Shown here: positions 1-64,000 of the stretch, in pieces
Layout: the number at the start of each line of letters is the position of its first letter
Numbering within the stretch: the first letter of the stretch is position 1
Source of the DNA: Lepidurus packardi
Taxonomy: Eukaryota; Arthropoda; Branchiopoda; Notostraca; Triopsidae
Length of the DNA stretch: 64,000 nucleotides
NCBI GenBank assembly: GCA_023053545.1
Contig: JAKZAN010000005.1
Coordinates: 2,790,001-2,854,000, forward strand
Reading direction: 5' to 3'
Made by a program: the position numbers and the translations under genes
The notes under the pieces: generated by a model
The model's database searches: none
Told to the model about the DNA's origin: nothing
What the model saw: the letters and a program-made list of their open reading frames with translations, nothing else

Positions 1-3000
1 ACGTCTCTCAGCTGTTCCAATTCTGCTCGCAACTCTCGGATGATTCGAGCGTTGGGGTCTTCATTCACTACAGCATGGTTGACTATCCTTTTGGCTCGAT
101 CTGCGTATCGAAGTGTCGACAAGGTTTCTTCGTAATTATCAGCTGCGGGCGAAATGGCGGTAATCATAACCGTTCTGCTGTTTCCTCCCAAATTATCCTA
201 AGGTAACATGGTAATTTCGCTCAGTGTAAAAGAATGTTTCAATTCTTTTACTTTCAGAAGCCACGTAAGGACGGAATCTCGATAGGGCACAAATTTGTCT
301 TTGCTTTTGCCCATGGACTGGTCAGCTAGCTTCGAAATGACCAAACCCAACGTTGTCAACGACCTACGCAACTTTGCCGTAAAGAAACTTGGAAACTTCG
401 GATTTGGCAACTTGGTTTACTTGTTAATATTTGATCCTTCTTTGAGTCTTTCACCCTGTGCTCCCGTTTTAGCTGCTCTTTCGCTGCCAGCGAGGTCCAC
501 TAACGACATCCGTGACACCTTTTCACCTGACACACCCGATGCCAGATCTATCATTGTCTGAGCCAGGACAACCGTAAAGACACCATGTGACCGGGATGAT
601 TCGCTATTCATATTCGTGGCCGCTATCGTCCGAGATTTATTGCCTTCTGCCATCAGAACGTCGATATCCTGCGTAGAGTAAAAAGGGAGAGAAAATATAA
701 AGATCCCCAACATAAAAAAAACCTACATCAACGCCAGGAAGCAAAGAAAACCGAAAAACATAAACCGAGAATAAAGGGAACCTTTAATTTCCACGGACAT
801 TTCCCCTCCGAAAACTACCTCCAAGATAATTCAATAAGCCGGATCGTTATGCCCGATTACAAGAGAACAGGCCTGCGCAAGGCACATTGCTTAAGCAAAA
901 AGGAAATAAAGGAAGACATTTTTTTATAACCCATTTCTTTGTTCCAACCGGGGCGCTTATCCTTTTCTCTCTTGCACATATTTCCCTTAATGCAAACCCA
1001 ACTCCGACAGTAAGCAAAAAAAAAAATAACTCACTTGAAATGACGTCACTGCCAGTTGTGCCAAGCCATCTACATATGGACCCAAAACATTGTGCTCACG
1101 CACTTTTAGAGTTTGCCGGTGTGGACAGGGGTCCAAAAGGTCATGAACCTATTCCCATAAACAAGATTAGTCTGGTTTGGAAGGAACATTAGGATATGAC
1201 ACGAAAATCGATTGGATTTTTTTTTCATTGTTAGCCTACTTTTTCGTTGTAGATTTCCATATAGCTGACTTCTACTTTACAGGTAAGGGACGGATCTTTG
1301 TTGTGCATGGAATTGATGCGATCAAATAAGGCGTTGCATAAGCGAGGAATAATACCGGGGTTATCCGGACTGCCCATCATCGTGTACGATTTCCCTGAAC
1401 CTGCAAACCACATTCAAAGATCACTTAGTCATTCAAAATATCCCTCCTTCTTCCCCATGTGAATCATTTTACCTGTCTGACCATAGGCCAATATACATGC
1501 ATTATAGCCTTGGAAGGCGTTATCCAGCAACCCGAGTCCAATACTATTGAACACGGCTTCTTGGTCAGCAAATTTGGGGTCATTGTCATCCATCGAATAG
1601 AAACTGTAGTCGAAATTGAACGTCTTGGGCGGTTTCCGGCTGTAGGAGTAGAAAACATAGACTTCATAGTCAAGTACACGCGACACAAATTCGTCAAAGG
1701 GGAATAGCCACCAAATGAGACAACCTTGTCTTCTCAAATTAACCAAAAAAGACTCTCGTTTTCATTTACATGTTCTTTCATCGTGTGAAATAACCATGAC
1801 GCAATTCAAGCAACAAATTAAAAAAATCCCCTCACTTGGCATTGTGACGTCACCGAAGTGACAGTTCTTATTGGTATGACACTTTATTTGCTGTTTTAAG
1901 AGTGAAAACATAGAGTAAGCATGGTAACAAGCACTCGTTCGCAATACCGCGCAAAGGACCCAAAACTTTTCAAGTCAATAATGCTAAACGGTCTTCCAGG
2001 ACTAAATGAGAAGTTAATTCCCAGTGCTCCGAAAAACATGGGCCTTAAGAATCAATCTAAAACTTAATAAGTAGATGCCGCTTATTGTGATCACATTTGT
2101 AAGTGCATATTGATTCTATTAAGCGGAGATACTGATAACCGAAAATCGGAAATACGAAATTTCAATACGAAATTTTCAACAATTTTGATCGAAATTCCTA
2201 ACTTAACAGCCACTTCCCTTTGGGGCAAATCTTTTAAATTGAACTTGTCATAAGTTTCAATGAACCACAACTTCTGTTTTCCATTTAAGTCACCTATTAA
2301 TTGTTCGTCGCCATTTTTATATAACCACACGCCTATACCACAACTTACAGCGCCTTTGAAGCCTACTCCGACGCCTAAGTAGGCTTCTCAAGACAATATT
2401 CCTTCTAATTTTCAGTCAATTAAAGGAACTGGTCACTCAATTGAATAAACTGCTCATTTAATTGACTTGGGAGTTTACAAGGGATTTTTCCCTACGCGTA
2501 ATAGGCTGGGAATGACAGGATTAGTCAAAACGACGTAAACGCAACGTCATTGGTAAATATACAAAGTCTATCACTTGTGTAGTTTCGTTACTGTAAATAT
2601 GAAGATTCTATTGAAATTAATTGTAATATACGAAAGTGTGACTTTAACATCCAGTTAAACTGCTACGAATTTCATCATTTTGAATCAGTCCTTTAAAATC
2701 GGATTCCATACAGCGGCTGATTCTAATAACCAGTGATCACAATAAGCGGCATCTACTGTAATTAAGTAACTAAAGAAACAAACTCGAAAAATCTGATCAC
2801 TTTGCATTGTGATGTAGACGAAGTGACAGTACCTATTGTTATGCAGCGTTATTTAGTGATTTAAGGGCGAAAATATTACGTAAGCATGGTAACAAGCATT
2901 GGTGCCATGCAACGCCGTGCCAACAAACCAAAACTTCTCAAGTCCATAACGCTTGAAGGGTTTTCCAGGATTAGATGAGAAGTTAAATCCTGTTGCTAAG

Positions 3001-5599
3001 AAAAACGTGAGCCTTAAGAAGGAATCCAAAAGTTAATTTGATTTTTGGTGCCTTTGCCCTTTAACATTTAGCGAAGTAATTCAAAATTTCAACCATTACA
3101 TAAGGTATCAGAGTGGAACAACTTGTGAAGCAATCGCCATCCCAGCAACTTGAGTCTTGTTGGAATTTTCTATAGTTTGACTTCGCGTTTCCTAATACGA
3201 TTACATTCAATCTCTCCCCCCAACGTACGCGTTACTCGGCGACAAGAACAAACGGACTTGCCCCTTAACCCCCCGTGAAAGGGTTAGGAAGGGTTTGTGT
3301 TGTAAGTAGAGAGGATTGTCCTCTCCACGACAGATGATGGATTAACGCTATTTTATATGATCTATTATTGAGTACCCAGGAACACGCTATTACGACTGGC
3401 ATAGAAAGCGAACATGGGACGAACTAAAAGCAAAAAATACTCTTATGGGTTAAAAATTCACGTAAATATAACCGTCGCTCCGTTTCTATACCTCGGAAAG
3501 CGAACGCCAAAACGAAAACGGCTTTTCAATTCTCTCGAGCAAAGCAAAACATCAACTTCAGAAGCATTTTCGATCAACTGCATCAATATGTACCCTTCGC
3601 TCCCATTTTTCTCTCTAAGAAAGTTCGATATTAAAACCCATAAACCTCCGCTTTGCCACAGCGTTTTGCATTCAAGTTGAGACAAGGGTGACAAAAATAT
3701 ATGGCTTCCTCACTTGGAGCTAGAGAGCTAGGGTGTCAAGTGTGTTGTCGAATCAACTCAGTTAGGCACCCCCATCAAGTCTATCGTGAAAGACATCATT
3801 AATAGCGTGATGCATTAAAAGGCAAGAGGTACACTAAAGGGGGATTTCCCGGGTTTTTTTTCTTTTCCCCCCTTTAGTGCTCATGTCCTCATGGCTCTCA
3901 CTACCAATTCCAATGTCATTTCCCTTGTCGTCATTCACAGCCTCTAACTCGTAACCCCCGCAAGAATCAAGCAAGGCATAAGGGGTGGAGATGGCGATCG
4001 ATATTGTAGAACTGCACTTGGTTGTCGTCCAATCAGCGCATCTGAAATGTTGAAGACCTTTCACCCCCCTCCCAAAAAAAAGGGGCGAAGCTTAAATTAA
4101 CCCTATATAGCATTCGCAGAAGGATCTTTTCAATTGTTGCCAGGCCTTTTGGGGGGAAGATGAAAGCATGTTTGGCAGAACAGCATCCTCTGCTTTTCTC
4201 ATAAGAGGGGGAAAGACTAACATGGAAGAGCTCAAGTGCAACTTATCCTAAAGACAAGAAACGTAGCAAACTTTTAAAAGATAGCAAGAGAGGAAGAAGA
4301 CACACGGAAAACTTGAAAAAACAGAAAAAGTCTTGAAAAAAAGAGGGATTATTTTCGCTTTTAATGGACTAAAAAACGAATGAAATGTTCCCGAGTTTTC
4401 TCGCTGGGATATAACTAGTAGGTATTGCCCTCTTTTTTAAGGATTCAATGGTCTCATCGAGGCAGGCGTGAATAATTAATTAATTTACATTTCAGAGGCC
4501 GTGGAGAAGGTGGCAGTTCCGAACTGGGGTGAAATTAGGAATGGAACATCGCGCTAAACACCCAAATTTTACGATCTCCATTTATCTCCTGCTGGCATAG
4601 CTTCCGTTTCCCAAAGCCCAATTAAATTCCGTAGTGTGTTAAGGTAACCTCAGCAATTCCTGAAGGACCACCAAAAGCTCCGACTTTCTTATCCCAAGTG
4701 GGGCAATAGTTTAAGACTCCTTGACCTAGCTTTGCAACATGGCTCAGAAGTTTCATTACAAATACAGCACGGCATTCGCAATGGTCATTGGAAAACGTGA
4801 AAGCTACAAGTTTACTCAACCATTCCGCATTTCTGGCGTCTGCGGTTTCTTTAAGATCACATAAAGCTCCAAGGTAGAGAAAATCCAGATATATGGAAAA
4901 CAATGCCAAGGAGAATCAAACGGGCTTCTCATACCACACCACGTCAAAGAAACACTTTATAAAGGCTTTGATTTTAATTTTGTGGGAATTTAAGATAACA
5001 CCGGGAAGTCTTACTTTTCGGGGGGTTTATCCAATGAGCCAGGATGGTTAAGTAGTGTTTGGGTGCCATCCATTTCTACAATCGAGAGAGTTCCCATTTC
5101 CAACTCTGGAGATAAAATAAAAGCCATTAACAGAAACGTGCCTGATCATATTATTTCATACAAGCATTGTCATGTAAGAGGATAAGTCAACGCAATAGAG
5201 GAAGAGTTAGGGATCACAGACCAAAAGCTCTCTTGTTTGGTTAGGTTAACGGACCCTTAAGCAGTGTTAAGAGAAAAAGTTTACGTTCTGGAAAATTTGG
5301 TTAAAGTACAGTGAAAGGTAAAGAAAAGATAAGATAAGTCAAAACGGACCAAACAGAATTGCTCACTTATAAACACTAACACAACAGAGCCAAAATCAAA
5401 GCAAAGGAGCAGCTGGCTAGCTTGCACAGATGCACATACATTTTACAAAAGGAACGACAACCGTTTTCGAAGTATAAATTGGTACACGTATGGGGAATTG
5501 AGTTAGGATAAGTCTTACATACAATTTAAGAATAATTAATTTACCTCTTCGATTAAATGGGCGAACTCTCACAGCCACTTGAATTTTGTCCGTCGCCAT
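1..5599 (-). CDS. Khc-73: Kinesin-3 family motor protein, N-terminal motor domain (partial, continues past left edge)
   Basis: A microtubule plus-end-directed transport motor. Eight exons join in phase: 5545-5599, 5015-5105, 1473-1639, 1240-1400, 1035-1148, 421-668, 252-363 and 1-197 (about 381 codons). The start [19 protein letters not shown] is typical of kinesin-3. The P-loop [13 protein letters not shown] spans the junction of exons 3 and 4. Switch I ([10 protein letters not shown]) and switch II ([11 protein letters not shown]) lie in exon 6, followed by [18 protein letters not shown]. The last visible exon carries the neck-linker region ([19 protein letters not shown]). Known family: this arrangement and wording are closest to KIF13/Khc-73 rather than KIF1/unc-104. 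The FHA, stalk and cargo domains would lie beyond position 1. The 3.4 kb second intron is unusually long for this region and carries repeats. The ATG at 5599 is chosen because the protein aligns from there; the in-frame codons upstream look like 5' UTR. It is head-to-head with SERINC. Confidence 0.93.
1808..2064. repeat. Intronic direct repeat R1 (copy 1 of about 250 bp)
   Basis: This block in the long kinesin intron is clearly related to 2772-3033 in the same orientation. Both contain a CATTGTGA...CGAAGTGACAG start, a shared GTAAGCATGGTAACAAGCA motif, and a CCTTAAGAA...CCAAAA-type end. The copies differ at many scattered positions, so the duplication is not recent. R1 stops immediately before the left end of the pogo-like element at 2070. 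Its nature (a non-autonomous element or a local duplication) is not known. Confidence 0.75.
2070..2758 (-). mobile_element. Decayed pogo/Tigger-like DNA transposon (689 bp)
   Basis: The ends are inverted repeats of about 25 bp: AGTAGATGCCGCTTATTGTG on the left and its complement, ending at 2758, on the right. TA dinucleotides flank both ends (2068-2069 and 2759-2760), as expected for a Tc1/mariner-superfamily target duplication. The terminal sequence resembles the CAGT...CTTAT form of pogo/Tigger elements. On the minus strand, 2091-2330 encodes an 79-codon open fragment with a helix-turn-helix-like stretch ([13 protein letters not shown]...[14 protein letters not shown]), similar in style to the CENP-B/Psq DNA-binding domain of pogo transposases. 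There is no room for a DDE catalytic domain, so this is an internally deleted copy. It lies inside the second intron of the kinesin gene. Confidence 0.75.
2772..3033. repeat. Intronic direct repeat R2 (copy 2 of about 250 bp)
   Basis: Partner of the block at 1808-2064, in the same orientation and with scattered substitutions and small indels. It begins within about 15 bp of the right end of the pogo-like element, so the element is sandwiched between the two copies. Confidence 0.75.
3034..5014. other. Remainder of the long kinesin intron, with an unassigned minus-strand ORF at 4622-4909
   Basis: Mostly unassigned intronic sequence. The one notable item is a 95-codon minus-strand open frame at 4622-4909. 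It has a fairly protein-like composition (three Cys near its middle, segments such as [20 protein letters not shown] and [14 protein letters not shown]) and a possible splice acceptor near 4875. I do not recognise the family. It could be a captured exon of another gene or chance. The other open frames here are short and of biased composition. Confidence 0.3.
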
Positions 5600-5777
5600 G
5601 GCCGTCTGCTTGTCACTGACTGGAAATCGATTCAAAGATGTTGAGAAAACGATACTTTGCATGGAGACGATAGCAATCAACTGAGACTCAATAACAAAAC
5701 ATTACCTAACTAATCCCTGTGAGTCACCTGTGTAATAACTTTCGGAAATTTACCTAAATTGCTTCTTTTAAGCGATC
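5600..5777. promoter_or_regulatory. Shared intergenic interval between divergent kinesin and SERINC start codons
   Basis: Only 178 bp separate the kinesin ATG (5599, minus strand) from the SERINC ATG (5778, plus strand). Both genes are well supported, so this interval must hold both 5' UTRs and probably a shared bidirectional promoter, unless either gene has a distant non-coding first exon. I saw no clear TATA box. A plausible splice acceptor just upstream of the kinesin ATG leaves a 5' UTR intron possible. Confidence 0.5.
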
Positions 5778-7711
5778 ATGGGAGCTGTGCTTGGTATTTG
5801 CGGTGCTGCTCAGGTAGTACACTACCTTGAATGTAGTTATAAAATAAGTTCTAATGATTAATTTAATTAGCTTGCCTGCTGTTGCGGAAGTGCTGCTTGC
5901 GGATTATGCTGCTCGGCGTGCCCTTCGTGCAGAAATTCGACGTCTACGCGAATTATGTATACTGTCATGCTCCTCCTGGGAACCATTGCTGCCTGCGTTG
6001 TGCTGAGCCCAAATCTTCAGTCTGCTCTCCAACATGTATATAAACCACATAAGATAAATTGCCGAAATGAGACATTAATGTGCCTTTCTCAATTAGGTTC
6101 CATTCTGTAAAGGATCGGATTCGGCGGTGTCATTGGACGTATTTTCTACGACAACTGCGTTTGATTGTAGCAATGCCGTAGGTTACTTGGCTGTCTATCG
6201 TATCTGCTTTGCCATGTCTCTATTCTTCTTTGCCATGGCATTAATCATGATCAATGTCAAAACTTCGAACGATTTTCGATCCGGCATACAAAATGGGTAA
6301 AAAATGCGCTTCAAGAGTGGAGCTATTTTAATTGAAAAACGCTGCAATTAGGTTCTGGGCTCTCAAGTACCTCGTCCTTATCGGTGCCATGGTTGGTGCG
6401 TTCTTCATACCAGAGCAAGGGACTTTCGGACAAACCTGGATGTATTTCGGCATGATAGGCGGCTTTCTATTCATTTTGATACAGCTTGTCCTTCTTATCG
6501 ATTTTGCACATAGCTGGGCTGAAGATTGGGTTGATAAATACGAGGAAACAGAGTCCAAAGGATGGTAAAAAGAAACATTCGGATTGTAATTTTGTCGTCT
6601 GTTGACATCTTATTTTTATTCTAGGTATTGTGCCCTTATCTTTTTTACTCTTCTTCAGTACGCGCTGTGTATCACCGCTGTGGTCTTGTTCTTCATATTC
6701 TATGCTAATGTAACGGCTTCGAGGAAATTGACTCAAGGAAAACTAATTTGAACTTCTTGTCCTAGAATGAGAGCTGCGGATTGCATAAGTTTTTCATTTC
6801 TTTCAATCTTATTCTCTGCATTATTGTCAGCGTTGTATCAATATTGCCCAAAATTCAAGAACATCAACCGCGTTCTGGTCTTTTGCAGTCTTCGGTAATC
6901 AGCCTCTACACACTCTACTTGACTTGGTCGGCCATGACCAACACTCCTGGTAAAAAAGCAAACAAAAAATTAAACAATAGTAATAATAATAATGAATAAT
7001 AATTGATTATTAATATTTAGACCACAACTGCAAGTACCGTTACACTGGATCTGATGATGGCAAGCCGAGCTTTGACACCCAATCCATCGTGAGCTTGGTG
7101 ATCTGGTTCTGCTGCGTCATGTATTCCAGCATCCGTACCGCATCTCATAGTCAAGCAGCAAAATTAACTATGTCCGACAAGATGCTTACCAAAGATGACA
7201 ACAAGACAGGTACTTCCAAACAGAACCGTAATTGTTGTATACTTGCAACATTTCTTCTTTTGGACTCTGAACCGCATGCTAGAAGATATCGTTCCTTTAA
7301 CTTCGGTTGAAGGTACTTTCCTGTTTAATTGCATTCAGCACCTTGTTTGGTTTCATTAACTAGGCGGAGAAGTTCAAGATGTCGAAGGTGGCCGTGCCAA
7401 GGTTTGGGATAACGAGGAAGAGGAAGTGGCTTATTCTTGGTCTTTCTTCCATGTCATGTTTGGCCTAGCCACACTCTATGTCATGATGACCTTGACCAAC
7501 TGGTACAAGTAAGTCACATTCAGTTATTGAGTACGATCACATTGTAATTTTCTTTCTCCTTACAATGCAAAATAGACCTGCTGCCGATTTGTCAACTTTG
7601 AGCGATAACGAAGCTTCGGTGTGGGTCAAGATCATTTCGTCCTGGCTCTGCATTTCCTTGTACCTGTGGTCTCTGGTGGCACCCGTTGTTCTACCAAATC
7701 GTGAATTTTAA
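5778..7711 (+). CDS. Serinc: Serine incorporator (SERINC/TMS family), complete
   Basis: A multipass membrane protein of the SERINC family, linked to serine incorporation into phosphatidylserine and sphingolipids or to lipid scrambling. Nine exons join in phase: 5778-5813, 5871-6035, 6097-6296, 6352-6564, 6625-6709, 6766-6949, 7021-7209, 7364-7508 and 7576-7711, giving 450 aa, the usual family length. Family hallmarks are visible: the Cys-rich start ([20 protein letters not shown], then [11 protein letters not shown]), [32 protein letters not shown] and the C-terminal [18 protein letters not shown]. About ten hydrophobic segments are present, with an acidic intracellular stretch ([20 protein letters not shown]) before the last two. 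All introns are under about 160 bp. The poly(A) signal is at 7876. The 3' end faces the zinc transporter. Confidence 0.97.
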
Positions 7712-7875
7712 TTAGAAGCGCGTTCTTTTATGAATTTCCTGAACTTTTTCCTCTACTTGAAATCATTCTAGAAGTACACTGTAGTGCAAAAAGATTGTAC
7801 TTTTCAAAATGTATCGCACTACTCAGATCCACTATCTTTCTTACTCATAACCCCACTATGTTATTAAACTATGTC

Positions 7876-7881
7876 AATAAA
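7876..7881 (+). terminator. Poly(A) signal AATAAA for SERINC
   Basis: A canonical AATAAA 165 nt after the SERINC stop codon. It precedes the stop codon of the convergent zinc transporter (7938) by only 57 bp, so the two transcripts probably overlap at their 3' ends. Confidence 0.6.
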
Positions 7882-7937
7882 AAAACACATTTTACGCTAG
7901 TAGCTGTAAACCTGGAAAACGTAATAAACGTTGCATG

Positions 7938-10084
7938 TTAACAATCCGGGCTCTGGCATTGCGTACAGTCTTCCATGGCGGGATTAAATTCTTCTATTTG
8001 CAAGGTCATTTCGAAGAAATTATACCGCGAACGAATTAGTTTGGAAGCTTCCAGCAGAATTTCTTGGGTACTAACTTCTGGAACTGGTTAACGAAAGAGT
8101 ACCATAAAGAAGTCGCTTATATTTGCATATAAAGATTATAGACTTACGCACGGCGAGATGCGCTGCTAAGGCAATTTTGTCCAAACTCAACGCCCAAATG
8201 CGCAGGTTATGCACTGTAACCACGCCTTTCACTTGTAAAAAGGTGTTCTGCACTTCGTTAAAATCCAGACCCTTCGGAAGTCCTAGATTCCATCGATTAG
8301 CACTTCTTCTTTCATACTTAATAAACTTTATAAAAACCTTCCATGAGGACTGTGATGGTATCCTTCATGATAGCTACCGTGGTCAATAAAACCAGCACGG
8401 AGAAGAGGAACGTACAAATTGGATCAATAATCACCCAATCAGGCTAAAAAAGGAATGAAATTAAATGTTTAAAAAGCTCTGCTCGGTTTCTTTTCTTACC
8501 TTATAATAAATCACAATGGCGGCAACGAAAACTCCAACACTTTGTAATAAATCTCCTACGACATGGATAAAGGCAGCTCTCACGTTGATATTCTGTTCTC
8601 CAGTACCATGGGAATGAGAATGGGATTGAGAATGGCTACTGTCCCTTAGAAGAGGTTGGCGTTCAGCATCCGCAGCGGATTCTGGGCCGTGACTGTGACC
8701 ATGACTCATTCCACCATGGCTATGTCCATGCTGGTGAAGGGTTAATCCCATTCTGAACAAGAACGATTAAACACATTAGTTAACTTTAAAAAATGCGAAA
8801 TTACACAATGTTAACTGCGACCCCTACAGCCGACGTGATCAGCATGACTTTGGCGTCTATTTCGAACTCTTTATTAACTATTCTCTGCGCGGCCAGGTAG
8901 ACCAATATTCCCGTCACAACCCATATCATAATCACGGATATTAAGGCACCAATCACTTCTAAGCTCGTACCCAAATTATTAAAATTTCCCATATATAGAA
9001 CCGTATAATTTTACCTGCTCTGTACCAGCCAAAGCTCATACGTTTTGTTGGTGGGCGCGTAGCCACGTACAACGAGAACAAGGAAATCATAAAACTTGCG
9101 AAATCAGTTAATAAATGCGCAGCATCTGTAGCGATGGCTAAGCTGTTGGCCACATACCCTCCTATAAGAACGCTGATTACCAATCGCCGAAAAATGTAAA
9201 AAGCAAAAACTAAATACCGACTGCTTCTCCTACCATAAAAAGTAGGCATAAAAAGCTCGCTAAAATCAATTTACGTCTAGCTTTTAAATCGGGCTTCAAA
9301 ATTTTGTTCGAATGACAATGATCTGGAGAATTTCCGTGGGAACGGCCATTTGAGACAGAATTCGAGACAAAAGTCTCGTCTTCAGACCCAACAAGGTTTC
9401 TAAAAAAGAACGAATATAAATAACACTACCATAGTTAAGATTATTAAAAGATTTGACGTAATCACGCTAGATAGACTTTACAGATAGACAGTTTTCTTCA
9501 TCCCTGTGGGAATTACGAAGCAACACGAGAAATTAACAACGTAATAACTGTTTAGTAAACGAAGTGGACGAGTTCTTCTGTGGAAACGTTGAAAAGCTAA
9601 AGCCTTTTATGATACCCGGCTATGAATTGATAGCCGAGTGTCATAAGAGGCTTAAGTTACATACGATATACCTGGAACGAGTGGAAGACGAAACAGCTGA
9701 GGGTTGTTTTTCTGCAATCTTACTGCAAACATTGCTGTCTAGAGCTTGTAAGCTTTCCGAGCGCGTTCTCACTCTTTCAGTACATCTGTGACCGATTTGC
9801 AAGTCGGTGGAATTGCAATACCTGCACGGCCCTCTGTCCTCCGCTAACCCAAGGATTTGAGACTGTTAGATAGACTGTATTAGACATAACGCGTAATGGC
9901 TATTTTATATTACTTCTATAAAATCGAGGGTGTTTTCCTGCAAGGACACACTGTACGATCTCACTTTGCCAGGACCAGGAGTCGAAGTGGCCGCTGGTAC
10001 TGGCACAGATACCTGCCGGATGAGGTTTTGATTAGAATATGATGCATCATGTGTCTCTTCTGTCTTTGATTCTGTGTCCGACAT
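7938..10084 (-). CDS. Zinc transporter of the SLC30/ZnT family (ZnT2/3/4/8-like)
   Basis: Exports zinc from the cytosol into vesicles or out of the cell by proton exchange. Supported exons join in phase: 9218-9399, 9015-9161, 8805-8958, 8500-8752, 8338-8443, 8148-8282 and 7938-8083. Transmembrane segments 2 and 5 each carry the His-x3-Asp zinc site (DAAHLLTDF and [10 protein letters not shown]), the zinc-specific pattern. Between segments 4 and 5 is a His-rich loop ([29 protein letters not shown]). An N-terminal DHCH matches the vesicular ZnT group. The cytosolic tail ends [10 protein letters not shown] 5' exon starting [16 protein letters not shown] (9914-10084) is probable, but its phase does not join directly to the 9399 acceptor. 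A small exon or another donor lies between them, so the residues around that join are unresolved. It is tail-to-tail with SERINC. Confidence 0.93.
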
Positions 10085-11012
10085 GAAACGAAGAAATTAG
10101 TAGCAAATCTTTCTGAAGAAATAAAAGCAGGGAACTCCCACCACGACTATACTACAGAATGTTTACCTTGGAAACAACGCATATAGCCAGCGGCCAACCA
10201 AAGAAAGGAAAAAGGATACCAACAAACCTAATCCCTCCCCTGAAGTCGACCTTTACATTCTTGTCATTTTTAGTTTTGGACATCGATAAGAATCGAACTA
10301 TAAGAGTTTTTGGAAAAATCAATATTTTGTATTGTGACGTATTTTAAGGACGACAAAATTACAATATTGATCTTCTAAAGCATGTGGCAACCCCGGGATG
10401 CTATTTGCAATGCGCAAGGATTTCGTCTCGTTCCATGTGTTTCTCTTTGAAGCGACCACTCATTGTTCGCTAGTGCCGTGGTGAAAAGTAACAGGTAGCC
10501 TGCGGTGGTTACCTGACTCATCTTCTTTCGGTAAATTTTCATGATAAGTCCGTTATTCCAATGGATTTGTTGTTACAGTACAAATGAGCGCTTATGTTAT
10601 GTTGTATGTTTTGTGGTCCTGGTTGTGAAGGAATTCTGCATGCGTAAGTGATGTCCACATTGTATACTAATCTTCAGACTAATAAAGCTTACATCATCTG
10701 CATCTGGTCCGTCGCGCTTAACTCTAACTCGTAACTGCCCTTAACCTAGGATAAGGTTGCTTTCTAATTCAACTCTAATTAACCCCTTGTTACCATACCA
10801 ATTTTGACACCATAACAACGGTTTTCTTGTGTACAAGGGACTGCCAAAATCTGAAACTGGACCAGACCTTTGGATTGCATACTTTTGGTTGCAAATATAA
10901 AAGAACAAATGATGAATAATAATCCTGCTGAAGACTTACCATGGCTGTAAGACAATTTAAGCATAAACACTTGTTGATTTATTAGTTTCTAATTATCTGA
11001 TGTATTTTACAG
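10085..11012. other. Divergent intergenic region between the zinc transporter and p53
   Basis: Must contain the zinc transporter promoter and the 5' end of p53. The first p53 exon recognised at 11013 begins in mid-codon, so at least one upstream coding exon, with the start codon, lies here or further left. I could not choose it: candidate ATG-GT pairs near 10640 and 10930 give the wrong phase. No TATA box stands out. Confidence 0.4.
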
Positions 11013-12383
11013 GCAGGAACTGGACGTGGAAGACGTTGTTCTTCAGTCCGTGCAAACTCACCTGCAATCGGCGTATCAGCCAAATAATTTCTCACACGAG
11101 TATGCACTTCAGCAAAATATGCAAATGCAATACGCGGACAATTATGTGCTTCCGGACGGAGTAAACGCTGGGCCTCTGAATGCTGATCAAACGTTGCCGA
11201 TCACCGAATCGTGGCCTGGCGAATTTAACTTCCAGGTCCATTTCTCCGATAGTGAAGACAAAACGAAACAAACTCCATGGACTGTAAATAATCTTTAAAA
11301 ATTGTGGAGCGGTCTAACTATTAATGCTCGCACTTGATTTCTTTCAGTACTCATCGGAACTAAACAAACTCTTCGTGAATATAGACAAGGCGTGTCCAAT
11401 CAAATTTACTCTAAATCCTAGACTTTTTGATTACAGCCTTTTTTCCGTGGAAAGTTACCTTGTGTATGCCAAAGCTGAGGATGCAGTTCAGCCAGTGGAG
11501 CGCTGCGTCAATCATAAATCGGCGTCCAAGAAAAGTAATGCCGTAATCCTTAATCGACCTCGTATATTAAAGGTAGTGAATACTTGTTTAGTCGGAGATG
11601 CCTTTGGGGACCATATCCTTCGGTGTGACCTTGAAATGTCCTCCTATGGCAATTCGAATGGACGTTTTGTGGTGAGCGCGCATCTTGACACACCTCGTCC
11701 TGGAACCGACGGTATACTCCGTCATTACCGTTTTATGTGTCTGAATTCTTGCATCGGCGGAATTAACCGACGCCCGCTCATTCTGCTCTTCAATTTGATG
11801 CTCAAGTATATCAACTCTTTTGAAAGTGATTCATAATAACTTTGGGTATCTTCAGCGATCAACTTGTGGGACGCAAGACAGTACCGGTCCGAATCTGTAG
11901 TTGTCCCGGTCGGGATAAGCAATCAGAGGAAAATAAGCAAAAGCCCCAGAACGAAGCTGGGTCCACAGCTCTAGTGAACCTCGTTATACCTCCACCCCTA
12001 CAACGAGGAAAGAGGAGGAAAGTAACCGAAACTGCGCAGTCTACCGCTGTTAAACCGGAGCGAGTAACCCAAACTGACGTTAATGGAAATGAGTTCGTAG
12101 ACATTCGGGTGGGGATTTAATGCGCTTAATTGCATTCAGGAAGTTGTTAATGAAAGCAATTTTAGGTTTATGGTCGAGAAAATTTTGACACTGTAGAAGC
12201 TATGGTGGAACGCCTTAATACCGCGTATTTCGAGCTGACGGAATTGCGCAAGTAATTTCGATGCATCTCTAATACTGTATATTTCTAATGGCTGATCGTC
12301 ATCTTAGGGTTATGGAACAACAACAAAAAGCGATCGAGCTGCAGCAGATCAAGGAAGAACCGGGCGATGTTTTACCGCTGTAA
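11013..12383 (+). CDS. p53: p53 family transcription factor (start codon not resolved)
   Basis: A sequence-specific DNA-binding tetramer of the DNA-damage response. Exons join in phase: 11013-11283, 11348-11805, 11856-12108, 12166-12251 and 12308-12383 (380 aa shown). The DNA-binding domain begins SWPGEFNFQVHF and TYSSELNKLF. The zinc ligands are present: Cys and His in VERCVNHKS, and two Cys in YRFMCLNSCIGG. DNA-contact arginines are in GINRRPL (equivalent to human R248) and VRICSCPGRD (R273). Exon 3 then holds a basic GKRRKV patch, a likely nuclear signal. The tetramerisation domain starts FVDIRVYGRENFD and continues MVERLNTAYFELTELRK. The tail ends QQIKEEPGDVLPL, where IKEE fits the SUMO consensus. 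There is no SAM domain. The N terminus is acidic but its start is missing; a short upstream exon is required. A diverged copy of the last codons and 3' UTR lies at 26940-27564. Confidence 0.95.
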
Positions 12384-12893
12384 ATGTGAACTTCTGTCAT
12401 TTTGATTTACCATTGGTCTCTTTTTAATTCCAATTACCTGATATAATTGTTTACGCCCTACTGGGGAAGACGAAAAGTTTCAGATATCAACTGAAAATCT
12501 AACTTTGAAAATGCAATTCTTTTTTTGCACGTAAAAAATGTTTCTGGTTTGATTTTTGCTGCTTTGCCGGGTTTCATTCTCCTATACCCTATGTTGTTCT
12601 GTTTAGACGTTGATATCAAACGCGGTACTTTCGTTGCCTAGAGTTCAAGTGTATTCTCATGATCTGTTTTAGCCAGAACGATTTTAAGTTCAGTTATTTT
12701 GAGTATAGAAAATGTGAATGATGTGTTAAACCCATTTTGACAATCAGGGTTCCGTGCCTTACTTTTACATATTGAAATACAAATTGCCTTCTCCTAAAGC
12801 GCTACCTTATGTAAGTACTTTAGTCTTGGTCAAACTTTCGCCCTTTTCTAGAATGCGCCATAACTCCGGTAACAACTTTTGGACGTTGGATCG
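12384..12893 (+). other. p53 3' UTR and flank, duplicated at 26.95-27.56 kb
   Basis: The block downstream of the p53 stop codon is related along its whole length to 26955-27564, with scattered substitutions and a roughly 90-bp indel. Shared words include GCGCCATAACTCCGGTAACA and TAATCAGGGTT/CAATCAGGGTT. The similarity stops at about 12893 (TTGGATC). From about 12810 it overlaps the end of a retroelement Gag remnant read on the other strand. Confidence 0.7.
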
Positions 12894-13900
12894 AAGGCAA
12901 CGAAAGCAGGCTCCATTCTTCTTCAGTTTCTCCAATCTTTCTTCAGGATTCTCGTTTAATCCTTTTTGGCAGATGGTCAGGTTGCAGTTTTTGAGGAACA
13001 ATTCACATGCATCTCTATGATCTTTGTTGTGTTCCCCGGACGCTGCTGCGGTTAATCCGGCTCCTGTAGCCGTCTTCTTGGTATTATGCATATCGGGAGC
13101 TCTTTTGAAATTATCTTGTGTCCGACTCAAGATCCGTTTTGAGCATTGGATCTTTTCCTTTGCTTTGACTTCTTTTAGAAATTTAAGAAGTCTCCCTTGA
13201 GAAATTTGTACGCTTTCCGGGCCTCTCTTTCAATTGTTCTTATTCTCGTCGGGAAGTCGAGATAATACCTTTGACGCCACTACTTAACTACAGAATCAGT
13301 TGTTGTTGTTGAGCGCGCGGATATGAAATGCCAAAGTTTCATACACCTTCCTTAAATCGTTCGTCTTACCATCTCGGACGGGTCTCATTTTCAGAAGCTC
13401 AGCGATTGTTGATCTGAGATTATCTATTCGCTACCATAGCGATCCATTAGGAGTTCCTTTGCTACTGCGTAATTGTCTTCATGCTTTTCACGGTTTTCAA
13501 GGCTTCGCCTTCTAAATAGGATTTCAGGTAGGAAAGCTTCTCACAATCTGCGAGGTCTTCATCGTCTTCGACAGCTGAAATGAAAGAGTCCCAGAACTCC
13601 CAGGTCATCCATCATATCCAATCCGTCAAACTTTTTCATATCTATCTTGGGCTTTCCGATGTGGCTCTTGTTTCTTCTGCTGACTGGTGAGGCCACCTCG
13701 AACAGATTTTCATACGGTGTTGCTGTTCCATCTTCGGCGTCAAGTTCGGGAGCGCGCAGACCTTCGTCAGCGTTTGTGTTGAAGCCGAAATTCCGGGACT
13801 TTTCACTGGTTCGCGGGCTAACGCATGCCGTTTTCAAACGTATTCGCGGGTTCAAGCTTTCCCCGGTTAGGTATCGATTTGTCTTCTGCTGCTCGATTCT
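12807..13900 (-). pseudogene. BEL/Pao-type retrotransposon Gag remnant
   Basis: Reading the minus strand from about 13860 down, the frame gives KPKIDMKKFDGLDM, then, with frame changes, residues like WEFWDSFISAVEDDEDLADC, KLSYLKSYLEGEALKTVK, YAVAKELLMDRYG and LRSTIAELLKMRPVRDGKT. It ends with a Cys-rich stretch (DACELFLKNCNLTICQKGLN, then NGACFRCLRS). This order (F-x-G-x3-W-x2-F-W-D-x-F, then an E-G-x-A-L motif, then C-x-C-rich modules with GxCFxCL) is characteristic of Gag from BEL/Pao LTR elements. Several stops and frame shifts interrupt it, and no protease, RT or integrase follows, so it is a fragment. No LTR pair was identified. Confidence 0.65.
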
Positions 13901-13931
13901 TTAAAAGTGATTTCGGGAATTAAATAGTTTT

Positions 13932-13995
13932 GCTCCCTCTATATACTTATTACTCTATGGGTTGAAGCATAGAGTAATAAGTATATAGAGGGAGC
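13932..13995. repeat. Perfect 28-bp inverted repeat with 8-nt spacer
   Basis: The left arm 13932-13959 starts GCTCCCTCTATATACTTATT. The right arm 13968-13995 is its exact reverse complement, separated by GGTTGAAG. A transcript from either strand would fold into a stable 28-bp hairpin. It lies immediately upstream of the start of the Gag remnant (minus-strand sense), so it may be a by-product of element insertion or gene conversion. No function can be assigned. Confidence 0.9.
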
Positions 13996-16335
13996 GTTGA
14001 GGCCTTTCCTTACGGAAAGTTTGTTACCACTTTCGAGAGCCCCAGGCTAACCCCATGAGAGGAGGAGGTTGGCCAGAACTTTTTGGGACAGCGGGAACTA
14101 AGAAAAACGGAGTTGAGCTGTAAATTGATACCAAATGAACTTCATCGATTTCTTTGCCTTAGCGGAGACCAAGCGGGAAATTTGTAAACATTAATCCGAA
14201 CTATAACCGGATCATAGCGACCATTTAGAAAATGCACATATTTATATAATATAACGAGTATGTATAGAATAAAAACAAAAAGTCGATACATGAGAAAAGG
14301 CGGGGGGGGGGGTTACAAAAAATGGGTTTTGACATTACAAGCGTATGAATTTCCGACATAGGGATACGGAGAATTGACTTTAGTTCCCGGATTTTGCTGC
14401 TTTCATTCAGGGGGGAAAGTTTCCTTTCTAGAGAAAGTACTCGAAAGAATGTCAAGTGAAGCACATACTAAACAGGACAATAATAAAATGACAAGTAAAT
14501 CCTTAAACTGAATGTATGGCATTTCCATGATCAGAACAGCCGTTTCCAACGTGAATTGCGCCTATGTCGTGATAAATAATTAGTTCCGTATTACTAATGC
14601 CATTAGCCCAGATATTACAAGTCCTGACTTGTAAAAAAAATGCATTTTACATCAGATATAAACTGAAATTATAATATTTGATTAAGCGCAACGATAAGAT
14701 CACATTAGTCCTGCATGTGTACGTGTTCAATACACCAAGTTCTCAATTCGTATATACCGCTGCTAGTTGTAATTGATTCATGTTTATAATATTGTATTGC
14801 CATTTGAGAAGTTCTTAGTCAATAAGCTTAACCAACGATATCGATATGTAATGTACAGCCAATCAGCGACAAGGACCTGCTTCGTAATCTTACAGCCAAT
14901 CAGCAGCAATGACCCCCCTATGCAGTCCTTCCTTTTCGCTGCATTTTGGTGTAACAGACTTCTGACAGGGACCTTACCCCCTTGGCTCAACCGACCTTGC
15001 CGAGCTGGCGCTCCCATGCGGGCTTCTTACGCACTTGCCCGGCTTTCCGATGCGGGACGCCCGAAAGCGACGAAACGAAGCGCGGGAGAGCGGATTTTTG
15101 GGCCAATCGCGGCAATCAGCTCCAGAGTTGGGAAAACGTGCAATGAGCACCCCCTTTTCATGCCAGTTATGCAAACATGTTGGACTGTGGGAGAATGTAT
15201 GCCTGTTCGTTTGAAATAAAGAAAAACTTTTTGAGAAAACTCGCCTTCTACTTTTGTCTGGAGCAGTAGGCTCCCGTTTTCGAGGCGTCCTTGGGAATGA
15301 ACTCATTCACACTCTTTTTTTCATCTTGGCTGTTTCATTATGTCGGTTGAATCTTTTTCACCTTTTTGAATCCTTTGGAATCTTTTTCTCATTTGCTATT
15401 TCCGAATGCCAGCTGCAGACAATAAAGCCTTCTTAGCGTGTTTCCCTTAGCTTTTACTGTGTAGATTGACCCCAGGTTTCTGGAAATGAATCCGTTCTTT
15501 CGATTTGTCAAGAAGGAAAAAAGGTATTTTGTGCACAAAGGTGCGACATGGGTGTTGCCCTCAATTAGTAAACGACCCCTAAATTTTTCTTTTAATTAGT
15601 CAAAAAAGAACGACCAGGTGGGACACAGAAAAGAAATACAGACATTCCTCCATTAAAAAGCCGAGGGTAGGACATGGAGGCATAAATCACGGGTTTATGC
15701 ATATGTCAACTGGCGGTGCACCAAAGTCACTTTCGAAGCCAGCTCATCGCAATCTGGCCGTTGACGCTAAACGGGGGTCTCCTTTATTTTATTTTTTTTT
15801 GCGGGGGGGGGGGGGGGGAGGGAGGGAGAGGCATTCAATTCCCGGTAGACTCGTAAACCATATTTTCTCACGCATACCCTTCGCGAAAATTCTGGCGCTT
15901 GGCTTTTAGTATCGACAACGTTTTTTTCCCATGAGGCTTCTTCCAACGGTTTTGAGAAACGCTGGCTGGCTTGAGGTTTTCGAGACCAAGTTTTTTTTTT
16001 TCTCCTCCCCCACCTCCCTTGCCGTTCTTTGACGGGCCCGTTCTGTCAAAACTGTTGCACGATATAACGATGTGTACCGCGTTGTTTCAACTTCAGTTCC
16101 CAACCATCTTTCATGCTGTTTGGAAACTTTCAGCCTTTGCTCTCTTTTGTGAGATTTCAAGTTTACGTTTTCGTTTTGTTTATTTGTTCGTTCGTTTGTG
16201 TGCCGTAGTTTGATCTTTAACAAGTTTTGCTGACGTTAAGGTAAAAGACAAAATCACATTGAATAATGGATTGCGTTGTGAGATTCACTTGGATGAACTA
16301 ATTTTTTTTAACCTGGCAGGCTTTATTGTGGCATC
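13996..16335. other. Non-coding or unassigned stretch with homopolymer runs
   Basis: No convincing gene. Two overlapping open frames at 14773-15306 on opposite strands look like chance frames in GC-richer DNA, with Arg/Pro/Ser-biased composition. A poly(A)-like AATAAA occurs at about 15218. A T-rich tract is followed by a run of 16 G at 15803-15818 and a GGGAGGGAG tract. Confidence 0.4.
15803..15818 (+). repeat. Poly-G run of 16, followed by a G-rich tract
   Basis: Uninterrupted G followed by AGGGAGGGAG, which could form G-quadruplex structures. Length is probably variable between individuals and sensitive to assembly error. Confidence 0.8.
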
Positions 16336-17492
16336 ATGCCTAAAGAAGCCTTACCCGACAAGGTATGGGGGGATCGTTTGCGCCAGTACCTTGCTGGGAA
16401 TTTTCAATTTGCGAAAGGACAGCGCCCGTCAAAGACTTCACCGTGGGGTCGTCGCTTTGCGGCAATTGACAAGTGTCCAATGCGTCACGGGAATGATAAG
16501 GACTTGTTTGGCAACCCCATTAAATGCACCTGCTCGTTCCACCGCCCGGCCTCGGTTAGTAATCCCTCGAAGTTTCATTTATTCCACTCAAAATTATTCG
16601 CCTATGCCGTATCCAAACGCTTGATACTTGATGCATTTGCTAGTCGGGAGCTGCGTCTACTTCCCGAAGATCTGGAACGCTTTCGGCGGCGGCGTCACCT
16701 GGCTCCGGTGCTCCCGTTCCGCCGTTGCCAGTAAAGGAGTCCAGCCCCGGCAAAGCTTTTGAAGCCGTCGCCTCAAAAGCGTCCGAGTGTCGTCCCTGCG
16801 CCGAATGTAGCTGTCGCTAGGAAGTAAGTTGAACCACCCAATTAAAGTTTGTTTTTGGCAACACGTAGACCTTTACATTCGCACCTGTCCCTCTTAACAG
16901 AGTAACCCGTGCCTCTACTGCCCCAGCGACTGTTACCAAACCCACTACGCCAGAGTCCCAGCCTCCGCGCGCAGAAACGCTAGTCGCCCAGGAACCTCCT
17001 GCTGCTGCCCATCCTACGCAGGAGCAACTGATCGATGTTACCCCATTGCCCTCCGCTTTTGACGTTGGCACAACTTTGACGTACGTTGGCACTTGCGTAT
17101 TCTTTTATTACTATTATTATTACCAAGAGTTTAAAAGATAAGCTTCACTAAAAGCCCTGGCATTCCACAGTTTCTTAGTACCGATAGTGACCCCCAGCAT
17201 TGCCACGCCCGTTCAGGCTCCAGCTTCAGAGTCAGAGTCAGTACTTCCTGGCGTTTTGGACCGTTATTCCCTATGCCTTGCCCTACCGAGGCTTTATGAG
17301 CCCCGTACCAGCCATTTTCTCCAAAGAGTGCCATATGATGTGTCTGTAAGCTCGAATCGATTTATGAAATTGGAAGAAAAGGTGTTCATACTAAATTTAT
17401 TTGATTTCTTTTCAGTCTTTGTGGCAAAACAAAGTTCAGTCTTTGTGGCAATTTACAAAGAATTTGCCAATGCGGTGATTCCAGCCTTTTAG
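16336..17492 (+). pseudogene. Possible multi-exon gene or pseudogene with a Cys/His motif and Pro/Ala-rich body
   Basis: An open frame from 16336 begins MPKEALPDKVWGDRLRQYL and contains a possible zinc-binding cluster: CPMRHG, then CTCSFH about 13 residues later. It follows a good splice acceptor at about 16320. Downstream, a donor near 16821 (ARK) joins in phase to an acceptor near 16900, giving a Pro/Ala/Thr-rich stretch (TRASTAPATVTKPTTPESQ and onward) and then further short candidate exons at 17181-17345 and 17416-17492. An in-frame TAA at 16732 breaks the simplest reading, so either an intron of about 100 bp (16553-16660) removes a piece and shifts frame, or the gene is broken. I do not recognise the family. 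It may belong to a repeat-borne family like the gene at 24971-26130. Confidence 0.3.
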
Positions 17493-19176
17493 AGAATGTT
17501 TTTAGAGAACGACGTGTGCAAGAAATGATGGTTTTGGATTCCTAATTGACAATTTGACAATCGAAATATAATAATATAATAATATCGTAATTGACAGTCG
17601 AAATTTATTGCTGGATGCTGAGGTACTTTAAACTTAATTTAGTTTGTATTTTGTATTATGCAAACCCATAATACTCTTTTGGGAGTATTATGTGTTTGCC
17701 TAATACTCCCAAATTACGTTATAATTTGTCTGGGTTCATCTACGTATACATTGAATGTTTCTTTGTCTAAAAACGTCATTTCTAGCACAAGAAGGGAGCA
17801 TCCTAGCCCAGGAAACAAATGTGGATTTGTTGCGTCAATTGTCCGATTATGGAGATTTCCGCTCCTCTTTTTACATTTTAAACCATCCAGCTGCCTTCTC
17901 CTGTGTTATGGGAGTAAATGCACGTTTGACACGAAGAACGAGGGGAAAAATACGTACTGTATTCAACACTTCAACTGTCGATGTTACAACAATGACAGTG
18001 TAAATGATACTTAACAATGGGGGGTTGATTTCACGGGCACGCCTATCTCTTTTGTTCACTTGACAAAACCTCTGTTCTCTAAGACCACTCTTTCTCTTCT
18101 GTCTCCCTTGGATTCCCCACTCCCGAACTCAACTCACTTTTCTACCTCGGGGGTTGACATCGTACAAACAAGGTAACACAAAACAAAACAAGGGAAAACT
18201 GGTGCCCGTTTACCTCAAGCCTAGCGCTTACTAGTGCACATGTACCGGGGTACATAACACCTGTATTTATGAATACGGAAAGAAACTCAATTTGGATGAT
18301 TTTGGTGAAGTGCTAAGAGCTGCGAACAAAAATCCGGTAATATCGTAAGATGTTGATTTCTGAATTTATCATCATTATTTTGTGTTTAATTAATGGATGG
18401 ATCTCGCGTGTTAAGGTTAATTTTTCTTGATTTTTTTTCCGTAGGTGAGTTTTTGCAGTATGCAAAAAAAGAAAATCGACCCGACCGGCAAAAAAATGGT
18501 AAAAATCGACCCGGCAGTAGAACTGGCAGTGATAATTTGGCTCCAATAACTAAAATCAGGGCAACAAACATCCTGTGTGGTAATAATACTCTGATGCCCG
18601 AGACGAAAGTCACGATAGGCACTACTGCGGTATTCACGATGCGACGTGAAATTCAACAACCATGTGAAATTATGCATTTTGTGACATTGCTTCGTTCATT
18701 GACATCTGTGCCAAAACAAGTGGTGAGAATAAGCGATTATCATACGAAGTCCTTGAAAATTGGATTCTAGAATGCGGCAGCTTCTAAAACAACCAGTGGC
18801 CATAATCTGTATAATCCTACCTGTATATTGTGTAATAGCATACATATTGCACTGTATATTCAAATTTGCATGAAGAATACTGGATTAAGGACCCGGTCTA
18901 GCAACTTTGGAGACTTTTTCTTCTAATAGAGTGTTTGCCAAATTACGCCTCTGGTGGCAAGGGGTAAGAGAAGATTCCCCACAGCCAAAACCTGTTTTTG
19001 CTGATCCTGTAAACTCACCGCAACTGCCCCCTAATGACAATTCCCCACACGAAAATTTACCACAGTATGATAATTTAATACTGACATAAATGGACAGAAG
19101 TAGTCGATAATGTGCCCGTTAGATGGCACAGTTTTCACTAAAAACAGTCCAACAACAACAACATTAATACTGACAT
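17493..19176. other. Unassigned AT-rich stretch with small ORFs
   Basis: Contains short TAA/TAAT-rich tracts (17566-17590), a 10-bp inverted repeat at 17669-17694 (CATAATACTC / GAGTATTATG), and open frames at 17755-18003 and 18393-18770 that I cannot assign. Composition and lack of splice context argue against the second. The first contains a protein-like stretch (ETNVDLLRQLSDYGDFRSSF) and could be an exon of something unrecognised. Confidence 0.3.
19169..19176 (+). repeat. Left 8-bp target-site duplication of the hAT element
   Basis: ACTGACAT, repeated exactly at 23104-23111 on the other side of the element. Eight bases is the diagnostic duplication length for hAT transposons. Confidence 0.92.
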
Positions 19177-19192
19177 CAGTGTTCTGGATCGA

Positions 19193-19330
19193 TGCTTTTT
19201 GTGTGATCTTAGATCATGTCCGATCGTCGTCAACTTCTGTCAACCCGATCAGATCAAAAGTTGCAAAAAATCATAAGATCTAGATCAGATCGCAAAAAAA
19301 GCTTTGTCGATCAGATTAAAGATCAGATCA
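19193..19330. repeat. Left subterminal GATC-type repeats of the hAT element
   Basis: Several copies of AGATCA, GATCAGATC and close variants occur within about 150 bp of the left terminus and match the motif at the right end (22970-23090, including an unbroken GATCT-GATCT run). Inference: these are transposase-binding sites. They are AT-poor islands in an otherwise AT-rich element end. Confidence 0.7.
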
Positions 19331-20064
19331 TTTTTTTAAAAAACAATAATTAGGAGTAAACTTAAGTACTATTATGCTTAATAAAGGCGAATTGATCACG
19401 AAAAACGCATTTATTACTTATGATATACAGTAACAAAGTACCAGTAATAATAGGTTACGGCCAAATCAGGAAGGTTACTCTTCCAATAGCTCCATATATG
19501 CGTATACCGCTATTTTAGAAATCCCTATTTCAGTAATCAAAATTAAAAATAAATAACCGTTTAAACAAAAAAAAATCGCGAAGTTCTAAACCCCGTTAGA
19601 AAGTTTCTGTCTATGGGTATATACATATAGACAGACATTCGACCATTAATGAAGGTCTTGTCGAGAGGTTTAATCAAGACTTCAGAGTTGGACGTACTTT
19701 TTGGTTCGTCAGCACTTACAGCATTTCTGTTGTCCGATTCCTATAATCTGACTCGTAAACGAAAAACTTTAGTTATTAATAAAATCACAGTTTCTTTATT
19801 GCAATACTGGTTACACATTATAGGAACATATCCAAGGCAATTTGGCAGGAATCATGCACCCGGTTATTAAGACATAGGCAGGAACTTAGTTATTAAGACA
19901 CATTTGGCAGGAATCACCAGGTTATTAAGACATATCACATCACTTAGTTATTATTAACATGAACAAAATTATGGCATAGTACATGGTCATTTGCTGCAAA
20001 CGCTTATTTGCTGTGCGGATTTTTTGTATCGCGTCTAAAATACTTTCGGCGAAGAGAAATCAGA

Positions 20065-22623
20065 CTACACCTGCAAATGAGCGTTGCGCTTAATGAAAAG
20101 CAGAGAAGAAAACAGCTCAGGTTTCGTGCGATTTCTCTTCGCCGAAAGGATATCCGAAGCTGTAGAAAAAATCCGCTCTATGTTCGCCGTGGACGCTGGA
20201 ACAACAAACACGTCCTTAGCAATTTCCGACAAAAATGGAAATCGGTGAGCATTTAATTCCCAGTACTTAAGAGGGCTAAACGAAAGGTCTATATCGCAGT
20301 CTGTTGCGTCCCCTTGGGAGAAAATCACTGGCTCATTCAGGTACGTATCAACTTCATTCCTAATCTTTTCAGCCCCGTGAAAAGCCGCACGGCGCACCGC
20401 CACCGTGCTAAATAACGGACGTAGGCCTATTGCTTTCTTCATTTCAGGACTCCTCTGCGAGGCAACTTTCTCCCCACTCTCTTCTTGCACTACGATGAAA
20501 AACAATTCCGTATAGGTACACACACAGCTTTATTTACGGCAATTATGTAATTTCTTACTAAAGGGATACCGGGCTTCTAGCTCCTGTTTCACAAGGTTGA
20601 CTACTTCGTATTCCGACCGCCCTGACAACGGAATCCAGCTCTTCTTAAACCGAGGGTCCAGAAAAGTTCCTGTGAAATCATACACATAGTCTCTCAAGAA
20701 ATAATTCGCAGAATTTGTTACCTAGCACATAGAACGTGTCATGTAGAACACATTCCATGCGTCGCTTTAACGATTGGTGTAATACACTTGCGAAATGTTT
20801 GCTATGAACGATCAATGCGCCATCGGGATTCACATTCCAATCCGAGGACGTCCTGTTGACCATGTCCAGATATGCCGGGATCACCAGTCCCGTGGTTTCG
20901 AAATCTTTTTGGAACGCATCCGTAGCCAACTTTAAGGGTCCCAAAAGAGCTGTGAGTTCTTTGAGCATCTTACATTGCAGAGCTGATAGCTTGCCAAGCT
21001 TCTTACAAGCGTTAAGCTTGTTTTGCAATTCTTTATCCAGATCCACTGCCTCCAAAAATTTATCGAGCATTTTATATTGGGAACTCCAACGCGTCACGTT
21101 TTGAGGTGGTATCTGGAATCCGACGGTGCTACTCAGAACTTCGGTATCGAGAGTGCTTTTTCGCACATACGCTACTATTTTTGACACTAAATTCACTGCA
21201 TTCTTCAGACTCCCCTACTCGTGGAAAAAAAAAAGTTTTTAGTTTAGAAAGAAAAGTGAGTTTATACCCTTACGTCTAGAGCTTTTAAACCGTCTTGTAC
21301 GACAAGTTGTAATGTATGGGCTACACAACTTGCCCGAGAGGTAGCAGATAAAGGATGGGACGATTGGCTTGCGAGAAATGCATGTTCAAAGAATAAATTG
21401 TTCAAATCCAGCTCAATCTGTTCGTATGCTACCTCCTCTTCTCTGTCAACTCTATTCAGATCTGCCATATCTTCTTCCAGCTCATCGGCAACGTTGTACG
21501 ACGAAACCTCAACTTCGTACTGCACGTCAAGATCTAATACTTCGACATTTTCAGGATCATCGCTCTGGGAGTACCCGAGAATGCCGAGTGAACTTGGGTA
21601 GCCCGGTAGAGATATGAGTGTCCAGCCGGGTAGAGAAATGTCGAAAGCACACTTCATATTGCTACCGCTGTCTGTAAGAATCCGGATCACCTTGTTAGGA
21701 AAAAAAAAACGTTAAAGAACGAGCTAACGAAAAATAAGTTAGAGATTACACCTTTCTTTGTAACTGCCATTCGTTTATAACACTTTCATATTCTGCGAAA
21801 ATGGCTGCGGCCGTATGGCGACCAACCATCTTCTTTATTGATAGCAAGCACGTAAAAGGCACAAAATCTGATGTTACTGCTGAGCAGGATATACCAATAT
21901 AGCCCTCCATCCGCTTGGATGACCAAATGTCAACCATGATTGCACAGGCTTTTGCGCTATCGAGTTTGGCTTGAACTGCCTGTTTGGTCTTCTGGGTTAG
22001 TTCCGGAATAAGCGTACGGCGGAGGCGTTCTTGGCTTGGTATGGCATAACTTGGGTCTAGTGCCTTTAAAATTCCCCAAGTAGGGAAAAATGAATCGATA
22101 GTTCAATTAGTTAACTTATCACTTATACCTAAAATATTACAAACTTACATTAACGAAGTTTCGAAAGCCCTGCCGGGAAATCAGGTTCAACGGAAAATTG
22201 TCTTCCACAATCATTTTCACAAGAAAATTATCAAATGCTAGACGTTTAGAAGATTTCGGTTTCACAAAACTACGATGAATTGGGTGACAGTAAAAAATCA
22301 TTAACTTAAGCTATCTGCTCATACCTGCTCATGAGTAATTGTTTCCCAGTACTCGTATTGTCTTCATCCTCGCATTTCTTGAAAATTTCCGGGTGAAATC
22401 TTTTTGCATGGCGACTCATGTTCGTTTGCGACGTCATATCCGCCGATAAATAACGCTGTTTTATACAAACCTTGCATTTGGCGAAGATCGTCTTTCCATT
22501 TGTTCGCCAGTCCTCAAAAATTAAGTTTTTCCACTGTCGCCAATTTTTAATGGAAAGCAGATCCATTGGCACGGTATTCGATGGTAACTCACCGCTCGGT
22601 TCGTCTGAGCCATCTTGATCCAT
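20065..22623 (-). CDS. hAT-family transposase, apparently intact (725 aa)
   Basis: Catalyses cut-and-paste movement of the surrounding element. Exons, all phase-consistent: 22325-22623, 22149-22269, 21752-22063, 21274-21690, 20722-21214, 20559-20669 and 20065-20489, summing to 726 codons with stop. Exon 1 holds a BED zinc finger (NWRQWKNLIFEDWR, CKVC, then HAKRFH, giving C-x2-C and H-x4-H). The central RNase H-like fold includes AIMVDIWSSKRMEGYIGISC and RILTDSGSNMKCAF, both with Asp in catalytic-type positions, then ASCVAHTLQLVVQDGL, the usual CxxH motif. An acidic loop (DELEEDMADLNRVDREEE) sits in exon 4. The C-terminal dimerisation region reads YWELNAHRFPFLSEIAKDVF, then VPASTANIERIFSTASDILS. 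ATG 22623 is chosen because the upstream in-frame codons use TTG. Introns are 50-130 bp, like host genes. Confidence 0.92.
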
Positions 22624-22969
22624 CTCACTAACTTCTTCCAATCCAATAGCTTCAGTGCTTCACTTCTACATGTAAAAAGACATCGGTGCTTCGATGAAAA
22701 GGACCTCTTTATAGCCCCAAAATGTACCCTTACTCAGGACAACCGCGAAAGCAACATTTGTAACAAATAGTATAGGGATTATTAAATTTCAATTATTACC
22801 ACAAAATTTTCTTCTGACCACGAGGCCACAAGACGAACCACGAGAACCACGAGACGATGAACCACGAGAACCATGAGCCGAAACCAACGTTTGTCAAACG
22901 TTTCGGTGTTAGAAACAGAATATAAAAATTTCCAATAGTGGCCACTAGTGGGCTAATGTTGATCGGTCG

Positions 22970-23090
22970 GGATCGGCACATTTTCTCGAAAAAATCGATC
23001 AGATCACTGCAATTTAGGGACAACGCCGATCAGATCAAAAATGGCCGATTGATCTGATCTGATCTGATCTGATCTAATCTTTTTAAAAAG
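22970..23090. repeat. Right subterminal GATC-type repeats of the hAT element
   Basis: Includes a tandem GATCT-GATCT run at about 23048-23078 and GATCAGATC words, mirroring the left subterminal block. Likely transposase-binding sites. Confidence 0.7.
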
Positions 23091-23103
23091 ATCCAGAACA
23101 CTG

Positions 23104-23111
23104 ACTGACAT
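23104..23111 (+). repeat. Right 8-bp target-site duplication of the hAT element
   Basis: ACTGACAT, identical to 19169-19176. Confidence 0.92.
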
Positions 23112-23237
23112 AGTGGAAACCCGCCTTAAAGCTTTCCTCCACTCCCCACGCTAGCCCCGCCCGATGCTTTCTTATTATTTCGGGAGATATGTCGTTCCTG
23201 ACTCCCTGTACACAAACAAAACGTGAACACATCGTGA

Positions 23238-23355
23238 AAACGAGTTGTAGTTTGTATTCAAAGTTAAACGAATTGTAGTTTGTAGTCAAATTGTAGACGT
23301 AGTTGTACGAGTTATAGTAGTTTGTAACACAAAACGAGTTGTAGTTTGTACTCCA
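23238..23355. repeat. Degenerate tandem GAGTTGTAGTTTGTA-type repeat
   Basis: Repeated AACGAGTTGTAGTTTGTA units with variable spacers. On the minus strand they give a repetitive TNYNSF-type translation, which explains the 116-codon open frame there as a repeat artefact rather than a gene. Confidence 0.6.
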
Positions 23356-23490
23356 GCCATCTTGTAAGACGGGTGCTGTCTTCTTACAAGATGGCTGGAG
23401 TCGCGCGGCGGCTAATTCGTATGGTGGCGACATATTTATTTATTTGTTTGCATTGTCTTCCCCCTCTTGAAGAAGAAGACAGCACCCGTC
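23351..23490. repeat. Nested inverted repeats (19-bp hairpin whose loop pairs again downstream)
   Basis: A perfect 19-bp arm at 23351-23369 (CTCCAGCCATCTTGTAAGA) pairs with 23382-23400 across a 12-nt loop. The loop and its edges (23368-23385) are in turn the exact reverse complement of 23473-23490 (18 bp). Both pairings cannot form fully at once, so the segment has two competing folds. No gene is evident nearby. Confidence 0.85.
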
Positions 23491-23895
23491 GGGGAGTCAT
23501 CCCTGTCTCGTACGCTTCCTTCGTCAGTGCCACCCGACGTTGCCCGGCCTCACCCTAATAGTGGGCCATTTAAAAAGTCTACCCGACTCGAAATCTGTGC
23601 ATTGAACTTACGCAGTTTAGAGCATGCTTCCCCTTCCCCCACCCGACAACTACACGAGCGGTCAGCTCGTGCAGAATAGCTGACGAGTTCTGTTAATGAA
23701 GCGAACATAGAAAGTTTCCTACCTGTAAAAAACCCGGCGTGGAAGTTACACAATCCAATGACGAGAAAACACGGAGAAAATAAAAAAAGGGAAGTGAAAG
23801 GAAAGGAGAAGCTGCCGTTCAAAGCTCCCAATCAACTGCAAGAGGACAAACAATATTGCGACTCTTAAAAAATATCCTATACTATAGTCAAGGTA

Positions 23896-24160
23896 CCGTA
23901 GTAGGTGCCACTTATTGCGATCCCTGGTTGTTAGAATCAGCCGTTGCAAAATAAAGAATATGGTCATTTGGTATAGACAAGAAAATGTAATTTCTTTCTT
24001 AATATCACTATTTTCATTTTTCTTATTTACATCATAAAACAACCTGCACACATGTACTGTACACATGTACACATTTCCGATTTTCGGTTATTAGAATCTC
24101 GATTAGAATCGAAGTAATATTCACTTGACAAACGTGATCACAATAAGCGACATCTACTCT
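23896..24160. mobile_element. Short pogo-like element (about 265 bp), relative of the copy at 2070-2758
   Basis: Both ends match the ends of the intronic pogo-like element: GTAGGTGCCACTTATTGCGA followed by TGGTTGTTAGAATCAGCC on the left, and GTGATCACAATAAGCGACAT preceded by CCGATTTTCGGTTATTAGAA on the right. The internal region is short and non-coding. It is a deletion derivative (MITE) of the same family. A TA precedes the left end; the right end is blurred by mutations. Confidence 0.72.
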
Positions 24161-24970
24161 GATGAAAATGGTATCAAAAACACCTGCACTAAAATGGATC
24201 AACTATATTTTACTTTTATTTTTAAGCTTACGAATGTTGTTGACAAAGGAGACTTGGCTTCATTAAACCATGCAGGAAACATCTTTAACGTCCAGAAAAA
24301 TGGCACCCTATTTCGAAAAATTATGAGTTGTGCTCTTACCATTAAAAAATATAAATTAAAAAACTCACGTTGATAAAATCAAATTCTTGGTCACTTGATC
24401 AATCGGTACAAGCATCCAGAATTCCGAAATGGGAAGGAGACTAGTATTGCATTACCTGAATTTAAATTAGTATTTTTTTTTTTTTACTCGATATTGAGCT
24501 TATTTTTAACTGGCGTGTTTCGTTTAATGAAGCCAGCCACCTTGATCAATAATCCATAATCAATTATTGTCCGGGGATACAATTATGAGCAATCTCTAAC
24601 TTATAGCGTTGACTGGATAAATGAACCCCTGAAAATAGAATTATTTTTATTTAATTTGGCTTTCGTTAACTTACGCGTGTTCTTTGGTAAAGCAGGATTG
24701 GTATACCACAGTATGCGAAAATCAAAATGGAGATGCAAAGGATCGACCAGAATTCTTTAAAAATAATGGAAAGAAAAGGGAGTTAATCCATCGAGCTTAT
24801 AAATAATGAAAAATATGAAGTATGTTGTTATAGAAAACTACACACCTGGGAAAAGATGGTAGCTGTTGTGTTTTATGCGAAAACAAAATCTTGAGTGCAA
24901 ACCTGCCAGATTTGACAAGGAACTCTGCCAGCCCTAAAAACATTTTAATTACAACATTTGTGTATCATAC
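24161..24970. other. Intergenic AT-rich stretch
   Basis: Nothing supportable. Two minus-strand segments (24675-24754 and 24846-24933) have good-looking splice ends and one encodes a hydrophobic stretch, but the frames that would give a membrane segment do not join in phase, so I do not call a gene. Confidence 0.3.
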
Positions 24971-26130
24971 CTACTGATTTTCTGCTGCCGCTGCACGTTT
25001 CCGGGCGTACTCTTCGCGTTGTCTTTCCAGCCATTCTGCTGGGGATAACTCTGACCCCACCGGGCAATAGCGTGCACCGTAAAACTGTGAATGTCCTCCG
25101 GTACTAACGGGTTGCCCACATTTGCTACATTTGTACGTCCGAGGAATGTTGCCAGCAGAAGCATCGTCCGGTTCGGCAGCCGCTTTTTTTCGGTGCCTCC
25201 AAGCCGTCGTCCTTGACATCGGTGGCGGGGTGGCAGACACCGAAGGTGGTGGAGGCAGCGCAGATACTGGCCTGGAGGGGCCTTCACCAGGGTCTTCCAC
25301 TGCGGGTGCAACTTCTGTCCCCAATGGAGGCAACGTCACACGGCGACGTTTAACTTTTGCCTGACCGACCGTGTCTACTACTTCCTCAAAAACAAGCGGC
25401 TCGTGAGCTTGCCGAGGTGTTGTTTGAGGAAGCTGGCGCGAGAGCAAAAGCGGCGTCGCACTCGTTAATGCGGGTTGAGGCAGGTTAATACCCTGCAGTA
25501 GCATACTGATGTCGCTAAAGCCGGTCTACCTAAGTAGACCCGCGATCCTGGTACCTAAGAGTTTAAAAGAAATGTGTTATTATTAACCTCGACATGTGCC
25601 GGGCGTTAATAAAGCTCAAAACTTACCACAGGCTCAAGGTAGTCTCCTTAATGGGATACAGAACCAGGCCGGTACCTTCTAAGAGGGTGCCACTTAGGAC
25701 ACGACTCCGTATCCCGTTGTACTTGCCCAGAATGAGCTTCCAGCGAGACACGTAAGGAGGACCTCGGACTGGTGCCGTGTATGTGTTGCAAAGGCGAATG
25801 CAAATTGCCTCCACTACACGACTCTTGGAAGGAGAGAGGGCAGGCAAACCAGCGCTTATAAAGCACCTAAAAATCGGAAGCAAGGGTTTTAGATTCCAAA
25901 GCATGCTTAAAGAACCAGACGACATAACAACGCTTACCTCTGCATGGCTTCCACTCCAACGTATCCAGTCCTATACTGGGACCGAGCAAAACGGCTCCGA
26001 GGGTCGTGGCGCAGGATGCGCCCGTACTTCAGAGGCCGTTTCTCGTACTCCTCCAACTCGCGTAGAGGCGAATGACTTCGTCAGCCTGGCTTTTGCTGAC
26101 AGTAAGGCCTTCTGTCTTGATCAACGCCGC
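24971..26130 (-). CDS. Unassigned protein with Pro-rich linker and C-terminal zinc-ribbon-like motif
   Basis: Three exons join in phase: about 25942-26080 (ELEEYEKRPLKYGRILRHDP, then QYRTGYVGVEAMQ), 25633-25866 (CFISAGLPALSPSKSRVVEA, ICIRLCNTYTAP, VSRWKLILGKYNGIRSRVL, ETTLSL) and 24971-25520 (DISMLLQGINLPQPALTSAT onward). The last exon has a Pro/Ser-rich region with a basic KVKRRRV patch, then TYKCSKCGQPVSTGGHSQFY and GARYCP, a C-x2-C...H...C arrangement that may bind zinc, and ends in a charged helix (EWLERQREEYARKRAAAAEN). The start codon was not found; the first exon is open only back to about 26100. I recall similar orphan proteins in fish and invertebrates with a GHTQFRGQRYCP-type motif, often multicopy, but cannot name the family. 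The function is unknown. Confidence 0.5.
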
Positions 26131-26667
26131 TGCTAGATAATGATATCTACTACATATCAACGAGATCTTTCAAAAATAATTCTTCGTACATTTGCAAAAC
26201 AGAAATTAAATTTCACTTTTAAAAAAACTAATTTAAAGCGTAGGTTATTAAATATATTGAAATCTGGTTATTAGTTTTTGAGTAACCGCCTACGTAGTTT
26301 TGTGAAATTTCCTCCCTACATTGTGCTTTACGCTTTACTATAAGCGTTAAAATGGCCCTAGGATTAGAAATTGTAGGGGTCACTTGGGTATTACAAAATG
26401 GAACTACGTAAACTTGAAAGTACGGTTAGCTCCGCTTACAATAATTTTCACCCCATGTTTAAAATCGAGACCAACACCAACACCGTGACGAAATTTTCGA
26501 AAACAAAACCCGACACCAACAAGAGAAATTTTTTTCGAAACCAGACCAAGACCAAGACTTTCATACCTTTGAGACAGGTATTTAGACCAGGTCTTGAGAT
26601 CCCAACGCTGCGCGAATGACACTACTGTGTAATTTTTCAGTAGCTCCGCTAGTGGAGTAAAAGAAAG
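26131..26667. other. Unassigned stretch with ACCAACACC-type low-complexity tract
   Basis: 26460-26560 is a degenerate ACCAACACCAACACC / GACCAAGACCAAGAC tract with poly-A interruptions, which explains the open frames on both strands. Nothing else is supportable. Confidence 0.4.
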
Positions 26668-26936
26668 TACATACATCCCCAAATACAAAGGGCATGATAT
26701 GAGTGGGCTCCCAATCCTATAAGAAAGGAATTTTTATTCCATTCCATTTAGAGTTTATGTTCTTCTGACAAAGTGACACTTAAGAGTTTTTGGTTTACAT
26801 TTTAAGGATACAAATATACAAACTTTTAACCCTTGTTCTTTAAGGCCCTAGAAAATTTTAATGTTCGGTAACTTCTTACTCCTTTAAAAGTAATATACTT
26901 AAACTTTTATACTTATTATCAAATACTTAAAAAGAG
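26668..26936 (-). pseudogene. Copy of the NTAN1 start codon and upstream region
   Basis: Related to 32399-32640 in the same orientation. On the minus strand the first codons read MPFVFGDVC against MPLVLGGVP of the real NTAN1, and shared upstream words include GAGTTTTTGGTTTACATTTT and AACTTTTAACCCTTGTTCTT. It diverges after a few codons, so it cannot encode the protein. Confidence 0.8.
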
Positions 26937-27564
26937 TAAGGAAGAGAGACGGTAATGTTTTACCGATGTGAATGAGAACTTGTATCATTTTGATGTATCA
27001 GTGCCTTTTTTTAAATTCCAGTTATCTGATTATGATTGTTTGTGTCCTACTGGAGAAAGCGGAAAGCTTGGAGACATCCATTGAAAATTTACCCAATTAA
27101 AAATGCTCTATTTTTTGCATGTATAAAACAGTTCTGGTTTGTTTTTTGATGCTTTGCCAGCTTCGTTCTTCTCTACCAAATGTTGTTTTGTTTAAACATT
27201 GACAGAATACGCGGTACTTGTACCCGGTAAGTGTACCCGTATTTTCATTATCTGTTTTAGCCGGAATATTTTTAAGTTTAATTATTCAGTTTGTGTCTAT
27301 TTGATATTGTCGCAAAGACAACGGTGAATATCGTAGACTTTTCCGTTCCCTTTTTAATGCGCATTTTGAGTATCCAAAATGTGAATGATGTTTAAGAACT
27401 ATTTTGATAATCAGGGTTTGGTGCTTTACTTTTATAGGTTGGAATACACATTTTCTTCCCATAAAGCAATACGTTATTTAAGTACTTTATACTGTGGCAA
27501 ACTTTACCTTTAATCATTCTTTATAATGCGCCATAACTCCGGTAACAATTTTTGGAGGTTGGAT
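26937..27564 (+). pseudogene. Copy of the p53 3' end (last codons plus 3' UTR)
   Basis: Related to about 12340-12893 in the same orientation. The last codons, IKEEPGDVLPL and stop in p53, appear as VRKRDGNVLPM and stop. The 3' UTR similarity then runs to GCGCCATAACTCCGGTAACA and ends at TTGGATC. Substitutions and an indel show it is an old copy. No other p53 exons are present here. Confidence 0.82.
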
Positions 27565-27640
27565 CCGCGTTGTGAAGTATTCTTCGCGAAAAATTCATGG
27601 CCGCTTTTCTGGAATGACTAACAGTAGAAAAATTGACGCG
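27565..27640 (-). pseudogene. Copy of the NTAN1 C-terminal coding end, with in-frame stop
   Basis: Minus-strand translation reads VIPEKRP, a stop, then IFREEYFTTRIQP, against VFPDNRPRFFRKDESGAWIQV in the intact NTAN1 last exon (30467-30751). The copy starts at the GGATCC shared with the p53-derived block, which is the junction. Similarity fades beyond about 27640. Confidence 0.7.
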
Positions 27641-28552
27641 ATTGCATTCCTCCGAGTATTACTCATCCAACTGTATTTTTCTGCTTGCTCACGTAGATAT
27701 GATAATAATGATTTTTTGTGATATGAAGGCTAATCCAAGCTAAATTTTTTTCTTAAATAATTAATTTGAAGTGCTATAACTTTTTCAAAACATGGACAAG
27801 ATTTTCTTTGTCTTGAATGCCGCGCTATTGATGCCAAAGTTCTTTCTTTTTACGTCAGTAAGTCAAACTCATGTTGAATTTCATTGACCTTGATTGACCT
27901 GGATTCGTGACGCATTGGAGTTATTACAAGGATTTTTTTTAACCTTATTCCATTTTGGCTTTGAAACTAAACTATTGAAACCCCTTGGTCAATCGTCGGA
28001 TTTAGGCAAGTTCTTGTCAGTTGCGTCGGCATGCGAAATCTGTATGTCAGAACCGATTTGGATTCCAAAAATTCGACTCCAAAAGAATCGAATCCATACA
28101 TTCCGAGTCGACTCGTATCCGATAAAAAGGCAATATTTAACTGTCTTGTAACTCTCTATTACTGTCTTGTAACGTAGAATAAACCATCTCTTTCTAGGTT
28201 CTGTTTCTTTCTATCATCTGCGAAGTACTACTAAAGTAAAGAAAAGTAGCTTCTCATTTTACTTGCAACATAATTTCAAGATAATGGTTGAAAACAAGTG
28301 CAAGCTTGCTGTAACCAAACAAATTAGTTTCGGTTCAAAATGTCAGGGCCACTTTATGAAAGCGTCTGTATGCGAACAGAATTATAAAACAACGTTAGCA
28401 GCTGTAAACATAAACAGCTGCGAAAATTAGATTCATAATCTTCTTGGATGTCTTCGCGAACAATTGAAAAAACAGGCCTGTGGTAAATGCGCTTGTCTTG
28501 CTTGTCAAGCCAAGTCATTTGTGTCCCAGCTTTGTGCGTAACTGGCGAGAAC
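27641..28552. other. Intergenic stretch upstream of the cathepsin
   Basis: No gene seen. Holds the cathepsin upstream region and unassigned AT-rich DNA. Confidence 0.4.
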
Positions 28553-28559
28553 TATAAAA
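28553..28559 (+). promoter_or_regulatory. TATA box of the cathepsin gene
   Basis: TATAAAA, 62 nt before the cathepsin ATG, with an initiator-like TCAG about 30-40 nt downstream. A strong TATA box is typical of a highly expressed, tissue-specific gene such as a gut protease. Confidence 0.65.
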
Positions 28560-28620
28560 TGAGCTCGGCAAGTTCCCGATTGACATCAATGTCAGCTGAG
28601 CTAAGAAGTAAAGCAAAATC

Positions 28621-29969
28621 ATGAAGCTTTTATTTTTCTTAGTAGTAGCCGTCTTGGTACTTTCAGCTTTTGCTGATACCGATAAAGCATGGAAAGAATT
28701 CAAGGTATAATTATCTGACGTTAGCAATAAGTAATTCATTAACGATTGTTCTTTATCTCGCTCTATTAGGAAGCACATGGAAAGCAATACAAGAATAAGG
28801 AGCACGAAGCCAAGTCTCGCATGAACTTCGAGAAAAACCACAAATTCATCGAAGAACATAACGCTCAAACGGCTCTTGGACAAGAGAAATACACCCTGGC
28901 CCACAACGAACTTTCCGATTTGGACATCGAAGAATACCGAAGAACACGATGCGGTACTAAAGTAGACCAAATACTGCCACTGACTGAGTCCCGTAGCGGT
29001 GCCGAAGCTAAATTCGATTTCTTGGTTGATGTTCGTCAAACGGACACCGTAAGCTATTGGCATTTCTAGTCCTTGAGACATCAAGATCCTTCCTTCTTTC
29101 TCATAGGTTGATTATACCACAGATGCTTGCATGACACCTCCAAAAAATCAGGGAAATTGCGGTTCATGTTACGCATTTTCGTCGGTTGCAGCTCTTGAGT
29201 AAGTTATAGAGATATTTTAAGTTACCATTAATCCTATTATTTTATTTTACCAGATTTTATAATTGCAAGAAAACCGGCGTTAAAAAAACCTTTAGTGAAC
29301 AGCAGCTTGTTGACTGTAGTAGCGCCTATGGCAACAATGGCTGCGATGGAGGTTTCTATTCTCATTGCTACGATTACATTTCGAAATCCGCTCTGGGCAT
29401 TGCGAGCGACGCTACATATCCTTACACGGCAACTGTAAACTATGTTTCAGTTTTTTCTGACGTATACCAATGTCTTGTTCTCTTAAGGTCAACAAGTGCA
29501 CATATAGCACCAGCAAAAAAGTTGGCAGTGTTGCCAGTTATCAATGGTCTCTCCCTCAAGGTGACGAATCGGTGTTGATGACTACATTCACCCTTGCCAA
29601 AGGACCAGTAAACATTGCTATTAATGCTGGGCTACCAAGTTTCCAATTATACAAGTATAGTGTTTGTTATGCGTCGCATGCAAAATCGATAACATTTTAT
29701 TCACAGAAGTGGCGTTTATGCCGATAGTAAGTGCACCACTACCGTTGATCATGCCGTGCTTCTGGTTGGTTATGGTACTGAAAACGGCACTAAATATTGG
29801 AACATCAAAAATTCCTGGGGAACTACGTGGGGATCGAACGGTAATTCGAAAGAACATAAAAAAAATTAAAGGAAAAAGTCTAATCTTCTTTATCGAAGGC
29901 TACATGAAAATGGAACGCGGTGTGAATCGCTGTGGAATTGCTGGTTATGCTTTATATCCTGTGGTGTAA
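28621..29969 (+). CDS. Papain-family (C1A) cysteine protease, cathepsin L-like
   Basis: A secreted or lysosomal endopeptidase made as a zymogen. Seven exons join in phase: 28621-28704, 28770-29048, 29107-29198, 29254-29434, 29488-29654, 29707-29840 and 29899-29969, giving 335 aa. Residues 1-19 form a signal peptide ([18 protein letters not shown]). The I29 inhibitory propeptide follows, with an ERFNIN-like helix ([19 protein letters not shown], one residue short between R and F) and [11 protein letters not shown]. The catalytic set is complete: Gln and Cys in [12 protein letters not shown], His in [12 protein letters not shown], Asn in [11 protein letters not shown]. The residue after the catalytic Cys is Tyr instead of the near-invariant Trp. 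The other family motifs EQQLVDCS and GNNGCDGGF are present. Its 3' UTR overlaps that of NTAN1. Confidence 0.96.
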
Positions 29970-30238
29970 TTTCATTGTCTCTTTTTCCAAACGTCCGACA
30001 TTTAAATGTCGAGGCGGGTTACTCTGTTTAATGGTAGAGGTAGTTAATACAGTATTCAAGCATACTAAACTGATTTTTTTTAGTAATTATTGTTCCTGCT
30101 AATTCGTCTCATTATTGTTCTTGTCTACGAAACATCATATACTTACTCATGTCTACCTCCATCTCTCTCTCCTCTCCTCTCTGTCGTCTCCAGGTGTTCC
30201 CTCTTTAGTTTTAGAATTACGAGATACATTTCCTAGAC

Positions 30239-30244
30239 TTTATT
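30239..30244 (-). terminator. Poly(A) signal for NTAN1 (minus strand)
   Basis: TTTATT on the plus strand reads AATAAA on the minus strand, 223 nt past the NTAN1 stop codon. It lies upstream of the cathepsin signal at 30273, so the two convergent transcripts overlap. Confidence 0.5.
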
Positions 30245-30272
30245 CGTTTGTTTTTACAACACTTTTTACATG

Positions 30273-30278
30273 AATAAA
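30273..30278 (+). terminator. Poly(A) signal for the cathepsin gene
   Basis: AATAAA, 304 nt past the cathepsin stop codon and inside the predicted NTAN1 3' UTR. Confidence 0.5.
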
Positions 30279-30466
30279 AAATCCACGGGACCTGTTTAAG
30301 TACACAACAATCGAGATTCAGCGCATAGGAACCCCGCCAGCCCTTTTCATTGATGTCATAGCTTTTCATACTTTTGAAATTACAGTTGCCTTCCCCCGAA
30401 AGTTATACTTATATATATGTACCGTAGCGATGTTCCCCACCTTTCCGCGTAACGTATCTTGGCTCT

Positions 30467-32423
30467 TTAATAGCGAACTTGGATCCATGCTCCGGATTCA
30501 TCTTTGCGGAAAAATCGTGGCCGATTGTCCGGAAAGACTGTGACAGCGGGGAAGGGATGATCTCGAATGTGTTTTAGAGCTGCACGAACTTTATGAGCAA
30601 AGTGGGGTGGTTCAGCTTCTGGACAGGAAGACAATTGGGATACGATGAATTCGTCTGCTTGTTGTAGCCATAAATCCACTCCCCGCAATGGCTGATAGTG
30701 GAAAGGTCCCACTCTTAGCAGTCCCAAAGCACAATCGTACATATCCATTACCTAGACAAAGATTCATTGTTAGTATTGTTTAACCTTTCCGTTATAGATA
30801 AAGGTGATTTACATGATGTGATCCTGTGAGGTGTCTAGCAGATCGTAAAGCCATATCGGGGCCCTTGTCTGGAAAAGATGCTGGAAATATCTCGCCTGTC
30901 CGTACGTTAACACCTAAACAAGAGATGAACAAATTATGTATCTGATCGTGCGAACGTCAGGGAATACGGCTTACTGATGCCATAAACTATTGGCCAAGCC
31001 ATTCCGCCTCGTATGGTGGTATTCATTTCGCCTGTACATGCGAGCACCAGATCGACGTCCAGAGGCTGCTTGTGAAATATGTCTAAAAGCAAATTTGTTA
31101 GTGCAAAATGATAGCTAAGTATCTCGGTCTTACGAAGTAAGTTAATCGCTAGGCGCTCGGAGTGGCCTCGTGGATCAACAAAACCCCCGACTAAATGCAA
31201 TTCAATCCGACCTTCGGGATAACCCAACGAGATTTCTTGCATGCGCGCAAGTAATGTGACAACACCGCTGTCTTGATCAGCTCCGTCCAAATGAGCTAAA
31301 CATACGGCACCACTTCCTGGAACAAAATAAAACCCACGAAAGGTAAAAATGGATATTATCATTGCATTACTCTAATACTATATTTAATTCTGTTAAAATT
31401 CTAGATCTATTATCATTATTATACAGATTGGCATTTTATAAAATAACAAGAATTATATAGAAATTAGTATAATAAAATAACATAAAATCTCTTAGCCTAG
31501 ATGGTGTATTTTACGTAATTTATTTTATTTCGAAAAGAAATTTGTTAAATACCGGATTGATGTTACCCTTCCGTGTTTCTATAAGCTGAATAATTCATGT
31601 TTATTTTTCAGATAGAGCCGAAGAAAAGAGCTGAAGATAAACACGTAAAATTTCCATCATCCCATTTTCCCACCGTTCCATCTGCCCCATTTTCCCACTA
31701 GTTGCAATTGGTATGATAATGTTGAACTTATCGTGTAAACCCATATACAATGTCTTGCTAAATATCTTGGTACACGAAGCGCGAGTAAATATTGGGATAG
31801 CGTGCAGAGCTGTATGATGGATGGGTCAATCATGGCTCCTTTAATCAGATACCGGAGTCAACTTTGAAGAAGGCATTAAACAGATGCCTTCGTCAATATA
31901 ATTGTAGGTGAACCCAACAGAGTTCGGTATCTCGAGTCTCTTCGGAGTTTTTCTATTGAGCTTGAACAGAGCTTTAGAACCCCTTCCTTTTCCCCATCTT
32001 ATTCAAACGTTTGAAAACCTATATAGCCAGTTGTGTGGCAGCTTCTAGCCTCTTTATGTTGCAATCCTATGACTGTACGGCATAATCTCGTTCAAGTTAG
32101 CACTTACCTGTGTGTCGTAGCACTACCATCATACACGTGGTGCAGTCATCCGTGCCAAGTATGGTAACATTTTCTAAGCAAAAATCCATAAATGTTAAGT
32201 CAAGAACTGAAAAGCAGCAGTAACTTCGAAACTTACTGTCATGCGGGACCGTAACCGCGAACTCCCTTTGCCAAATATAGAGTAATCCCAGGGACCCAAC
32301 GATTTTAGGAGGCAAACTTGTTAGATGAGCTGCACCATCTTTCAAATGAGGGGCTAAGTGATACAATGACCGTGTATCCGGAGGTGCTTCTTCCACAGGT
32401 ACACCCCCTAATACCAACGGCAT
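30467..32423 (-). CDS. NTAN1: Protein N-terminal asparagine amidohydrolase
   Basis: Deamidates N-terminal Asn to Asp, feeding proteins into the Arg/N-degron pathway. Six exons join in phase: 32237-32423, 32108-32173, 31134-31316, 30975-31082, 30813-30913 and 30467-30751, giving 309 aa, one less than the human enzyme as I recall it. Conserved segments include the start MPLVLGGVP, LLYIWQREFAVTVPHD, ILGTDDCTTCMMVVLRHTG (the Cys of TTC matches the catalytic position), ELHLVGGFVDPRGHS, WPIVYGI, GEIFPASFPDKGPDMALRSA, LRVGPFHYQPL, LWLQQADEFIV, LSSCPEAEPPHFAHKVR and HPFPAVTVF. The second intron is about 0.8 kb; the others are short. Its upstream region and both coding ends have decayed copies at 26.67-27.64 kb. 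Confidence 0.96.
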
Positions 32424-35400
32424 GATTCGAGTGGGCTCCCAAGCCTATAAGAAAAGAAATTTTATTACAGTCCATTAAGAGTTTTATGTTCTTCAGCCAA
32501 AGTGGTATTTAAGAGTTTTTGGTTTACATTTTCGGGGTAAAAATATACAAACTTTTAACCCTTGTTCTTTTAGGCCCTCGGAAATTTAATTTTTCGGTAA
32601 CTTCTTATTCCTTATACGAGTCATGTACTTAAACTCGACTCATTGCTGCATGCTATATCCTATGGCTTCTGCTTTTGTATGAGACCTAGAACCATGTTTC
32701 ATGCACTAGTGCTCCGAGAATGGTAGAGGGGCTTCTCTTGATATCTGCATCTCAATGAGTTATGCATTGGTCATGGTTGGCAAGACTCTGTCCCCAAAGC
32801 ACACAGCCCATCACGACTTATTTGCATAGGTTTGTCGAGCAGAACCGGCTTGGAAATCGACATATTGCTCAGGAAGGCGTGAAGAAATCTGAGCATCGTA
32901 AACCACCCTGCCGATTTCGCTTCGTGAGTTCCATAACTCTCTTTCCTTGATTTGCGCATAAAACTCAGACACACACAAAAAATAAAAACACCTACTCGCT
33001 ATGTTTTTAAGCTGTGTAATCCAACCCGTCTAGCTGATTGCTCCAAGCACCAAGTTCTCAATTCATTATATTTCGCTTGTCAGAATGTAAGTAAAGCTTA
33101 AAGAAATTTGCGGGGAAGAGCAGTATGCAATCCGATCCGCCATGCATTGCGAGGGCTGTTGTGCCACACATTTCATCCGGTTGGAGTAAACATCCCATAA
33201 CCTAAACATGGTTTATCACAAGCAGCCCCATAAACATTGAAAAAAAAAAACATGGCGCATCTGTGCGATGCCACAAGAAATCTATTGCCGGGGGGAAAAA
33301 TAACTGTTCAATGCTGCCCGTGATCTCATTCCAATTAAAATGACGGATCTCAAAAGAATCTTCGCACTTTACGGCTTACAAGCTGTTGATCTAACAAAGC
33401 TTTCCTTTCAAAAGAGGCTCACATGGTGGACACTATATGCACTATCAGGAAAGAGAAGGGGAGCGAAAAAAATGGATATGTGATACCTTGGCACGGGCTG
33501 ATGGCAATCCTCCTATATAACTGTTAAAATCGCCGGATCCTGACTTGCTTCTCTCCCATTTTTTTCCTTGAACCACTTGAAAGTTAACCGCCTTGCTTAT
33601 GTGTATCTATCTATATACGTTTCCAAAAACCGTCCACGAAACAAAAAAAGAAAAGCTCGTGTCTAACATATGCAAAGCAATACTAAAGTTGATGGAGCCC
33701 AGACAAGAGGAGTCTTTCAACTCTTTAGGATGTTATCCATGTCTATCTTCTTTCTTAGTGAAACAAAAGTAAAACATACAACAAGGCTTGGTTATTTAAG
33801 TTACAGCTTCCTATTCCGGAATCTATTGCTCTAAAAATAAATTAGGCCATGGTTCTCAGCGTATTTTTCATTAATCCGCAGTTGTGAAAAGAGCCATATA
33901 AATGAGAAACGAAAGGAAAAGAAGGCTAGGATTTCGGTGGTTTTAGGGCCAAATTGGGATCCGCTAACATAAAATCGTTGTCTGGGGTTTCTTTTTTACT
34001 TCTTCACCTTCTGCTCACAATCCCGGCAGTCCAACCCTGCACCTTGTGCTCATGCCCAACGGTCCCTAATAAGACGCGAGTCCTCATTTTCCTCCCAAGA
34101 TGACGGTCATTATCACCCATAATGCACGCTAGCCATAAAATCTGTTTCTTTTCCTCAGGTATGTTCAATGGTTCGTAGCGCCCTGTGAAAGAAATGAGCC
34201 TTTGGTGTCCTGGTTTGGGCACGATCTCATAGACTGAGATAATATTCCAAAAAAAGAAGAAGAGGAGGAAGAAGAACTTGACTACAGCAACCAAAGGGTC
34301 AGGCAACACCGCCCTATCGTAAATAATCCATGCACATAGCTGAATCAAAACCCATAGGGAACCTGTGGCCCTTTAACTAGAGTTAAGACAAAGCATGGCA
34401 TGTTTAATAGAAAGAGTTGGTTCGAAGAATTGGCACGATAATGAATTGCGTTTAGACGCCGCTTATACTGACTATAAGTAAGGAAAGATTGGGTCTTTTA
34501 ATTGTATATGGACATTGTTCGAGGAAGGAAACAATAGTATGCGTGGGAGCAAGACGAGGAAATTTAATGGCCCTTCAATGCTAGGAAATCTTGGGGGAAT
34601 TGGGGAAAAAGGGTATGGTATTATAAAGCAGGAGATGGGGCAAGACAATTCTGGGGAGTTCGTGATTAGCATGACAATGGCTCACGGGTTGTCTTCATAA
34701 ATCTTGCTTAGCTTAGCCTGAATCGCAGCTATATGTTGCATATTCATCCTTATGCCTTTAGCTGCCGTTCCAATACATTTTCTTTTAATACTGTTATTAT
34801 TAGAATACAGAGTGTTTTTTTCAGTTTGCCTAACACTGATGCGTTGCGCAAACACTGTTCATTTACTGTTGCATTGGCGAAACCTTGCAGGACACATTGA
34901 ACATTAAGACATTGACGAGTGATGCTTCAATAACTTTTGTTATTTACGAAGTAATTTTAATTAAGAAAGTAACTTTATATCATAATTCTCTGTTGTATAC
35001 CGGTCCCTTGTGTAGGTGGTAGTGTTTTTTTATACACCGAAAAAAAAAGTCTGAAGCACTTAAGGATTTGCAAATTTTAAGATTTCTCCTTCCCAGAAAC
35101 TGGTTTCCGGTTGGAAATAGCTCGCATAGTTAGCCAGATACTGCTTGACAGCATAATGAGCCACGAAGGTCTCCGTGAGCATGTTTGCTTCTTAGAAATT
35201 AATAAAAACAACAATAAAAAACAATGGATTTAACTCACGTTTCTATGCAAAATACAATAGTGAATATGCTAATGCAGGTTGTTCTGTAAATTCCACTAAA
35301 AATTGCACTGCGATTCCAGTATTTGCTAAAAACGCTTTATATCGATTCACTTCTGCTAAGTTTATGTAAACTGACACCTTTCACTGCGTAATTTGTCTTG

Positions 35401-35999
35401 GCGCGGGCAATGTATGCAAACGACCCAAAGCTGTATTTTGCTCACGACCGAAATGTTGGCTTGCTGCATTTCAACTGAGTCTGTGTCCAGAGAAAAAGAG
35501 AGCTTTTACATACCACAAGCCTGCACATTCACAGCCATGGACCCAACTGCAAACCACGGCGCTTCCCTTGTAAGAACATACCACTATTTTACAGATGTGC
35601 CTGTGAGCTAGCCCGCAGCAGACTTTTACGGACAGGAAAGGATGCGGAGGAGGACTTGGAAGACGTGATGTAGCACTGTATAATGTATTGGCCACCAAAA
35701 GTGGCTTGTAAAAAGCAGCAGGCGTCCAAAATGCGTGTAATTTATAACATGTTAATTGAGACCCGATCATTTGGTTCTCAAACGTCGGGATTGTATACCA
35801 TACGAATTGAGCAGGCACGAGGATTTTCAACACTTCTTAGCAAAGTTATTGTTTTCATGCCACAATCTTTCGTTGACATAGTCCCTCAAAGGTCCATCAA
35901 TTTCTGAGAAACTTTCCGCCACTTATTTTGGGTAACTTTTCAATTTAGCTTTCGCATACGCCAAAATATGTCAGGCAAATAGCAAGAGATTCTGAGAGG

Positions 36000-36110
36000 T
36001 TGACTAGAAAGTCGACTAACTTGGGTATAAGTAGACTAAAAAGTCGACTCAAAGTGGATACATAATCGACTTAGGCTTTTTCGGTCTACTTTGAGTGACT
36101 TTTAGGTGAT
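36000..36110. repeat. Patch of degenerate AGTCGACT / AGTAGACT units
   Basis: Repeated GACTAGAAAGTCGACT, GTAGACTAAAAAGTCGACTC and ATCGACTTAGG-like words, partly self-complementary because GTCGAC is a palindrome. Confidence 0.5.
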
Positions 36111-36574
36111 TCCATTAAAATCCTGACCCATCTGAACCGCTCCTTCAAAATTTCCTAGACTTTTATCAAATTTTGAACCAGTTTTTTTTTTAGAGAATAA
36201 CCATCAGAATTGTGTTCCCATGCCAAATAGAAAAAAGCCAAATCCGGGTTTCAGGAACGTTTACCAGCCAAAGTAGGGTCTAACAACTAGCATGTAAACA
36301 CGGCCTAAGCTGATACTGTTATTACGTAATTAGAATTCAAGTTCTCGCCTTTATGTTTCTATAACTACCTCTAATTCCATAATTCCAAATTGGGTTAATA
36401 CCAAAGCTAGACGGTACAAGTTAATGAACATTAATTGCTCACATCTAGAAAGGGTATAGGATGGACTTGCAATGTAAATTCCGTTTTAATCTTAATCTCT
36501 AAATAAAATTATATCTCCGCAAAGCTACAGCTTTAGCTATATCGGAAATTTCTGTTTTGTTATGCTTTTCACGT

Positions 36575-36632
36575 CTTTTCTTTAGTGGTTTCTTTTCTTT
36601 TCTTTAGTGGTTTCTTTTCTTTTCTTTAGTGG
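36575..36632 (+). repeat. Three-copy 22-bp tandem repeat
   Basis: TCTTTAGTGGTTTCTTTTCT-type units repeat with the TTTAGTGG core at 22-bp intervals. A minisatellite; copies are nearly identical. Confidence 0.8.
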
Positions 36633-39600
36633 TCTTCACCAGTGGTTTGGTGGAGAATGGCGTTGGAGAAAATTCGGTACTGGCCTTGTCTACTACCCCT
36701 TGGTCTCCAACTCTCCCTCTTCCCTCCTGAAAATTCTTGGGTTTTCGACGATGTAAACTCGAAAATTAAACCAGCCGTAGATTTGAGTGTCCTTTCCCTC
36801 TCCTACTTTCTCCCTCCCACCCCACCATCCCCTGTCTGATCTTCACTACCATTTCAAGCGAAGCAAGGCAGCGTCGGATTGCTGAAGTCTGCATACCGCC
36901 AATCACCCACCAACATGTCAAGGGAGACGCTTATAAGGGAGCTCTGGAGTCCATACCTCTAGCTAAAAGGACACATGCTAGATTTTGCAGCCCAAAGAAA
37001 TGGGTAAAATTACTTTTCTCTTTAAAAAGCCTCAAGTAACCTAATCTACGACTCGTTCTTTAACGTACATCGCAGATGATAAGGTTAGCTTCGACGTTGT
37101 GTAACTGTCAAACGCTGCATTCATGATTGTGTGAGGACGTAACGTGAATCTTTAAGGTCACACGTGAAGTTGCGAGAAGCAACGATACCAAGTGAGAAGT
37201 AAGAGCAATCGACCACAGAAAAGGCCACAGGCCGAAATTATAATGATGCGGCACTACAGCGATGATGATGACCACTTCCGCCATGCCCCATGCAGCAGCA
37301 GCACTAACAGACGAAGATACAGCAACCTTTGCAATGAATTACAACCAGAAAACTACCATTCTAATGGCAAGGTTGCGGGCAAGAGCCAAGAAAACATGCA
37401 GTAGCTTCAACATATAACCCTTCGGGGTAAGAGGCTTCTCAACTTCGTGATTCCCATGTGTTCTGGGGAATTAAGCTTCCCGTTGCTGCTCGCACACAAG
37501 AAGTAATTCTATTTTTTTTTGTGTTCTCTGGAAGATCCCAAGATCACCAACCACACCTCCGAAAAAAATAAATTAGAAAAATGGCTATGTGTGTTAATCG
37601 CTCTTCCCATCTTCCGTCATCCAAACTACCTTGATCGTCAATACCGATCCTGGCTTCAATATATATCCTGTTTTATGGTTATAAGCTAGTAGCTTTATGT
37701 TGAGTTTAAAAGTTATTTTTTGGAGCCAAAAGGAGCTCAATACAATGTAGTAGCTTAGTAAAAAAAACGAGCACGTTTTATTGAAAAATGTCATCTTCAT
37801 CTTCCCTAGCAAAATTTTCTTCAAAATTTTCATCCCTATTTCCAGTGTGTTCAAGAGAATAATGAAGCTTATGTTGAGAGACTAAATTCACAAAACTATC
37901 CATCTATTTTGAGAGTGATAGGTAGCTGACAAAGTGATAGAGCTTAGTAAAGATAACATGAAAAGTTTTGGTTTAAAAAAAGTTTACTAAGCTAGTATCG
38001 TAGTAAAGAGTGGTCGCTTATAACCGTAAAACAGCGTACATATAATTTTCAATATGCACCTACAAATATACTCTTCGCTTTTGCTCCTGTGTCTGAAAAT
38101 TCCTCATCTGAGTGGGTTGTCCCCAATAGAATTTTAAAGTTTCGGTCGATTCCTGAAAACCTCTGATTTTCCTGTGTTTAGAAACCGGTGGGGGTTTGCC
38201 TCTTCCTGATTCCTGTTTTGTTCTCAGGGAAGCGACAATGGGATGCTGTTTAAAGCCGTCTCTGGGGAATGGAAGGGGTCCTTAAAAGGCCAACAAGACC
38301 AGTAGCATGAACCCTGATGGGCATGTGCATGTCGTGCTTCATAAATTCACGTGAACGTGAATTAGTGCTCAGTAGAAAACCCTTAGAAAAACCTCAGCAG
38401 CTAAAGCCAGAGGCTGCTACCATCCTAATTACGACCACTGGGGAAGAAACCCATAAGCTGAACCAACCAAGTCTTGTGATGTACCTTATTCCGTGTGGTA
38501 AAAACCAGTAGAACTTCCAACACCAAAACCCAGCAATCTTTTGGGACTTTGGCTTATAGTGTGGGTGAAAAGCAACCCTGGGACCCATGTGGTCATCGGA
38601 CACCTTACACTTTGGTTCCTCCGGTTCCTGCCATATATAGAACACCCCCATCCGTTATCTAGATTCTTCTCCTTCTCTTTTTCGTTTCACTTGTTAATGA
38701 ACCGCAGAGGAAATGAAGCGCACAGTTCTGGACAAGGAAAGCTGTTGCTGTTTCTCTTTCTAGTTCGGGGCAAGTGTTTGATCAAGAGCTTACTGAATAG
38801 ACAAACTTTTAAAACGTGATTGTGTTTTCACAGTAGGGATCACTTGCTTCTTCAGTACCTTGTCCTGCACGCCAAAACTCTATTTTGTGTGTGGTCTGCA
38901 GGTTCATTCTGTTTGCCATGACCTCCGAGGTTTTTACTCTTTCCTTTAAACCCGGCGTTGTCTCGATGCCTACTCTCTTCCTATTCCGAGTAATGTATTT
39001 CTAATGGTTGAAATTCTTTTGTCCCCTTACCATCATTTGTTGTAAAAGGGCAGATCTTATCACGGTAAGACCCGTAAGGACAACGGTTATGCTTCTGTAT
39101 TGGAAGTTGTGTTTTTCTTGCGAAGAAATTTCAAGTAATGTACAAAAGACATGCGTGCTGACTCCAAACTATAATCAGGGGTCATGTATTGTGCTTATCA
39201 CGAACGCCATTTTGCTTGTCAACTGTCACACTCTCCAGTATTCCCCACTTCCCAGAGTATAGCAATTCCTCTTTGTTGTTGAATCCAATTTTTTGCTTGA
39301 TCTCAGGTGATCGAGCGATGTCTGTCCAGGGGTTAAAGATGGTTAACAAGAGGGTAAAAGTGGTGTAACCTCGCCCGGTTAACCTTTAATTGGAGATTTT
39401 GGCTTATGGGTCACGTATGCCGACCTTTGTGCCCGGGATCCGGCATTGTTATTGAGCTCTCTCCTAAGAATGGAGGCCTTTTTAAAAGCACTCTACCATT
39501 ATATTGTGTAGCAAGGGCTCACAACTTGAAAATGACGTACTAGTGAAGACGCATAGAATTGTGGTGTTTAACAATAACCGCGTCAGTTAGGAGCACGTAA

Positions 39601-41696
39601 AAGGTCGCTATTGTCGAGTTGGAGCTTGTAAGATGGATGGCTTTTGATATTCAGATGACTTCATCGCTTAAGCGGAGGAAGTTTTCTTGTTTCCTTAACA
39701 ATATTCTTTTCTCAAGCCCTGAACTTACGTGTGGGTATGTATTGCAAAGTAATAGTTCAAAAATGTGTTGAATGAATTCCATTCTGAATTAAGATAAACT
39801 GTTATTGGCGTGAAATTTCCTTTTCTGCGTGGTAAGTGGCTTTGAAACCTTGAATATAAAATTCGCACAGACTTTACTGAAAAGAAAGAATTTAATTCAA
39901 GCTTATTCAAAAGTATCTTTCCGTTCATCAGAATCCCGAGTTCAGTGACCGTAATTGAATTTGCAGAGAGGTTGTTGTTTGCATAAAACCCGCAAGTTTC
40001 CAATGGAGTATATAATTTGCGAAATATAAATTCGATAGAGTTTGAAGGATAAGGTAATACCCAACAGAGAAGAAATCTAAGTTGTCTAATTTAGTATGTA
40101 GCAATCTGGAAAGATCGAGAAGTGTAATGAAGTCGTGCTGGCGGAAAGAAAGGTTCCACATAAATTTGTCGTGATGGAGATTTTACAAAAGAGTGCCGAA
40201 TCAAGATCGAAAATTTGTACTATCAACAAGAAACATTATTTAACATCTCGGATGTATTTTCTCATCTCAGAATGCTGAGTAGAAACTTCTTTCACACGGC
40301 CGTTAGATAGCCGCGGGAGGATCTCCATTTGTGCCCAGGAAAGGTAATTTACCTTTCACCCCAAATCACGACATGTGGAAGTCTCGTTCTCCGTTCTCCC
40401 CTACTCTAAGATTCTTTCCTTAACAAAAAAAATACAGCGACCCGCAACCAGAACTGAAAAGCCAAGAGCCACCTGTTCGCCCATTCTTTTCTACAGCGTC
40501 GTTAGGTTGCGAGCATAAACGCCAAAAAGATAAAAAAATAGTTGATTTTGAGCATGCAGTCATAAATTTCTCAAATGTGAAGCTAAGGTAAAACGCTGTA
40601 ACGGCCCACCCCCTAAAATAAGACTGAAAGTTAGCTTTCTGGAAAGCTGTGGCATGGTTCCTTTATAAAATTCTGCCGTAAACTTTTAATCGTAGCGAGG
40701 TTACTACTCGTCAGCTAAAAAGTCCCTCATTTCATTTTAATGGTACCGTTGCCTGTTTACTATGGAAAATAGACGGCATGCTACGGTTATTAAAATTTGT
40801 ATTGTACAGCTGTACGTTACTTGGTTGAAAATCACTTATCAGCAATAGTACAAGTACCCATAAGTTTTCTGAGGCGATATTACAATTATAAGGAGGTATC
40901 TGTTAGATTCCGGAACGTCTTTGTGGAAGGGCGGACAATGTTTGATCAATCCCTGCAACGTTAGGGGCATTATTAGCATATGGGTGGCGTCGTGGACCTC
41001 GCCGAGATCTGTCGAGGTTCAAAACTTGTACCTGACTTGCAACCGTGGGATTACGAGGTCGAAATGACCCTTGACTGATCCCCAGACCAAACTTTTCTAT
41101 GAGTTAAAAAAAGTCCGCAGGCGAGTTTGTCTATTTAGCCAGGGGCAGTGTTCCTGCTTTTCCCCCATTTTCTTTTTTAAATGGATGGTAATCATTGTCG
41201 ACATTATTGTCGTTATTATATTTTATAGGTAATAAACTTTATCGTCTTTAAGCTTGTGTCTGTATCAGGAGTCCTTTTGACCTCGCTCTTAATACGATGC
41301 ATGAATGGGAGGTTAATAGTAGCACTTCTGCCCTTCACGATAAGACAAGTAATACAGGAAGTTGTTTCAGGTTTTTAAAATAATCATGGACTGTTCTTCG
41401 CATTACAATGATTATATAAAATAGTTCACATTTTGTGTTACAAGCGGTGCTTCTATTAATTTCGCTATTATCATTATAAAGGGGACGAGGTAAGGAACCT
41501 ACAAATATGAATGAAATATTTTTTGTACTTCGCGCGTTAACCGATAGTGTCGCTGAAATTTAATTAATTTGCAATCGAAATAGTTATTACGGTTGTTGAT
41601 AGGTGGCTCTAAGTACTTGCCAGATAAATCTTTGTGTTTACAAGTGAAAAATAGGTCGCAACGTGCTGGGAAAAATAGCTTTACAACCTTAAAAAA

Positions 41697-42511
<815 letters not shown>

Positions 42512-42602
42512 GGAAGAAACCAGTGTCTTTCCCTTCTGAGAAGGGGTTGACATGATTTGTGTCATGCCTCCTGTACGTCATGGGATTCCTTGGCCCTATG
42601 GA

Positions 42603-42608
42603 AATAAA
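42603..42608 (+). terminator. Poly(A) signal for NAA10
   Basis: AATAAA, 92 nt after the NAA10 stop codon. Confidence 0.55.
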
Positions 42609-45416
42609 TAGGTTCAATCACATGTTCGAGACCGTGACGTCAAGAACCAGGAATACGCCTTAGAATGGCCTCTCATGTAACAAAAAGTAGAACTTATGCT
42701 TTCTGTTTTGACACGTTGACAATTTTATCTGCCGAAAAGGGACCCCCGACAAAAGAACACGTGTCTTTCTACTCTCGGACATTGAAAGACGTTCTATTCT
42801 GAACGATGAACACTTTAGAGTAATTCTTTCCTTTTAAGGAGTGCTTAGTTTCGCGGTTGCCCACGACTGGGTGGTTTAAATGTGTGGCTTGGACATGGGC
42901 CTCTACGTAAATGGCACATTATGTCACCCTCGTAATTACAGTGTACACCTTCTTGTAATTTTGTTGGAAAAAATTGAAAGGACCTAATTTGAGAGCACCT
43001 AATTTAGTTGAAGAAAAACAGGGGTGCCAAAAATGTGGGGCTAAGACGTTCGGGACCTTACGGCCCTGAGGAAAAAATGATTCGAGACTTGAGTTCTAAT
43101 GTGTAGAACTGATATTTCGTAGCATTACGTACTGCACGCGACGCAGCAGGTCACGGACATGGATGGAATATTATCGGTGACCATTTCGTGATGGGTTCGT
43201 CTCGATTGCCAAAATAGATGCGTATGCTTCCGGTTTAAGTTGCTATTTCGGGTAAGCCGCAGTGAAGGCTGCGAGACCCAAGAGGACGGGATGAATCACG
43301 AAGGAACAGAAACCCCCATTGACTCACCATTTTTAGCTTTACCAATTAAACAAGAGCCTAAAAATTCTTTGGCTACGGGGAGTAGTAGTTTGGGGCAGAC
43401 TGGAATTAGCTGCGTATTTAAAGAGAGAAACGTAGCTTGGAAACCCTTTTTTTAAGTCACCGAGGTTTGCTACAGTCAAGAATTGCAATATCTAATAATA
43501 AAATATGACCAATAAAAAATATCTATATACTAGAAATTTTACTATATTTAGAAATTTTACTGTTTTTTGTCTACTAGGAGTATACTGTTGTGTAAGAAAA
43601 TAAGAATCTTTGTGAGTAGGAAGGAAGAAGGAAATAATTCTGCTTGTGTGTGTCAAGGTAGGTGTGTAGGCGAGTAGGAATGTAATAAACACTAGGTTAG
43701 AGCGTACATGTTTAGTGATTGTGATAGTCAGCAACCAACGTCACGTTTGGAAACTTCTCGCACCTTTCCTTGTTATTTACTCCTTCTCTTTTTATTTCAC
43801 TAGAAAGGGATTCCAATTTAGTAAATGTTGAGATCACCAGGCCGCTGAGATCATCAAGTTTTCAGAACGGGCCATTCATGGACAGGTCTGCTGATCTTTA
43901 ATATTTAAGGTTTTTCAGCCGTCCTACCCTTATAAATCAAGGAAACTCTTAAGAAAAATTTGTAAATTGCCGTCTTAAGCTAGCAGTTGTGGATATTATT
44001 TTTCTATTATCCACATGCTCAATTTTTAGAAAAGTGATCCCTCTGGATCTCGTCCATACATAGGGGCGTCGAGTAACCGTTAATCAGACTGGGTAAATTA
44101 TCCTTTGCAAATATGAGTTTTTTGTACGGTTATGCTGACGTACTATTAAGCACATACAGACAGAAGATAGAAACAAGTCCTCGATGACGAAACTATAGAC
44201 CATTCTGCAACTTTGCATGCGGCTTTGCTTTCAATGGGCGGTGCCGTATTCCGCTGTGTGGGTGTTCAATGACTTGCAGTTTTGAAGCTTTTATAAATTG
44301 GATTAATTATGTATAATCAAGTGGATACTTGTGTAGCTGTCTTTTACTTTGAATTTTATTAGGCATGTCCTGATTGAAAGAAGCGGAATAGGCGGTGAAT
44401 TTAGAACTGGAGTTTTTCCGTAGTTGGGGTGCGTGCGAAGCGCAAACGGACTTGCAAATATGGCCTCTGTGGAGTACTTGTGCAGTGAATGAAGTTGGTG
44501 CTCATTGAGCATTGGCCTCATGTCAGCACAAGTGCCAAAAGAGTGTACCTAATCGCATTCATATTACTGTTAAAATTATAAGGCAAAGTTTAGAACATGC
44601 AAGTGAAGTCGATTTGTAAGGATCTATACGTAATTTTACGGGCTGCGCGAACTTTTTCTGAGCAGCAAGGGAAGAAAGGGGTTCCCCATTTGCGGTATCA
44701 GTGCAGTTATTTCCTAGAACGATCTTATGTATGCCTTTTACCACTGAAACCTTATTAGAACGAGCCTTTAATTTGTGAATTCGTGTACTGTGTTTACCAT
44801 TGCAATTGTTGTTCATGGATCATATTGTGAAAGTGAAGTACGCACCTTAAGCGCCCCAAGCTGCGTGAAAATAGCCAGAAAGGATTCTCAATGTCAATGG
44901 TACAAGTACTGACACATCACTTGAGAAAAAGAACTGGGTAAATGAACCCTTTACATTACACATTAGTAAGTTTATCAGGCGGGAAAAACCCTTATTGTTT
45001 TCCCTAGTGTTTTGTACTGTTGTCACAAGTTCCATATAAAGAAGGTTTTATAGAAATTCCGGCGTCTACAATAACGGATCTCTTGTGTGAATGGCAATGC
45101 TCTCCAGCCCGTTATTTGCATATTCAAGTTGAAAAGCAAACGCAAACCGCCGGGCCACGTGAGATGTATTATTTGTCCAACTCACGTCATCAATGTGGTA
45201 AGCAAAGCGTGAGCGAAACTAAAGTAAATGGTAAGTCAAGGAAGTGAAAAACGGAGACTTTTTCTTGGGAGTTTATAATGTAACCGACCTCTACCTCATG
45301 TCTTTTCACGAGCCCACATTTTGCTCCTGGTTTCCATCTTTCGTCCTGGTGACTTGGTACGGTCTTTTGACGTATTAGCTAAGCGTGAGTTGCCATTGCA
45401 TCTTAACAGGTTCACG

Positions 45417-45443
45417 AAAAAAAAAAAAAAAAAAAAAAAAAAA
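45417..45443 (+). repeat. Poly-A run of 27
   Basis: Unbroken A run. It may be the tail of a retroposed sequence, but no upstream source gene or target duplication was identified. Confidence 0.8.
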
Positions 45444-48400
45444 CGCTGTATACCAGTGGCGGCACTAGCCTGTCCAAGGCGCATTCTTAGGACTTGAATC
45501 GTCCGGCTTTGGGATTCTGGAAGACTGTTCGGGGTACAGTACATGCCTTCCCTCGAAGGGTGACGATGTCATGTTTTTCTTACCTTTCTGGTCTTCTTTT
45601 TCAGTTCCCAGATTTATCCTTGGATATCTGGGGTACGTAAGTAAATGAGACGAGCACCCGTAAATTCGTTGTTTTGCAGCAGCCAGGTTTCCCTGTAAAT
45701 CCCTGCTTCCCATTAATCTAGGGAGCTCCCTAATGATTCACCCCAAATAGGGAGTTGATGTATATCTCGAGCTCCGTGTAATTATAAGTGTTTGTTTTGT
45801 TGTTGTTTTTCCTAAAGGGACCTTTATATATACCTACCGCTTGAGAAACTTACGAGTGTAAGGGCCAGCGAAGGTCGTTTTTTCAGTAGAATCTCGAGAA
45901 AAAAATAAAAAAAAAAATAGAAGAACGGAGCACGCTATCAAATAAGAAGGCCGCAACGCTTCCTTTTCTAGTTAGAGCTCAACACTTTGTGGAGACAACT
46001 AGGTCAGCAGACATTTTTCCGTCCGCTGGAGGGGCTTCCGAAGCTAACGTTCACTAGACATTTCTGATAAAGGATAGAAAACAGTGTGTCTGAGGCCGTT
46101 TCTTGAATGACTGTCGTCTCTCTTTTGCCATAACTGAGGCAGGGAACTAGGATCCATTATGTTCCCTGCTACTGCAGTTCGTGATAATTTGAGCGTCTCT
46201 CACATGTCATGTCCGGTACAGGTGTCTTGATTGAAACCTGTGACCTTTTCAATTCGAACTTTTTTTTTACTGTAATTGTCTTAAATTATATTCCGAACTT
46301 TTCTTTTGTGATAAAAAGATAAAAGAACTTGTCGAATATGGGGAGCTAATTCCCTTTTCATTCAGCTTCCTTTGCAACTTGCCTGAAGAAGTGTGTGTGA
46401 TACTGCTTATCATCGTGGATGACGAAGCTTCTCACTTCATTGAATTGTACATTAAGCAATGCCGCAGGAAAGGTGAACGAGCATAGGCAACCTGTTACTT
46501 CATGCGTTTAGACGATGGTACCGCAAAATGCTATGTATCCATATGAACCCACGGCAATGCAAGCAGTCGCCATCGGACAGCAGGTGGAAGTTCGGGGCTT
46601 TCGGGTTTCCCCCATTAGTTTCTTAACACACGGACAAATAAATAAAGGGTGACAGATTTGTTACTGCAAATATGGCAGCATAACAACCCAATGTGCTTTC
46701 TTAACATGTGTCCTCATTTCCAAGCATTGCGGTGCATGGTACATGTATTGTAATACTGCTTGAGAAAACCCCGGGTCAAGATATAAGAGACATTGGCACG
46801 AGAGAAAAGTCACCTTCGCTTTTTGCGGTATGGCCCTCGTTAAAAGGTACATTGTAAGGTGCCATTGCCAGGTGCTTTGTAAGAAGCTGATGGATCTATA
46901 ACCAGTGTGAATTGCAAATAAGCCATGAGAGACTTGAAAAAAATCCGCACAAGTCTTGGCACATTCCTATCTTCGACTGCCATCTTAAACTACGGCACAT
47001 TTTTCGGACCTTAGGAAAAGTGCTTAGCAAATTGCACGGGGTTTCCTTCCACGGGGTTTCCAAGTAGAATCTGCATAATTTCTGTGGATTGTGGTGCTTG
47101 CCACGCGTGGTACAGCGTCTGTCGGCACCTGCTCCTCCCGCGAAAGAAAACCTTGCGTGTCTCTCTGTAAAGGACCCCGCGTAGGGGATTTTCTTTTCGA
47201 TTACGTTGGAGGAGGGAAAAGTCCCTCTTCCCTGCTGAAAAACAATAGATATATCGGTAGTGAAACGCTCAAACAACAATGTCACACATACGTATAAATA
47301 CATAATGCAAATGCATATTTGGAAGTTCTTTCTGATTTACCGCTGCTATGCTTGCATGACGCTATTGTTTGGGGGGGAATTACGTATACTCATTTTTGTC
47401 CCAAGAGCAAGGACGGGCAATTAAATGGCGTATCAATTTTGCTTTCCTTTAAACCTTTCCTTGAGTAAATGTCTTTTACCTTCCGAATAATAGATTAAGT
47501 TAGCATTTTGAACTTGGTTGTATTTATTTATTTTACAAAATTAATGTCGAGTTTATTTTTTTCGTCAATTTAGTTTATTTTGTTACTTATAACAAGGCCC
47601 GTTACCCAAGCTTGAAAAATTGGTTGAAAATGTGGGGGTTTAACCCGGAAAATTGGAGGTCTGTGGCAATTATAGGTTATGGCTTGTTTCATTGAGAAGT
47701 TTAGGTTAAAATCTCCTCCGAGAAAAAAGAAAGTCAAGGAAGCATTTTAATAAGGCCGTCACGACGTTTCGTGGTGTCGCGTTTTGTTGGCTGTATTAAA
47801 GCATAGAAGAAAAGGGAAGTTGATCTATAAGGGGGGAAAGGCTGTAATTGTTAACTGCATGGCAGGCGTCGATGGCACCGCGGCTGTTTCCTTGGACTGA
47901 CTACGGTCTCCGGGAGACTTGGGGAAATACGTCAAATAAGGGGCTCACGATTAGACAACGCGGTCCCTGTTTGGATGAAGAAGCTCAATTGGTCACGGGT
48001 GTCAACCCTTTACAACTATCGTGGCGCTCCACAGTACATAAGCATATACCTGGTGCAAAGTAACGCCATACTTTGACTTAGATCCTGGTTCAGATCGCAA
48101 AGGATATGGCACTCGGGCCTCGTGCCTTTTGTTTTTTCTTATTATTAGACGTTTGACTAGAGTGTGCAATTTCTTGTCGGGAAGTTTAAGATGCGTAACA
48201 AGATTAGTTTACCGTAAAAGTCTCTGGGTTTGACTGGTTTTGCTTAATACTTTCAACCGTCATGTACGAATTATTGGGGGAAATCCAAGCCGGGAATGGC
48301 TAGTCTGGAAAACCCCGAGAAGCGAGAACGTAAGAATGTATTGCTCCCGAAGTGAGTAACTTGGTCTAACTCTTTTCCTTTCTTTCTTTCGTTCTCTTTT

Positions 48401-51400
48401 TTTTGGTTGTTGTTGGCTTGTATAAATAAATAAAGAAACCATTGACCTCTCACAGGTAGAAGAATACACAGTCAATTATTAAAATTTATGAAGTGTACTG
48501 TACGTGCACGACAAGTTGTTTGCATGGCAGACTTAAAAATCCAAAATCTTTTTTTATTCCGAAATTTCCACTCTTTTGCACCTATTGTTATAGCAATGAA
48601 TCGGTATAGTTATGATGAACGGGTCTACAACTGACTTGCTGTCAGGACTACATTTGTATAATTGGTATTCTCGTGTATGGGCAGAGTAGCTAGTGCTAAG
48701 GGGAACAAAGTGACGTAAAAAAGAAAACTAGAAGATCCTGGAATTTGAAATTCATGCAGCGTAAACGACTGGAAACGCTCACACAACAAGCTTATCGATG
48801 TCAGAAAGGTCATGGTAACGTTACAAGATGCCTGTCGAGCGCCTTGTAGGCTTATGAGCATAATAACGAGAGTGGTCGCGAAGCCAAATCCACAGGAACT
48901 ATTACGTAGAACATAGCCATACCAAGATGCACAAAAAATGGGTGACTAATTAACTTGTGGTAGACCTTTACCTGTTGGATTTTTTTGGGAGAGTCGCGCC
49001 AAAGTTGCAAAATTTCCTCAATTGTTTTATAATTATAAAACAAACTGATCCTAACAGTTCTTATTTACTTTAAAAAGACGGTTCGTACGATAGGGTTATA
49101 GTCCAACAACTCCAAGTGGCTTTCATTAATCGAATAATCAGAGCCAGAGGCTTCAAGTCGTTGTTCTTTGGTATCCTGGTGGGAAAGGCCGTTTTATAGC
49201 CCTGCTGAATTTGTTACCTTATCTGATACAGGTTTCGGAAATATTCAGGCCGTTACAGAATGCTGCAAGCATGGCTGTGGTTTGAGCATGCGTTGAGTAC
49301 ACTGAAAAAAAAATAATTCCGTAACCGCCTAGGACCTTTAATGATAGTACAGGATAGTGAAGTTAGAAAATTTGAATATAAACAAAGAATTGGGGACGTG
49401 AAATTTTAAATGAATTTGCAATTAGGAAATTAAAGCCAAAAATAATAGATATTAGGTTTATAGAAAATAGTATTGACTCTTTTCCTACACTGCCAAAAGG
49501 TACGGGACATTGTACGCCAGTAAAGAAATGACAAAACTACGCTACAGACGGTATTAAAACAGAATTTAAAAGTTAATTCACTTTTAAAATCTGTAATATT
49601 ACAATAAAAATATTTCAGTAAACTATATTATAATTAGAAAATGACAATAGATACTTGTGTCTATTTATTATACATTTAGGGATTATTTTGAAAGTGTACA
49701 GGAAATAAATCCAATTAAAATTAATTTTGTTTGTAGGGCATGTGTATGGCACTAGACTTAAGTACCTATAGAAAAGGCAAAGGTTACGTTTTACTCCCTA
49801 CCTTTTTTAACGAAATGACATCACCGGCGTTAGTCAAGGAAGTTGGAAGAAGTCCAGGCCCGACTTGGGCGTTTTGCGTTCTGTGTTACGAGACAATAAG
49901 GTAATGGTTAGAGGGCGCAAGGGGGTTGATTACAGGGTAAGAACCCGCGGTTGCTAGTGAGGTTCGCACGATCTGGTAATTTTTTATAAAGAGAAGAGAG
50001 AGAAGAACATGATTATGTAGCACAAAGTCTTGGTTCGTTTTCTCATTGTGTAATAATGGTCTCTCTAAGGAGTGCTGCAGTTGACAAACAAGCGGACAGG
50101 CAAGCAACCCAACTCTTTTTGCGATGGAATCGTGACAAATAGTAGTATCAGCCAGTTACCGTGGAGGAATGAAGAACCTTTAAGAACAAAACGTTCACTT
50201 AAAAAAAAAAGATAGTAGAGAAAAAATACCCCAAAAAGAAGTGCAAGCAAGGAAAGACCCGCCGAGGAACATAAAAGGGGTGTCCCGGGCCGTTAGTGGG
50301 ATCAAACAGTGTGCCGAGCCGGATATCCGTATCGGTTCTCTCTCTTCCATGAAGTCAGCAGTTCTCAGATACGCATTGAAAGCATGCACCCAGAAAGCTA
50401 CCCGAAACTTGTCCACGAAAGCAACCGTATAGAGGTATACAGTGAAGATGTAAGGGTAGGGAAATTCCCCCAGTAATTGAGTCGTGTGAAGCGTGTGTAG
50501 GGAGTCGACCTGGAACCAAAAGACGGTTATTAATAGAGTCGTATTGTTCTAAAATTGATGGTAGAATTGTCTACGTTTCTAGCAGCGTATATAAATTATA
50601 TCAAATGGGTGGACAACAGGTGTCGCACATCGAGTAGTTAAAAAAGGGTTATACATTTTTTATAGGATTTGTTGAGAAAAATTTCACGAGTTATTTTTTT
50701 ATTTTATTTTTGTGCTGCACCTGGATGAGTAGAAGCCAAAATCGTTTAAGGCAATTCCAAGGTCGAGTGTATAATGAAGCCCAGGGGAATTATAGGGGAC
50801 TTCTTTGTAGCTTTTTCTTATCTTTTTCCCGACTTGGTAGCGGACCATAGCGTACATCCAAGTTAGCAGGAAAGAAGTGTACGAGACCGTAGAGAAGAGG
50901 GATTGGGCAAATGTATCCTCAATTGCTGGGGCTTTCCCAGAAAGTTGTATGTAGCACTGTAGCGGATACGGGGCCGGGCAGCGGTCGGGAATTCCAAGTG
51001 AACGTCACTCACGAGAGAAGTAGACAACAGGAGCAAGATTTTTATTTCTCATTATTTGCCTCAAGGATTCTAGCTCGGCATCCTTCAAACATTGCAATTT
51101 AATTTCTAAGACCGTAACCTCCCGACAGCCTGTTCTATATATATTCTATGTATCTAGGGTTTTGCCTTTTTTTGGATGAAGCGACTTGAAGTGTACCGCA
51201 CGGCGCTTTACCAGCACGCCATGACTCGCCAAGGTTGCGTGTGGCAAGTTACATGCCTGGTGGCGAGCGTACCCTAAACAGATGCTTGGAACAGGAATAG
51301 GTTGTCAATTGGAAAAGAACGACTTGTTGGGTTGTCCAGTTCCAAGATTAGGGGTTTTATAAACGACAACTCCTCCATAGGTTGATAAGAAACATCACTT

Positions 51401-54400
51401 TATGATGGGGTTTCCCAACATTGAATCATAGTCTTATATGTCGTATGATCTTCCCACCCACTGGGAATTTTCTACTTAGGCTACTATCGAAAACAATGCT
51501 GGATTGAATGATCTATCTTCACACCGAGATAGTCAATTGGAGCGATAGTTGTGTCGCTTGAAGAGGCGCCAAGAAACCGGTTGATTCAAAGATATCTTGG
51601 GTGTTCTTACTGTGTGGCCAATTTAGGAGGAATTCTTCCAGACACGAAAACGTTGACGTGACACCTCTTGAGAAAATGTCTTCCTAACTGGTCCTAAACT
51701 TACCCTGAATAACTCGCGCTTTTCCATGCTCAACGAACGAGTATTTCTATACTTTCTATACAGAGTGTTTGCCTCGGCCTGATCCAAATATACATGTACA
51801 TTCCAGTATATTATATAATTCTTTCTTATACGGCAAGTCAAGAAATTGACGAACGTTTAGCTCAGCTTTTTCTACCAGCCATCGGTGGTAAAAGAAAACC
51901 GCCGGAATCGCCGACTTGGGATGCAAAAAATAGGGAATTAATATGCAAGAATACCCGGACGTGTTGGTTACAAAAAAGAAGGAAAAACTAGTCATTCAAG
52001 CATGCCCCAGCACGTGCAGGTTTCTTTACATGCGCTTTCCACGGTCGAGAAATCCAGTTTTGAAGAAGGTAAAAAGAGGGGTTAAAGAAGCGACTGACTT
52101 ATTACCTGCCACACAGATTAACCGGTGGCTGGTAAGCCGAAAGGAAAATAGAACGTTCATCATACAGAACAAGGAGGAAAGCGCCTTTCCTCCGCAAGAC
52201 TGACTACTTTCATGGGTATTCTCTTATATGAAGCACAGTTTCATAAGCGTTGATTATTTCATGAATAGTATTTTCTGTCTTGCTTAAAAAAAAAAATCAT
52301 CAGCCATTATAATAAGACAACCTGAAGCGCTAGGATTTATGCTGCATACAAGCTTGGTGTCGAAACCTCGGCGTAAAAAACGAAAAAGTTGTACGTGATA
52401 AACGACTTCAAGTCCTGTAGCAATATGTTAGGGAGTTTCACGCTGAAGTGCACAGTTTTGAAACAGTTTAGGAGTGTGGATGCTGATTGCAAAGAGATAG
52501 ACGTTCTTTTTCTTAATTTTGTCATCGAGCTCGACAGGTGGATGAAACTAAATTCACTGCCGCTAGGTGTTTGGCACCGTCTTGGGACTCGTTTCTGGAT
52601 CGAGCTCTTTATAAGGTATTTCGGCTAACCGGACGAGAAGGTACTGGAAAATTGCATCTGGGCAAGAAAGAAAACGGTGGCGGTGAAAGTTTTTCGGAAG
52701 TTCCTGGAAATGAGAAAGATAGGGGAATCCCATGGTTTAGCTAAATTGCTGGCGCTTTTTGCCGTTGTCTTGACGTTGTTTGACATCGCGGCTTTCTTGG
52801 TTAAATACACACGGGACTCCTGTAATATACACCGGACTTGGACTGTCTACCGGAAATCTGATTAAGAAAACGGCTGCATGGAGTATCTGTCTAGCATTTT
52901 CCGAATGGGAAATGTGTCTCTTACTAACGCTATGGGGACTCGACTGAAAGGCATGTGCATTAATGTCATGTTATGTGGCAAAACTGCTGTGTCATGCTCT
53001 CATTATGTTATCCTTATGTATAGTACGTAGTATCGTAATGCGGTTGTACTCTTCCCAGGGTTGACTCATTGCGGAATGAGCATCAATGCACACAGTCCGG
53101 AGACGTAGCTGCCAATGTTGAGTCTGAGTTATACATCCTGAAATGCGTAAGTCACGAATGGCAAAGGAAAATTAGTTTTAAGTGGTGAATCATGGCTCTC
53201 ACATTCCGGCCAAGTTTTCATTCAAGTTTTGGTCCCCCAGAAAGTTAGGTGACCTGGAAACATTTACCCAAACCGGCAATGAAATATGAGTTTAGAGACG
53301 AAAAATTATTTGTATATAAATAACCGTAAAATGTACATTTTTTATATACAAATGTAAAAATTATCTTCTTTTTAAAGTAGGCCACCATCGTTGCGACGAC
53401 TTAGGTTGCTGGGAGCAGTTTTGCTAAAACACTTGGGATAAGTTACAAACGGACGTATTTACATGGGGCAATACGAAAATGTCAGCACAAAATGTTGGCG
53501 CATTTCGCGATTTACAACTCCCACAAAACAAGGTCATACTTTAGCTGCGGCGACTGAGATTCGTAGTAATTAGGGAACTGAGCCGTCTGGGAACACGAGT
53601 TCGTTTCATCGTCGTCAAGTTAGGAGAGGGTAGTTACGACAACACTTATTTCCACAAAGAAAAAAAGAGAGCGTTTCACGTGGTCCATCCATGCACATCA
53701 ACACAGTTTCCATGCATGCATCTATGCATATCTGACACGCAGAGGACTAGTGAGAGGATATAGATACTCCAATATTATCTTAAAAATCCCGTCTGTAAAA
53801 AAATCGTCAAGCCTGAGCGAAAAACCACGGTATCTCGGAATTACTTACATGAAATCTAACGAACGACAAAAGATTCTCCTCAAGGTTCAATTGGAGAAGG
53901 AGTGATTTTTGACAATCAGTTAGGCAAGGACAGAATGAATCTCGCTAGGACACACGGATGGGTCACATTTTTGCCCAACAATTTTTATGCAATTAAAACG
54001 TCAGGAATTAGTTAATACTTCTGACCAAAGTTGCTCCAATTCTTGCTTTCCAAATAGTCGCCATACGTGTTTTTTTTCCTTTTTTTTAATTTTTTCTTGG
54101 AGGCAACACAAATGACATTGCAACGCTTTGAGAATAGGAGCTGCCCATCACAACCCATCATCACTTTTGTCTTCTATCAAGGTGAAGAGGGGCCCATGTT
54201 ACCCGTTTCGTCCGTCGGTTTTCATAAATTTGGTTTTTCGCTTATTCCGCTGATGAAATGATATGCTTCAAAATGGGTGATTCCCTACCGTGCTCTTCTG
54301 CACACGCGGCCAATGGGATTTGTTGTTAATAGATCACAATCAACGTGAGGCTTTGTCTCAGGGACGTGTTAATTGGATGGGTTTTTGCTTCTACTTCTCG

Positions 54401-54436
54401 TTGCTTAGCTAGAATTATTTTCCCCGTTTTTTTCTC

Positions 54437-56558
54437 TCAGGCACAAGCACACTCGGTAACGATCACATTGTCCCATTTCGTCACCGTCAACTTGCTGTGG
54501 TCATTTTCGTCTGCGTGTAGGATTTCTAGGCCTTCTAGCTTGGAAGGGGCGCAACAAGGACGCGGGGCCGTTTTATTGTTTTTGGCATGCAGCAGGCTCT
54601 GAAGCAATGCGTGATCGTGAGCTGGATTGAAGCGGGATGGACACCTCCCTTTGCACAAGAAAGCGTCGAAGTAATCCGGTTTGAGGATAAACTCGAAACC
54701 TTGCAAGTCCCGGAACGCCACTTTCATGGAATGGCGGCAACAATTGGACTTGTTGCTGTTTTTCGAACTCTTGCCAGTGACATCATTATAGTTCCCGCGG
54801 TGCTGTTTGTTGCAGTCTGTACGTCCTTTTTTGGATTGCAAGGCTTTGTCTAATGATTTACGTGAGCGTTTCACGCGAGATCCACGGCGCTCATACTCTA
54901 ATTTGAATTGAACCACCGCGGTTTCGTCTCCGGGAGGCTGAATTAGCTCTTGGTTTTCACTTCGCAACTGGAAATTCAACGGCCCCAGCGTGGAAGCCTT
55001 GCTCTGCTGCTGGACGGCAATCCAAGCTTGGAAGAGATCAGGGATATCCAGCAACAATTCTTTGCCTTCAGAGGCCATTGTCCAACCCGTTTCACCACTC
55101 GGGAGTAGATCTGCTGGCAGTGAAAGGACTTTGTCAATCCACGTGCTCTCGTTTACTTGAACACTCATCGAGATGGGTGAAGACCGCCAGTGGGAAGGTA
55201 CACTCAACTGGGCAGTACGTAGAACCCAGCCTTCCAGATTAATTAGGAAATTAGGTATGTGAGGATAAAGGCGGAATTGAGCCCAAAACATCGGCCAAGC
55301 CGCCGTGGAGGAGATTCCTTTGGAAGAGAAAAGAAAAAATAAACACAGATTAATCTCACAGTGCACGGAGAGAAAGAGAATCCCAAACAGTGGCTCTATA
55401 CACAATTCCCACGCCTTTCATGCACACTTTCTGAATTGGCAGGAACGTGGCCATGACGCAATGCCACAAAAACGGCGGCAAAAGCACCAAAGCCGAGTTC
55501 TAATCTCCTGAGGCGTATATCAGAAAGGAACAGGAATCTGTCAGTGATCAGCATAAAGGCAAACAGCTTATCGTTGGCGTTAAATTTATAACTGGGGAAA
55601 AGAAGGGCATCGTTGATGGTTGAGCAAAACTATTTGTTATTGTCTCATTCAATTTCTGAAACCCCACATCATGTGCGGCCGTATACCAAGTGGGAACGGT
55701 ACGGTGGCAAAGCGATGAGTCTTAATACAAGCTATAGAATGCGCTTCTAGTGCCAAGAGTTCTAAGCGGTACAATTTCCAAGCGTTGGAGTAAAATCCGA
55801 CATAGTTTAAAGTCGTTACAACCCCCACACATGCCTGTTCAACATGCATACCTGCATGTCAGTTTGTCAGCTAGACGTCGAGTGTGTGTCACTTACTTGA
55901 CGCGTGCCACGAAAAGATGTGGGTAGAGGGGTTATTAGCGTCCCAGTTGGGCTCATCATTGTCTTCTTCCTCAACATCCGACTCTGTCCAGGAAGAGGAA
56001 TTGTAGCGACGGCGACGCGATCCTTCCACCCGGTCCAAGTACACTGCAAACATGCGGTCGTACTCCCCTTGACTAATGTTCATCTGCATTTTTCGTGGGG
56101 TGGGGAAGAAAAAATAAAGGCTTTTTAGTCAAATGGACTTCTCAGGAGCTGTTATCAGGCCCCAAAAGCATGAAAACACAGCCGAAAGGAATGTGAGGTA
56201 TTTTATGGCCAACTGTATAGGTATTTTTATCTCTATAAATAAATGAGTGTACCTTTGAAACGTCAGGAACTCGGGTCATTCCTAAGCCTTGTAATAAATG
56301 CTGGCGGAGAAGAACGGCTTCTTCGGCACCAGGGATGTAGCGATCGGGGGGCAAAGGTGTAGAAGAAATGATGAGAGGCGAGATTGTCGTGGTTGTGGTA
56401 ATGGGGCTGGAGTATATGCGATGGCTGGAGGGAGCAGGAGCAATTCCACGAGCAGAGACGAAGTTGCCGGCATCCAAAAGCAGCGAGAGGAATAACACGG
56501 TGCAAGTCTGTTGGAAGATGCTTACACAATGCGCCGTTCGAGTCGGCATTCCAGCCAT
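54437..56558 (-). CDS. mav: TGF-beta superfamily ligand, Maverick-like
   Basis: A secreted signalling precursor cleaved to a C-terminal dimer. Three exons join in phase: 56253-56558, 55897-56083 and 54437-55317, giving 457 aa. The N terminus has a hydrophobic signal sequence (CTVLFLSLLLDAGNFVSA). The prodomain includes GLGMTRVPDVSK joined to MNISQGEYDRMFAVYLDRVE. Basic cleavage candidates are SRRRR near the prodomain middle and RRGSRVKRSRK before the mature domain. The mature domain has the cystine-knot pattern: CCRHSMKVAFRDLQGFEFIL, then FLCKGRCPSRFNPAHDHALL, APRPCCAPSKLEGLEIL, and the end VIVTECACA. The CKGRCPSRFNP and RPCCAPSKLE wording is closest to my memory of Drosophila Maverick rather than activin or BMP ligands. 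Eight Cys are visible in the core, plus one upstream (DCNKQ). Confidence 0.92.
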
Positions 56559-58599
56559 ATCACATGTGGGACATATGTCCTTGCACGCTGGTCAAAAATC
56601 GTAAAACGTGCTGATCACCAACGTTGCTTGTGAGCAAGCTCCAATTCCTCGAAACTGAATTTAAGCGTAAATGAAGGAAAAAACTTAAGACAGCTTGTCC
56701 AACAACTCTTGCTGTATATAGTGAATAGGTCAAATGTGTGTGTATGTAGGTCCTTAAATTATTATCCAGAGTATTGATTCACTTATTGGACACAGCATGG
56801 TCAATCTGGGTAACACGTCTAAACACCGAATGGGCCACGACGCTTTATATATACGCGAGCCGTTAGGTAAGGGGGCTGCCTTTTGGACACTTGAAAAGAT
56901 AAGATATTAATTGCTGTGGGCTTTCACGAGTCCGCTAAAGGGACGACTGACCGGACTCCATGCCTTTACGGTACCTTTATAGCACGAGAGACAGCAAGCT
57001 TATGCAGCCCTGAAAAACGAAAAAGCTCCCGTTCCCTCAGTTACACCAGGCAGAGTTTTCTCACCGCCCCCTTTGCCCCAAACTGCCAGGTGTAAACGCC
57101 CTACCCACACTTATTGCACACCATACCTTTCAAATACTATAAGGATGATTACTACACTTGAAGAGGGTTCAGTCAGAACGAAGCTCTTCAAGCTGTAACT
57201 TTGGCAAAACAGCGCGAACCTGAGGGAAGTAAGGTTTGGAAAAGAGAAAAGTATTTTCAACAACAAAGTGAGGATTGGGACCGGAAAAAAAAATTAAAGG
57301 GTGGCTTTTAGACAAATGTGGCCCAAGATTTTTCTCATCCCATGACTCAGATCCTCTATTTTATTCCACAAAAAGAAAGCATGCATCATTTTTTCGCTAT
57401 ATGGATAATTCGCGTGTGGAAGGGACTTTTTCGCTTTGCTTTTTCGTTGATCCATTAGGCCAATCAGAAGATCAGGGATGCCATTGAAATCTTAGACGGG
57501 AAATGAGACTATGCATTTTATTTGTATGGGCGGATAGGATCAATTCTGGGAAAACCCTCCAGTCATGTTTGCTAGGCAGACATATACTGTAGTATTGTAC
57601 CTCGTTTTGTTTATGGCAGTTATTGCTGTAGGCGTCAGTGAAAGGTCACTTACCTAGTACTTGTGAATGAATTCGCGGAAATCAGGAAGGGCAAGGGGGT
57701 ATCCCATTCTTATTTGACTTGTAGGCGGCTTGTTAATGTGCATGGTGCACGCTCTTTAACTCCTCTTTTTTCTTATTGCCAAAATGTCTTTTCAGGAAAA
57801 AGAAAAGAAGAAAGAAACAAGTTCCAAGGTGATAAGCATGGAAACCTGTGAATTAAGCCTGCGTGTTTATGGGGATCCACATGTCCTATAGCATTGCACC
57901 AGCGAGACCTTTATTGACTCGAGTAACACCGCGAACCTAAAGGTGTGAGTCATGGCTGTAAACAAAACGAGGGCGAGAAACTACGCGAGAAGCCCCCGGA
58001 GTCTAATTCTGCTCTATATACGATAAAAGGCAGAGTTAGCAGGGAAAGAGTCTTGGTGTTGAGCATGTCAAGATGCTTTATTTGGGATAGATGGCATCAA
58101 CTGGAACGAAATGTTTGGGATTGTAGTTTTGACTGAGACTTGAGTTCACATTTACAGACACACATTTCAGTTCATGAAAACGAATGCCGATCGGTTTTTT
58201 TTTTTTTTATAGTGCACTTAAGTCATTTTTTGTCGAACGAACGGAGCAGTTTGACAGGCACAACAGAAAAAATGTTCGGATTCAAACCTGGAACTTGTTT
58301 ATTGTTTCCAAGAAATCAAACCGCTTCGAAGTTTTTCTGAAGCCTGACAGGATTTTTCAGAAAAGAATCAAACAACCTTATGAACTAGAATCTTGGATGT
58401 CTAACGTGTAATTTCTTAGTTGCACGTCTGCCTGTTAAGGAAGTTCGACGCGTCATACTTTGTCGACGAACAATTACAAGGTTCGATGCAATGAACAGAT
58501 ACAATGTTGGATGCAATGACCATGGGGCTAGATGTAATAGCGGTCAGTAATTTTGTGACAGCTTTTCGCTTTCTAATACTGTGATGCGCATAAGACAAA
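56559..58599. other. Upstream region of the Maverick-like gene; no other gene seen
   Basis: Presumably holds the promoter. Several GC-poor open frames of 60-75 codons look random. No TATA box close to the start codon. Confidence 0.4.
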
Positions 58600-59021
58600 G
58601 GGAACGCAGGAAACCGACTTGGGTCAGGCCGAACTTGTAGCGTTACTCCGGCTTGCCTCGCAGTGGCTCAACAGTGATAAATATAGACCCATTAATTATA
58701 TCTAGCAAAAACCGGTAAAAACTTGGTAGAAAGTAAGGCTTATCGGCTATGTTATAGCACACACTTAGTGTCCCTTAAATCACATTTGGTTGCATCGTCC
58801 AGAACATATAACGAGAAAGAAAAGAAACAAAAACAAGCCATTTCTCTCTGAGCGACTGAACTGTGAAGCGTCTGTTAGCATGCCGGAGCAAACCTACTAA
58901 ACCCGGCTAGGTTTTCTACTCGTTTCATTCGGTCCACAAGTTTTCACTGTTGAGCAATTTAGAGGCAAGCCGGAGTAATTCTCCAAGTCGCGACTGGCCC
59001 AAGTCGGTTTCTGGCGTTACC
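58600..59021. mobile_element. Inverted-repeat element (about 422 bp MITE)
   Basis: The ends are imperfect inverted repeats about 80 bp long: AAACCGACTTGGGTCAG...TTACTCCGGCTTGCCTC...GCTCAACAGTGA on the left, and the reverse complement with a few mismatches on the right, ending at AAGTCGGTTTCTGGCGTTAC. The interior is non-coding. I could not find a convincing target duplication, so exact ends and superfamily are open. Confidence 0.7.
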
Positions 59022-60043
59022 AATTGTATGCACATATTACCTCAACAGTCCGCTCAGAAGGCTTTATAGGCAAAAAGATCAAAGATACCGGATATTTTTC
59101 TGTTTATTTTTAAAACTTTTGTTTCTTCTTTCTTTTGGAGCTAAGTTTTTGAGCTCATTATACTGCGACTGCGACCCTCCCGACTAAAATATAGGTGGTG
59201 TTCTCGCACAGTTGTCGGCCATGTTTTTCTATTTATTATGTAACAATCTATTTTTTGTTGACTTTTTATGATAATGCCTTATTTGATAAAAAAAACGTTG
59301 AAAGACAGGTTGTCGCGTTACAAGGACGTGAAGCAGGTTAAGAACAGCCTAATTAATCTACCCATGCAAGTGATGTAACAATCGCCCAATCTCCTTCCAC
59401 AAAGATAATTACAGACAGCATCCTGAAATGGCACGTCACAACGAATTCAAACCTGTTAAGTCAGTGCCCACAGCATCAACTTAACTGGCTTTTTCTGACA
59501 TTGTTTATGCAAAACACCCCTGTTGGAATCGGTTGAAAGGTTTGTTCTGTCCGCACTTATCACATGCGAATTACTAACATTTAAGCACACATCCAACCAG
59601 CGTAGAACAAAAGCAAAATTTACGCTTACACAAGTCTTTTTTAACGTTTCAAAGTTCCTATTTATGTTATGTAAGCTTACACATTTTAGCCGTATAATAG
59701 TTCAAACAAAATAAGAGAAACAACGATAAGTAGAAAGTAAACAAACATACGTAAACACAGACCAACAATATAAAATTAATTTGTTAGAAGACCTTTAACT
59801 TTTTCCACGTCCTGGAGTGCAGGAAGAACTTGCCAACAATTTAAGGTATCTTCGTAATAAATTAGGAAAAGAAGGACGTATGCATCATTATCTCAATGTT
59901 AGTCTTCACAGACTGATTGCAATGTTAAAAAAGAAAGAAAACAAAAGAAACGTTGGCGGAACTACTTGAGGCAATTGCGCTGAGCAATTCAACCAAGTAT
60001 TTACTCCTCGAGCTTGCTTTTTTTCCAGATCCAGTCCACAAGT
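59022..60043. other. Intergenic stretch between two inverted-repeat elements
   Basis: No gene seen. AT-rich, short open frames only. Confidence 0.4.
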
Positions 60044-60051
60044 GGCAGAAT

Positions 60052-60574
60052 CACAGTGTATAAAGGTTTACACAATAGGATAACAGGGGTATCTTCCAAT
60101 GTTAAGGTTTTCCGACGACTTTCTCGGTCCCCAGAGTGCATTCAGGTAAAAAGGACATAATATCAAAGGAATATATAATAATATAAAATCATAATATATA
60201 ATAATATAAAATCATAATGTATAATAATATAAATAACATGATCATAATAATATAAAACCTCAGTGCAGTTCAGAAAAGGTTACGACGGTTTACAAAGCGC
60301 AATGCAGGTCGGGTCTTACGGCAGTCCAAAACTCCCTAGAGTACCCGAAAGAAAGGTCGCCAATCCCCCGTTTTGTGAATGTTTTGTTCTCTTCTCGAAT
60401 CCTGTTTCTGTAAGATTAGGAATGCCTACATGGTGGATACATGGGTAAGTGGGAATCCATCCCTCATGTAAATTTGAGTACCCACACATCCCCTTGAGAC
60501 CGAGAATGCTGTGTGAAAACCTTAACATTGGAAGATACCCCCTGTTATCCTACTGTGTAAACCTTTATACTGTG
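60052..60574. mobile_element. MITE with 8-bp target duplication (523 bp)
   Basis: Terminal inverted repeats of about 58 bp begin CACAGTGTATAAAGGTTTAC on the left and CACAGTATAAAGGTTTAC on the right (complement) and share AGGATAACAGGGG and TATCTTCCAATGTTAAGGTT. The flanks carry GGCAGAAT at 60044-60051 and 60575-60582, an 8-bp direct duplication. An internal ATAATATAA microsatellite occupies about 60172-60258. No transposase. The 8-bp duplication suits hAT or P superfamilies; the terminal sequence differs from the hAT element at 19177. Confidence 0.88.
60172..60258 (+). repeat. ATAATATAA microsatellite inside the MITE
   Basis: Three to four imperfect units of ATAATATAAAATCATAAT. Confidence 0.8.
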
Positions 60575-60582
60575 GGCAGAAT

Positions 60583-61419
60583 CTTAAGCTTGCCCAGCCG
60601 AAGCACATTAGGAAATTCATCGCAAATCCTAAGCAGCTCGTAAGGAATTGTAGCGTTTCCTTGGTGTTGTCTTTCGCCACGTGCGAAGATCATCGATCTT
60701 ACTATAAGTCGTGGCACTTTCTAAGTCTAATACGAAGTACCGAAACGTAGTTTAGAAACAAAATAGTAAAGAAAAGAGGGGAAAGCTGCAAAGTAATTGC
60801 TTTGGGTAAAAGATATAATGTTTGAAGAGTTCCATTGGGAAACGAGCTTTTGATCCTCATGTTCTCTCGTATCACTTCATTTCCGGGTGCTTTTGGCTAT
60901 CGCCCTGAGCAGATTTAATACCTCGGTTTTTGTTGGTACACTTTGTAAGGTTCAAGAAGTACGCGGTGAAGAAAATAGTACTTTCAAACCCAAATCCTGA
61001 AGAAAACTCGAACTTGCTTTCTAAGATCGACGAGTAGACATACTAAGCCGCAAACGGTAGTAATAGTATTCGCATGTACTACGTTCTAGACGTATCGCAT
61101 TTGTTGTCACAATGAAAAATAAGATGTATCATGGCCCTAAGCTGTTGAAAGCCAAAGCTAGTTAATTTGGAACTTTCTGAAAGGCAGAACTTATAACTTG
61201 GTAAGACACTAACACAACACCGTTTCAACATTCTGTTTATTGCGTCTTACGGTAATAACCTAAGAAACAAACGCTCAAGATTCCATCCACTTTCTTTCAA
61301 AGCAACAAGAAAGTCACCAAATTACTGACGCCATTACTACAAGACGGCAATAGAAATAATCAATTAAGACCAAAAGGAAGGGGGAAAGTAAATAATCCTG
61401 AGCACAAAGGGGCCATACT
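60583..61419. other. Intergenic stretch containing the USP19 3' end
   Basis: No gene seen. TTTATT at 61236-61241 reads AATAAA on the minus strand, 180 nt past the USP19 stop codon, and is a likely poly(A) signal. Confidence 0.45.
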
Positions 61420-64000
61420 CTAATCCAAGTCCTCCGGAGACGTAAACTCAGGGCTTCGGTCATCTGCAATCTCACGATCCGGATCAGGAGCAGCTTCGGT
61501 GCTGGTTGAACAATAATTTAATGATGCTGACGGGTGATAGAGAGGTACGTCTGTTCTCTGGCGATAAAACAGGAGGTAGGCTGAAGATTTTACTATGCTC
61601 TGTTCACTTATATCCTGGACGTGGCTGTCATCCATGCAGCGCCAACCTAGAATTGAGAATTAAAACGTCAATTTCTATAAAAGCTAACCCTTTTTTCGTG
61701 TCGCTTTTCTTCTTCAATGTCATGTTACGAAACTGTATCCTTACCAACTTGATCCGCGCAACGCCCGTACGCAGTGTAATGACCACCTAGCATACCACCG
61801 TAATGGTTTACCACTCCATACAAGTCGTACACTGTGCTGGTATTGATGCTGCAACTATCGCCTACATAGGGAGCCAGATCTAGTCCTCTGCAATGCAAAA
61901 GGAAAAAAGCTCATTACATTAAAGATGTTTTTTTTCTTAAGACTTACTTGAGTGGGAATTCCACTAGTTTATCAATCTTATCTCTGAAAAGCAGGTTCTT
62001 GAAGGAAAACCGCTTTAGTTGAACAATGAGAACACGTGGTAAGCGCCACAATGCTAATTGCTTGGTAGCCTCACGGTGAGTTTTACACCTGTCGCAAAGA
62101 ACGCCCACTGTCAGTACAAGCAAGGCAGTTATTACAGGGTTATAGCAGTACCTGGGACAATACCATGCTTCTTCAGGAGACAGAGTTTCCGGTTGGGCGA
62201 ACGATTGTAGGCAATCTTCCAAGGTGCACGAAGCCCGAGAGTTAAATAGAGGTGTGGAATTGTAGTTGGTGGTCCAGTCTAAACTCCGCTTAGGCGCCAC
62301 CAGGCAGTAGGGTTCCGCTCGTTCATTATTACGCCAATCCATAGCCAAATAAGGGTAGTCGCTCAGGTTCATTAGTTCATCGCCTAATTGCGAAACCCCA
62401 TTGAAAAAACTCGTTACTGAGCTACTTCTCAACTTTGCATATCAATATCACCTTTATCCGTCAACCGGTCACGACCAGGCGCACTGAGGCCAGTCTGTAA
62501 AACCGGCTTGATGTAGAACACTTGTGATACTGTAGTTCCGGTAGCTTGTCCAACCTATGTTTGTGCAAATTACAGAGACAAATGAACTGCCAGATCTTTG
62601 TATGCACTCATTATCAATCTTTTACTTCACTACATCCCAACTCGCTTTCCATAGACTCGACTGTGGTCAGGTCGGCTTTGTTCAACGAGTCTTCCATCTC
62701 GTTACCGTTAGTTTCGTGCACCTGTTGGTAATCCACCGAGTGTCTATCCCAACAAGTTGTTCACGATTAAAAACACCTAAAATTTTGTAAAGGAACTTAC
62801 TTGGCGTAGCTGAGCATGGTGTTACAAATGTTCGAGTAAGTGGCTTCACTTTCGCGCATACTGATAATGAAGGGCAAGCCGACTAATTCAGGCGTCCGTC
62901 GGCACGATGCCTCATGATAACTCCAATGCGCTCGCTGACAGTTCTAGAGACGATTGAATGATTAAAAGTTGAACAAAAAGTGGCCAGCGAGAAAAACAAT
63001 GATACTTGGGTACATACCTTATCACAATACGCTACTTTATAGCATTTCGTGCAGCGCTTAAGCTTCAAGCCATTGGCCGGAGTAGCCTTCTTACATTCAG
63101 CACAGTGCACAGGCATGGCAGGCATTAATATGCGCTAACCAAATAAAAAGGAACATAAATAAGGCACCAAAGCGAAAATAATAACAATAATAATACCTGT
63201 ACTACGGTAACGTAATAAATATCCTCTCCAGTGTCCATACTATCGTCATCACGGGTCAACACCTCAAACGCCAGCAATGTTATATTGGAATTTATGCTTG
63301 AAATAGGTGTGTGATTGCCCAACATTCGCTTGAAATTACTCTTGTCAAGTTCTCCGACTTTGACAGCGCTAGGGTGTAAGCCGCATTTAGCAGCTATGTC
63401 TGCAATTATTGCGTCACACTTGCCATCAGCCGGGACGTTAACAGTCACCTAAACATGTCATATAAGTTAAACAATATAATGAAGTAAAACTGTGGAATAA
63501 GATTTAGTTTGTTATTTACCTTTATTGGCTGCTTATCGGAGTCGCGCCAGAACATGACCGCCGAGAAAGTTTTCCTTTGCTGGGGCAACGGGAGGGATAA
63601 GTACAAGAAAGGGTCGAATGTCACGGAAACCTTAATCATATTTATTAGTTGCAAGATTTAAACCAAAAACCTGTAGTACTTTATTGCACGCTGGACAAAC
63701 CAAAGTCGATTTGTACTGCCCCTGAAACAAGTCCACGATGATGGAATCATTCCGGGCTTTGTAAGTCTTCCAAGCTTCTTCGGCTACGGCATCATCCGAA
63801 CGACCATCCGATTCCACTGTATTTGTATACGGCTTATTCTTGACGCGATTTAAGTCCTGTAAGTTAGTGCAGACAGAATTAAGAAAAAAACTTGTCTCTC
63901 ACTTCATTCGATTAGTTGTAAAACTTTTAAGCAAAAGGGGGGGGGGGGGGGGGGGGGGTGAAGTGCAATGCCAAGAACTTAATACGATACCTCGTGTAAG
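61420..64000 (-). CDS. USP19: Ubiquitin-specific protease with internal MYND finger, USP19-like (partial, continues past right edge)
   Basis: A deubiquitinase. Exons join in phase: 63991-64000, 63680-63856, 63520-63630, 63197-63448, 63018-63134, 62801-62943, 62626-62743, 62452-62554, 62152-62383, 61948-62089, 61745-61887 and 61420-61646. The visible part covers the middle and end of the catalytic domain: HEDLNRVKNKPYT, DSIIVDLFQGQYKSTLVC with a zinc pair CPAC, then PFLYLSLPLP. A MYND finger follows (CAEC, CTKCYKVAYCDK, then NCQRAHWSYHEASC), the insertion typical of USP19. Then come GLPFIISMRESEATYSNICN, YPYLAMDWRNNE, WYCPRCKTHREATKQL, VLIVQLKRFSFKN and the catalytic His in HYGGMLGGHYTAYGR. 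The catalytic Cys and any CS domains lie past 64000. The C terminus is acidic (SPEFTSPEDLD) with no terminal membrane helix, unlike the human ER-anchored isoform. Confidence 0.94.
63937..63958 (+). repeat. Poly-G run of about 22 in a USP19 intron
   Basis: Unbroken G on the plus strand (C in the transcript) about 80 nt from a splice acceptor. Prone to length variation and sequencing error. Confidence 0.8.

What the first reader, a model, noticed from the sequence alone, without database searches (positions are those of the whole stretch)
26668..27640. Mosaic scar joining copies of NTAN1 5' end, p53 3' end and NTAN1 3' end
Three adjoining blocks match three places elsewhere in the window, all in the same orientation: 32.40-32.64 kb (NTAN1 start and upstream), 12.34-12.89 kb (last p53 codons and 3' UTR) and 30.48-30.55 kb (NTAN1 last codons, now with a stop). 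The p53/NTAN1 junction falls on a TTGGATC word present in both sources. The simplest reading is that p53 and NTAN1 were convergent neighbours, the pair was tandemly duplicated, and one copy of each decayed while transposons filled the gap.
Basis: partly seen in the sequence, partly recalled or inferred. Interest (0 to 1): 0.75.

Follow-up and report, generated by a model that had tools for sequence, protein, structure and literature searches.

The report
Scrambled copy of p53-NTAN1 gene junction
A decayed stretch of about 950 bases between two animal genes, p53 and NTAN1, is a copy of pieces of those same genes put back in a swapped order, most likely left by an ancient DNA-repair accident of a known kind.

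Summary
Blocks at 26672-27619 match NTAN1 exon 1 plus upstream (32400-32635, 202/236), the p53 end and 3' flank (12351-12892, 436/641 with gaps) and the NTAN1 last exon (30479-30539, 44/61, in-frame stop), all in one orientation. The first two sources give E 1e-45 to 1e-73. The NTAN1 3' block is missed by blastn at E 10, but is the best place in the window in a targeted test, in register with TTGGATC. No further copy was found in the genome.

The scar reads NTAN1 5' | p53 3' | NTAN1 3', a circular permutation of the source. One tandem duplication needs a third NTAN1 copy or an extra 61-bp duplication. A copy by template switching, or by reinsertion of a small circle, needs fewer steps; both are described in human genomes. 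p53 homology stops at the right edge of TTGGATC, where a truncated gag fragment starts; NTAN1 homology stops at its left edge. So the genes may once have abutted. A weak p53-flank-like match left of NTAN1 keeps the tandem model alive. A pseudogenic fossil; modest interest.

The parts
26672..26905 (-). Scar block 1: copy of NTAN1 exon 1 start codons and about 210 bp upstream (source 32400-32635)
   Evidence: 202/236 identity, E 6.6e-73; 2 gap events, K2P 0.151
26906..26937 (.). 32-bp A+T-rich filler between block 1 and block 2; matches neither source
   Evidence: No match above shuffles to either source region. ATACTTA occurs three times across the U end and filler (82 of 5000 shuffles of this 66-bp stretch hold some 7-mer three times), but the filler's best match to the U end is not above shuffles (134 of 500)
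26938..27565 (+). Scar blocks 2 and 3: copy of the last p53 codons and 3' flank (source 12351-12892); carries an extra 76 bp at 27287-27362
   Evidence: 436/641 with gaps; blastn pieces E 3.6e-57 and 3.2e-45; 434 of 529 aligned columns in the block-wise alignment
27559..27565 (+). TTGGATC shared by the p53 copy and the NTAN1 copy; also at 12886-12892 and 30479-30485
   Evidence: 6 in window, 9.3 expected, so remarkable only for position
27559..27619 (-). Scar block 4: copy of NTAN1 last-exon codons (source 30479-30539), with in-frame TGA
   Evidence: 44/61, 0 of 200 shuffles; 0 of 2000 without TTGGATC; translation VIPEKRP*IFREEYFTTRIQ against VFPDNRPRFFRKDESGAWIQVRY. Not seen by blastn at E<=10
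12351..12892 (+). Source of the p53 piece: last codons and 3' flank of the p53 gene
   Evidence: PF00870 matches in the genome only at 11342-11800 and 11833-11937
12892..13747 (-). Piece of a BEL/Pao-like gag (label recalled from its look), abutting TTGGATC of p53; no match to the rest of the element was found
   Evidence: 83% to copies on C16 and C1, which are about 98% alike across the point where the window copy stops at 12892; no Pfam hit
13748..26671 (.). Mostly multicopy elements between p53 and the scar
   Evidence: 10811 of 12924 bases fall in matches listed: 13964-17253, 17904-18263, 19177-23105, 23368-26133, 26136-26327, 26338-26611
28545..29970 (+). Cathepsin-like (Peptidase_C1) gene between scar and NTAN1
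   Evidence: PF00112 hit on the ORF 29210-29578; the 9 matches besides itself lie on contig C3, 866-1579 kb, 65-73% identity
30467..32423 (-). NTAN1 gene with introns, the source of blocks 1 and 4
   Evidence: PF14736 hits on exon-bearing ORFs; stop at 30467-30469

Best explanation
The scar is a decayed, order-swapped (circularly permuted) partial copy of the p53-NTAN1 tail-to-tail junction, placed between the two genes. NTAN1 exon 1 plus upstream is joined through 32 bp of filler to the p53 last exon, and the copy runs on through the p53 3' flank across TTGGATC into the NTAN1 last exon. I think replicative template switching during break repair (MMBIR/FoSTeS-like) is the likeliest route, and reinsertion of a small DNA circle opened within NTAN1 the next. 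TTGGATC marks where p53 and NTAN1 either once directly met or were joined in the copy by microhomology. Shown: the blocks, order, orientation and joins, and that no further copy was listed in the genome. Inferred: the mechanism, single-event origin and ancestral contact. I see no sign of function; it looks like a pseudogenic scar.
For: Block identities and order. Blocks 1 and 2-3 do not differ in substitution level (202/234 against 434/529, Fisher p 0.17), as one event would give. No NTAN1 body was found to the left of block 1 or right of block 4 (56 of 200 and 189 of 200 shuffles score as high). The ends lie inside coding exons (NTAN1 exon 1 at 32400, p53 last exon at 12351, NTAN1 last exon at 30539), which suggests real joins rather than ends of conservation. 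p53 homology ends at 12891/12892, where the gag fragment begins, and NTAN1 homology starts at 30479. Precedent for swapped block order with microhomology or short-indel joins: PMC7450558 (abstract and 9 passages seen) and, for swapped order, PMC7188851 (abstract, introduction, discussion and part 1 of 2 of the results read). Templated insertions at template-switch joins: PMC5120786 (12 of 28 passages seen).
Against: About 1.86 kb of NTAN1 (30540-32399) is missing between the two outer ends, so a circle opened at one point is not seen as such. Swapped order can also arise by nested tandem duplication and deletion, a caveat PMC7188851 gives for its same-chromosome cases. A weak p53-flank-like match left of NTAN1 (30362-30427 with 12762-12823, 47/67, only 11 bp out of register with TTGGATC; 7 of 2000 shuffles as good with lenient scoring, 91 of 2000 with stricter; no such match to the scar's own p53 block, 563 of 2000) would, if real, mean that the NTAN1 copy had its own p53 flank, as a tandem array predicts. 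Gap events differ between blocks (2 against 21, Fisher p 0.02) and block 4 is more diverged (44/61, p 0.035), so one age is not proved. NTAN1 beyond TTGGATC looks natural (WIQV aligned with WEKI of a solved NTAN1; AATAAA at 30244), which argues for a microhomology join rather than an ancestral contact.
Confidence: 0.55

Rival explanations
1. Tandem duplication: the segment from the p53 last exon to NTAN1 upstream was duplicated in tandem, probably more than once, and deletions and transposons removed most of it; the 26905/26938 join is the duplication junction.
For: Block 1 followed by block 2 in the same orientation is what a tandem-duplication junction looks like. The weak p53-flank-like match left of NTAN1 (47/67; 7 of 2000 shuffles, lenient scoring) would fit a third unit.
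Against: Needs a third NTAN1 copy, or an extra 61-bp duplication of the NTAN1 3' end around the cathepsin interval. Block 4 is not less diverged than the rest (44/61 against 636/763), as a later target duplication would be. Two separate events would have to break at the two edges of the same 7 bp. The weak match fails stricter scoring (91 of 2000) and two unrelated stretches among 129 score as high.
Confidence: 0.27
2. p53 and NTAN1 never abutted; in the copy, a microhomology-mediated deletion at TTGGATC joined the p53 flank to the NTAN1 last exon. This concerns the p53/NTAN1 join only and can hold within the best explanation or the tandem model.
For: 7-bp identity at the join. The NTAN1 C terminus and 3' end beyond TTGGATC look native.
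Against: The gag fragment in p53's flank starts within 1 bp of the end of the same word, a coincidence under this view.
Confidence: 0.45
3. Assembly artefact: a join of alternative haplotypes.
For: No reads were available.
Against: 14 to 28% divergence per block, no other copy listed in the assembly, no N in the window, and a 13.5-Mb contig.
Confidence: 0.03

Closest known systems
Circular-DNA-mediated segmental duplication pairs, block order A-B to B-A (Chicote et al. 2020, PMC7450558)
   Same: Swapped block order; joins with microhomology or short indels only
   Different: Those are large human duplications in a non-tandem location; this one is about 950 bp, lies at its own source locus, and lacks 1.86 kb between its outer ends
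[quoted passage not shown]
   Same: Order efghijabcd against abcdefghij
   Different: Theirs are human regions with flipped blocks over 500 bp; in their scheme the outer ends of the copy abut in the donor, here they lie 1.86 kb apart
Templated insertions of replicative template switching, MMBIR/FoSTeS (e.g. PMC5120786)
   Same: Short pieces copied from elsewhere nearby, microhomology or filler at joins, several joins in one place
   Different: Recent human clinical cases; here the event is old and cannot be timed or shown to be single

Membership tests
eccDNA-mediated (circularly permuted) duplication | Block order of the copy is a circular permutation of the source, same orientation | tested here: met
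eccDNA-mediated (circularly permuted) duplication | The two outer ends of the copy abut in the source (circle opened once) | tested here: not met
   30540-32399 missing; no trace beside the scar
eccDNA-mediated (circularly permuted) duplication | No extra copy of the unit beside it (excludes tandem duplication plus deletion) | tested here: inconclusive
   The source itself lies beside it; no further copy listed in the genome, but a weak p53-flank-like match left of NTAN1
Template-switch templated insertion (MMBIR/FoSTeS) | Short segments copied from nearby | tested here: met
   Pieces of 234 and 682 bp from the same locus
Template-switch templated insertion (MMBIR/FoSTeS) | Microhomology or filler at joins | tested here: met
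   32-bp filler at 26906; TTGGATC at 27559 may be microhomology or ancestral
Template-switch templated insertion (MMBIR/FoSTeS) | All joins made in one event | not testable with these tools
   No related genome held; substitution levels agree for the two large blocks only
Tandem duplication of the p53-NTAN1 pair | Unit order kept (p53-NTAN1-p53-NTAN1) | tested here: not met
   Order NTAN1 5' | p53 3' | NTAN1 3' | NTAN1 with both ends
Tandem duplication of the p53-NTAN1 pair | Remains of a p53 flank beside the NTAN1 gene | tested here: inconclusive
   47/67 at 30362-30427; 7 of 2000 shuffles, 91 of 2000 with stricter scoring

The most novel reading that the evidence does not exclude
Leaving out later transposons, the whole interval 12.893-30.478 kb is one ancient complex insertion into the exact p53/NTAN1 tail-to-tail contact, flanked by a 7-bp duplication (TTGGATC at 12886 and 30479), built from a gag fragment, an order-swapped copy of the pre-insertion site itself and a cathepsin gene related to genes on another contig. 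In short, an insertion that carries its own empty site.
Probability: 0.2. Interest if true: 0.5.

Novelty: new member of a known kind. Interest (0 to 1): 0.3.

Why it matters
If right, it is a nucleotide-level record in a compact animal genome of how a break between two convergent genes was repaired with re-ordered copies of itself, and it suggests that p53 and NTAN1 were once much closer. It also shows that block order should be checked before a tandem duplication is called. It says nothing about p53 or NTAN1 function.

Tried and rejected
Looked for remains of the NTAN1 body beside the scar and the p53 flank (26100-26671, 27640-28600, 12893-14000 against 30400-32750): none above shuffles (56, 189 and 193 of 200 as good). 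tblastn of NTAN1 and p53 pieces over the window gave only the known places plus weak hits; the block 1 codons score E 0.009 and block 4 E 4.6. p53 flank against the NTAN1 3' flank: weak and scoring-dependent, not used as a block but told as evidence against. Templated origin of the 32-bp filler: weak, not shown. Target-site duplication by an LTR element at TTGGATC: unlikely, because the gag piece starts inside the element there. A second p53 elsewhere: none by PF00870; a second NTAN1 is on C6. p53-NTAN1 order in print: no paper found (open-licence PMC library only).

Full report
What was checked. The window lies on contig C4 (2790001-2854000) of an unnamed 108.6-Mb genome in 344 contigs. blastn of 26400-28000 against the window finds three strong same-strand matches: 26672-26905 with 32400-32635 (E 6.6e-73), 26955-27286 with 12367-12698 (3.6e-57) and 27363-27565 with 12696-12892 (3.2e-45). 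Local alignment joins the last two as 26938-27565 with 12351-12892, with 76 bp (27287-27362) present only in the scar. The fourth block, the NTAN1 last codons, is not in the blastn list. A targeted alignment gives 27559-27619 with 30479-30539, 44 of 61, ungapped, 0 of 200 shuffles as good. With TTGGATC left out, no shuffle of 2000 reaches its score against the NTAN1 gene (Gumbel P about 5e-6); the two top scores of 506 overlapping tiles are the two tiles holding this place; and the in-register 37/54 is reached at only one of 63807 plus-strand positions, its own. The scar frame reads VIPEKRP*IFREEYFTTRIQ against VFPDNRPRFFRKDESGAWIQVRY in NTAN1.

What the sources are. The p53 DNA-binding domain (PF00870) is found in the genome at this locus only. 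NTAN1 (PF14736) is here on the minus strand in several exons. A second NTAN1, a single 351-residue open frame, lies on C6. A genome search with 26668-27640 lists the scar itself and the sources of blocks 1 to 3, nothing else.

What lies around. From 12892 to 13747 there is a piece of a BEL/Pao-like gag (label recalled from its look; no Pfam hit), 83% like copies on C16 and C1. Those two copies are about 98% alike across the point where the window copy stops. Of 13748-26671, 10811 of 12924 bases fall in multicopy matches, some with copies given as 100% identical elsewhere; candidate scoring there was capped, so these are lower bounds. Right of the scar, 28545-29970 is a cathepsin-like gene whose nine listed matches besides itself are on contig C3 at 65-73% identity. 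A search with 32600-34600 lists only itself.

Why a simple tandem duplication is not enough. Write the source as P (p53 end) - T (TTGGATC) - N (NTAN1 from 3' to 5' along the plus strand) - U (NTAN1 upstream). The locus now reads: p53-P-T, gag piece and transposons, N5'-U, 32-bp filler, P'-T-N3', cathepsin interval, T-N-U. A tandem copy of P-T-N-U explains U followed by P', but then the N3' piece and the NTAN1 gene with its own 3' end cannot both come from the second unit. A third unit, or a separate 61-bp duplication, is needed. Block 4 is, if anything, more diverged than the rest (44/61 against 636/763, Fisher p 0.035), which does not favour a later small duplication. The order N5'-U-P-T-N3' is a circular permutation of P-T-N-U with the middle of N missing. 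Swapped order of this kind is reported for human segmental duplications, where circular intermediates are proposed, with end joining or replicative template switching at the joins (PMC7450558, abstract and 9 passages seen; PMC7188851, abstract, introduction, discussion and part 1 of 2 of the results read). Templated insertions at template-switch joins are described in PMC5120786 (12 of 28 passages seen). PMC7188851 also shows how a tandem duplication with partial deletion can imitate the pattern. In its scheme the outer ends of a copy opened from a circle abut in the donor; here they lie 1.86 kb apart, which speaks against a plain circle (my inference). I therefore rank template switching first, a circle second and nested tandem duplication third, and cannot separate them firmly.

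A result against this reading. If NTAN1 at 30.47 kb were the last unit of a tandem array, p53 flank should lie left of it. The stretch 30000-30478 has one weak match to the p53 flank: 30362-30427 with 12762-12823, 47 of 67 columns, 11 bp out of register relative to TTGGATC. With lenient scoring 7 of 2000 shuffles do as well, with stricter scoring 91 of 2000. Among 129 window stretches of the same size, two unrelated ones score as high, and the scar's own p53 block shows no match there (563 of 2000). I take it as inconclusive, and have changed my odds a little for it.

The TTGGATC question. The word is common by chance (6 in the window, 9.3 expected), so only its position matters. Scar and p53 agree up to its last base, and the gag fragment starts at that base. 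Scar and NTAN1 agree from its first base. If p53 and NTAN1 once met at TTGGATC, a single later insertion with a 7-bp duplication explains both edges and the scar keeps the empty site. If they never met, the scar has a microhomology join and the gag boundary at the same base is a coincidence. Against the first view, NTAN1 beyond TTGGATC looks native: WIQV aligns with WEKI of a solved NTAN1, and there is an AATAAA at 30244. The C6 copy ends WNMFYPKKL, which does not help. I leave this at about even.

Age and unity. Substitution levels of the NTAN1-upstream block and the p53 block do not differ (202/234 and 434/529, p 0.17), which suits one event. Gap events do differ (2 and 21, p 0.02). No clock is available.

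Verdict. A real, decayed, order-swapped copy of the p53-NTAN1 junction; ordinary in kind, unusually readable, with no sign of function. Interest 0.3.

Noticed in passing
G000 C6:4549153-4549938 (locus L041): Second NTAN1 in the same genome as one open frame of 351 residues without introns in the domain (266.9 bits; the window copy's best exon match has 111.5); possibly a retrocopy or an old paralogue.
   Followed up: partly
window 28545-29970: Cathepsin-like gene whose listed relatives all lie on C3 (866-1579 kb); the best matches span the intron-bearing stretch, which hints at a DNA-level move.
   Followed up: partly
window 19177-23105: hAT-looking transposon (label recalled; Pfam gave no such hit for the ORF 20678-21214) with copies given as 98-100% identical at C16:736.5-740.4 kb and C1:4289.9-4293.8 kb, so probably recently active.
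   Followed up: no
window 27287-27362: 76 bp present in the scar and absent from the p53 flank; no match to 10000-13500 above shuffles; insertion or loss not decided.
   Followed up: partly
window 1808-2068 and 2773-3037: Direct repeat, 77% identical, near a kinesin-like ORF (label recalled); not examined.
   Followed up: no
window 12383-13100: No AATAAA or ATTAAA downstream of the p53 stop on the plus strand; the p53 3' end may be altered by the gag fragment.
   Followed up: no
window 30362-30427: Weak p53-flank-like match (12762-12823, 47/67) left of NTAN1, scoring-dependent; it would matter for the tandem model.
   Followed up: partly
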